A DNA stretch of 64,000 bases, from the NCBI RefSeq assembly GCF_958295425.1, contig NC_081142.1, positions 8,785,754 to 8,849,753 of the forward strand. Direction: 5' to 3'. This document shows, one piece after another, positions 1 through 64,000 of the stretch (within the stretch, counting starts at the first letter, position 1; every line of letters starts with the position of its first letter). The stretch comes from Solea solea. Taxonomy: Eukaryota > Chordata > Actinopteri > Pleuronectiformes > Soleidae. The translations under genes were made by a program, and so were the position numbers. The notes beneath the pieces are model-generated. The model had not been told where the DNA came from. It saw nothing but the letters and a program-made list of their open reading frames with translations, and did no database searches.

Positions 1-3000
1 CCACTCCTCTTCTCACCACTCTAGGCTCACTTTGGTTACGCTGTTAGCAGCAGGACTGTCGCTGTACACCCATTGCATTTTCCATTCAGATGAGGCAGAT
101 TGGGGGCGTTTGTGCTAAACGTCTTTGATCAGCTTGTCTTTTAACACAGTTTCACGTTGTAAAACTCTGACACCCCCTGCCCTTTTGACCCTTGACTCCT
201 TGCTTTTACTGGCTGCCATTCATCAAGATGTGATCACGTGACAGGCAGGGAAGTCAATATTTCTTTGTGTTATGCATTTTCACAGTGTTCCACTGAAATG
301 TGGCCTCATATACTTTTACTTATTTGGAGGTCAACAGCATGCTTTTGTCACGATTCCATTATACCATGATACTCGGGTGCCAATTTCATTTGTATGGCAA
401 TTCCGATGTATTGCAAGTATTTGATTTGATGGTATTGAAAGCAGTGATTTTATTTTCCCCTTAAACCAAATTTTTGTGATACATTTCTTGTTGCAATAGC
501 CCAGGAGTCATTTTTCCCCCAAATCAATACACACATATGTTAATACAAACATGTTTGGAATGATTTTTAGGTTAACTGCTACATTTAGAGGCCCCTGGGC
601 CATGATGATGATTCAAATGAAACTGAAAAATGAACAACTAAAACAACTAAAGTACTGATAAACAGAACAAGACTTTTTGAGATAATATGGCAACTGATAT
701 TTTTAGCTGTTTCAGTTCGTGTCACGATTCTGGGGAGAAAACGATTTTTTAAAAGCATCAATATATATCGCGATAAGGGTTTCTTCCCCCCCCCCCCCAG
801 CCGCATAAAATAAAACCATATGTATCCTCTAATCTTTTTTATCCTCGCTGCTCTGCTTCCTCCCCTTTGTGGCTCTGGCTCTGAGACAGGTGTGGAATTT
901 CAGTTAGCAGTTTCATCTGCTCTAATGTGGCCACCTGTGGACTCAGGTACCTGCCTCAGCCACACCTTGCAGAAGGCTTCTCTTTGAAGGAGTGTTTCAA
1001 ATTCTTGGCCGGTAAAATGTGGGCTTATGAGCGGCTGGCTGCAGGAGATTGCTGGACGGGGTCCAACACTTACAGCATGGCTCGCATATAGCTGGGGACG
1101 AAAGAAGACTTAAAAGTTAATGTTCTGTAAGGAGACCACAGAAATGCTCACTTAAAAACACACACATCTGGGGAGGTGTTAAGAAATAAGAAGGGAGGCA
1201 TTATAACAGAAGGGAGGTGAGTTAAATAAAAAAGTTTCATGTTAAACAAAGCATATACACAGTAAAAAAAATCCTGCCAGTATCAATGCCTTCCACAACT
1301 GTTAATGACTTTGCATATTTCTCTTGAATGTGTCTATTATACACAGTGTGTACACCCCATATGGACAGACTGACAAAAAGCACACACGCAGGGAGGGGGA
1401 GGGAGTTAAGAGACCTTATTAATGTCTGTGGCCCTGCAGCTCTAAGAATCCTGTGTCTACATGTCCTTGTGGCTCCACGGCTGCTTGTCTGTCTGACGCT
1501 GTGCAGAAGACCTGCCGCAAAACCCCAACATTAACTCTCTGTGTCTCTCTGTCTCTCTCTGCCCCGGCATCAGTATACTGGTATAATGATAGAGGCCCTC
1601 CTATTACAACTACTAGGCCTACCACTGCTACTACACACCACATGAGAAGAACATAATCTCATACATCCACTGAGCTTTTAGGATATGGAGAAGTGGTGGG
1701 GCTGGGAATACAATGTGTGCATTTGTTTATTGTGCACACAGGGACCCCTAGTGGTGTGAAAAGGAATTAAGATGATGGATGCACAGTGGTGGACCAAGGT
1801 AAGAAGGACAGAGGGAGAGGGCCGACCTGAAGGAAGATCATGCTTCAAAGAAAATATGAGTTTGATGGATATGAAGGAGTGTCTCATAGCCTCAGGCTGC
1901 CATACATCACAGAGCGAGTGACTGCAAAGGCCACACTGAATACTCTCTGTCTGTTGTTCCTGCACTCTCTCTCTCCTCTATCTCCGGCCGTCTCTGGCAC
2001 AGGCTCCAATATCCTCTGTCCTGCTTTGAAGATATTGAGGAATAATATTGACTGAGTCTCTGGTGAAATGTTATTGTGGTTTCCTTTTTCCGGACGTCCT
2101 GGGAAAAGAGGGGTGAAAGCAGAGTGGTAGAGATGTGGGAGGACTATGTTAGGAGGTGGAAACAGAGTGGTATATGTCAGAAGGGAGTCCAAATGAATCT
2201 GTTTAAGACCAGACACACCAGAGGACAAGAGATAAGAGATGAGTGTTACAGCTCGTGTTTGTGAAACACGCACACGATGATTTAGATGACAACAGGTCCG
2301 CATTCACCAGAGGCGTTGACACATGCAGTGGCTGGAAATCTGTCTATCTTCATCGTCCAGAATGAGCAAAAGAAGGTGAGGGGAGATTAGAGGACGACAT
2401 AAAATGACAGGAATACTCAAAGTCAGTCATTATTTTAAGGTGAAATGAGGGGAGATGAATATACATCTGCACTGGAAATTATTTCCAGGTTTTCATGGGT
2501 GTTAAGTAAATCTCACAATTAAAATTACATCATCATTTCACAGGGTTTAACTAGGGTAATTCACAATGTAACACCTTGTGTTTTATTCACAAATTTATTA
2601 TCGGTGTGTCTATTACAGAAAAGAAATTTAGAGGGATTTTTTTGATGTGTGATTTGATTTACAGCCAAACAAAGTATTTATAAATGTAAATACTGCTAAA
2701 TGAGAGTAATCATGTATAGTTGCAGTAGATACCTGTAAAGTAACCTACTGTTACGCTATACAGTATCTAGGACATGAAATTACTGTCACGTACAAACAGT
2801 TACTTGCTGTGAAATTAATGCAAATAATAGCCAGTAATTATGTACAGTCAAATATTTTATAGTGTAGGGTTATAAGCGATGAAATCATATCAGAGACCAT
2901 CTGTCAAAATATTTCAATTGTTAAAGTTCAAATTTAATTAAATTGAATTCATATCACTCAATTCGATTTAAAGTGTGTGGGGCCACATCACCTCATGTTA

Positions 3001-3360
3001 TACAAAGGCATTTAAAGGTCCATCATCAATATTATAGAGAGGATCTCAAAGTTTCTACCTAACACAGTCTGACTGATCATTATAATGACAGTAATAATAA
3101 GAGGTGTAATGGAGTTATTGATAATTACATCAGAAGTTGATATGTAGGTTTTATCAAACAGCAAGTTTTAAGTCTACCCTTAAATGCAAATATGGTGTCT
3201 GCCTCCTGAACTGAATTGGGAGCTGTTTCCACAGAAAAGGAGCTTGGAAGGTGAATCTGCTCATCAAGACTCTAGGAAGCACATGTATGCCTGCATATTA
3301 TAAGAATACCGTGACTGATTGGATGAGATGCAATGAAGCATAACCATTTACACATCAGGA

Positions 3361-4838
3361 GAATCTTCTTCCCGGTAGACCCGGTACCGGGGGCAAAAAA
3401 ACTCCCCGCGACGCACATTAATCAAAGGCACATTTACCTTTGATCAATATTGACATGCTGCATACCCACAGAAAGCTCAGAAACTCCGCTAAAAGCTCAT
3501 AAAAACCATTCCTATGTTCACCAAACACAGACTAAACGCTAAGTAATCTAACCAACATGAGCCGAGAATACCATAACAGCATAAACAGTAAAAAGTGAAT
3601 CAGCTTGTCATGTTGAAAAAAAAAAACATGTCTGCTCAACAGTAGACTCCACAGATTCCAACGGTGCCATTTATATCAATCTACGACCAAAACTCACGGA
3701 TCCAGCCGCAAAATAAGAGCAAAACAACAACTCACTTTCAAGAAATACAACCAGAAATGTTGTCTCACCTATGTTGTTGAGCAAAACAAGCTGTTTTCAC
3801 CAGAACAAACAGAGAACTAGACTTCCCAGCATGCTTTGGGGCCTCTTCCTGGGCTGATTGGTCATTCCAGACGGCTGTTAGCTTGTTTTGATTGGAGAAG
3901 ATTCAAGATTCAAGATTCAAGATTCAAGATTCAAGAGTTCTTTATTGTCATACCAACACACATTAAGACATGAGGTCAGAACGAAAATCAGTCTCTCCAG
4001 AACCCGGTCGGCCCAGCAATAAGAAGAATAAGAAATAAGAAAAGAAGAAAAGAAGAACCAACATTTTACTCTAACAAAATATAAATTAAAAAAGATTAAA
4101 ACTTTAAACCTCTGAAGGGCGAATGTCCGTCAAACAACGTCATACGCATTTGCGTCCTTCTGACGTGCGAAAGGAGGGAGCTACGTGCATTCGGAGACTA
4201 CAGCCTGATCCTATTGGCTTTGATGATAAAACGAGCTGTCAATCACCCAGATTGGCCAATCACAGCCGGAGCTATGCCCTGAACAGGCTGAGGCTCAGTG
4301 TTGTCTCTGACGCTCCAGAGAAAAATGCCCTAAATAAATAGTTTTAATCATTTTTTATTTTTTAATTCAAAACAAGTTTTTATTAGACCAATAGTGACAT
4401 GTAAGTAAAATGAAATGGGTTTAATATTTTTTTACCCATAGTATAGATAGTGCCAAACTAGAGTCGCCTAGGCATCTCTTCACTAAAACCTCTGTAATTT
4501 CACTCTGGTTCACTTCAGCATGATCAGACTTTGCACAGCTAATGTCCACATGTTGTTACATGACTTCCATGAGTTTTTAAGCTCCTAATGCACATTTTTA
4601 AAATGCAATATTTCTTTGAGCGAGGGAAAAATCCTTCATTTATTGTGGGTCCCATCTGCATTTACTCTGGCACAGTGAAACTTACACTTTTGGTGGAATC
4701 TCACAAGTGTTATCTTTATTTTGAGACCAAGATAATTAGATAGAGCGTGTAATTGCAGAGATATACTCTATTTAGTTTGGGCATTTCATTTTCGAACCGG
4801 GACCCCAAAAAGAGGGTCAGGGAAGAAGAGGTTTTAAA
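3361..4838. mobile_element. Candidate DNA-transposon-like insertion with short inverted ends
   Basis: The left boundary reads CTTCTTCCC...GACCCGGTACCGGG and the right boundary, read on the minus strand, CTCTTCTTCCC...GACCC then GGGGTCCCGGTTC, an imperfect inverted repeat. The flanks (about 3010-3360 and 4839-5190) look like two halves of one teleost interspersed repeat, so this block seems inserted into it. Inside are a five-fold 7-bp tandem repeat (AGATTCA, 3899-3936) and a segment starting TTCTTTATTGTCAT that may be a further nested repeat. No target duplication was recognised. Confidence 0.4.
3899..3936. repeat. Short tandem repeat, 7-bp unit AGATTCA x5
   Basis: Five consecutive copies of a heptamer, directly followed by AGTTCTTTATTGTCATACC, a phrase common at the edge of fish interspersed repeats. 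Confidence 0.9.
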
Positions 4839-7800
4839 ATATAGTATATTATGGATTTCTAGACAGTGCAAAGAAGGCAATATTTTTTAACTTCCTGTCA
4901 GCACTCTTGCTGCAAGTGTTTTTGCACAATCTGTCTTCACAGACATATTGAGGCATCCTAATGAATTACAGTAGTCCAATCTAGATGCAATAAAGGCATA
5001 GGCTGGTTTTTCAGTATGCCCTCAAGACAGGATGTTTCTAATTCTCGTAATATTGTGCAGGTGGAGGGAGGCTGTCCTGGAGCCTCGTGTGAGTCTTAGG
5101 ATGTGTCCTGGACAATAATACCTCTAAGGTCCATTACAGTAGAACTGGGGGCCAAGGTAATTCCATCCAAAGTTATATGATCAGATAAGGTTTACTTAAG
5201 TTTTAAGTACAATAACAATTTTGTCTCAATTCCGATGTAAAGTAAGGCTTTGCAGTTGAAGACATATTTACAACAAATAAAACATCAGCAGATGTTTTGA
5301 AAGCCTTTCCATTTTAATTACATTATATATCTCAGTCATGTCCTCAGTGTGCATTGCATACAGGACAAATCTGTTAACAGTTATGGCAGTGGCGCGTGTG
5401 TGGGACTGCCATATTAAATGTCAATCTCACCTTCTCCTCCAGGCACAAGTCCAGTACGCATGTAATTCAGTGGTTTTCCTACAAATAAAACAAAGGTTGG
5501 GATGCATTTTAAATAGATACACATACGTCAAATTAGAAGAAGAAGCCAACATCATTGGAAACACACTCTCCTTTACAGTGTCCGCCATCTGAAGAAGACT
5601 TTCCATTTTAGATAATATCAAAACATACACTACAGTTATGGGCATTGTTGAGATGGCTCCTGTCCTCAGATTTCAGTGAAGTAAAAGATTTGGTCATAAT
5701 GTTTATTTTTGCTCTTTTATCACAAACACACACATACTTTCCTCACAGAAAGCCATATTTTGTATTTGTTTTCCAAAGCTTTTAATGCTCTCACATCAAA
5801 GGCTTGGCTTGCACAGTCATCCCATGATGCACTGTGCTCTCTCTTACTGATCATTGGCATTGTGAGTAATTGTATTATCCATAGCAGGAACCCCCGCTAT
5901 CTTCTCTCTCATCCTGCCCCATTTACCCCTGAAAGCCGAAGAGGAAGAGGTGGAGGAGTGAAAAGGCTCGTCCTGCTGTGAAGCATATCTACTTTTTGGT
6001 GATTCTAATGGTAAAAGAAAATAAGATATGGAGAAATAATGATGTTTCCCTTTTGTCGTTTCCACAACCGTAGTGAAATAGCTGCAAATCTCAGTATTGG
6101 ACAATAGGTGAATTTAAATGTCCATTATATAAATACTATAGCCACAACACAAAACCAGTAACCAGTCTTAACGTGTGTTGTATATATAGCTGATATGGTA
6201 CGGTGTGATACTGCTTATGTGCATTGTCAATATCCTGTTTGTAGTTTATCTAACCAGGGGGTCAACAGAGGCTTCCAGAGCCAAATAAGGTTGGTTTTTT
6301 TTGCAGTGACTGTGGAACACTGCATAAACAGCATGTGTTATGATACCATTAAATCAAATCCTCTGGTCTGCACTGGTGTGCAGGAACCAAACATGAATTT
6401 CAGCCTGAAGGATCAGATCAGCTCCTCTTTAAGTCGACAAAAATCTGTAGTTGGACTTGACCTTCTTTTGAAGACGGTCATCTACTCAGATGATGTTCTT
6501 TGAAGATTATCTTATTGTCCGAGGGGCTTTTATGCCACATGTATAATAAATTCATGACATCAAAGCTGGCCTTGGTAAAAAGATATCATGCTTAAAGATT
6601 AACAGAGATGGGGAAGCTTTGCTTTAACCACTGTCTGGCCACATTGTTTTCCTACACAGTTCTCTTCCTTTCTTCTGTAATGTAAGTTCGTAGGACTGAA
6701 AGCAAAGCACAAGCTTGCGTTTAAGTTACGGCAGCCAATGTTGAGAGTTCAGCTCTGTGGCCGTGAAACATTACCCCAGTTCATTCCGCATTTATCCCAG
6801 GTTTATTTGATGTACGTCTAGCACATCTCTAAATGTGGCTGTTGGTTTATTGTACGTCAGCCACTGTGGTCCACGGTGGACATAATTTTTTATTCATGTT
6901 CACACATCTGCACGACCAGATGTCCATGACACACATTATATCACAGCCTCAAATGACCACATTCTGTTTTAAACAAGTCATAAGAAATATTTAAAAAAAA
7001 AGAAACCGTTGAATTGGGTCAGAGTGGACTCCAGAAAATTCACAGACAATCATACACAGGAGGGCAAATTCCTCAAATTCACTGCCTCAAGTTCTTCGAT
7101 GTCTTAGATTGATAAAAATGTACTATAAAGATGTCATTCCAGAACCAGCGTAAAGCTGTGAATAATGAGAAAGCCTTTTATTTTATATTCTAAATAATGT
7201 TTTGGTAACACAGTATGACATTTCATGCTTCCTCTCCATCATCTGCTCTTTTCTGAGTCAATGTTTCTTTTTCCTCAACCTCTCCTTTGGTCTTTGGCTC
7301 TGTTTATTTTCAAAATCAATGAGCAGTTCTGTAACACTTGGCTGTTCTGCTCAACAAGACGCAAGTTCATGTATCGGTGTGGGTATCCATTCATCTAAAT
7401 GTGAGAAATGACGGAAAGCGGGGGAGATAGTGAGCATGGAGAAGAGGAACTCCAACTAAATGAAATTCAACGGGGGAAAGGTGGTGATGGAAAATGCTTA
7501 TTGTGAAGAGGAGGAAATCAGTGACACACACACAGGTTTTTGGACACTGCATTGACTTCCATTCATTTGGACAGCCTAAACAAAGCATTATCCCCAACAG
7601 TAACCATGACCACTTAATGCCGAACTCTAACTTCGAGAAATACGGTTCTGCCTCATTAAGACCAGGTTTTGTTCCCATCAGGACTACTGGTCCTGGACTT
7701 ACATACACACACATACACACACCATACTTCTCTCTGGGCATCATTCCTGCTGCAACTCTTCACTCTCACATCAAGCTGTTCTCGTGCATGACAGGAAACA

Positions 7801-8221
7801 GAGGGGCTGTCAACAGGCCCAGAACTTGTCAAGAAGCAGACTAAGCTACCAGGCTACACCACTACATACACACACACACACACTGATGTAGACAAAGAAT
7901 CTCACATGCATGTGCAGTTGAGACACGTCAAACAGCATAGCTTCTATGACAAAATACACACAGACACGTGTGCGTGGTTGGTCAAGAGACACACATTAAA
8001 CAGCGCGAGCCTTATGACTGAATACACAAACACACGTGCGCGCATGTGGAGACAAATACACAAGCAGTCCTCCAGGAATGGTCTGACTGGTCATTTTCTG
8101 CCTCTTTAACTGATCCTGAACATGTGTCAAGGTTATACTGTAATCGACTGTAAGAGACTGAAAAAAGAAAATAAACCGCTTCTTCTTTCATTTTCGACAT
8201 TTATTTATGGTCTATTTATGG

Positions 8222-8253
8222 AGTGTGAGTGTGTGTGTGTGTATGTGTGTGTG
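8222..8253. repeat. (GT)n microsatellite
   Basis: Mostly GT repeats with one A interruption. A second GT tract lies at 13747-13765 and a CA tract at 7867-7883. Confidence 0.9.
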
Positions 8254-10037
8254 CAAAAATATAAACCTGGTACTGACCATTTCATACTCTTAAATTTGTT
8301 CTCGCATAATTATCTAATCCAGTGAATGAACCACCCCATTAGTAAATTTGTTTTGGAAAACCAGGCAGAGGATCGAGCTCAGTTCCTTGCAGTTTGAGTG
8401 CAAACCAAATCAATGAGTCTCCACCTGGCCTCACAGAAGACTGAGGTCTACTGCTCAGGACCACGTGGAGGAAAAACTGGGACATTACATGACTCACCAG
8501 TCAATACCACACAGAGAGCAATGCAAATGTTTATCCCTTATCAGTTCATCTTTAAACTGCGAGCATTAACCCTACTCTGTACATGGAGTGCATAAACAAT
8601 ACATAAACAACAGTCATAGTGACAAATGTAAGTGTAGGCCTGTTTGCATGCTTCTATGTACAGCTGAGGCTAAATGAGAACATGAACGTCACACACAATC
8701 TAGCTCATAAATGTGAACCCCGCGGTGGTGCTAGAGGAAAAACTGACAGGATGATCATCGTATGGAAAAGATTGGTTGTCTAATATATAATAACTATGCA
8801 GTATTGTTGAAATATTTCTGTCTTGACCAAAGTTGTAAAACTGCCAACCAATATTGCCCACAATAAATACACAAACCCACTCCATTTTCAGAGGCTATTT
8901 TAGGCAATGGAGTTATTACATTAGTATTGGACACAGTCCTTAATTTTGAAACCCTCCAATCAATGTATAAATCAAACACTGTGACATTTCCAGCCACAAG
9001 TTTTTCTTTTTATAACCATTATGAAAACAGAGATCTGCACACTTAAGGCTCCATCTTTTATCTGAACATATAGTTCAGCAGTGACCATGATGACCATCCT
9101 CCCCTCCTCTCCTCTTGTGAGGAGGCCTGGTGGCGGGAGCAGTCTGGTCTGACTGCAGAAGCCTAACGCATGCGTTACACTCCAGGGAGTTCAGAACTCT
9201 GCAGCTCACTCAATGAGACAGTCAGTTGATTTATGAGCCGGAGCTTCCCGGCACAGTCTACTGGGTCGAGGCACGCCACCGTGATTAAAAGTCACATCCG
9301 AGCCAATGTACTGGCCACTCACTCAACACGCGACATACACCCAGAGATGACTATGTGCTGTTTTGATATGGAGAGGCTCTCAAATGAAGTTGACAGAGTA
9401 GCATTTACAAAGTAATTTGAGCACACCAAATACAGAGTCTACTGTTCTTGTGAAGTGGTGTTTGGATTTTGTGCCTCTTAAGTCTCTACCTTCCTTCTTC
9501 CTATTTACCGTCAGTGAAACTTTGGTTTCCCTCATCCATATTCTATCCCATCTCTGCATCCACATGCAACTATAGATATAGTAATTTAATTTAGTAATTG
9601 TATTTTCCACTTCTAAATCAAATGAAGAAAAACATGCAAGCCAGTAATGTTTGCTTTTAATACATCTTTACAGGTATTAGTGACTAACTGCTTAACAATC
9701 GATGTGGTGAGCTCGGTAAAAACACACAAAGCACAGAATAAAGTAAAACAACAAAATACATAAAAAGGGACAGAGACGCAGTGCTTTGCATAAAATACCG
9801 TGCTTCCTAAATGCCTAACTGATTGGATTTAACCGCTTAAAAAAGTCTGGGAGAGAGTTGCAAAGGAGCTAAGATGGAAAGAACAATTCCAACAGTCTCA
9901 AAGCATGTCCCAGAAATTCCTGTGTAGAAAAAAATGTATTAACCATGCAGGACTTTCTAAGAGCTTAAGGCATATTCTTTATTTTATACTTTATATTTTT
10001 TTTTATGAGCATATCTTCTGTGAGTGTGGATGATTGT

Positions 10038-10145
10038 TTGTCTCTATGTGGCCCCGTGATGGACTGGCGACGTGTCCAGGGTGTACTTATTGCCCTATGT
10101 CAGCTGAGAGGAGGATAAAGCGGTAGAAGATGGCTGGATGGATGG
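10038..10145 (+). repeat. SINE tail fragment (long family)
   Basis: The stretch with TTGTCTCTATGTGGCC, GTGATGGACTGGCGAC, TGTCCAGGGTGTAC and GGATAAAGCGGTAGAAGATG, ending in GGAT repeats, matches the tail half of the SINE at 24241-24625. The head is missing, as expected after 5' truncation. Confidence 0.7.
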
Positions 10146-13100
10146 AAATCAGATTTGCGATCTGATTTGATTTCATGACATTAAGCTGCCAACATCCAGA
10201 TATCAGATACACAGCATATGATCACACAATACCCTGCATCTGTCGAGTAAGAGTGTGGAGCGCTCTGTCGTGATAAAGTGGTTCGGGTCCGGTCATAACT
10301 GTGTCTGGCTCTATGGCTACACAAAATAATAATATTTCAAAAAAAGGTTAATGGTTCATGGCATGCTGTCAGCTATGTGGTGTAGTTTGTATGCACAAAG
10401 AAGAAGGAGATAACAACACTTCTTGGGTGATGCAGGCTTCAGTGAACCACTCCTACTGCAAATAGACAGTAGACAAAAATATTTTTGCAACACCAGTGAC
10501 CAAAATGATCCTCTGTTGTTTGTTTAGCGTTCAGATCCTTGTGATTCTGTCCAACAGATAATGTAAATGTAGTAAAATTACCTTTTGCCATCAGAGTATT
10601 TTTTTATTTTTTTATGCAATCACTGGCCCGGGCCTATTTTTCCCCCCCAAACATGGAACAGCCAACAATCCACAGAGGTAGGATGTGGTAGGATGTGTGG
10701 TGTCTAGTGGTGCTGTCAGCCGGGAAAAGAAGTAACGTAAGTATAACATATGTAAGACCAAGAGATTTAAAGGGGATTTTAAATTCAATCCTAAATTAAA
10801 CAGGTATAGCCACTGCAAGGATATATGCGATGAAGTCTTGTTTCATAGGCATCTTAATAACCAGACACCAGCATTCAATTAGTGGTAGACTGGAGATGGA
10901 AGCCCGCTGCCTCCAGCAGTGGAGCCTGGATGATATTAGTGCATGAATGACTCTTTAGATCAGAGGGTGATAAGAAATGTCTAATTTTGAAGGTTCTGAG
11001 TTAGAAGAAGCTGAGCCTGACCATGGAATTTACTAGGTAAATAATTTACCATCACCATTATCATCAACTCTGCAGTTTAACCTTATATCAGAGCCCAACA
11101 ACTGCTCATAATGCGATGACTGTAATTAAATATATATTTCACAAGCTTCTACCGTTGCTTCTGCTTCTCTATCTCTCGCTGATCATTCAGATGTACACAT
11201 CTTTACTTCTCTGCTCTTGTCTCCCCCACATCTTCCAACATCAAACGTTATACATTAAAGCCTCTGGAATGAGTTTCTCCCCTGAAATGTGTTTCTGATT
11301 TCATGCTATTATCATATCACTGGACATGTCCACATGCAACTTTTGTTTTGAAGACTGTGGATTCAGAGAGTAAATGAGCCACAGAGTCAGTAATTTGAGC
11401 TCTAATCCTGCCGTAAGCCCTGACAGAGACTCAACTGTTTAGTGGAAACATTTCCAAAGCCAGACTTCATTCAGGGGAAGGAAAGTGAAGAAGATGTTGA
11501 TAAAAATGACTGAGTGAACCTGGAGTTCCTGTTTGTCTTGGCTCTTTTGATTACTATTAGATTGTGGTGTCTGAGAAGCTGAACAGATTGATGGAAAGAG
11601 TGCGATTCTGGTTTATGGGGAAATAAAATTGGATATTTAATATCACAGGGTAGCAGCCGTAGTATTTGGGAAGAACTGGTACAAAATGGAAGGTGATCAT
11701 ATCCATATCATATCCATATATATACAAAATATTTGGTGAACTCTCACTATTAAAGGCTCCTCTTTCTTTTCACATGAACAGAACATGAAGAAGTAATTTA
11801 CACGGCAAAAGTAATGAGGTGGTTTTGTATTACTGCACATCAAATCATTTATTCTGTCAACATAGCTTTGTCGACATTTGGCTGTGGACAAACCCAAGGT
11901 GAATGTCTCTGAAATTGATATTTTTGATAGTATACTGACAGTGCTGGAATAAATTAATTCAGCTCACGACTGAACTGCTAATTTTGTTACTTTAACAATT
12001 GGTAAAACAATTAACCACAGAGAATAACCCATTTTGATTTAATTGTCAAAATGTTCCTTTCTAATTACATTCAAATGTAGCCTGTTTTCTTACTCGTTCA
12101 ATCATATGTGGACACCAGCATTGCTGCTTAAACTTAAACTCTAGTCAAGCTTAAAACAATAAAGGGAAAATCACAGCACTTTTCATTACTATTTTCTTAT
12201 ATTTTGTTATGTCTTTTCTGTTTATTATCAAATTCTATTGGAAGTGTATCTTCCAAGCAGCAAAAAAAAAAAATCTTTTCAAGGATTTAGTTGGAACAGA
12301 TTTTCACTGACTTCTTTTTTATGGATTCATGATTAGAAAATGATTTGGAGCAAACCCCTAATGTATCCTTCAGAAAAGCAAACCGGAATCCTTTCAGTCC
12401 AATTTAAATGGATGTTCTGTCAAACACACCAGAGAGAGCTGAGGTGCTGGAAAATGGACACCTGCTCAGGACATTACTGTAAAACCCAGCTAAGGTTTCC
12501 AGGGTGAGGTTTGTGTGTGTGCGTGTTACAATAATGATGCAATACACACTACACATTTCCCAGCATTTTCCAGCAGACCTGCAGGAGGCTTTAGGGGCCG
12601 CTCTTTTGGGCTCCCCCTGTAGCAACTATAATTCATCAACCAGCCAGTCCTGGCTTTGCAGGATTTCTCAGGCCTTGACAACCTCCTGAAGTTTGTCTAA
12701 ACCCAGGAGGTCATTCAGCTCTTAGGCAACAGGGCCATATTGTGGGTAACCATCATTCTTAAAAACAAATCACTTTATGATCAGTGCCGTAGCTGTTACA
12801 GAGGCTTTTGATGAGAGCCATATACCTAACTGGCCATGCCCTATAGTCCAAGAGCCCCACTCTTTTATTATCTATGGTTCAAGTGTCCACCAAGCAAACA
12901 ATGCAACATGACAACGGAGATCCATTCCAAGCTCTTTCAGTTCCCATCCATAACCCAATTTTAACCTTTGAGAAAATCTGGCCTGAAACTGCGGCTTTTC
13001 AAAATCAGCATCTATAGTGATTTCAAGGAATCCAGCCAAATCAGTATAGGTTTGTCCACTTTTCAAAACATGTTCTATCAATTACAAGAAAGGTTTAATT

Positions 13101-16100
13101 TTCCCAAAGCCCTTCCATCGATAGCAAGAATGGTTTCTGTGGACATATCACAGACTGCAGCGCTCTGGCACACTGTACTGTACACCCACACATGGACACA
13201 ATGAAGAAGCATAATGAAACCATCTATCTTCTTGACACTAAAGGCTAGTATACAGAAGGAGCTCACTGTCCTATAAATCTTTCCCATAACCTCAGCCCAT
13301 TTGGTCTGTGCTACCATTAAGATCCAGTTAAAGTGCACTTTGGTCTCTTTTCCCCTCTCTGCCATGTTTTTCTATGTTGAGCATGGAGGTCCAACTGTGA
13401 GACGTGGCAGGAGATGTAAGGGAGATGAGACAAAGACTTGCAGTAGAGAAGTTGTGTTCCCCATAGTGTACCGTCAGGAAATTTAACATTTAACGTTTAA
13501 CTGATAAAACTGGAGACCTCAAGTTCACTTGGTTAAGGATCCATGAGCCTGGGAGTACGCTATGCTTTGTGCCAACCTAACCCTAGACTCTTGTGTTTCT
13601 GTTTGTTTGAGCAGCAAAACATGGTCTCCAAAACATGATGATGGCTAATACTTAAAGTATGGTTAGGTTAAGGTTAGGGCGACACTTTGTTTAGGCTGTC
13701 TAAAAGAAGTGAATGCAGTGTCCTAAGAAGAATAGTTGTGCAAACCTGTGTGTGTGTGTGTGTGTCATATGCATATGCCTGCGGGTGTGTAAGATAGCAA
13801 GAAACACTGAGTGTTCGGCCAAGGACAACAACAAGTTTCTTTTGGACAGAAGAGCCAGTCATGAATCAGGTGTGATACCTGCACCCAGCATTAACAGGAA
13901 CGCCAAAACAAACATACAGCCAAAAGTGGAGCTTAGTTCAGCTCAACTTCTCCCTGCATGTAAGTAGTTTCTGAGGTGTTGAAATTGTCACTTTTACTTT
14001 ACTGTAAAAAAAAACACACTCATTTGAACTCTCACACAGAAACACTTGTATTTCAGACATACATTGATCTGGGTCTACACAGGTATCTGTAGATAACCAT
14101 CCATTTGAATATACATGATTGGTCAGTAATAATAGATAGAGTAATTCCTCCCAATTCAAACTGGTGGTCTCACCTCTGCCAGCTGGAATGATGTTAATCT
14201 TCACAATGAGAACAAAAAGTCTTTAAATACAACATGCAAACAAATATGGCTGCCAGAGAAGACAGGTTCTTACGCCATGTTTTAGGTCATGTAGTTAAGT
14301 AAGTGTGATACGTTGTTTACGTTTGACTTCTGGTTCTACCACTGACTTGGATGTATTAAACAATTACTGAGAGCAGCAACATTTCCCATTTGGTGAAAAG
14401 ATAAAACTGTTAAAGCAAAAGGCAAAGTGGCTGCAAAGCTGCAAATTAGCCAGGTATTCTCACTGCATTGTCCCTGATAAATAAGGATTAATTGAATTGA
14501 ACACCCATGCATTACAATCAATTCAGCTTTTTCAAAAACAAAACAACAAAAAAAAACATTATTTTGTTCAATGACAAAATACATTTATTTATTTCTGTAA
14601 CTCAAGTGTAGACAGATTCCAAAAGTCAAATATTTGCTGTTGCAATTCAGATGCCATTTGCTTAATTTATAGGGCAGTGTTCCTTTCAGAGTAATGTATC
14701 CACGTTCACAGTTGCAGGGAACTGTTAAGTTCATCAGTGCGTACTGTACATGGACATGCTTCGCAGTGATGTTACAGTAATCAGATCCTTCCACGTTTTA
14801 TTGCACCTACTGGAGCTGTGATTTCACATTGTCAGGACTGATTTGCAACTGGCGTTGTCTCCATTTCCGTACGTGTGTATGTGTGTGTCTACAAGCGAAT
14901 GTACTGATTAATGAGTCCGCCTGTACCTAAGAACAATCTGACAGTTATGGGCTCAAAGCTAATGTGAGCTGCTGGGTTTACAGGTTAGGGCCGGGCCAGC
15001 CAGGTGTGACCAGAGTGGAGATGCATGGTTCTGGACAGGCCGCCCTCCAGTCCCCATCAGGGGTGGCCGAGCGGACACAGCCATTTTACAGGAGGGGTGG
15101 TAAGTATTCAGTTTCAGTGTCATGCAGGGGTAACGCTTGCAACTACACCCCTCAGCCCCTGCACACCCCACCCTGCCTCCCTCAGCACCAGTATCCATTA
15201 TGTCCCAATATACTCCTCAATCCTCCTTCCTCCCCCACTGAGCTCAAGCTGCCATCTCATGACCCAGTGCTCTCCCAGACTGTTTGTTTCACTGCTGTAA
15301 ATGTCACCTGAGTTACACTCTTTGCTCTCCACAGACTGGCCTTCATTTGCCACCCTTTAAAGAAAAAAAAAAGGCCCTCGCTCATATTTCATGTTTTCTC
15401 GTTTTTACTACGTGCAAGAGAATGCTTTTCCTCTCCCATTCACTCAGTCATGCGATGACACACAAACGCCAAAATGTCTTTCCCTGCGTCATATTTTTGT
15501 TTTCTACTTCAGAGTTCATGACTTTGCTGAGCTGTGGTGGTGTCCACGCTTGAAAGCACTGGACTGCTAGGGTGACTGTATACATGTGTGTCTGAGGTTT
15601 TTCACAAATCTAAAATTAAACTAACCACTAGTTTATGGGCCTTTGAAGCCATTTGTAGGAAAGACAGCATTAAACAAGTATTCCCACTCATAAGACACTT
15701 TTGGCAGCTAGTTCCGCTCATAATAACATGCAGTTGTGACAGCGAATGGGGCAGAACAAAAAAATAATACTAGAATGAACATATCCGTCCTTAAGCTGTG
15801 GTGATGTGGAATTTTACAGCTGCATAACATGCCAAAATCGAACTTGTTCTATGGAATGTTCATGCTGGAAAACTCACTTCCTCTTGGGTCTGAGGACTGA
15901 AATCACTCATGTGTATTTTAAAAAATATCAAACATTTAACATCACTGTACGTCTTGAGTTCAGCAGGAATTTGGGCACGAGGCCCTTACATCATTAAACA
16001 CTTACAATCTTGGATGTTGACGTGAACAAGAAACATTCACAATCGTTCCATGATGCATGTCGGTACTCTGTGGGCGCCGCGAAGGGCCCGGTTTGACAGT

Positions 16101-17148
16101 GATGACAGTGTGATTAATGCCCATCTCCTTTCTCACTCACACACAAACTTCACGCAGCTGAAGGAAGCTGCCAACAGTGCTAACAGCGTTCATGGGACGA
16201 TAAGATGCAAACTGGTCAAATTCATTTTGCCAATCTCAACAAATACACTGAATATTGTGAATATTTAGGAACAAATGTTTGATTACTTTTATAGAAACTC
16301 AAAGAAAATCATTGCATATATTCAAGTTTCAAGTGTATACTTCAAGTTTGTGAGTAGTTTGGGAGTTTCTAACCATGGTCCATTTGAAACTTGGCTGAAG
16401 TTTCAAAGAGACTAAGGGGAAATGTGCTGTAATTCATGCAGTTTGGAAATTGTAGTATTTGAGAGTAAAATGCCTATAAAATAATTCTGCACAACTGACA
16501 AGTTACCTGACATTTTCTTTACTAATGGAACTTTATCGGGAATCTGATGCAATATATCACTAATTGTTGGTAATGAATAAAAAAAACCTCCAGGAGTAAC
16601 AATTACAAATGCCACGCATATCGTTGGAGATGTTTTTTCACCAGAGCACTTTGCGGTTGATTCATGCCTCAACAGTCAAAGTAATTTGCTGAAGAGATGC
16701 TGTGATGTGATGAAACTTTTCACCTCTGAAACCACTTTTGTTCATCTCAGTAGCGTGATTAATCTTCCATCGGTCCTCTATAAAGGAGTCTCTGTGGTGT
16801 ATGAAGAGTTTGTGTGAATCCAGTGTGTGCTGAGGGCCAAATGGTCAGTCAGAGTAAGAGGAGACTTAGGCTGGCACACTGATTCCATGCCAAGACAAGC
16901 TATCAGGCTAAATAGACAAGCCCCTTGACAAACTGCTCCATATTCTGCTCTGCCAAGTCTTATGGCAAACTGAGGATAGCTTAATGGAAACCATGGTTTA
17001 AACCTGAACCTCACTGTTTTTCTTTCTCCATTTCTCCATTTTATATGAACATGATGAATGCAATCCAATTAAATATTGAACAAATGTCAGAAACGTACCT
17101 TTTAGAATCATCCAAAATTCACATATGTAAAACGTTTCTTCAATAACT

Positions 17149-17154
17149 TTTATT
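17149..17154 (-). other. Candidate lpxn polyadenylation signal
   Basis: The plus strand reads TTTATT here, which is AATAAA on the lpxn strand, about 330 bases beyond the lpxn stop codon. It is the nearest canonical hexamer I saw downstream. No cDNA evidence is available, so the assignment is a guess from position. Confidence 0.4.
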
Positions 17155-17482
17155 ACAGGAAATAAGTATTTTCCTGTGTTTAACAACCGTGTCATTCATT
17201 ATTTTACTATGTTAGCATTTTCCCTTGATATCTTTACACAACTACTGGTAATTTACATCACACTCCTTGTTAGGCACTCTTAACCATGTAATTCATCTTA
17301 GTAGTATCCAAAAGCACTTGTCATGTAGCTCTGTCAGCCATGAAATTGTGAAATGTCTATTTCTCTTCTGCAAATACAATGTGTGTGATGTAAGAAGTAT
17401 AGATGTTTACTTTTGAATGAATGTGAAACTGAACATCTACAGTGTATCCTCTGCATGATCTCTGTGTTAAGTCCTGCATTCC

Positions 17483-20400
17483 CTACACGAAGAGTTTGTT
17501 AAAGCAAGTGGCGCAGTAAGGTTTCCCCTTCTGCTCCTTGAAGATGCCTTGGCTGAGCTGCCGCAGACAGAAGGCGCACACAAAGTGCTCAGGGTGAAAC
17601 TTGCGATTGAGAGCGGAGATGCAGCGGCCTGTGATGGGCACACCACAGCCGCCGCACAGAGTGCCTTGCCTGGAATGGAAGTGCACCGAGCAGAGAGGTC
17701 GACCGTCCAACTCCATAAAGCAGCCATTGGTGAAAGGCTGCCGGCAGTCCTGGATATCAAGACAGAAGAGGAGGACAGGTGAAGTTTAAAGGCAGGAGGG
17801 AGTATAAAGACAGGTAGAAAGCGTAGAGATGGTAACATGGAGCATTGTTTCTGTTTTTAAATTATAATACCAGTAACTTTTTTTGAGGTTTTGCTTGTCG
17901 ATCAAATATTATACCAAAAGCTTTACTTTATCATCAAAATGATAAGTAGTCGAATGTTACCGAGTTTGGATGAATGATGTCTGATCGCTCATGTATTTTT
18001 GGGGGCTTGCAGGAAGTTCATCATCACATTATAACACTTAAGATGAGAATCACTCTACAGTTTACTGGACAAGCTGTAGCAACAGCTCATTCATGACCAA
18101 AATTAACTTTTTAAGGTACTAAACTGGTCAAATTCATAATGAATTATTTGATTAAAGATACTCGGCCACTTCTTTGGGAAATATTTGACGTCCACAAACA
18201 CTCTGGAATTAGATTTACAACAGCAAGGGACTTAGATAAAGTGAAGCCCTGCTATGTATAATGATGTTTAGGTTCTGTGTAAATGGCGAGCCATGTAACT
18301 GGCAGATATTACAAGATAACAGTTCATTATGTTAAGGTTTGTGGATTTGTGGTATTTTTGGGGATACAAAACTTGACATTGTCACCGTAACATCAAATTT
18401 GAAAGAAATGTACCTTTAAAATTTGTTTGAGTAAAGAAGAAGTATAGCCGAAAACGGAGCCTTTTTTTTTTTTTAACCAGATGCCAAATGCAGAAGTGGG
18501 TTTGAAGAGAACGTAAAAGATACCCACACTGAGAAATATGGTTTCCTTGATTTATTTGCATTCATCAGGCATACGGTTTTCATCAGGTTTGTGGACAAAA
18601 TGTTGCAAATAAAGCTAACGTGTGGGTATCATTCTCATTTCTTGTCAGGCTTGTGCGCAATTCAAAGCTGTGTGTGTGGTCCGGGCTATGAGGCTTACTG
18701 CACAGACGAAGCACTCTGGATGCCAGGTGCCATTGGCTGCAGTCAGGTAGTTCTCCTTCACTGACTCACCACAGCCAGAGCACTTGGGAGCAAAGAGGTA
18801 GTAGAAGTCCTTGTGACAATATGGCTTCCCATCTTTCTCTAGGAAACCTAGGACGAGTATGAGATACGTGCAAAACATTGAAAGCAACAAAATATTAAAT
18901 CATTTGAAAATGCTTGTTGAAGTTGTGGTTTCCTTAGGAGAAAAACGAATCTACAAGCCTGTAACCTTCAGGTCCAAATAGGCCTCCACAGTATGTGCAG
19001 AAGAAGTGCTCGGGATGCCAAGTCTGGTCGAGCGCTGTCAAGATGTTCTGGTTAACCAAACAGACATATCAATATTATTTCTTGCTTTTACATCACTTTG
19101 AGATTAGTAAGACTCTTCTCATTTCACAGATGTCAGACAGCACAAACATGTGAATTGTAAAACACAAAGTGAATCAAAAGAGAAGTTTTGCATTACGTTC
19201 TGATTTATGGCTTTGGTCTGCTACAAACTCTCAGCCCCGTCTGCAGAACCCAGTATGGTTTTGTGCTTTATTTATTAATTTGATATGTGGATACATCTAG
19301 GAAAATGAATTATGTACCGCTTTGAGTGTTTTGTTTTTTGTCATCATCCAATCTTCAAAAGATTATTGTGTAAATTGACGGATGTAATATATGACAGAAT
19401 AAATTAAGAACAGCTCAACTGGGTTTCGAATGGACATTTTGTGCTGCCAGATATTCACCACTTAATTCATACAACCATAAATGGCTGTAACACACATTTC
19501 GGTCAATGTGGAGATTTCTTTAACATGTTGTTTTTATTAGTCGTTCTCTCTATAACCATAGGATCATATGTTGATCAATCTTTTCTCACCTGTAAAATGG
19601 GTCCTTTGCAATACGAACAGCGAGGTGAGAAGAGGTGGTGATAGTCTTTGTCACAGTACGGTTGTCCGTCTCGCTCCAAGAAGCCTGTGGTGATCAGCTC
19701 TGTTTTACAAACCACACACACAAAGTGCTCCGGGTGCCACACTTCACCCAGTGCAGTGATCATCTGAAGAGAGGAAAGAACATGGAAGAACAAGCAGTTT
19801 TTACCTGTTCTATCATGTTAAATGGAATCACTTAACCTCTCAAATCTCACTCTTGTCCTGTCCTAAAATATTTATTTCAGTGACTTACTGTACCTTTCCC
19901 ACAATGCATTTGTTGCAGGAGGCACAGTGGCCCTTGGCTGTGGTGCGTACTCCAATCTTCTCCAGGTCAGAACTCAGTCCTCCCAGCAGGTCATCTATAG
20001 TATCGGTTTTTGTGGTTCTGGTCGAAGTCTCTGCATCAGAACCTGCTTTGCTGCTGCTCTTGTTGTTCTCTTGTTGTCCCTCATTTATCTTCCTTTTTAT
20101 GGACTGCTTTTGTGTAAGTGGTGGAGGGGTTGCTGAAGCGGCTGGATCCTAAATTATTAACACAAATAGCCACAGACATCTTTTGTTTTTAGCAGTTTAG
20201 TTGACAGTCAATTTTTACAGGGTCAATTCCACCTCTCAAGGCTGAGTGGTGTTAAGATTAGTACAATGCTGCCCTCTGTTGTTCAGTCTGGTTCATTCCA
20301 CTCAGTTGAATATTTAACCCACTGTTGTACGATTTTCTCTTTTGTAATGTCTTCATGAAAATGCAAAAATACACTTCTCATTGACAAAATTTTTTAAAAT

Positions 20401-21729
20401 AAATCAGTTTCTATACTGACCTCTCTTTCCACCAGACCCATCAGATCTTGCAAAACAGTGTCCAACTCCTTAGTGGGAGAGTCTGGGTTCGAGAAAGCTG
20501 CCACGGAAGATGGAAGATCACTGAACCCAAAGAGAGAAAATTTTAACTTGAGAGCATAATGCCTCACATTCTAAAATTAAATGTCAATAAAACCAACCAC
20601 GTAATCCTAATTTGCTAATCTGTCAATCTGTTTAATGTAAACTGGTTTAAAAGTGATACAAGTGAAAAGAAAAGTGTTAAAATGTAGTTTTTATTATTGT
20701 ATTTAATGCAATGAAAATAACAGTTTCTGTTCTAAACTATTTTATTCAAACTTATAATTGAAATCAGGGTTCAGAAAGGACACTGATTACAGTAAGGTGG
20801 TTCACCTGTAGACATTTGAGTCAGCTGAGCCTTTTTCTTTCTTGTCAAGTACAGAATAGTCTGCAGCTGGCACCTGTGGACATACCATCAACACTCAGTT
20901 GACACAGAGTTGTTGCAATCATGTGCAAAGAGCAGATGTTGACTCATTTTGGTGACAACTGAAAAAAGCACAAGGTAATGATCCTGCTCGTTATGAAACA
21001 ACAAGATTATAACCGTTGTGCTTTTGTAGTCACCTCTCTTTTGACTGCATCATCCGTGCTGTTTTCCTTGACACTCTTTGAAGCAGCTGCCTCCAGTGCA
21101 AGCTCCTGCAACAGCAGATCTGTGACAGGATACAGGCAACACATTAACACTAGCACTACATTAACACTCTTACAAAGGCATGCAGGCATATGTTGTACAG
21201 TATACAGACAACCACTATAACACAGTGGTTTTTCTTTCAGGTTTACTGATGTAAACAAGAGGAAGTTCAGCACTAAGTGACACATCGTGCACCTTGATAT
21301 GAAGATCAAGACCTGAGGTTACTTCATGCAACTCGGCTTCCTCAGGAAGTGATGGTGGTTTAAGCATGTTGCAGAAGCGAAACTTGAAAAAATGTTGTAA
21401 AAATCCAATTAAATGAAAAATGTGTTTTTAAGGATAAAGTCCTTTTTGAGGTAATTAACAACACGGCTGTTTGAAAATAAAAATAAAATTGTCAGCTTTA
21501 AGTACCATTTGAAAATCTCTTATTCATCACATATAGAGTGCACAGTATATACAGACAGATACGACACTGGGATCTTATTTCACAAACTGTTCTTTATTTC
21601 ATATGTAGTTTACAACTCATTTGTAAATACTAGGAAAACACACTAATGAAAAAACAAGAATGATGTTAACCAATCAGGTTGAGGAGAATGAACAGAGTGA
21701 AAGAAAGTTGACTTACCAAGCTCATCCAT
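17483..21729 (-). CDS. lpxn: Leupaxin (paxillin-family LIM adaptor), 9 coding exons
   Basis: Coding exons, 5' to 3' on minus: 21717-21729, 21034-21119, 20806-20873, 20421-20520, 19894-20148, 19590-19763, 18966-19047, 18699-18847, 17483-17749. All have GT-AG introns with matching phases; they total 1194 nt, 397 aa (human leupaxin is about 386). The protein starts [15 protein letters not shown], an LD motif. Further LD motifs are [14 protein letters not shown] (about aa 74-87) and [16 protein letters not shown] (about 140-155). Four LIM zinc-binding domains follow from C164 to the end, each with the WHPEHF/KFHPEHF core, finishing CFNKLFV as in paxillins. Known family role: focal-adhesion and podosome adaptor binding FAK/PYK2, mainly in leukocytes. 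Length and only three obvious LD motifs favour leupaxin over paxillin. It is divergent from scyl3, whose ATG lies 1.8 kb away. Confidence 0.93.
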
Positions 21730-23507
21730 GTTGCTTCTTCCTGCTCTCAGCACAAAAGCGACTTGAAGGTGCGTTGAGTGTACAGATTTTTTTTTTCAGT
21801 TTTTCTGGGTTTTTTTTTCTAGTAGTTACTAAGGTGACCAATTTGTATTTCACACTTCACTTCTTCACTTCCTCTGACATCATTTGAGCCCATTTGTTAC
21901 TTAAGCAAAGCATCAACATTAAGTGTGAGATGTTTTTGGAAGCAGGGGAAGCCATAGACTACATAAGTTGGATACTACCAGAGCAGATGTGTCTAAGTCA
22001 GAGGTCTCAAACTTGCAGCCCGTGGTCCACTTACGGCCCCCTATGTGGCCCTCCTCTTAATATCAAGTTATAATGATTTATTTCTGTCATTTTTAAAAAA
22101 AAAATTGCACAGACTCATTTTGCATCACAACTACATTTATCTTTTGTTCCATATCAAAACAGGCACTTTTATTATGACATTTTATTTAAATATCGGAAAC
22201 AAAAAACATTATTTCGATATAATTGTGGACCTCCTGACCAGACAAGACTGGCCCCCAGGTCGTTTGAGTTTGAGACCCCTGGTCCAAGTCATGGCTGTTT
22301 CATTCTGCCATTCATGCTGTAATTTATTGTTGTGTTATATTATATTTATGTATTATGTATGTATATTTAAGTATTGAAAACTTTAGCTTCAAATAATTTG
22401 CCATTTGTTTTACTTTTACACCAGGCAACAAAATGCACTTTAAATAAAAATAATAAATAAACATATATATGATACAAATTTACATTGAACAATTAAACCA
22501 CATTATTTATAGTAACACTACATTTCCATGTGGCGGTGTGAGAGTGTGTACGTGCAATAAAGAGTTATACATTATCGATATATATCGATATATAGTTATG
22601 CATCCTTGGCTCACGTGCACACACTCCAAAATGTCACGCTTCTTCGACGTGAACGCGCGCGTGTGGCCTCTACTGACTCCAATGTAGAAAATGAGGAGTC
22701 ATTACGATCAATGTTATACACCGTGGAGCAAAAATTGGAATAAAATTTGATGTATTCGCTTAATACAAATAGCTTAAGTTCCAGATTTAGTTTTCACTTT
22801 GACTTTACTCACCATTTGGCAGTCACTTCGGTGCGCGCACACCTGCGTTATCTCGCCCCACTTTCGTCACAACCATTTTTCTTCGGAGTAGGGGGGGCTT
22901 GATCTATTTCTGTGAATTTAAAATGTACAATTTGAAATTCTAATGTACAGTGACACGTTTTATGGTGTAAAATAATAAACAATGACAGCCTTTCCTGAAA
23001 TCGTGTGCAGAACAGCTTTAGTGGCTTAATTCTTAACAACTTAGAAGTAACACTGTCCCACATGATCTGGTTTCGTCCTTTACCGGAAAGGTCTGTGTTT
23101 ACAGCACAGCCTTCGCTCCACGTTAGCATCGTAGATTTGACGACCGGTACACAGGAATATATTTGTGTTTTTAACAATTAATATCATTTTAACGTTTTGT
23201 TTGAAAGTACATTCGGTTAACCGCGTGACACACAGCTGTTAGCATGGTCGATTGGATGCGTAGCGACGCGGCAATGACTTGGTGGCTAACGTAGCGCTGA
23301 GGTTAGCCAGACAGGCAACTAAAGCCAACGGCAGCTAACTTGTCATCACGACAGCGGCGACACATCCAATCCAAACACACAGGTATTTACGGATACAACT
23401 TTCTCTTATAACATCCTCGTCTTTACGACAGACAACATGACACTGCTGCTGTTTTACGTCTAGCCGTCCCCTGCACACTGCCCTGCAGGTCCAGGGCAAG
23501 TGCGGAC
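21730..23507. other. Divergent lpxn-scyl3 intergenic region with candidate scyl3 5' UTR exon
   Basis: Apart from the hAT-like MITE, this 1.8-kb stretch holds the two 5' ends. A good donor (ACACAG|gtattt) ends at 23382 and an acceptor (ccctgcag) ends at 23488, 19 bases before the scyl3 ATG. This suggests a non-coding first exon ending at 23382 and a short 106-bp intron. The stretch 23080-23500 is richer in CG dinucleotides than the surroundings, as expected for a housekeeping promoter. No TATA box was seen. Confidence 0.5.
21999..22281. mobile_element. hAT-like non-autonomous DNA transposon (MITE)
   Basis: A 283-bp element with inverted ends: the left begins CAGAGGTCTCAAACTTGCAG and the right ends TTTGAGTTTGAGACCCCTG. 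It is flanked by an 8-bp duplication, GTCTAAGT at 21991-21998 and GTCCAAGT at 22282-22289 (one mismatch). The 8-bp target duplication and the CAGxGGTCTCAAACT end are typical of hAT elements. There is no transposase ORF. It lies in the lpxn-scyl3 intergenic region. Confidence 0.8.
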
Positions 23508-29458
<5,951 letters not shown>

Positions 29459-30149
29459 TGAAACTGCTCTGCAGCCACTTCACAGCCAGCTGGAAGTTGC
29501 TCCAGTTCTCATTTAACATGATGCAGTAAGAGGAATGTGCTGGGACATTCTATAACCTTTTACTGGTTGGGACATTTAATAGCAGTTAGTTTGTAACTCT
29601 CTTTTGAACAGGAAGGATTGGCTGCTCATCATATTGTTAGACTTGGATAAATGAAGCCACTCTTTATTTTTTGCCATTTTATACAAGTCACCCTGATATA
29701 AATTAGGATCTTAATCAGAGGTGAATGTCTTTTATTTTATTTTTTTTTTTTAAATGTGCCAAATTTACTAGCGGCATCAAGATCAAGACACCCTTTTTGG
29801 CAAGTTAGAATTTGTCCGAAACGTGTCAGGTTTGATTTACAGAAAGCTTGCACTTTGAATGAATGTATAATATGAAGTACATAATTTATTAGTAGGTCTT
29901 TGGTTGCTGGTGAAATAAAGATTTTACTGTTTCAGAAATGGCTCTGTTCTCTGTGCTTTTTTTTAACCTATACTATGCCATTTCTAGTGAGGACAGTAAA
30001 ACCTTACAATCCAATGCTTTGTATTCAAACAAGTTTAATAAACATTATAAAACAAAAGGTTTTTTTTTAAAAAAAAGGGAAGACAAACAATTTTCAGTAG
30101 CAGCAATGGGTATGATAGACTTTTTTTCTACTTATAATGTAAATTAAAG
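29459..30149. other. 3'-3' intergenic region between scyl3 and firrm
   Basis: This 691-bp gap holds the scyl3 3' UTR with its signal at 29914-29919 and, on the other strand, the firrm 3' UTR. ATTAAA on the minus strand at 30034-30039 is a candidate firrm signal. The two inferred transcript ends approach within about 100 bp. Confidence 0.6.
29914..29919 (+). other. scyl3 polyadenylation signal AATAAA
   Basis: AATAAA lies 456 bases after the scyl3 stop codon and is followed by a T-rich stretch. It is the only canonical hexamer before the convergent firrm gene. Confidence 0.7.
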
Positions 30150-33100
30150 CTAAAGCTGCTTGATAGTTTGCCCAGCTGCACTAATGTGGTTTATGAGGGT
30201 GTGCAGTTCCTGTAGTTTGGATTCCAGCCACTGTGGTGGAGCAGAAGAGTTGGCTTGGCCCTCAATCAGAGCCTGAAGGGCTTTTAAAGCACTCTCAGCT
30301 GTCTGGATGTAGCGACCGTACTCCTCTGCACTGGTCTCCTGCCGAGCTCTTTTTGGACATGGCTAAGGGGGGAGGAAATATTCATGTTAGTTATTCAAAG
30401 ATGTGTCTACTGTGACTGAATTTTTAACATTGTTTAAAAATAACAAACCGTACTTTTAATAGTAATGTGCTATATGTACAAAACTTACAGACCATTACTC
30501 AGTGAGGTTTTTACCAAGCTAATATATTTTTGAATGGTATTGCAAATATTGAAATGTCACCAACCTTCATAAAATATAATATCTATATGTGTAACTTCAA
30601 AGAGCGTTTTCAAACTTAGGCTTTACAAATAAATGCTGTTTCCAGTTACTTTCTGGTGAACTCACATTTAATTTTCCTCTTTAATCCCCAGTGTTTGTTT
30701 GTCTGTCTGCCAAATTACTCACACCAAAGAAAGCAATGCCTTGGTAAATTCAATGCAACATGCACGGCCTCTAAGTTTTTTAGGGAGTAGTATGATCATC
30801 AAACTCACATTGGCCAGCAGCCGCTCAGTGACTACATGTCACAATGTTGTGCATGAACATGCATTTTCCCAAAGCTTGTGAATAAATTTGAACTAAACCA
30901 AATGATGCTACTAACCTCTGAATCTGTAACAGCTTCAGTAGGCTGTTTGTTACAATCATTTTCTTCCTTGTGTTCCAGCCTCTCATTATGTTGCTCGATC
31001 TCTGCTGTCTCCATCTTGAGCCTGTGTAGCCGTGACTCTGCATCTTCTCGAGCATTAATGGTCTACAACGAAAATAGTCTCGTTCAAATGCGTCAGTTGA
31101 ACTTATGTAAAGGGTCATCACAATGTATCATCATCCCTTACCTTGCTGAGATAATTCACCACCTTTGTCTTTGTTTCTTCGTTGCTCAAACTTTGGGAAA
31201 TGACTTCCTCGTGGTTTGTAACCTTTAATAACAGAAGGGCAAATTAAAGTTTTGTTTGGGCATCAACGGTACCCAGCACTACATCTGAGACATGAATACA
31301 TTCAAAACTTATTCCTCTACTTCTGCAAAATGAGAGAAGGCCTCCAGGGCATGCTGATGTAGCAGCCATGGTCTGTCAGCCAGCAGGACTCCAAACAGAC
31401 TACTCAGCCTCGGCAGAATGTGACTCTGTGGGACCAGACAGTTTTGTGAGAATAAGACTGAAAGTGGTGAGCAAATTCAGAAGCAAATCTTATGTATAGT
31501 CTCAACTGATGATTATAACCATTATTAATTTCCACATGATTATTCCTTCTTTTTTTTTTGTTATTGTCGTATTGGATATGCTTTGACAGATTAAATCTTG
31601 AACCTTTACTGTTTTCTTTTTGATGATCAACACTTCCACCACTATTTAGCATAATCTAAAGAGAAGACCAGTAGAATATATTTTTTTAGGTATCACTGGT
31701 AAGGATTTAAAACTTTTAACTAAAATGTCCAATATATTCAAACCCTTGCAAAATGAGTTCACACAATGCTGGTTAAGCCTGATTAGCGCCACCTGACTGC
31801 TTCTCAGTATAGCGCTATTTATATCTCGTGTTCCCGCGAGACATTTGCGTGCTGCAGTTAAACAGTGTAAAACCCACTTATCCCTGCCCTGCTGATGTAT
31901 ACACATAAATGCTCCCTCAGTCAGGTCTGACTGACAGAATTGCCATCAGACCCGTTACATCACATAACAAATAACGTTACATCATTTCTCATCACAAAGA
32001 CCATACAATCACAAAACACAGCTGCAACTTTAAATTAGTACAAAACTAAAAATCCTCATTTGCAAAAGTGGTTTCAGTACCTGGGTGTCAGCAGGGACAA
32101 AAATCTTCCCCAGGGAGGCCAGGAACTCCAGAGCAGCCAGCAACAGCTGATCTGAACACTTTTGAGACATCAGAGCATCCACACACAACAGTGCCTGGAA
32201 GTAACACGTGCACAAATTCAGTCAACACAAGTGTTCTTCATTTTTCATCAGCTGAAAATTAACACATAGACAATATACCTGACAAATGAATTGAGGGTCT
32301 ACGTTCTTCACCAACACTGTCGACATGGACAAAAGCAGCTGCAGAGTGCACTGGAGCGCAGGCTGGGTCTGCACCTGGAGTGTGACAGATTACTATGGTA
32401 GTTATTTTTGGATTTATACCACATCTGTGTGTACGTGTGTGTGTGTGTGTGTTGTTGGATCTCACCTGATCTGAACTCATGCACAACCAGAGCTGCGTGA
32501 CCATCTTCATAACAGACAACACACACTGTTCTTGGAGAGATGACTGCCCTCGAACTACCACTAGGAGGGACAACAGCACCATGTTCTGGAGACAGGAGGG
32601 ACTCGGTGAATAAAAAATGTGATTGCCATTTTCCATTTCAGTTATACTTGTCTACTTCCTCGCATTGTTTTCTCTTACTTCCAACGCAACTATAATAACA
32701 GTTCACCATCCTGACACAGATGATTGTGGGGTTGTCGAAGATAATTATAAGGTTAGTAAAAGTTCACATCATTCATGTGCGATTATAATTACAATCAGTA
32801 GTACAATCCAGTCTTCTAAAAGCCAACTGTGAACTGTGAACCTTATTCATTTCAATAACATATTGTCAATTATTTGTATTTGCATGTTTATTGTCCATCT
32901 TCTAATGGTTATTGCATTGCATTTTACTTGCAGTACTTTGCATTGGCAAGTGGTGGCTTTAATTCACTCTTCTTTATTTTATCTTTATTTCTGCTATTGT
33001 ATGTGAAAACCTAATTGGCTCATTACCACATCTTCATTGTCACAGCTTGGGTTACAACAAAGGGTAAATGCATATTATGCAATATTAATACTATTTAATA

Positions 33101-36100
33101 ATAAACATTGAAATATTTTATACTGCATACCATAAATGTACATATCACTGTTACACCACCAGCTACATCAATGTTGCCGTCCTCACCAGTTTGTCCACTT
33201 GTCCCAGTTTGTGCCCTCCATTCTGCCAGTCAGTCAGCACTTTTTGAGTTATGCCAATGATGTCCGTCTCCACACGGTGACGGACGTCCTGAGAAAGAGC
33301 TCTGATGAGAACATGACGCCATACTGGTAGGTTCTCCTCTTCCGAGGGTGGGAAACGCATCACCAGCTCCATCTGGGAAAACAAACACTTATGAGAATAA
33401 ATCTCATGGCAAGGTTGTGAGCTAATACAGTGGCTTTTTATGATGTACAAGGACAAAGATACAGGAAAACTTTTATTGCACTGCACATTTAATACTATTT
33501 GTGTTCGTCATTACACAAAAAGCAGCCAGCATACACCGTCCCAGTGATATGGGGCTCTGCCTCTTTGCTAATATTTTATTTGGAGATTTCCTCAAAAACG
33601 ATCTTAGAATATGTCATTATGAATGGCAACATCAACAACACGAGACATGAGCAAAACATTATATACAGTTGATGTTAATTTGTTTAAGACATTACAACAC
33701 ATCACTCCACTTCATTTACACATGCCCTTCATCTTCACCAGAATGTCTATATACAGTAGATTCCACATGCCACCAATGCATTGTGTGATTTGCAACTCAT
33801 TTCTAACCTGGTGGTTTGGCGTCATAAGGAAAACCATTCGTTTGAGCAGCAGGCTCAAGTGGAATAACTGGTAACACTCGGTGGCGCACATCTTCACCTA
33901 ATGGAGAGGAAGGAGAAGCAGACAGGATGCAAGAGACTGTGTGAGTGTCCATGTGAAGGCACAGAAGGAGTAAAATCACCAGGACACCAGGGTGGAAGAA
34001 AGGTGAAGAAGTGAAGCAGAGGGACGTGTATGGAAATCAGTGGGTTCCAGGTTGATCTGAGGACGTTATGGTGAAACGGGTTATAAAAAGGTGTCAGTCA
34101 CCAAGATCCCTCAACACCAATTGTCACCTCTGTTGGGGTGCCACAAAAACAGTGAGGACCCCATACTAGTCTACCAACCCACAGGGTGGGGGAGGGGGCA
34201 TGACATTATTCAGAAAGTTCTCAGGAAGAAGTCCCAGAACTTGTGATTTCTACCAAAGACGGTGGTAGATTTCATAGGTTGAGATGTGATACCATTAACT
34301 CTTGTGTGTCTATAAAAATAAAACAAGTGTTCTATTTCATGTTTTAAGATGCATGTCCATCTCAGATTAAAATAAAGCAGGACCACAAGCCTATTCTTTC
34401 AAGTATGTTGTGCCTTCTGTTCAATTCTACCTACCAGCTGAGCAATGAGGAGGATATGATGTAGACAAAGTTCGGCAGTCCCATACCTGTGTACATATAA
34501 GAAAGAAAAAATCAGCACAAACAATACATTACATAAAAACATGTGCAAAACTGTTTGCAATCAGGCTTTGGAGAAACAGAAGTTGTAAAAAGAGAGTTAT
34601 GTAAAGCAAACTCTGAACAAACAAAAAACAGGTGTACAATATGAACTTTTATCTTGGTAAATCATATACAGTATGGGAACACGCCTGTAAATTAACTGTA
34701 TAAAAAAGACAAACCATTTACAGTTTTGGTGGAAAATACACATTAAGACATTACTCCTGGCTCTCACCGTGCTGTAAAGCACCACACATCTGTTGCCAGT
34801 AAAGCTGTCTGTGTATCAGCCTGCAGGACTGCATCGACCAAACAGCGCTCCTAAAAATTAAACAGAGATAGAGAGAGATAAGGCAAATGGAAAGTAAAAC
34901 AGACAAGGGCGTGACACAGAAAATGGCAATAAACAGAGGAAACTAAAGTAGCCAGAAAACCTTTATCACGGTTAAAGAAAGTGAAAGAATAACTTGCTTT
35001 GAATAACAGGAAATGCCATACTAAAATACAGCCAAGAATAAGGTTAGGTAGCAAACATAAATATAATGAATTTTTGATACAATGGTTATATATTCACACA
35101 AGGGTCATCATTCATTTTCAACACGCTCACACATGTAATTCTATGAATTGCTGTCAAATAATAATGCAGTCTGAAATGGCCTCACCAGCACAGGGAAGTA
35201 AACTGGAGGAAGTGCAGCCACACTGGCACAGAGATGCACGCACATGTGGTGGTGTAGTGTGACTTGGACCTGGGCCTGACCTCTCGTCATCACTCCTGGC
35301 AAGAGCACCGGTACCTTGCGCTCAGTATAACAACGGCGGAAACTAGTGAACAAGGCGCTGTAAAGAGGATGCCTGGCGACAGAGGGGATGTAGAGAAGCT
35401 TTGAAGTGTAAGAAGGTCAAGACTCAAAGCTCCACTCAACTTGAAACTCAAAAAAGAAGCAATGTCAACACATTTCATGTAAAAGGAATTCTCAGTGATG
35501 AATACTACACATATTAACACTAACATTACATTATTGTAATGTATTTTTCACCTCCTGACTGCAAATACATAAATACTGCTGGACCCTGCATCAACACACC
35601 AAAATATCCCATTACCAAAAATTATTATCATTTCTCCAAAATCTTGTATTACCTGGGTGTGTCTTCTGGAAACTGGCTGCCTGTGTGCCAAAGCTGCAGC
35701 ACCTCCTCAGGCTGCGTGACCAGCTGACCCAAGACACTCATCAGCAAAAGACAGTGAGGAAACTCATGCTCAGGACTTAACCCTGCAGAAAAAGACAGGG
35801 ATCATTTTGGTGCTGATTACTGGCTTTTTTACTCAGTCTGTATGTAGAAACATATGATGTGAACGTTCCTTTAATAGTACACATATCAACATTCAAAGGT
35901 GTCAAACTCTGAGCGAGCATTTGGTCTAAAGGTCAATCAAGATAAGACATTGTAGTGATAGTATTTGTAATAAGCAGACTAAATATACTGGGGTGCTATC
36001 AGTGTCAGTGCAGATCAAATCATTTTTTTATTTGGTTTGACCGCTAACTACTGAAAACAATATTTCCAATGCAAAGGAAAACAGAGACGCATCTACGGAT

Positions 36101-39100
36101 CCTGACACAGAATCTGAGAAAAGAGGAAATATAGGACAAACTCACGTAGGTCCTTCCCGAGGACAATCTCAGTGAATGGCCTTAAATGCAACAGCTGAAG
36201 CAGAAGGGCATCCATGGGCACCAGAGCTGCTGCCTTTAACTCCTCAGAGAGAGCTGTGGGCAATGTCTGAGCAGACAAGCTGGGAGGGAACTTACTGAAA
36301 GACAACAGACCCATCTGAGAAAATGTTACAGAAACTCTCACTACTGCCAAGTCAAACTTTAAACTGTGGTCCAAATCCCTTTCTTAAAACTGAAGCCAAA
36401 CCATACGTACCTGACAATCTGAAGGTAAACTTGGTGAAAGCAGCTACAGTGCTTTGTGAGAAAAAATTTAAATTCCTGTTAGATAAAATAGAAAATAAAT
36501 ATGAGTTTACATAACACATCAAGGTGGCATTAAGTATTAATAGATTTAAGAAAGCCGTGAGTAGATTCTTTTTTGTAGCACCTTTATATAATGAACCAAC
36601 GTGTTGGCAAAAAACCTGCTCATCTTTGCACTTTTCTGGAACAGCTTGTATTCTGGACTTTGTGTTGCCACCTTTAAAAAGAAAATTTAAAAGAGTTTGT
36701 TTTTTAAAAAAAACAAAAAAGACTACCTTTGAATTTACATGAATAAACACATCACATACAAGTGTACACCATTCCTTGAAAATGTAGGATGCACTTAATA
36801 GTATATAGGACAGAAATATCCCCCATAATAGCAATTCTAGTAGGGTATCCGATCAGTGAGGAATAAAACGTATTCTACACCAGCACATTTACATCTACAA
36901 AATACATTTCACATGACGGGACAATACAAGTAAAAGATGAACTAAAATCATATTTGATCCTGTATCTGTATTAAAAAAACAATAATAATTTAAAAAAAAA
37001 AAAGCTACAAAATCTCCATGTATCATCTATACTGTATAATTTTGTGACTAGTTCCTACCTGTTGACCAGCATTGGTCATCTGTTCTGCCCACTCCACACA
37101 GCTGTGGAAGGAGGCCAGCAGGTTTTCACACAAGCTGGAACTAATGTCACCATGATGCAGATGTTTCTCTACCAATGAGCGGTACTTCAGACTCTGTCTG
37201 ATCACAAGTAATCACAATTTAATATCATCTCTTATAACAACCTGATAACTTTAGTATAACAGACGAGATTACATTAGAAGAAACAGGCACAAACATGAAT
37301 GTCTGCTTCACTGACTTGATGAGAAATTTCCACGTGTTTGCATGCAGTGCAATGTCCAGGTTGGAAATAATAGAGCAGATATCCAGCAAGCTGTGAATCA
37401 CTGGGGAAGATTTTAAAAAATGTCAATTAATTAGACTGCAATAAATCTATCCTTATTAGCTTACCAGCAAAGAGTGTGGCAGTGACACACAGAAGGATTC
37501 ATATTTATGTATGGTGCAGGTACACACCTGTAACAATGTCAGAGACCTCCTCCTCTGAGGCACTGCTGTCCAGGGTGATACGGTCCAATAGCTCCAATAG
37601 ACCTTTCTGAAGGGAATATGCCTCCTTGAAGAGTCCCTGCAGCAGATCAGCCACCAGTGACAGACGGCCACAGTAAACCACGTCACTCTCCTGGGGACAA
37701 AATGCAAAATCTGCTTATCTTTTTTTTGGTTTGTTTCTCACTAAATTCCAAACCAGTTCAATTAAATTTCAAATCTGTTCAGTTGTTGCTTTCAGATAAT
37801 GACATCTTCATGTGATGATGACAACAGATAAACATTTTGGTCATTAAAGACAGAATAAATAATAAAATGAATTATGAAATGTAACGATTACAGACTATGT
37901 CATTTTTCAGAACTTCCCCTACTTCACTACTATATTGAATGGTACATGTGACATTTAGGAGGTTTATATGCAGTTGGAAAATGAGTATTGAGAATTTATC
38001 ATTGCTTGTTGCGAGCGGGTCTTACAACCGTGTTTCTAGCATTCCAGACATGCATACTTAAAAGTCAGATTCTATTGTATGTATATCACATGCAGACATG
38101 GAAAGTATGACACAGTATTGAACATCTACAGTATCATTTTAGACATCACTAATTCATGAACACTGGACTTTTAAATGTCATAATCAACAGTGTAAACTTG
38201 TTAGTCCAACCAATGCAACCAACTCATTTTACTTAACATAAATCTTGTAGATATTAAAATAGTATTTTTAAAATCCATCCCACAATATTATATAAATATA
38301 TTAAACGCAGTGAGTACATGTTTAACATCCGCTATGGCTTAAAATGCACTCATAACACTATTGCACTGAACGAACTGACCTTGCAGTGTAAAAAAGTCTC
38401 CCTCAGGATTTTCAGGATACAAGTGGGTAACGAGCGAATAGTATCCAGGTCAGGAGCTTCCTCAAATGAGCAAACATGACGAACGCAAGTAGAGAGTGCA
38501 TCAATTAGCTGCATCATTGCCTAAAAACAGACCACAACAGATTGTCAAACAAATGGTTAAAATACTTTGGTGACAACGCACTGGATATCATACACAGCTT
38601 GAACTCATAACTTAATCAGTAAGGGTATAATAATGTGAATAATACAGCTATAATACTAGTACCTGAAGAACATTCCTTAGTAATGCACATAGTTCAGTGT
38701 TTTGACTGGACAGTCCTCCAACTTGGTCTGAGATTTCTTTCATCATGCTGTCGAACACTGACACAGCCTGCCGACATTTCACAATAAGGAAAAGACAGAG
38801 GCAAAACAATATACATAAAAATAAGCTCAATTCACAAGGATACCTTTACAATAACAAAAACAGATACTGAAGACAACATGCTGTTTACCTTTGGTAAGAT
38901 CTTTGAGAAGCATTCATCTTCCAGCTCTGACAAACCAATATGTGGGAGGAACAGGTCTGTAATTATCTTCAGTATACCTGTTGGGATGATATGCATTAAG
39001 AAGACGTTTCATTCGTATTCACAAATAGCAGTCATGGTGCTTACAAACACAAATTTTGCAATTAAGAAACTTACGTAAATGTTCCTCCCAGCTTTCAGTT

Positions 39101-39578
39101 TTAAGCTGCAAAGAGTGTAAACAGTCAAGGAATAACAATGGATTGAAGAAAACTGTGACGTCTAATGTCAAAAGGAATGAAGGGAGGAAGGAACAGGAAA
39201 ATAATCCCAGCTGACATAGGGCTTATGGCAGGGTACACCCTGGACAGGTATCCAGTCATAGAGACAAGCAACCATTCACTCTCACACTCACACCTACGGT
39301 CAATTTAGAGTGTTCAATTTGCCTAACCCCCAATTTTGCAATCATAATCAAATTAAACTGAATACTAATACCAGTAAAGGCAGAGCACCAATAGACATAC
39401 TGGTTGCCAGACAGACAGACAGACAAATGTGTCACAACGAGACGGTAATGAGGACACAAAGTGCCGTACGTATTAGGGATATGTTGAGCTTCGGCAGGAC
39501 AGACTTAAGCTCCTGGCGACAGGTTTCCTGACTCCACTGCACCACTTCCTCCAGGAGAGAAGTGTTGGTCTGGGACAT
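30150..39578 (-). CDS. firrm: FIRRM / C1orf112 homologue (FIGNL1-interacting regulator of recombination and mitosis), 24 coding exons
   Basis: Coding exons 5' to 3' on minus: 39483-39578, 39075-39114, 38889-38977, 38663-38767, 38380-38520, 37528-37690, 37316-37400, 37059-37197, 36582-36671, 36411-36475, 36146-36294, 35653-35782, 35186-35372, 34768-34850, 34435-34486, 33808-33897, 33187-33372, 32466-32585, 32279-32374, 32081-32194, 31321-31425, 31142-31222, 30916-31062, 30150-30362; 2766 nt, 921 aa. Recognised from blocks such as GLSSQNTE, LFKEAYSLQK, FHSCVEWAEQMT, KFPPSL, HHHMCVHLCA, ECYQLFHLSLLLKR and NHEEVISQSLSNEETK, all in the order of human C1orf112. The protein is an all-helical, HEAT-like scaffold with no catalytic motif. 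Family role: partners FIGNL1 to remove RAD51 from chromatin in homologous recombination and crosslink repair. Intron 1 fits an AT-AC intron; all others are GT-AG. Confidence 0.95.
39115..39482 (-). other. Candidate U12-type AT-AC intron (firrm intron 1)
   Basis: No GT donor joins exon 1 to exon 2 in frame. Taking ATATCCCTAA as donor, TTCCTTGAC as branch site and AC as acceptor (branch A to intron end 10 nt) gives phase-0 joining: ...VLPKLN|SLQLKTESWEEH, the same length as my recollection of the human protein. Donor hexamer ATATCC and branch site fit the minor-spliceosome consensus. A SINE fragment sits inside the intron. Confidence 0.8.
39205..39335 (-). repeat. Truncated SINE (same body as 24241-24625) in firrm intron 1
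   Basis: Blocks such as CAACCATTCACTCTCACACT, GGTCAATTTAGAGTG and GGGTACACCCTGGACAG match the body of the full-length SINE in scyl3 intron 1, in the same orientation. The tRNA-like head and the extreme tail are missing. Confidence 0.7.
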
Positions 39579-42454
39579 GATGACAGCAGGTCAGGACAGA
39601 ACTGTCCGCACCAGACGACTGAAACGTTTCACAATAAATGAGTCATTTGAATTTGGACACAGCTGTAGTTATATTTAAAAGTCACTTTCTATACAATACT
39701 ATTGTTAGCTTGTTTGCTTGTTATGGTACGGTTAGCCGGACATTTAATGCTAACATGGTGGTTTATTTTGGGATAATATGAATAGTTTCTTACCATACAA
39801 GCCAGTATCTTTCGATCAGACGCAAGAGGATCAGGTACACGTTCCTACGCCTTAGTTTGACTTAAACTTCCCCATTATTGTCTTATTGACGACTGAAATG
39901 TAGAAAGGACAGTAGACTGCGAAGTAAACTGCAAACAAACATACCGCGCGCTCAGGGATGCCAGGTGTGTATGGGGGAAAGAAATCCGCAATACACGGTC
40001 AATCAAAAGTAGAACATAACCAGCCCAGTGGCACCAAAGCAAGCTCTTTCTTTGTTCTCTCTCTTTTGCCTACATCGAAAATAAGTCACTGTAAGTCAAA
40101 GTGCTTGTACTGCACACAAATGAGCCACAATATAAAACGTGGTTGTGGAATGACATGGTTTGTCCCGTGAAAGAAGGAATTCCATTAACCACATGACACG
40201 CAAACTGTAGAATGTAAACGGAGTGGGAACAGATTGAATGGAACTAATTTCACCTACACATTTTATTTTGTAGTGGGCTGAACATGGTGTTTTTGCCTCT
40301 GTTATCGTTTGCTGTCACTTCAGAATTTCCGCATGAAAACAACAGACCTGGCAACCCCGTGAGTCGGATATGACGTTGTGGCAAACCGTCAAGTTTTCAA
40401 CCAGTAGGAAGCGGAGTGACTGCAAAGCGCTGCAAAAACAACCGACGCGCGCTTTAACATGGCAGATAAAAAAAGGCCTGCTTTTTATGTACATTTATTA
40501 ACAATGTAAACATGTGGCCAGTCATATTTTCATCTAAATTAGGGTTACAACAAATAATTGATTAATTAATAATTAAGCAATGAATTGACAAATGTTTTTA
40601 TTTTATATATTTAAAAAAAAGTATCTTGCCTCATTTTATGAACTTTAAATAGGCTTTATAACTCTTTGAAATAACTGCTTGATGAAATATGACTGCTCTC
40701 CAGTATGATGAGCAGTTCATGTTAATCGGCATTGAATAACATTTTAAAAAAAGAATACAATGTATGAGGTGTGTGTTTGTGCCACACAAACTGCCACACA
40801 TTCCAGTTCAAGAGATATAACATTATGTGACATCAATTATTACATTAGCAGCATCATTGTCTAAAATGAATTGTAAAGTTTCAGTGATGAACATGTAAAT
40901 AAGACATTCATGGGGATTAAATAAGCACATGCAATAACAGTAGCCCAGACATTAATACTGTTTTATCTAATTATCTACTGTTGTCCAAATTACGTGTATA
41001 ATGACATATTCACCTAGATTGACAGAAAGTCCTGATGTGGAAATGTTTTGGATCTCTTCCTTTCACAAGAAGTTTCCACACATTCAGTGTGGCCAAAACA
41101 CATTATCTTATATTCCATTGCAGGATGCCTTTCCATTGTTACTCAGTCAAAGTGATACATGAGGGAAAACTGGCAATGACAACTCATTTCAAGGTTTGTG
41201 GAGTGTATTCAGAGAGTATTAAGAAGATGGCTTCACTCCATCACATTATGTTTTATTTAAATGTTTCTCTCGATAATAAACCCTCAATATTCCAGAGAAA
41301 CTAAATTCAGAACTACAGTATTTGCAAATTTGGTGTTACTAAACATATATGGTCCACTCTATAAATATCTGGATTACTTAAAACCAGCAAATATCAGCCC
41401 ACAAAAGCTAATGTAAGTGCCTTACTGTAAATTACTAGGATGTGTAGGATGGATTGTATTCAAATCAGTAAAGGGAAATGTGACTGAACCTTGAGGAGTC
41501 TGGAAATTCTGTTGGCCTTTGGTCAGACTGTCTGGTTGCCTATTGTTTCACTGATAAGATCATGAGCACTTAAGTTTCCCAACAGCCTGAGGTGTTAGCT
41601 ACTGCCGCCGCTGCCGCCGCTGCAGGAAAATGGCAATTTCTTGTTTAGGAAACAGGACCTCACTTGATAATTTTCTGCTGTTTAAAGAGAAAGACTTATT
41701 ACAAAAACAAAGTTCATATATTGCTTTGAAACAGTCACATTTTGATCATGCAAACAATGTAAACCAATATAAAACAATATAAAATATAGTGCCATATACG
41801 TTTGGACAATTCTGAGAAGGAAAATATTTTGTAAAAATTAAAGCTTGTTATAAGAAGTCATTAGCCCCAACGTGTAGCATGTGTTTTACAAGAAGTGGGT
41901 TGAGTCAAATGCAGTAGCTTTCTCTCATGTTGACCCTACTGTTGGTAGAATGGAAAGGTTATCAGTTGGCAGGAAACTGACTCCGGATTTTGCTACTCAT
42001 TTATCTGGAAGATTGCTATTTATCTTCTATTTTTTTTCCAGTCACAGGGTAACTGGTGCAGTCAGTGTTAATGTTAAGTCATGAGGTCAAGGTCCATTCG
42101 TGTATTTTTTAGAATTACACACCATTCACTTTCATTTAATGTTGTTGGGATTTTTTTTTTTTTCGACTCATCAGGATGGTGCGTCACATGCTAAAAATAT
42201 AAGTAGGGGCAAGAATGTTCCGGACTGCTGGAATTCACAGTTACATACACTTAATGAGCCTCATGTGGAAAACCCAGAGGAAAAGGATGTTGGCTCTTGT
42301 AGTACTGAAATTTCATGGAAATCATACCTGTAGCATGTGGTATTGTGAATAAGTTCAAAGCACTAAAAATAAAGTGATAATGCTTACAAAAACAACATAT
42401 ATATATATATTTTTAAATTAGAAATGAACAATATTCAAAGTGCAATAAACGAAA

Positions 42455-42612
42455 TTTGTGGTGGAACATGGGCAGGATCCAAGGCTATTTTTTGGGCCTT
42501 TCTTATGATTGTCTCCTCAAAGACGCCACTAAAGTTGCTAAACCAGACAGAAGTGCCATACCACAGGAGGCTCTCAACTACAGCGCGGTAGAAGAGGAGC
42601 AACACTTTCTGG
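42455..42612 (-). pseudogene. LINE reverse-transcriptase remnant
   Basis: On the minus strand about 50 codons read as QKVLLLFYRAVVESLLWYG, TSVWFSNFSGVFEE and TIIRKAQKIA. The FYRAVVESLLWYG...W pattern is the thumb region just after the reverse-transcriptase domain of non-LTR retrotransposons. No longer frame was found on either side, so this is a dead fragment. Confidence 0.7.
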
Positions 42613-44165
42613 CTGACACCAGAGACTGATCTGTGGATTTAGGATGTCTCTGTGACTTGTGTCTCTTTGTGTAACTCAAGAGTGACCTATAGGATCAGGG
42701 CTCTCCACATTTAATGATTCTTTGACAATGGTCTGTTATAACTTTGGCTTGTTGTTTAGGGTCATTGTCAAACAAGTGAGGATCAATCTGAAGCCACTCT
42801 GCTGGTTTGGGGTGATGGATAGGAATTAAAATGTTGTAAGAGGCTGAAACTTTGTCAAAAAAAAAAGAAAAACTGGCTTAAAAAAGTTCAGTCAGTTCAT
42901 GTCTTTGGTCCAAATGCATATAACATTTTCATATCAATTTCCACACTATCAGTCCTCTGAATAGAAAATTGCACTTAAAGTAATGCTGGCTGATGCTGCC
43001 TAATTAACTTTTTGGACTTTAAGGTTTTCTTGGTTTTTAGGTTATCATATTTTTTTCTATTGTTTATTTAGATTAATGGATTATTTATTTTATTATGCCA
43101 TTTTTGTATTAACTGTAGTTAACCCTTAGCACAGATACCTGCATCTCATTCCGCATGTACTTTTTTTTAATGGCGTTAATTTAAATATCTAATTGCGATT
43201 ATTGTGACAGGAATTGCGATTCGCGAAATTAGAGGGAATGTTTTTTTTTTACATCATTATTCTCATTCGAAAAACACATTTAAAATGATTACTATGGGAT
43301 ATTTGTGCAGATTTGTGAGAAACAACAATTTCTCTTCAAGACAATGATCCATCTAAAATGATATTGATTGATTTTGGCTTTAACAAATATTGCACCTCCT
43401 ACGATTTGAAAATTGCAGTATAGGCCGTATGGCGATTTCAATAAAAAAATTGTTCAGCCTTAGTGTGCATGACAATAAATCATCTATATTTTGAACGATG
43501 GAGCCCATATGACTTTTCAAGGTTTTTATATATAATTTGCTTCCACATGTCAGTTCTTCATGATATTGGGGTCCAATTACTTTTTCCTCCAGTAACTTCT
43601 GTGGTAAAATGTCTCATCAACAACTAACACCCTAACCCGCAGGAACTGATTAGAAATGTTGACATCGGCATTATCTATACAGACTAACTCTATTTATTTA
43701 AACAGATCTATTTTCATCAGTTTTGTCTGCTGGCGTTTCTTCATCTATTGTCACGTTTGTTTGTTTTTTTGCCTTTTTGTGAAGTAATTTGCAACATTTG
43801 CCAGGAAAAGTGTTTGCAGTTTATTGCAATTAGTGCTCTATCTCTGTATAATCTGGTTCATTGTTAGTCTTGTCTTTTATTTGTAGATTTTGTGGCGTTT
43901 ATTTATTTTTGTATTATTGTCTGCAAATCTCTGAGGAATTTCGATTCAAGCTCACACGCCTGCAAGCCCTTCTTATCTGGATTATTTGGATCTCTTTTCT
44001 TTCTTTTTTTCACAAGAAATGTCGCCTGTGGAGAACAGGATATGTGATTAATTCGAGCTGGACCACCACTTCCTGTATGGACTTTACACTTGGCACATAA
44101 CACTCAAAAGTAAAAGTAAAAATGATGTCATTTATTCAGCGCTGTGCCAGATCCTTTACATTTCA

Positions 44166-44167
<2 letters not shown>

Positions 44168-44229
<62 letters not shown>
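44168..44229. repeat. (TA)n microsatellite downstream of phpt1
   Basis: About 30 uninterrupted TA repeats. It lies between the phpt1 stop codon and the nearest canonical minus-strand AATAAA (44131-44136), so it may be part of the phpt1 3' UTR or just beyond it. Confidence 0.95.
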
Positions 44230-44234
<5 letters not shown>

Positions 44235-44456
44235 ACACTTGAGTTAATAATCACTTGGAGCACTAAATGTGTCAGTATTTTTGCTTTAAAAGAATCCAAA
44301 ACAAACAATTCAATGCAAAATGGTGTATTTCAATTCAAAAATGGTTGCACAGAAGGGTCAAAACATTTCTGGTTGTTGTTGTTTTGTCTTCCTTTTTAAA
44401 ATAATTAATTTGAAAATAAATTAAGGCATACATTTCAACTCTGATGCAGGTTTACT

Positions 44457-46554
44457 CTATTTTTTGTCATCGGACCAGGTGATGTCATAGTTGCTGAAGA
44501 CAATCTTCAACTTCTCCGCAGTTACAGAATGGTCTGCTTTGCCAAAGGCCTGAAAATGAGTAAAATTAGAAAATGAGTCAAAAACAGTGCGGGGGATCAT
44601 TAAATTCAGTTTTTTAATGCTTTTACAATGACATTTCTTCCATGACATTTGGCACAAACATCTGTGATGATTAGAAAAATTATCTATTCATACAGCCGTC
44701 ACAAAGGCCCCCACACTTCCTGTTTTCAAATCGCGTTTAAAAACCTGTTTTATTCTGAATGTGTCTTTAATGTGTAACTCATGTGCTTTATTACTCACAG
44801 TTGATTCTCCAAACACCCTTAGTTTTTTCTCTTGGCTGTTGTGCTCAATTTTCCCTCCTCCTAAGCATTTACACTCCATTCCCAAGGCCTCCATTGATGG
44901 AGCGACCTTCTCAAATATGTGATCTGTAAATAAATCAAAATATAAAAACTGGGTTTAGTTATAGCACAGCCAAACATTCATGTCTAGGACATATAGCCCT
45001 TTTGCATTGAAGATATCAAGGTTGGCATCTGGCAAATAGTAAACTCAGGTCTGATTCAAATGAGTTCACACGATGCTGAGTAATGCCAACCCCACACTAG
45101 AGGATTTTCAAATCTGACAAAAAACATGGGAGACCACAGAAACAACGAACTTTGTAACTGATTTTCAATATTTTAATCCTGACGAAGATAGATGATCCAG
45201 TCAAGACGCAGGACCACAACCATGGCTTTTAATCAAACAACTTCAGGGAGGAGATTCCAGGGATTTGGGATCTCACAGAAACCAGCGTGATTTAATGTGA
45301 CTTCAGAATGTAAACAGACATGGAGGCGGACTGTCTGTCTTGCAGGACACATCAAACAATCATACTGTTGCCTTAAATCCACAAGTTTGTCCTCTTTCTC
45401 TACCATCAGCTGACAGAGATGTTCTTCACATTTTTCAGTTGCACATTTCAAACATGTTTAATACTTACTAAAATCAGAAGGAAGCCACGATTGTTGGAGT
45501 GGTCAGATCAGGACCGAAATCTGGCCAATTTATCCTCTAGTGTGGGGCAAGCTTAAAGGAATACTTCACCAATTTGCATGTGTCTTTGTATTGCTAGAAT
45601 AGCAGTATTTTAAAAAAAAATTTTGCTTCCCTCCCTCAGTTTTCCACTTTCCAACTTTGCCCTACGCTAACCCTAAACTACAACGCCAGTTCCGCACTTT
45701 TTAGACTCACCCATAGGGGGACAAGACTTCATTCCCCCATCTTTTCTAACAGTTACACTTACCAGCTCTTGCTCTGCAGAGTACATTACATTACATTACA
45801 TGTCATTTAGCAGACCCTTTTATCCAAAGCGACTTACAAGGGAATTGAGTGACAACCTACCAGGGGTGGAGTTGAAGTTGCGACCATAAAGTCTTTTGCA
45901 CACAGGGTCTAAACCACTGAGCTACCCCACCCTGTCAGAGTAAATTGAGAAGGACAATGATCGAATGTAGAATGTATAGTTTTCAAAGTGATATGGCCGC
46001 AAGGGAAAATGCCTGCATTTCGGTGAAAACTAGAAGCAGATTTGTGTGTTTACACAATATTATTTCCCATTTCTACTAAATAGATGATGCAGTTTTAATA
46101 GACATTCACCTTTCCAATTGTGAAATATGCCTTTAAGCCTATCAGTCACTTGTTGCATCACTTCTGTTCACAAAAAAACAAACTGAGGCAGAAATAATGA
46201 CATCAAATATCTTGCCAAAAGTTACACACTGCAGCTTTAAATCTGCTTGATCAGACCGCACATTACATGTTAGCAAGTTGCATCAAATCAAACACGATAA
46301 TGGGTGACACCAGCACATGTCTATGCATAAACACACATGTCTTGCTTTGCACATTGGAGTGAAAGTGACGCACTTGAAGCTCCTCAGCCGCAAACTACAG
46401 GGACAAACTTACTGTGGTACTCTGCACTCTTAGTGCCGCGCACTATGTCTTTATGCGAATCGCCATCTTTCACTTTCACTCTGACCAGTATGTACTTGAA
46501 GGTTCCCTCTGGATCGATCTCCACCTCGGGGATTTTAGCCAGAGCGTCTGCCAT
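44457..46554 (-). CDS. phpt1: 14-kDa phosphohistidine phosphatase, 3 exons
   Basis: Coding exons: 46413-46554, 44799-44923, 44457-44549; 360 nt, 119 aa (human PHPT1 is 125). The N terminus MADALAKIPEVEIDPEGTFK continues into YILVRVKV, then VRGTKSAEYHNHIFEKV, CLGGGKIEH, KKLRVFGES and a C-terminal EKLKIVFSNYDITW. H47 corresponds to catalytic His53 of human PHPT1 and K20 to the conserved active-site lysine. The enzyme removes phosphate from protein histidine; known targets in mammals include KCa3.1, TRPV5 and Gbeta1. Being spliced, it is not a processed retrocopy. Intron 1 (1.5 kb) carries a Harbinger-like MITE and a SINE. Its neighbours differ from human, where PHPT1 is on chromosome 9. Confidence 0.96.
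45090..45547. mobile_element. Harbinger-like non-autonomous DNA transposon in phpt1 intron 1
   Basis: A 458-bp element with terminal inverted repeats: the left end reads CCCCACACTAGAGGAT and the right end is its exact reverse complement (ATCCTCTAGTGTGGGG). It is flanked on both sides by the trinucleotide CAA (45087-45089 and 45548-45550). A 3-bp target duplication fits the PIF/Harbinger superfamily. A 72-codon minus-strand ORF (45233-45451) carries [15 protein letters not shown], possibly a remnant of the element's MADF-type protein. Confidence 0.75.
45784..45935 (-). mobile_element. tRNA-derived SINE, short family, copy 1 (phpt1 intron 1)
   Basis: A 152-bp element beginning with CATTA repeats and the block ATCCAAAGCGACTTACAA. 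Read on the minus strand, the opposite end looks like a tRNA head (GGGTAGCTCAGTGGTTTAGA, then a B-box-like GCAACTTCAACTCC). It is flanked by a 7-bp duplication CAGAGTA (45777-45783 and 45936-45942). Confidence 0.75.
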
Positions 46555-48368
46555 TTCGACCGGGGAATCTCAGCCTCTTCTACCGACGACACAGGCGGAC
46601 AACATGGAGCTGCTGTCTTTATTTGGAGCAGGACGTGTGTCCTTAAAGAGACAGGTCATTAGCAGCCACGAACTGTGCAAAATAAGCTGTGCGCATGGCA
46701 AGTGCGCACGCTGGCGACCCCACATGGCAGAAAGACGCAACTTAGAAACCCAGAAATAGTTGAAGAAAAATTGAAATGTGTGTTAAAGTTTTCTAAAGGC
46801 ATAAAGTCGTGATTTTAATTTATCGCATGAGTCATAAACATACATTTCGTTTGCAAGAAGTTTTGACAAAGTAGTTCACACTTTCAGTTTGTGTGTAGAG
46901 TATTGAGAATTTGAGTGGCCCCTCTGGAAATGGGTTTGGGGAAACTGTCATCAACCCAGTAAAGAGCAAAGAAAAGAGAGCAGTGATGTTGGCAAACTCA
47001 CTTCAGTGAGGTTTATATCATCTTAAGGAAATTAGAAAACATTGGAATACTAATGAATTTAATTAAGAACATAATTGGCACAAAGGATTATTCAAATGTT
47101 TCACTTGGACAAATGAAACTAGCTATCATTCGTTTGTGATGAATCTGAAAGAAAGTTCTTAAGAAACTGAGGATGTTCCAGAAGAAAAGAGGAGGAGGAG
47201 AAGAAGAAAAGGCAAATGAATGGAAAGAATGCAGTAATACTATTGTATTTCATTTTAATCCTTTTAATCAATGTCCCGTGTCCTTTTTGCAGGTACATTT
47301 CTTGCTTGAAAGGTTTTGAAATATTAATTGTAAGTACAATCAAAATGAAGTGGGTGTTAAATACTGTGTATACATAAACTATGTCAAAGATGTCACGGTA
47401 GCTCTGAATAGCATTTGTTTAAGAAGTTCCCGTCAGTGTTTCTCCCCGGAGTCCTGTTCTGATTGAGTTAAATGGAGAGTTTATAATATGTTTTTTTGCG
47501 GAACTAGCAGTACTTAAGAGGCGTCAAGTAACAATGGCTACTGTCCTGTTGAGTTTAGAGAGGAAGGATGTGAATTGTCACTTCCAGAAAGTGTGGCAGC
47601 CAGCAGTCGCCTCGGCTCCTACACCATACATTTCCTGTCTCTGGATGCTCATAAAAATACCAGTATTGATGTTTGTTGTCTGTTTCTTAAATCCACTCTC
47701 TCTTCTTTTGATGTGCACATCCTTTGCCAGAAAAGCCTGTTGGTTTCAAACTTAAAAGAACAGATTTGTATTTGTTTTTCACTCTGCTTTGTGTTAACAA
47801 ACTCAGGAAACTTCTAATGCTAATTTGCAAAGTTTTTTAGGCACCTCAGTATTCTGTCGGTACATTAATACATTTTATTAAAGCCTGAAGAAAAGTACCA
47901 GTCTCACCTGAAACGGTCTAAAACAATTGTCTTAATAACAAATATGAGTAGACACATTTCATGAAAGGTAAACATAATTTAAATAATATTTATAGTGTTC
48001 CACAACAAGTTGTTGTTGGTTGAACAGGAGATCAAAATAATTAGTGTTAAATACTGTAGTAATAATTATAATACTAACATATGATATTACATAAATACAA
48101 CTGTCAAATAAAGATTATACAACTGTAAAAAAAAATGAAAGAATGTAGTAAACCTCAAAGCAATGAGGATCATAGAATGAAATATATTTTATTTTTTATT
48201 TTTATGTAACAGTGCCATAACACTCAGTGCCATCTGAATGTTTTTTAAATGCAGTACTCATGTCACTCATGACACTATTTTTAAAAGAAAAGACACATTT
48301 TGAAGGAATTCCGGTTCAGCGTGGTTTTTTTTTTCTTTGGCTCCATAGAAAGGAAGTTTAAACAGAGA

Positions 48369-48426
48369 GGGAAAGTTTCCAAGGTCCCAGTGGGATGTAG
48401 TAAAGGTAGTGGGAGTGGGGGTTTCC
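48369..48426 (+). promoter_or_regulatory. Two NF-kappaB-like sites in the sele promoter
   Basis: GGGGGTTTCC (48417-48426) fits the consensus GGGRNNYYCC. GGGAAAGTTTCC (48369-48380) is a weaker, near-palindromic kappaB-like match. Both lie within 110 bp upstream of the TATA box. Mammalian E- and P-selectin promoters are known to use NF-kappaB for cytokine induction; use of these particular sites is inferred. Confidence 0.5.
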
Positions 48427-48476
48427 AATGAAAAGCTGGCAGTGACAAGCGTTTCCCAGAAACCTGGAGTAAAGTG

Positions 48477-48484
48477 TATAAAAG
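48477..48484 (+). promoter_or_regulatory. sele TATA box
   Basis: TATAAAAG lies 130 bp before the first ATG, preceding the inferred 5' UTR that ends at the ATG|gtgagt donor. Transcription would start near 48508. Confidence 0.7.
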
Positions 48485-48613
48485 CCGACATCTCAGTACC
48501 GCAAACTCAGAATCGTCTCATCCTTAGACTCTCCTGCATCCTTGCTCTCAGATTAAATAAATATAGTTAGAGTCTTATAAAGTCTTCTTAGGTTATAACC
48601 TATACCACTTAAA

Positions 48614-51600
48614 ATGGTGAGTTCACAGCTATTAGTTTACATTGCTTAACATGCTTGTGGTCAATATTGCATTTATCTTAATTGGTCCTTTTCACTTACT
48701 TTTTACATTTTTGCAGGAGATGTGCTTTGGATTACTTCAGACCCGTGGATCTAAGATGTTTTCCTCATGGATCTGCTTGACCCTTCTTTATTCAAGTATG
48801 TAAATTGAACGCAAAGATTACCTGAAGTGTCCCACTTTTGTCTTTCTAGTAATAATGTATGAAATTTTTCCTCAGTGCTGTTAACGTGGACCAGTGTTGA
48901 CAGTTGGTCTTACTACTACTCCAACACCACCATGAACTGGCAAGACGCTCGAACCTGGTGCCAGGATCACTACACAGACATGGTGGCCATCCAGAACCAG
49001 GAAGAAATCAAGCATCTCAATGACTGGCTGCCCTACAAAAAGACATACTACTGGATTGGGATCCGCAAGATCGAAAGTGTCTGGACCTGGGTAGGCACCA
49101 AGAAAGCTCTGACAGCAGAAGCGACCAACTGGGCAAATGGTGAACCAAACAATGGCAAGACTCCATATAGCAAGGAGGATGAGGATTGTGTGGAAATGTA
49201 CATTAAAAGGGATGCAGAGCAAGGCAAGTGGAATGACCAGAGGTGCGGAAACATGAAAACGGCTCTGTGCTACACAGGTGAGTAAATGTTTGGAAATAAG
49301 ATGTAACCGTTCTTGTTCAATTTAGATGTTTTTGCCGGTGGTGTTGCAGAAAAGAAAAGCTCACAAAATGATATATTCTTCCTTCTCTATAGCTGCCTGT
49401 AAGAATGACTCGTGTCGCTATGGAGACTGTGTTGAAACCGTCAACAGCCACAAGTGCGCTTGTTTTGAAGGCTTTCATGGAGAGACGTGTGAGCAAGGTA
49501 AAAAAAAAAATACAAATTATGTTGCACTTTTCAAAGTTCACTCCATGTCACTTACCTGGAAACTAATTGTGTCTTTGTTTCCTCTGCTGCCAGTCGTTAC
49601 ATGCAAAAAAGAGGAAGTGACTGTTCCATATAAAGGAAATGTAAGTTGCACGCACATGTATGGAAACTTCTCCTACAACTCCTCGTGTGAGTATTCCTGC
49701 GAGACAGGATACCAGCTAACGATGCCAAGGCCCTTGAGATGCACTGCGACACAGAAGTGGTCAGAGGAGCCTCCTGCATGTAAATGTGAGTTACTGGGTT
49801 TTGCAAAACTTTAAGAATGAAATGAATAATAGTGTTGAGTTCACACCAAGAGGAACATACGTGCTGTTTCACAGTAACTGAACATGCTGTACTGTGTTTT
49901 CACAGTGGTTCAGTGTCCGGTGCTGTCTTCTCCAGCAAGAGGGTCCATGATGTGCACAAATCCCCTGGGCCCGTCCAGCTACCTGTCCACCTGTGTGTTC
50001 ACCTGTGATGAGGGCTTTGCACAAACTGGTTCTCCATCTAACACTCTGCAGTGTGGAGCGTCAGGTCGTTGGAACGCTTCACAGCCATCTTGTGTTGGTA
50101 AGCTCATAAACTGTATTTGATTTTAACTTCCTGGGTCTCCATTATCCTGCAGCATTTTATTATTGCCAAGAAAAAAGGCTGCTGCTGACTTCTTCTACTG
50201 CGCCTCTGTTTTGCAGCTATCCCAGTGCCTGCTCCACAGGAGCTAGAGAACGGCTTTGTCAGCTGTGGAAATGTAGACGAAACGTTCATCCCCAGAAGAT
50301 CCTGCAAATTCAGCTGTGCCTCTGGCTACCGCCTGGTGGGGCCGGACACGTTGACATACACAGCAGCGGCTGAGCTGAGTGAAAATACACCTCGGTGTGA
50401 AGGTGAGGATGCACTTTCAATGTAATCCCACACCTCATATGCATATGATGTATGATATAATTTCAAGTGCTGTGCCTTTGTGACCAACGCGGTCAATATA
50501 ATATGATTTAATATTTTCCCCTGTATTAGCAATCACTTGTCGGAAACCAGAGGGAGACACTCAGCTGATCCCGAAGTGCAGCAAATCACTCGCGGAGCTG
50601 CGACCAGGCTCCACCTGCAGCTTCAGCTGTGGTGCAGGCTTTAAACTGAAGGGAGTGGACACGATTCAGTGTTCTGATGATGGGAAGTGGAGCAAACCTA
50701 CACCAACCTGCCAAGGTATGGAAGCAGATTTTCACATAAACCTGCACATCTGATGCTACTTTAATATCTTTCTCACAGGTGCTTTTGTGATCTGATTTTG
50801 TGCTGTGTCATGACATCTGTTTTTTAAATTTATTCTTTTAGCAATAACATGTCCTGCTCCTGAGATTCCAACAAATGGCCAGATCAGCTGCAGCCTTTCA
50901 CTTCCCTCACCTTCTCTCACCGAGGCCTCTCATCCACTTGGTGTGATCTGCACTTTTAGCTGTGATGAGGGCCACGAGCTCCAAGGATCACACAGCATGG
51001 AGTGTGGACATCCAGGCCAGTGGACCTCTGCACCACCAACCTGCACAGGTATAGATCTATGTGTTTCTGTGTTATATGAACTGCCTGTTCAGATGTTTTA
51101 TGGTCTTCTTTATCAAAATGTGATGGTTAAGAGCAAACATCTGGCTGTTTTCCCACAGTTGTAAGCTGCCCACTGCTCAAGGCTCCTGAAAATGGTTTAA
51201 TTAACTGCTCAAACAATGAGACAGTGTACAACTGTCAGTGCTCCTTCACATGCAATCAAGATTACACACTGAATGGACATGAGCTGTTGACGTGCAATCA
51301 TCATGGCAACTGGACTGGAGAGAGACCAACCTGCCAAGGTAAAAAAAAATGAATAAATGCTTCATGAAACTTGCAAATCACATCACACACAAAACACAAT
51401 CTTGCATTTAAAGCATCAATTAATTAAAAATGTCATAATGTTTCCACAGCCTCGCCATCTGAAGTTTCTGCTCTTGCCTCTGGTGCGGCAGTAGGGGGCG
51501 CCCTATTAAGTGCTGGCTCTCTGGCTATATGGTTCCTGAAACGGGCCCTGAAGCAGAAAAAAGACACGTTTGAGTTGAGCAGGTAAGATGAGCATTCATG

Positions 51601-51737
51601 TGTCTCCTGTCAGACTAAAAAATAACAATGAAATGAATGGAAGGGCAGTACTCATCCAATTTTGTCTTTACAGCTCCTCCGACATAGAAGCCCCTCCTAC
51701 AGAGGTCTACAGAAACAGCACTGACAGCCTCATATAG
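48614..51737 (+). CDS. sele: E-selectin-type adhesion receptor, 6 SCR modules, 12 coding exons
   Basis: Exons: 48614-48616 (ATG only), 48717-48795, 48876-49277, 49393-49497, 49594-49785, 49906-50097, 50217-50402, 50530-50715, 50842-51048, 51159-51338, 51450-51582, 51674-51737; 1929 nt, 642 aa. An alternative start is the ATG two codons later (48720). Order: signal peptide, C-type lectin (about aa 38-160), EGF (163-196), six sushi/SCR domains (197-577), transmembrane helix (about 583-604) and a short tail. The lectin keeps the selectin calcium ligands: EPNN, the E before DC, and WND. SCR3 lacks two cysteines. Six SCRs and position next to firrm match human SELE. Family role: calcium-dependent binding of sialyl-Lewis-x glycans for leukocyte rolling on endothelium. 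Orthology within the selectins rests on synteny, so the letter is less certain than the family. Confidence 0.92.
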
Positions 51738-52043
51738 AACATGATGACACTATGAGGACAAATGCATTTTCAACATATCTGTATAATGATTGTATACTGC
51801 TTGTTATTCTTTTAACGGAAAAACCCAGTATGTCATGTATGGTGGTTTATGCTTTGCAGAATTGTTGTTTCCTCTCTAATGTTGTTAAGACATGTACTGA
51901 ATTTCCTCCCAGTGGGAGTTTTAAATTGAACATATTGTTCTACAGCTTCATAAACATAATGGATGGTGGTTACATTATGAGTGGATTTGTGTAATCTGTG
52001 AATAACCTGCTATTGATGCCAGTATTTATGTACTATTTATTTC

Positions 52044-52207
52044 ATTACATTACATGTCATTTCATTTAGCAGACGCTTTTATCCAAAGCGACTTACAATG
52101 GAATTGAATACAATCAGCCAGGGGTGGAGTCGAATTTGCGACCATTGCGACCATGATGTCTTTCGCACACAGGGTACCGGTCTTAATCACTGAGCCACTC
52201 CGCCCCC
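52044..52207 (-). mobile_element. tRNA-derived SINE, short family, copy 2
   Basis: Same family and orientation as 45784-45935. Shared blocks include TTTATCCAAAGCGACTTACA, CAGGGGTGGAGTC and GCACACAGGGTACCGGTCTTA. It lies in the sele-sell gap, just downstream of the sele 3' UTR. I could not identify a clear target duplication. Confidence 0.75.
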
Positions 52208-52675
52208 GGTTAATGCATTTGAAATGTTTGTTATTATATATGTATGCTTAAAACATAAAATGTCAAAACCATCATTTGCTTTTGGTCTTTTATTAATTTA
52301 TTTGTGTTCCAGTGTCGTGGCCTATATGATCAAAGACATTTATATTCAAATATAGCATTGTGTCATGTGGTACACCGGCATGACTAGTCAGGGCTACACA
52401 CACCAACACATTATTTCCACATTTGAAGCAATAACATATCATGTATTTTTTCAGGGCTCCAGGAAGATGGAGGCCAAATACAACATACAGACTGCTTATC
52501 TGTCCCCATTTCCCCAGTACAAGGGTCAGGAAAAAGGGCAAGGGAAAAAAGGGCTATATTGCCTGAGTAATCTGATTTATAGATCATCACCATTGTTTTT
52601 ACCGCAAAGAATGCAGAGTTTACTGTGTCAGCACTTTAGCTGGAGCACAAATAGATTACATGTCAGGAGCAAAGC

Positions 52676-52800
52676 ATGCCCTGTGATGGACTGGGGATCT
52701 GTCCAGGGTGACCACACCTTTAGCCCTATGTCAGCTTGGATTTAGAGACCCCCGCGACCTTCCTGTGGAAGATAAAGCGGTAGAATATGAGTGAGTGAGT
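52676..52800 (+). repeat. SINE tail fragment (long family)
   Basis: Blocks CCTGTGATGGACTGG, GTCCAGGGTG, CCCCCGCGACC and AAGATAAAGCGGTAGAA followed by GAGT repeats match the 3' half of the SINE at 24241-24625, in the opposite strand orientation. The tRNA-like head is absent. Confidence 0.7.
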
Positions 52801-53280
52801 GAGGAGCAGAGCAGCACGAGATACGTGGAGTTATTGTAATTAAATTTTTATTTGGAGTAGTAATAATAATGATCATCGTCCTCGTCATCATCATCCTTAT
52901 CCTTATTATCTTTATTCACAGAGCACTTCTCAAACTAAAGATTCAAAATGCTGCACAAATAAAAGCACAGGTTTAAAATGTAAAATAAAAAAAAAAATAG
53001 AAACACACGATATATATATATATATATATATATAAACGAATAATCAAATATTAAAATATGAGCATGACCGACCCTAACAAAAATAAAGGTAAAATCTAGA
53101 AATGCAGGACGATAAAAGTACATTTTAATCCTTGTTTCATTCCCTTCATGGATTATTTCCCAGAAAAACTGCCAATGACTTTCCCAAAAGGTCTGTTCGA
53201 GTATAATGAGTCATAAGTCAGTCAGTCAGTCATTCATCACATACATTCAAGCTGCAAAATAAACATCCAGGTATTCTACA

Positions 53281-53447
53281 ATTACATTACATTTCATGTC
53301 ATTTAGCAGACACTTTTATCCAAAGCACCTTACAATGGATATGAGTACAATCAGCCAGGGGTGGAGTCAAACTGCCGACCATTGCGACCATGATGTTTTT
53401 CGCACACAGGGTACTGGTCTTAATTACTGAGCCACTCCACCCACCAA
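53281..53447 (-). mobile_element. tRNA-derived SINE, short family, copy 3
   Basis: Very similar to the copy at 52044-52207, including TACAATCAGCCAGGGGTGGA and GACCATTGCGACCATGATGT, in the same orientation. It sits about 160 bp upstream of the sell ATG, so it may border the sell promoter. Confidence 0.75.
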
Positions 53448-53605
53448 TAACGTTGGGCTGAATAGCCTGCGAACAATATAAAAATCACTGACACTGAGAC
53501 TAACTTTCACTCACTCACACTCACACTGCTGTGGCGTGTTGATATAAATTTGATGGGATTGGATTTCTTGTCACTGGCAACTGGTTAAAGTAGATCACAC
53601 TGAAA

Positions 53606-55757
53606 ATGAAGTGGACACTAATCCTCCTCGTTGGTGAGTAGATTTTAATACTAAAGAAAAACGTAGTAGTTGCTGAGTTGTGCAAATGTGCATGAACTCT
53701 TTCACACTGGATGATGTTGTCCTGTTATATTATTACCCTACTAGGTATCTCCTTGGCTAACACTATTTTGAGTTGGACGTATCATTACTCAAACAACACC
53801 ATGAACTGGACCCAGGCCCGACAGTATTGCCAGACCAATTTCACAGACATGGTGGTCATCCAAAGCCAGAAAGAGAATGACTATATTGTCTCCCTGCTGC
53901 CAAACAAAACTAAATCCCCATATTATTGGATTGGAATCACCAAAAAACACATAAAAGAAATTTGGACCTGGCTTGGGAATAACAGCACATGGATTGGTAA
54001 CGCATCATGGGCAGAAAATGAGCCCAACAACAACCACAGCACAGAGTTCTGTGTGGAGATCTACACCAGCACAGGAAAAAACCGAGGGAAGTGGAATGAC
54101 GAGAAATGCTCAAATTCCAAACACCCAGTTTGTTTCAAAGGTGTGTAAAGAAAAAAGAAAACAATTTTTTGCATTGTCATTGTTTCAAAAGAGATTTTAG
54201 TATTTTACTTTTTCTGGACAGCCCAGTGTAACGCAAAGTCATGTGTCAGAGGATCATGTCAGGAGACCATAGAAAACACAACCTGCCACTGTGAAATCGG
54301 CTTTAAGGGAGACAGGTGCCAAACAGGTGAGGAGAGAGCTTTTTGATTTCCCCACATCCTTAAAATACTCACATACCCATATGTACAATGTCACAGCTTG
54401 TATTTCTAATTATTTGTCCTTCACATTCTAACTGGGAAGGGTTTCCTATAGCAACAAGAATCAAGCGGCAAAATCCACAGTGCTTTTTATTATAATAAAT
54501 CAATTGTCTAAGTTTAAACAGTGTATTTGCATTGCATGCAGTTGCATTAAGTGGCTTTAATGCATATTTGTACATATATATATTGAGATGGGATCACATG
54601 ATGAGCATATTTGCATGGAATAATTATTTTTATTGAGTACATACATATGCGGCTGTTGCTATACATTTCACACAGCACGCACTTTGATGGCATATTCACC
54701 ACTTCATAATTGTGTACCGCTGAAAATTGATAGCTGAATGCAACATTTGCTCAAATGTGCAAACTAGTTAGCAGCTGCTGTACGTGTTTGCTATCAAGGT
54801 TGTCATATGAGCACTGACCTTCAAGCACTGAAGCACGCAGCTCTTCTTCAGAGCTGAAACAGAATTTTAACATCCCCTCATCTGTTTCCTCTGTTTCCTT
54901 AGGTTAGGCAGAGCATCGTGCACAAAACTGATCAAAGTGCTCACATCAGCTTGTTTGTAGTCAATAAAGAATAGAAGGCTATTGTAGGCTCTTATATAAC
55001 TGGGTCCCTATTAACCTTTAACCTGTTTCTACTCACAGCCGTGGAATGCCCCCAGCTGCCCCAGACTGATAACGGAGATTTTAGCTGTCCTGGAGGAAAC
55101 CAGACATTTAACTCAACCTGTCAGTTGAAATGTCACTTTGGGTTCCTGCCTACTGTCCCGCTCGCCATCACCTGCGGGGCCAATGGTCTCTGGACTGGCC
55201 CAAGACCAATTTGTAAAAGTAAGTTTTGCATATCTTGAAGTGAGAATTAATTGTCAAAATCCAGTCTGGTAGGCTGTTCATAGCACTGGTAGTAAAGCAG
55301 CAGCAGCACCATCAGTACTAGTGGTCATGGGAGTAGTAAAAAAGGAAAGTGCTCTGTACTGAATACTAAAACACATTCTCCTCAGGTTATAAACAGGCCC
55401 TTTTGGCTATGGCTGGATGTGCAGCGTTGCTTGTCCTCTGCTGCGTCTGTTTCTGCTGGATGAAACGCAGAAAAAGTCAGTGTTTCTCAATGACGCTTGA
55501 TTGAAATAAGAGACGCAACGCAGCCTCATTGCAACACCTCAACAGTGAACTGTTTGTCCATTCATTTCCCACAGGAAAGAAGCTTGCAAGGTCAGTGTTG
55601 AAACTGCACACAAAGCAGCTCCACCCACTGAGGCACCAAGTGTGAGCTTCACAATTTAAAGAATTGATGTGTATGAAAATGTTGACGGTGTCAACTGCTT
55701 GTCCCTTATAGGAACCCCGGAGAAACAACAAGTCCTTCCAGTGAAGTGCATGGATAA
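53606..55757 (+). CDS. sell: L-selectin-type receptor with a single SCR, 7 coding exons
   Basis: Exons: 53606-53633, 53745-54140, 54222-54326, 55039-55218, 55386-55475, 55575-55590, 55712-55757; 861 nt, 286 aa. Signal peptide MKWTLILLV..., C-type lectin (about aa 18-140) with EPNN, the E two residues before the Cys of FCVEIY, and WND intact, EGF (142-176), one complete six-cysteine SCR (177-236), transmembrane helix (about 240-260) and a basic juxtamembrane stretch MKRRKRKKLA resembling the RRLKKGKKS region of human L-selectin. Human SELL has two SCRs, so this is shorter. The last exon is supported by the polyA signal 30 bases after its stop; reading on through exon 6 without splicing would instead end at a TGA near 55644. 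Named by its position between the 6-SCR and 10-SCR genes. Confidence 0.85.
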
Positions 55758-55787
55758 AGGACAAGTGCAACCTTATTTGTCTTTTAA

Positions 55788-55793
55788 AATAAA
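55788..55793 (+). other. sell polyadenylation signal AATAAA
   Basis: AATAAA 30 bases beyond the stop codon of the proposed last exon (55712-55757). It supports that exon as terminal. Confidence 0.7.
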
Positions 55794-56021
55794 GACACAG
55801 TCACAGTTACTCATATTCATTTTTATAAATAACACATGCTATATGCCAAAACACATTGGATAAGTTGGTTAATTTTCTCTAAAACACTGTATGTTAGATT
55901 AGAATTCACTAGATTTTCGTGTGATAGTGCAGCAGATTATATATACCTAAAGTGCTTTTATTGTACGAACATCAAAAGTTGCATTTGTTAAATTTAAATC
56001 GAATTCAATAAAGTGCATTTG

Positions 56022-56045
56022 AGTGTGTGTGTGTGTGTGTGTGTG
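56022..56045. repeat. (GT)n microsatellite between sell and selp
   Basis: About twelve GT repeats in the 550-bp sell-selp gap. Nothing else recognisable was seen in that gap apart from the sell 3' end and the selp 5' flank. Confidence 0.9.
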
Positions 56046-56304
56046 CTTCCGTTGTGTTGTGGGTGGTACAGTACTGCCCTTCCTGAAAGGATGTAATGGT
56101 AAAAGTGATGTTACTTAATCGTTGACATCCTCCCCAGAAGACAATTAATATATTATCCATTGATCATGCAGTAGATGCACGGACAAGGATACATAACCAG
56201 GGCAGATTAAATGGTAAAACCTGAACATTTTTCATGCATTCATATATGTGTATTCACATTCATAAGCAGTTATTGAGTGAAGAATATTTATCTTTTTATG
56301 TCAG

Positions 56305-59300
56305 ATGTCTCAAAAACAGGTTCACACTGGACGGAGGCTGCATCATAAGGTGCTAATAGCAGCATTTTTTGTTTTTACCCAAGGTAAGTTTACACAGTCC
56401 TACAGATACAAAGGTGTAGGCTTCACCAGTTCACTTTAATCTCATCATCCATATACCTACAATCTCAGATATGAGCAGCGCTCGGGCATGGACCTACAAC
56501 TACAGCACTAGTCCAAACCGGAGGTGGATTCAGGCCAGTCAGTGGTGCCGGCAGCACTTCAAGGACATGGTCACCATCCAGAGCAGGGAGGAGACTGACT
56601 TCATCAACAATCTGCTGCCTTTTAATTCAAAATATTACTGGATAGGCATTCATAAAGTGGATGGAGTGTGGACCAGGGAGGGAAGCAATGAGAAAGTGCC
56701 AGAAGATGATCAGAATTGGGCTCCAGAGGAGCCTGATGACATAGCAGGACAGGACTGTGTGGAGATGTATATCAAGAGGGCGAGCGACACAGCAATGTGG
56801 AACAATGAAAAATGTCACAGTAAAAAGGGAACAGTCTGCTACTCTGGTAAATCACACTTCATTTTGTTTGACTGGCACATGAAACTGATTCTTGCAGACT
56901 TAATATAGCACACAAGATGTGTTTCTGTGTGTATGTAGCCTCTTGTAAACAGGATTCCTGCAGTGTCCATGCAGACTGTGTGGAGACCATAGGGAACTAC
57001 ACCTGCAGGTGCCATCCTGGTTTCCTTGGACCACGCTGTGAAGAGGGTGAGGGGAAAGAAATGATAATATTGACACATGACTTCTTTATATGGTGAGTTG
57101 AACAATATCAGTTTTTTTTTGTTTGTTTTTGATTTTCTCTTCAGCCATCTCATGCAAACCACTGCTGGATCCAGAACATGGTTTTCACAACTGCTTCCAC
57201 TCCTATGGTTCTCATCATTTCAATTCTTCCTGCCATTTCCGCTGTGAACTTGGGTTTCACTTAGTGGGAGCGTCCAAAATGTTGTGCCAAACCACTGGAC
57301 TCTGGGACCACCATGCTCCTCTGTGTCAACGTATGCCCACTGATTATCACTAATGTCAAAAGAAGTAACAGTCTCAGACGTTGAAGTTGCAATTAAAACA
57401 GTTCTCCCTGCCTGTTGTAGCTGAACAGTGTCCAGTTCTGAACCACACCGACAGCAGCGGAGGTAGTGTGAACTGCAGCCACCCCGTCGCACCTTACAGC
57501 TACAACTCCACCTGTGAGATCAGGTGTGATGAGGGCTATGAGCTCAGTGGAGAGGGCTGGACACGCTGTGACCACACTGGCCAGTGGACAGCCAGTGCCC
57601 CAGCATGTACAAGTAAAGTCTTTTTTTTTAATTTCAGTAAGAACAAACTGACCAAAAACATTTTAAATTAACGTTCATAAAAGCTCTTTGCTGTGAGGCC
57701 TTATCTGACTATTGTTAAATATGTTTTAATGCAAGTTACTTTTTTTGTATTACTTGCCCTTGTTAATGGATTCACTGCCACCTTTTACTACTAGTTATCT
57801 TGCCTCAGTGTGTAGTCACATCCTGTGCAGACTGAAGCAGACCAGAGGCAGGTCATAGCTGTCATCGCTTCACTTCACACTCCTTTATGTCTGTTTCCCC
57901 CGGCAAACAATATTGAAATGTACTGTGGGCAAGCACTTGCTGTTTTTTCCTTGACTTATTTTTCGCATGATTATTCACACCACCACCTCATGCTATGTGT
58001 ATAAAACGAAGCGTCATCATCATCATACACAGCTCAGGATGTTGATTTTCAATGAGTGGGGCTTTGTTTAATTATCTGAATCTCCCCCTCAGTAAAGATG
58101 TGCAACCCCATTTTCTTTCCTGTGAACGGCAACGTGACATGTGTGCACACTCTGGAGCCTTTCTCATTTGGTACACAGTGTAACTTCACCTGCCAGGAGG
58201 GCTACTACATGTCTGGAGACAACACACTCAACTGTCTGGCTTCAGGGGAATGGAGCAAACCTACACCCACGTGTACAGGTGTGTGACAGAATTTCCGTGT
58301 AATTTCTACAGTATGTTTGTAGAGCCCTTATTTCTTTGCTGCGTACTGATGGGTCATAATGTTTCTTCCTGTTCAGTGGTAAAGTGTGGCAGTCTAGTGG
58401 CTCCACCTAATGCTGCCTCAGTGCAATGCCAAGGCCCTTTAGGAGAGTACAGCTATGGCTCAACATGCATTGTACAATGTGAAGAGGGATTTGATCTGAT
58501 TGGCACAAATGTGACACAATGTTCTTCACACGGAAACTGGAGTCACACACTTCCGCTCTGCCAGGGTATGACGAGTAAACATACTAATGATGAGTATGAA
58601 GAATAACCTGCTCCCCTCCTCTTTTAACAATCAGTTCATGTACTGTGTGTAACTGACATTGTTCCCTTGTCTGTCACCTTTCAAGCCAAGAGGTGTGATC
58701 CCAGGAGTCCTCCTTCTCACGGCTCCATTTCCTGTTCTGACCCCAATGGTTCCTTCAGTTTTGGTTCTCAGTGCACGTCAAGATGTGATGAAGGTTTTGT
58801 CCTGAATGGGACAGCGAGCACTAAGTGCACCTCCCTGGGAACATGGAGCGCAGGCAACCCACAATGCTTGGGTAAAGAAAAAGCTAAAAGCTGCATTGTG
58901 GCTGAGATTACTTTATGGTTCATATTGCAATACCACATTAAACTAAAATATCCTCTGGCCTTCCTGTCTGTTTTCTCCCAGCTAAAAGTTGCCTCTCTCT
59001 GAACTCTCCTGTATACGGCTCCTTGAAATGCTCGGATCCACATGGAGAGTTCAGTTTTGGTTCTCGGTGCACATCGACCTGTGGTGATGGTTTTCTCCTG
59101 AATGGCAAGGCTTCCACAGAGTGCACCTCTCTGGGCACGTGGAGCTCAGACATCCCACTTTGCATGGGTAAAAAAATATTACGCCCTCTATTTTTTACTG
59201 CTAAATCAAGAGAATATCTCCTGAATTAATAGTTAAGATCAAATGACTGCACATATTTACAGCTAAGATCAACTCTCTCTGTCTTTCTATCTCTTTTACC

Positions 59301-60898
59301 TCCAGCTAAGAGATGTCCCAGTCTCAGTCCTCCCCCTCATGGCTCCTTTCTCTGCTCTGGTCCACATGGAGAGTTCAGTTTTGGTTCTCAGTGCACCTCA
59401 AACTGTGAGGAGGGATTTGTCCTGAATGGGACGGCTGTTACTGAATGCACTTATCTAGGCACATGGAACAGAGACTTCCCACGCTGCCTGGGTAAAACAT
59501 AGCTTTGAAATCTAAGTTACTGAAATCAACATACAGTAAAACCATGTCATGTTGTGTTTCGGATGGTATTCTACTACCACTTTACCACACAGAGCATGTC
59601 AATATCTAAGTTGCTCTTCCTCTGTCTGTTCCAGCTAAGAAATGTCCTGCTCTCGTGTCTCCCTCTCATGGCTCCCTTCTCTGTGTGAATCCTCATGGAG
59701 AGTTCAGTTTTGGTTCTCGTTGCACATCAACCTGTGAGGACGGATTTCTCCGGAGTGGGTCGGCAAACACTGAGTGCACCTCTCGGGGCTCATGGAGCAG
59801 AGAAATAGCCAACTGTCAGGGTAATGAATCAGAAAAATCAAAAAGGCAGAAATTAAACCACAGCAAAAGGCAAAACAATAACTCAATGACAACTTCAACT
59901 GTTGTCATTGAAGTTGTATATGTGAATTCTATGTTTGGATTTATACTTTGCTTAAGGTAATGGTGTTTATGTCTTCTGAGTTATGTTCATTGTTATTTAC
60001 AGCAGGCCCATGCCCCCTACTGGCCAAAGCTCCACAGCATGGGAGGATGAACTGCAGCCATCCATATTCTCCTTTCAGCTATGAGTCCCACTGTGACTTT
60101 GAATGTAATGAGGGTTTCTGGCTGAAAGGAACACCAACTATAACATGTAATAACTCGGGCCACTGGAGTCATGAGCCACCAACCTGCCAGCGTAAGTGTC
60201 CTCAAATACATTTTTGTTTGGTTTGGTTTTGCTATTCTGATTTTTCTACCAGCTGTGACAGTTTATGTCCTCCGCAGCGGTGCAGTGTGAGGCCATCCAT
60301 GGTCTGTCGTTATCTCTGTCTGTGAACTGCACTCATCCTCTGGGGAATTTCAGCTTTGGCTCCCAGTGTATTTTTACCTGTGATGATGGATTTTCTATGA
60401 ATGGCAGCGAGGTGCTGCTTTGCTCTTCTGCTGGGTTTTGGAATGAATCTTTGCCTGAATGCACTGGTAAAGTATATCAATTTTACATTAAAAACTGATC
60501 ATTTTGCAATTGAAAACAGTATTTTTTTGTGAGAAATTATGGTTCTGCCTTTATTATTATTCACTGATTGAAAGATACATAAAAACTGTCATCAGAGTTT
60601 TGATGTGCTCCTGTAGAAAATATGCTGCTTGCATCCCCCATGTTGATGTCCAGTGAATTCATGGCAGTCTATATTGTAATACCACTTATCCTGATTGGTC
60701 TGGCAGTTTTCCTTCTCATGCGATTCAAGAAACAAGGTGAGACCTTCTGGAATAATTCTGTACATTTAACACATGCACACACAGCATGTTGTGGCACACA
60801 GATTATAACCCTCGTCTTATCTCCTGATCTTCGCAGGAACAGCAATCATGCATGATGCACTATTGGAAGAACGAGAAAATCCAGCCTTTGAGTTCTGA
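56305..60898 (+). CDS. selp: P-selectin-type receptor with 10 SCR modules, 15 coding exons
   Basis: Exons: 56305-56383, 56469-56846, 56939-57046, 57145-57330, 57421-57612, 58093-58278, 58377-58565, 58686-58871, 58982-59167, 59306-59491, 59635-59820, 60003-60191, 60278-60466, 60617-60736, 60837-60898; 2622 nt, 873 aa. Every internal exon is phase 1-1, ideal for shuffling. Order: signal peptide (1-26), C-type lectin (about 30-152), EGF (153-188), ten SCRs (189-813), transmembrane helix (about 828-846) and a tail ending ENPAFEF, close to the NAAFDP sorting motif of human P-selectin. Human SELP has nine SCRs. Lectin calcium positions are changed: EPDD instead of EPNN, Q-D before the Cys, WNN instead of WND. 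SCR5-8 are near-copies of each other. I chose the ATG at 56305; the ATG at 56298 is in a closed frame. Confidence 0.92.
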
Positions 60899-60978
60899 TT
60901 ATTTCTTGATATATGCAGCAAATTGTTTCAAACACTGTCTTTTAATGCATGCTCATGATTGCTAGATTAGAGCTTGAC

Positions 60979-60984
60979 ATTAAA
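60979..60984 (+). other. Candidate selp polyadenylation signal ATTAAA
   Basis: ATTAAA lies 81 bases after the selp stop. Another ATTAAA occurs near 61225. Neither is the canonical hexamer. Confidence 0.4.
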
Positions 60985-63900
60985 TACATTTTCCACTCAG
61001 ACAGGCTTTGCACATTTAAATGATCATGCAGTTAGGGTGACATTCGTTTGTTTTTTAAAAGCTGAAATCTTACATGGCAAACATAAAGCAAACTGGCTAT
61101 GCGTTTTGCTTGTACATCACTTATAAACAATTAGTAAATGAGTTAATACATTAGAACCATTATTTGTTTGCTTTCGTTTGTTTGATCTATTTTGATGAGA
61201 TTGTCAGATATGTGTGGTATGGAAATTAAAAAGTTTTGGTGATGATCCGGTTGTGGATGAGGATTCAGGATTTGTTTTTACAGCATTGGTGGATGTTTGT
61301 GCTCTCTGAGTCCTTTCTCTTATTGTTTCGTTTGTTCGTTCATTCATTCATTTATTCATTTACTGTATATCATTAGCTTGCTTGGCCACTTCTGCTAAAT
61401 AGGAATTTAATCTGTTCTGGCATACCTTAAACACTATCCAATGATGTGTGACATACGGGCAGACCCCATCTCTTTTGGTGGCCTCTTTAGCACGTCTGGT
61501 AACCCACATTTGAACTCCTCCATACGACCTAATCCACTGTGGGCTCAGTTAGGGAAATGGAGATCACTAATCTGCCAGAAAGTGTCAATTTAGCACATTT
61601 AGTGGCCAGAACGCTGCTGTCACTGAGGGGTGAGGATGTGATCTATTATCAGCCTCAGCTCAACGTGTCACATTGGGAACTGATCCAACATTCAGGGGCA
61701 ATTTACTGCCCCCCACTCTAAGTATTCAGCATTAAATCAGACTCACATAGTATTCTATATTCATATATACAGTATATATAACTACTTATTTAGGTGTAAA
61801 TGTATTGTCTATTTTAAATATGAAGATGCACAGTGGCTGGTTTTATTGCGTAGCATTTTTCTGTGCCAATAATACCCAAGACACATTATGTGCTGCAAAT
61901 GTCCAGTTAAGTATCTTCAGCAAAGCGTGTACATCTGCCTTGGCACTGCAACAGCATGAAGCCAATTATAGCGGTTAAAAAGACAGAGGGTTTGTGGCCT
62001 GTGTTTGGCATGAAGGGTGCAATAAATTACCGAACTGTTGACAGGAAACTGTTTGGCTACCATCAGAATAATAATGAGGTTATTGCTACCTGCTGTGACC
62101 GTATGATCACGGTTTGATTATTTTTCACATCCCACCCAGTGCTGCTGGCAGCCACGCATAACGTTTGTGCCAACACTGCACAGACTCATGCACAAGAGGG
62201 GAAAAGACCCTGCAGGTGACCACGTTGGCTTCCTTCTTTGATATTTAAGTCTGGCTTTTCTCCCTTGAGCTGCCTCCGAAGGTACAAGGAAATGCATTAT
62301 GATACAACAACAAAGAGTGTTGTTCCGCCTTACACATGAGCACGCACACATACTGTACTCATGCCAGCAGAGCAGATACAGATGCAGATACAAAGACAGA
62401 CTTACACATGCACAGTATACCCTGCTGCACACTTCTGTAGTTCTGGTTGGCGGTAGCATACCATGGTGACAGACAGTTAGATTGTTCCTGACCATTGACT
62501 TGCACTCTTTGCTCTTCAAGGTCTGATTTCATAGTGGGAAATATGAGACGGGTCCAAGAAAGGGTTCATGACTAGGGCAAAGAGGCACTCCATACTGTGG
62601 GTCTTCATATCTCTGTGTCACCCTGGACATTCTCCCCTGACACAGCTTTCAGCTCCTCTGTTGTCTTGAACCTCCTCCCTGGGTTTTCTCAACTTCTCTC
62701 CACAGGATTGGTGCATTCCAGCTGGGCCCGGCACCTGGGTGGTCGCCCTCCCCACCTCCTGCCCACTTTGACTGGAGGAAGGAAAAGGCAGAAAAATGCA
62801 GCAAGGGCCTTTGACCGCAAGGAGCACAATGTGAGCGTTGATGCTGGCGGCGTGGATGTGATGCTCACCTGCCACTGACCCATACTGCTGTCATAGCCCA
62901 GCATTTCACAATCTGATGATCCATCCAACAGCCAAGGAGAAGATGCTTCACTGACCTGTCAGCCAGATGGGATTGATAAGCGCTGAGGATGGACTGACCT
63001 GGCGCTAACCCTCAGCATTTCATTTCATTTCATTCTGAATATTTACTGGATCATAATACCATTTATTGACCGTTGTTGATTCATTCAAGATGAACAGCAT
63101 ACACACATTGTGAGAATAAATACAAATACACATCCAAACAGTTATTTACATTAACAGATGTAGTTATAATCTCATAATCTAACATTCAAACTTAATGAGA
63201 GAGGTCCGACGGTGTAATGCATATACACAGAAGACTTGAAAGAGTCTGTATTGTACAGTGAGATTGCAAACATAGAGGGAAGAAGAGTTAGTATGCTTAT
63301 ATGAACATGCACATGGTTACAGTGTATCCACCATTCAGTAGTCTGATATCCACAGAATGGTCTGTCCACGATCTGTCCACAATGTGAATTCCTGTCTGGA
63401 GTCTTACAATTTCCTGTTTTTACCTGCCCACACAAAATATTTTCACCGCTTCCCGGTAATCGTGTTTGTGCTGCATCCCAAACAATTTGGAAGTCGAGAT
63501 TTTTCTAACAGACATTTCCAATTTCTGATGCCAAATGTAAACAAACAAAATCAACAAAAAATAACATGGATATGTTTGTTTTGTTTTTTCATTGTGACAG
63601 ATAGTGATTAGACAATTCAACTATTAGCTGCCTCCCTATGCACATAAACAAAGCAAATATTATTATTATTAGGTTTACTATTATTATTAATAATAACTAT
63701 AATCTTATTTTGACTGCAATTTACATAGATCAGGTTTTACTATCTGATTTGAATTGAATATAAACATTCTGCATGTTGCCTTTTAGTGTTATGTTTTATG
63801 ATGTGTGACATCAGAGAGCAGCTTCTCCCATGCAATGGGGTAAATAATTTATAATATTAATAATAACTCTGACTGCACAGAAAAGAATGACGACTTTTTC

Positions 63901-64000
63901 TTGTGCTCAGTTTGTACTTATTCAAGTTGAAGTTTGACAAATCCCCACTTCTGATTTGTCTTGAACAGAGCATTAATCTGTCTTTTTTGTCAGTCCATCT
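60985..64000. other. Right flank without recognised gene
   Basis: About 3 kb after selp. No coagulation factor V exon, the expected next gene by human order, was recognised. A GC-richer stretch at 62590-62880 is open in several frames but resembles nothing I know. An (ATT)n-like tract lies near 63658-63692. Confidence 0.45.

What the first reader, a model, noticed from the sequence alone, without database searches (positions are those of the whole stretch)
39115..39482. firrm intron 1 looks like a minor-spliceosome AT-AC intron
Seen: no GT donor after exon 1 gives an in-frame join. ATATCCCTAA as donor, a perfect TTCCTTGAC branch site and an AC acceptor 10 nt beyond the branch A give a phase-0 join whose protein length equals the human one as I recall it. 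Known: AT-AC introns with ATATCC donors and TTCCTTRAY branch sites are spliced by U11/U12. Inference: correct expression of this recombination regulator depends on the minor spliceosome; a SINE fragment has landed inside without destroying the signals.
Basis: partly seen in the sequence, partly recalled or inferred. Interest (0 to 1): 0.75.

Follow-up and report, generated by a model that had tools for sequence, protein, structure and literature searches.

The report
Minor-spliceosome first intron of firrm
The first coding intron of the sole's firrm DNA-repair gene is a rare AT-AC intron of the kind removed by the minor spliceosome; it is a conserved, essentially ordinary feature, but the protein start that it leads to is missing from some gene models and apparently from a human form used in experiments.

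Summary
The minus strand carries firrm (C1orf112). A public Solea solea protein matches it in 24 exons at 921 of 921 residues. Intron 1 (39482-39115, 368 nt) is the only one of 23 without a GT-AG solution; of three borders giving the same mRNA only AT-AC is a known type. Donor ATATCCCTA, TTCCTTGAC and AC 10 nt past the branch A are present. Of 16 fish and mammal models with an intact exon-1 end but no same-length join, 14 continue with I-S, as ATATCC would encode. Eight fish models picked by eye leak codons compatible with the branch motif. A U12-type intron in human C1orf112 is in print, though I could not see which one. So this is an ordinary conserved minor intron. Less ordinary: exons 1-2 encode a conserved N-terminus, predicted to be the first helical hairpin. 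By length arithmetic the 853-residue human form of two functional papers lacks it; one of them reports rescue by its wild-type clone, so the stretch may be dispensable. Minor-spliceosome dependence is inferred; no reads were seen and the genome search did not complete.

The parts
39483..39578 (-). firrm coding exon 1 (residues 1-32, MSQTNTSLL...SVLPKLN)
   Evidence: Exact match to P0002 residues 1-32
39115..39482 (-). Intron 1, AT-AC, 368 nt, phase 0
   Evidence: Only one of 23 introns without a GT-AG solution; three equivalent borders, of which only AT-AC is a known type
39473..39482 (-). U12-type 5' splice site ATATCCCTAA
   Evidence: Sequence; scan
39124..39132 (-). Branch-site motif TTCCTTGAC, branch A at 39125
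   Evidence: Only perfect TTCCTTRAY on the minus strand of the window
39115..39116 (-). AC 3' end of the intron, 10 nt from the branch A
39106..39107 (-). In-frame AG 9 nt downstream of the AC end (possible AT-AG acceptor, 3 residues shorter)
   Evidence: Sequence; 0 of 84 fish hits with an intact exon-1 end show the 3-residue-shorter join
39075..39114 (-). firrm exon 2 (residues 33-46, SLQLKTESWEEHLR; the codon of residue 46 is split by intron 2)
39203..39335 (-). SINE-like fragment inside the intron, without the tRNA-like head, sense orientation (same element assumed for the 24-kb copy and its head)
   Evidence: blastn to 24305-24456, 75%, E 7e-27; tRNA-like stretch near that copy at 24558-24614, minus strand
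30153..39578 (-). Whole firrm coding region: 24 exons, 22 GT-AG introns and one AT-AC intron
   Evidence: 921 of 921 residues of P0002; Pfam DUF4487 in P0002, E 1e-228

Best explanation
Intron 1 of sole firrm is a conserved AT-AC, U12-type intron. U11 would pair with ATATCC at the donor and U12 with TTCCTTGAC; the minor spliceosome would cut after AAC (39483) and after AC (39115), joining ...PKLN to SLQLKT... Shown here: the sequence signals, the join in the annotated sole protein, the same-length join in orthologues, and ATATCC-compatible donors in other fish and mammals. Inferred: recognition by U11/U12 and the need for it in expression. Reading on from exon 1 into a retained intron gives 48 codons and then a stop, and sole has leucine at residue 54 where most sampled fish and all sampled mammals have a methionine that could serve as a downstream start. 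So in sole the normal N-terminus depends on this splice.
For: P0002 (named Solea solea isoform X1) matches 921 of 921 residues, including the join. 22 of 23 introns have a GT-AG solution; intron 1 has only AC-AC, CA-CA or AT-AC. Motifs. Of 120 hits listed for the sole query (398 found; the named ones are fish), 84 have the exon-1 end intact: 72 same-length join, 10 continue with IS[SC], 2 have a shorter join with nothing inserted. Of 120 listed for the human query (624 found; the named ones are mammals), 97 matched the exon-1 pattern: 92 by script plus P0236 on inspection have a same-length join (P0228 with I for S), 4 continue with ISF, which ATATCCTTY would encode. Background tripeptides fit RTATCCTT without mismatch in 11 of 4800 and with at most one in 78 of 4800. 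Acceptor side: of eight leaks picked by eye, 6 can encode a perfect TTCCTTRAY with an AC end and 2 need one mismatch; background peptides ending in H/N do so in 3 and 310 of 4800. Clusters with source 'lgn', on contigs of 2.9-6.1 kb while the sole gene spans 9.4 kb: 5 of 6 from the fish search and 3 of 3 from the mammal search carry the join. Human C1orf112 U12-type intron: PMC3564746, PMC8329584.
Against: Donor position +7 is C. The branch-to-acceptor distance of 10 nt is below the stated optimum of 11-13, though five of the eight leaking models also imply 10 and three imply 11 (counted by hand). Phase 0 is under-represented among U12 introns. A CAG after a pyrimidine-rich stretch follows 9 nt later. 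The leaking models are not independent: several are close relatives (three notothenioids share one peptide, two cichlids and two clownfishes another). No RNA reads were seen.
Confidence: 0.96

Rival explanations
1. Twintron in use: a U2-type GT-AG intron or an alternative 5' exon competes with the U12 intron, giving an N-terminally shortened protein as well as the full one (not exclusive of the best explanation).
For: Human C1orf112 is one of 18 listed human twintrons, with external U12-type and internal U2-type intron. The 853-residue 'U2-a' length equals 911 minus 58, a start at Met59 of human isoform 7 (arithmetic mine). 26 of 120 fish hits show no exon-1 peptide in their first 230 residues, and 15 of these start at the equivalent MFLPH; one of them (P0081) is an 'lgn' cluster.
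Against: In sole the equivalent residue is Leu54. The in-frame GT/GC joins tested have weak donors. The fish models starting at MFLPH may be annotation failures. The tabulated U12 length 718 (equal to a start at Met194) is unexplained, and the supplement naming the human intron could not be read.
Confidence: 0.25
2. The intron is U12-type but ends, wholly or partly, at the CAG 9 nt downstream (AT-AG), dropping Ser-Leu-Gln in frame.
For: The AG is in phase and 19 nt from the branch A.
Against: AT-AG is described as disfavoured (passage). 0 of 84 fish hits with an intact exon-1 end show a 3-residue-shorter join. At that codon 60 of the 75 aligned rows have His and 12 Gln, so the CAG is not generally conserved. 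P0002 uses the AC end.
Confidence: 0.1
3. AT-AC borders are right, but the major spliceosome removes it (U2-type AT-AC intron).
For: AT-AC termini are not exclusive to U12-type introns (passage of PMC3584512).
Against: The donor and branch motifs are named there as the defining U12 features, and compatible codons recur where gene models leak.
Confidence: 0.03
4. An annotation or assembly artefact: the real join uses GT-AG with different exon borders.
For: 41 GT/GC..AG joins keep the frame in the range tested.
Against: Each of the 12 best printed (of 41) inserts or deletes residues against the same-length join of 72 of 84 fish and 93 of 97 mammal hits. Their best donor (-0.3, a GC) is below 20 of the gene's 22 other donors, two of which are weaker still (-0.5, -2.7); the score table is recalled.
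Confidence: 0.01

Closest known systems
AT-AC subtype of U12-type (minor) spliceosomal introns
   Same: ATATCC donor, TTCCTTRAY branch motif, AC end close to the branch A, signals recurring in orthologues, DNA-repair host gene
   Different: +7 C in the donor, distance 10 nt, phase 0
Human C1orf112/FIRRM U12-type intron (twintron of Janice et al. 2013, PMC3564746)
   Same: Orthologous gene; four mammalian read-throughs place an ATATCCTTY-compatible donor at the same residue as in fish
   Different: Which human intron the paper means was not seen; no competing U2-type intron was shown in sole

Membership tests
U12-type (minor) intron, AT-AC subtype | 5' splice site close to RTATCCTT (consensus recalled) | tested here: met
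   ATATCCCT, one deviation at +7
U12-type (minor) intron, AT-AC subtype | Branch motif TTCCTTRAY near the 3' end (consensus recalled) | tested here: met
   TTCCTTGAC at 39132-39124, 9 of 9
U12-type (minor) intron, AT-AC subtype | Short branch-to-3' distance, optimum 11-13 nt | tested here: inconclusive
   10 nt from A to last intron base; optimum from a passage of PMC3584512; 10 in five and 11 in three leaking fish models, counted by hand from the peptides
U12-type (minor) intron, AT-AC subtype | AT and AC termini at the used junction | tested here: met
   Of three borders giving the P0002 join, only AT-AC is a known type
U12-type (minor) intron, AT-AC subtype | Signals conserved in orthologues | tested here: met
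   Indirect, from leaking gene models: 14 of 16 non-standard continuations fit RTATCCTT with at most 1 mismatch, 2 insert nothing; 8 of 8 hand-picked acceptor leaks fit TTCCTTRAY with at most 1 mismatch
U12-type (minor) intron, AT-AC subtype | No distinct polypyrimidine tract | not tested
   Not scored; a short pyrimidine-rich stretch precedes the CAG at 39108-39106
U12-type (minor) intron, AT-AC subtype | Splicing needs U11/U12/U4atac/U6atac | not testable with these tools
   Needs RNA from depleted cells; the own-genome snRNA search did not complete
[quoted passage not shown]
   Only weak in-frame GT/GC donors in sole; no RNA; human case in print

The most novel reading that the evidence does not exclude
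This minor intron gates the true N-terminus of vertebrate FIRRM. The first 53 (sole) to 58 (human) residues are about as conserved as the rest and are predicted to form the first helical hairpin; they are reached by U12-type splicing of intron 1. The 853-residue human form described in functional papers would start inside the second helix and lack them. Minor-spliceosome activity would then set the ratio of complete to truncated FIRRM, and perhaps its hold on FIGNL1 and RAD51.
Probability: 0.3. Interest if true: 0.6.

Novelty: new member of a known kind. Interest (0 to 1): 0.36.

Why it matters
The intron itself is ordinary for its class. It matters because annotation stumbles over it: of 120 listed fish hits, 26 show no exon-1 peptide in their first 230 residues and 10 read into the intron. 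The human form described in two functional papers (853 residues) equals a start at Met59 of the 911-residue isoform, so a conserved N-terminus may be missing from experiments on FIRRM, FIGNL1 and RAD51. It also makes FIRRM a candidate to watch when minor splicing fails. Both points can be tested directly.

Tried and rejected
Solved structures: no relative of FIRRM by sequence; three weak ALKBH5 hits (E 0.8-0.9) were ignored. Pfam on the N-terminal 211 residues: none. Rfam on the window at gathering scores: no spliceosomal RNA, only a tRNA-like stretch and a LINE 3' element. Paper searches: FIRRM with minor spliceosome gave 0 papers; FIRRM with 911 gave one unrelated listing; one search was too broad. 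One passage of a zebrafish zrsr2 paper (PMC9501576) and its term search did not mention this gene. Motif co-occurrence alone was rejected as proof. The donor score uses a table recalled from memory; only donors up to 60 nt into the intron and acceptors between 39330 and 39076 were tried.

Rows dropped or chosen. The eight acceptor leaks (P0056, P0058, P0072, P0089, P0097, P0099, P0107, P0110) were picked by eye. P0043, P0066, P0087, P0092, P0103 and P0105 were left out because the residues before exon 2 were not clearly continuous with it; P0043 and P0087 seem to carry exon 1 in another frame. In one search four of the 75 'same-length' rows (P0051, P0058, P0066, P0072) are not true exon-1 joins and P0021 belongs with the true ones, which gives the 72. 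In one search the pattern mis-sorted P0236. Models with a damaged exon-1 end (36 of 120 fish, 23 of 120 mammal hits) are outside the counts. The 40 rows of alignment A1 were chosen by me from the 240 listed hits and all have an intact N-terminus, which favours the N-terminal conservation figure. Only 120 of 398 and 120 of 624 hits were listed.

Full report
What is there. The minus strand of the window carries firrm (C1orf112), coding exons from 39578 down to 30153. [quoted passage not shown] It matches the window at 921 of 921 residues in 24 exons, so the window is most likely common sole or a very close relative. Pfam gives DUF4487 at E 1e-228 for P0002. Neighbouring ORFs fit the human order SCYL3 - C1orf112 - selectins, an order that I recall: weak kinase and HEAT matches below Pfam's cut-offs at 24.8-26.9 kb, and three clear C-type lectin ORFs from 48.9 kb on, with a sushi repeat confirmed in the one ORF tested.

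The junction. For each of the 23 introns I listed all borders that reproduce P0002. 22 have a GT-AG solution. Intron 1 has three equivalent solutions (AC-AC, CA-CA and AT-AC), of which only AT-AC is a known intron type. It runs from 39482 to 39115 (368 nt, phase 0), with donor ATATCCCTA, TTCCTTGAC at 39132-39124 and AC 10 nt from the branch A. An in-frame CAG lies 9 nt further on.

More than chance? In 200 first-order Markov simulations of the window, ATATCC with a perfect branch motif within 400 nt and an acceptor is expected 0.17 times per window, both strands. Over 5 kb the window has 52 donor-branch pairs with an acceptor against 69.6 simulated, so the motifs in themselves are not enriched. 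Their placement is the evidence. From the counts (45 RTATCC cores and 4 perfect branch motifs in 128,000 positions), a core exactly at one border and a branch motif within 12 positions of the other would coincide about once in 8 million (my arithmetic).

Comparative evidence from gene models that fail. No DNA of other vertebrates was available, but models that cannot handle an AT-AC intron leak intron codons into the protein. Of the 120 hits listed for the sole query (398 found), 84 have an intact exon-1 end: 72 show the same-length join, 10 continue with I-S-S or I-S-C, and 2 have a shorter join with nothing inserted. Of the 120 listed for the human query (624 found), 97 matched the pattern: 93 have a same-length join (P0236 sorted by hand, P0228 with I for S) and 4 continue with I-S-F, exactly what ATATCCTTY would encode. 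Background tripeptides fit the donor without mismatch in 11 of 4800 and with at most one in 78 of 4800; the 10 fish cases need one mismatch, the 4 mammal cases none. On the acceptor side, eight fish models picked by eye run from intron into exon 2 (for example FLDCLH|SLH). Six can encode a perfect TTCCTTRAY ending in AC and two need one mismatch, against 3 and 310 of 4800 background peptides given an H/N end. These models are not independent; some are close relatives. The implied distances, counted by hand, are 10 nt in five and 11 nt in three, so the sole distance looks normal for fish although the stated optimum is 11-13 (passage of PMC3584512).

Transcript-like evidence. Protein clusters with source label 'lgn' come from contigs of about 2.9-6.1 kb, while the sole gene spans 9.4 kb, so they should be spliced RNA. 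That 'lgn' means assemblies of public reads is my reading. 5 of 6 such clusters from the fish search and 3 of 3 from the mammal search carry the join; the sixth starts at the exon-3 methionine.

What is in print. PMC3564746 (parts 1 and 2 of 3 read) lists human C1orf112 among 18 human twintrons, with 718 residues for the U12 variant and 853 and 606 for two U2 variants. PMC8329584 (passages) names it as an external U12-type with an internal U2-type intron. The human intron number is not in the text I saw. Human isoform 7 has 911 residues with methionines at 59 and 194; 911 minus 58 is 853 and 911 minus 193 is 718. So two of the tabulated lengths equal downstream starts, which points to the 5' part of the gene; but a U12-spliced transcript should give 911, and the 718 stays unexplained. 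The searches, in this library only, gave no paper on this intron in sole.

Consequence. Residues 1-53 of sole are about as conserved as the rest: 79% and 50% identity to 22 fish and 17 mammals, against 76% and 45% for residues 54-921. The rows were chosen with an intact N-terminus, and within it the exon-2 part is the weaker (52% and 37%; exon 1 88% and 53%). An AlphaFold2 model from 40 rows (mean pLDDT 81.9, pTM 0.70) puts residues 17-37 and 41-58 in two helices, with block pLDDT of 82-87 over residues 11-60. The splice junction (32|33) falls inside the first, and the residue equivalent to human Met59 inside the second. The 853-residue human form would therefore lack the first helix and most of the second. 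Two papers describe human FIRRM/FLIP as 853 residues (PMC10825145, PMC10411901; passages). The first reports that removing the N-terminal 227 residues impairs FIGNL1 binding. Against a vital role of the hidden stretch: the same paper's wild-type clone, probably the 853 form, supports cisplatin resistance, and PMC10484675 predicts the FIGNL1-binding groove at mouse residues 429-799 (passages). Sole has Leu54 in place of that methionine (M in 20 of 23 fish rows and 17 of 17 mammal rows), and reading on into the intron gives 48 codons and a stop. So in sole the usual downstream start is absent.

The repeat. 39203-39335 matches 24305-24456 (75%), with shorter matches at 52689-52742 and 10019-10109. 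Near the 24-kb copy lies a tRNA-like stretch, 24558-24614, minus strand. I take these as one tRNA-derived SINE, of which the intron holds only the tail, in sense orientation, between intact splice signals.

Verdict. The observation and the reading are right; the intron is an ordinary conserved member of the AT-AC minor class. Dependence on the minor spliceosome is inferred from signals and class. The point worth following up is the hidden N-terminus.

Noticed in passing
window 38952-38954 (exon 3, residue 54 of firrm): Sole has Leu where 20 of 23 aligned fish rows and 17 of 17 mammal rows have Met (MFLPH); 15 of 120 listed fish hits start at that Met, as the 853-residue human form would.
   Followed up: yes
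window 48863-60852, + strand: Three C-type lectin ORFs (48863, 53696, 56420; Pfam) with sushi-like ORFs (one tested): a selectin-like tandem cluster next to firrm, as recalled for human 1q24.
   Followed up: partly
window 24305-24625, - strand: What looks like a near-complete tRNA-derived SINE with a tRNA-like stretch at 24558-24614, related to the fragment in intron 1.
   Followed up: partly
window 52056-52109, - strand: UnaL2 LINE 3' element by Rfam.
   Followed up: no
window 27365-27562 and 45236-45457, - strand: Two ORFs share a peptide like KEDKLVDL.QQYDCLMCPA, perhaps copies of one mobile element; no Pfam hit for the second, the first not tested.
   Followed up: no
window 17486-20148, - strand: LIM-domain ORFs (one confirmed by Pfam, 17486-17785) of what looks like a paxillin/leupaxin-like gene; the name is recalled.
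   Followed up: no
human C1orf112 entry in Table 1 of PMC3564746: The U12-variant length 718 equals a start at Met194 of the 911-residue form, which a U12-spliced transcript would not need; unexplained.
   Followed up: partly
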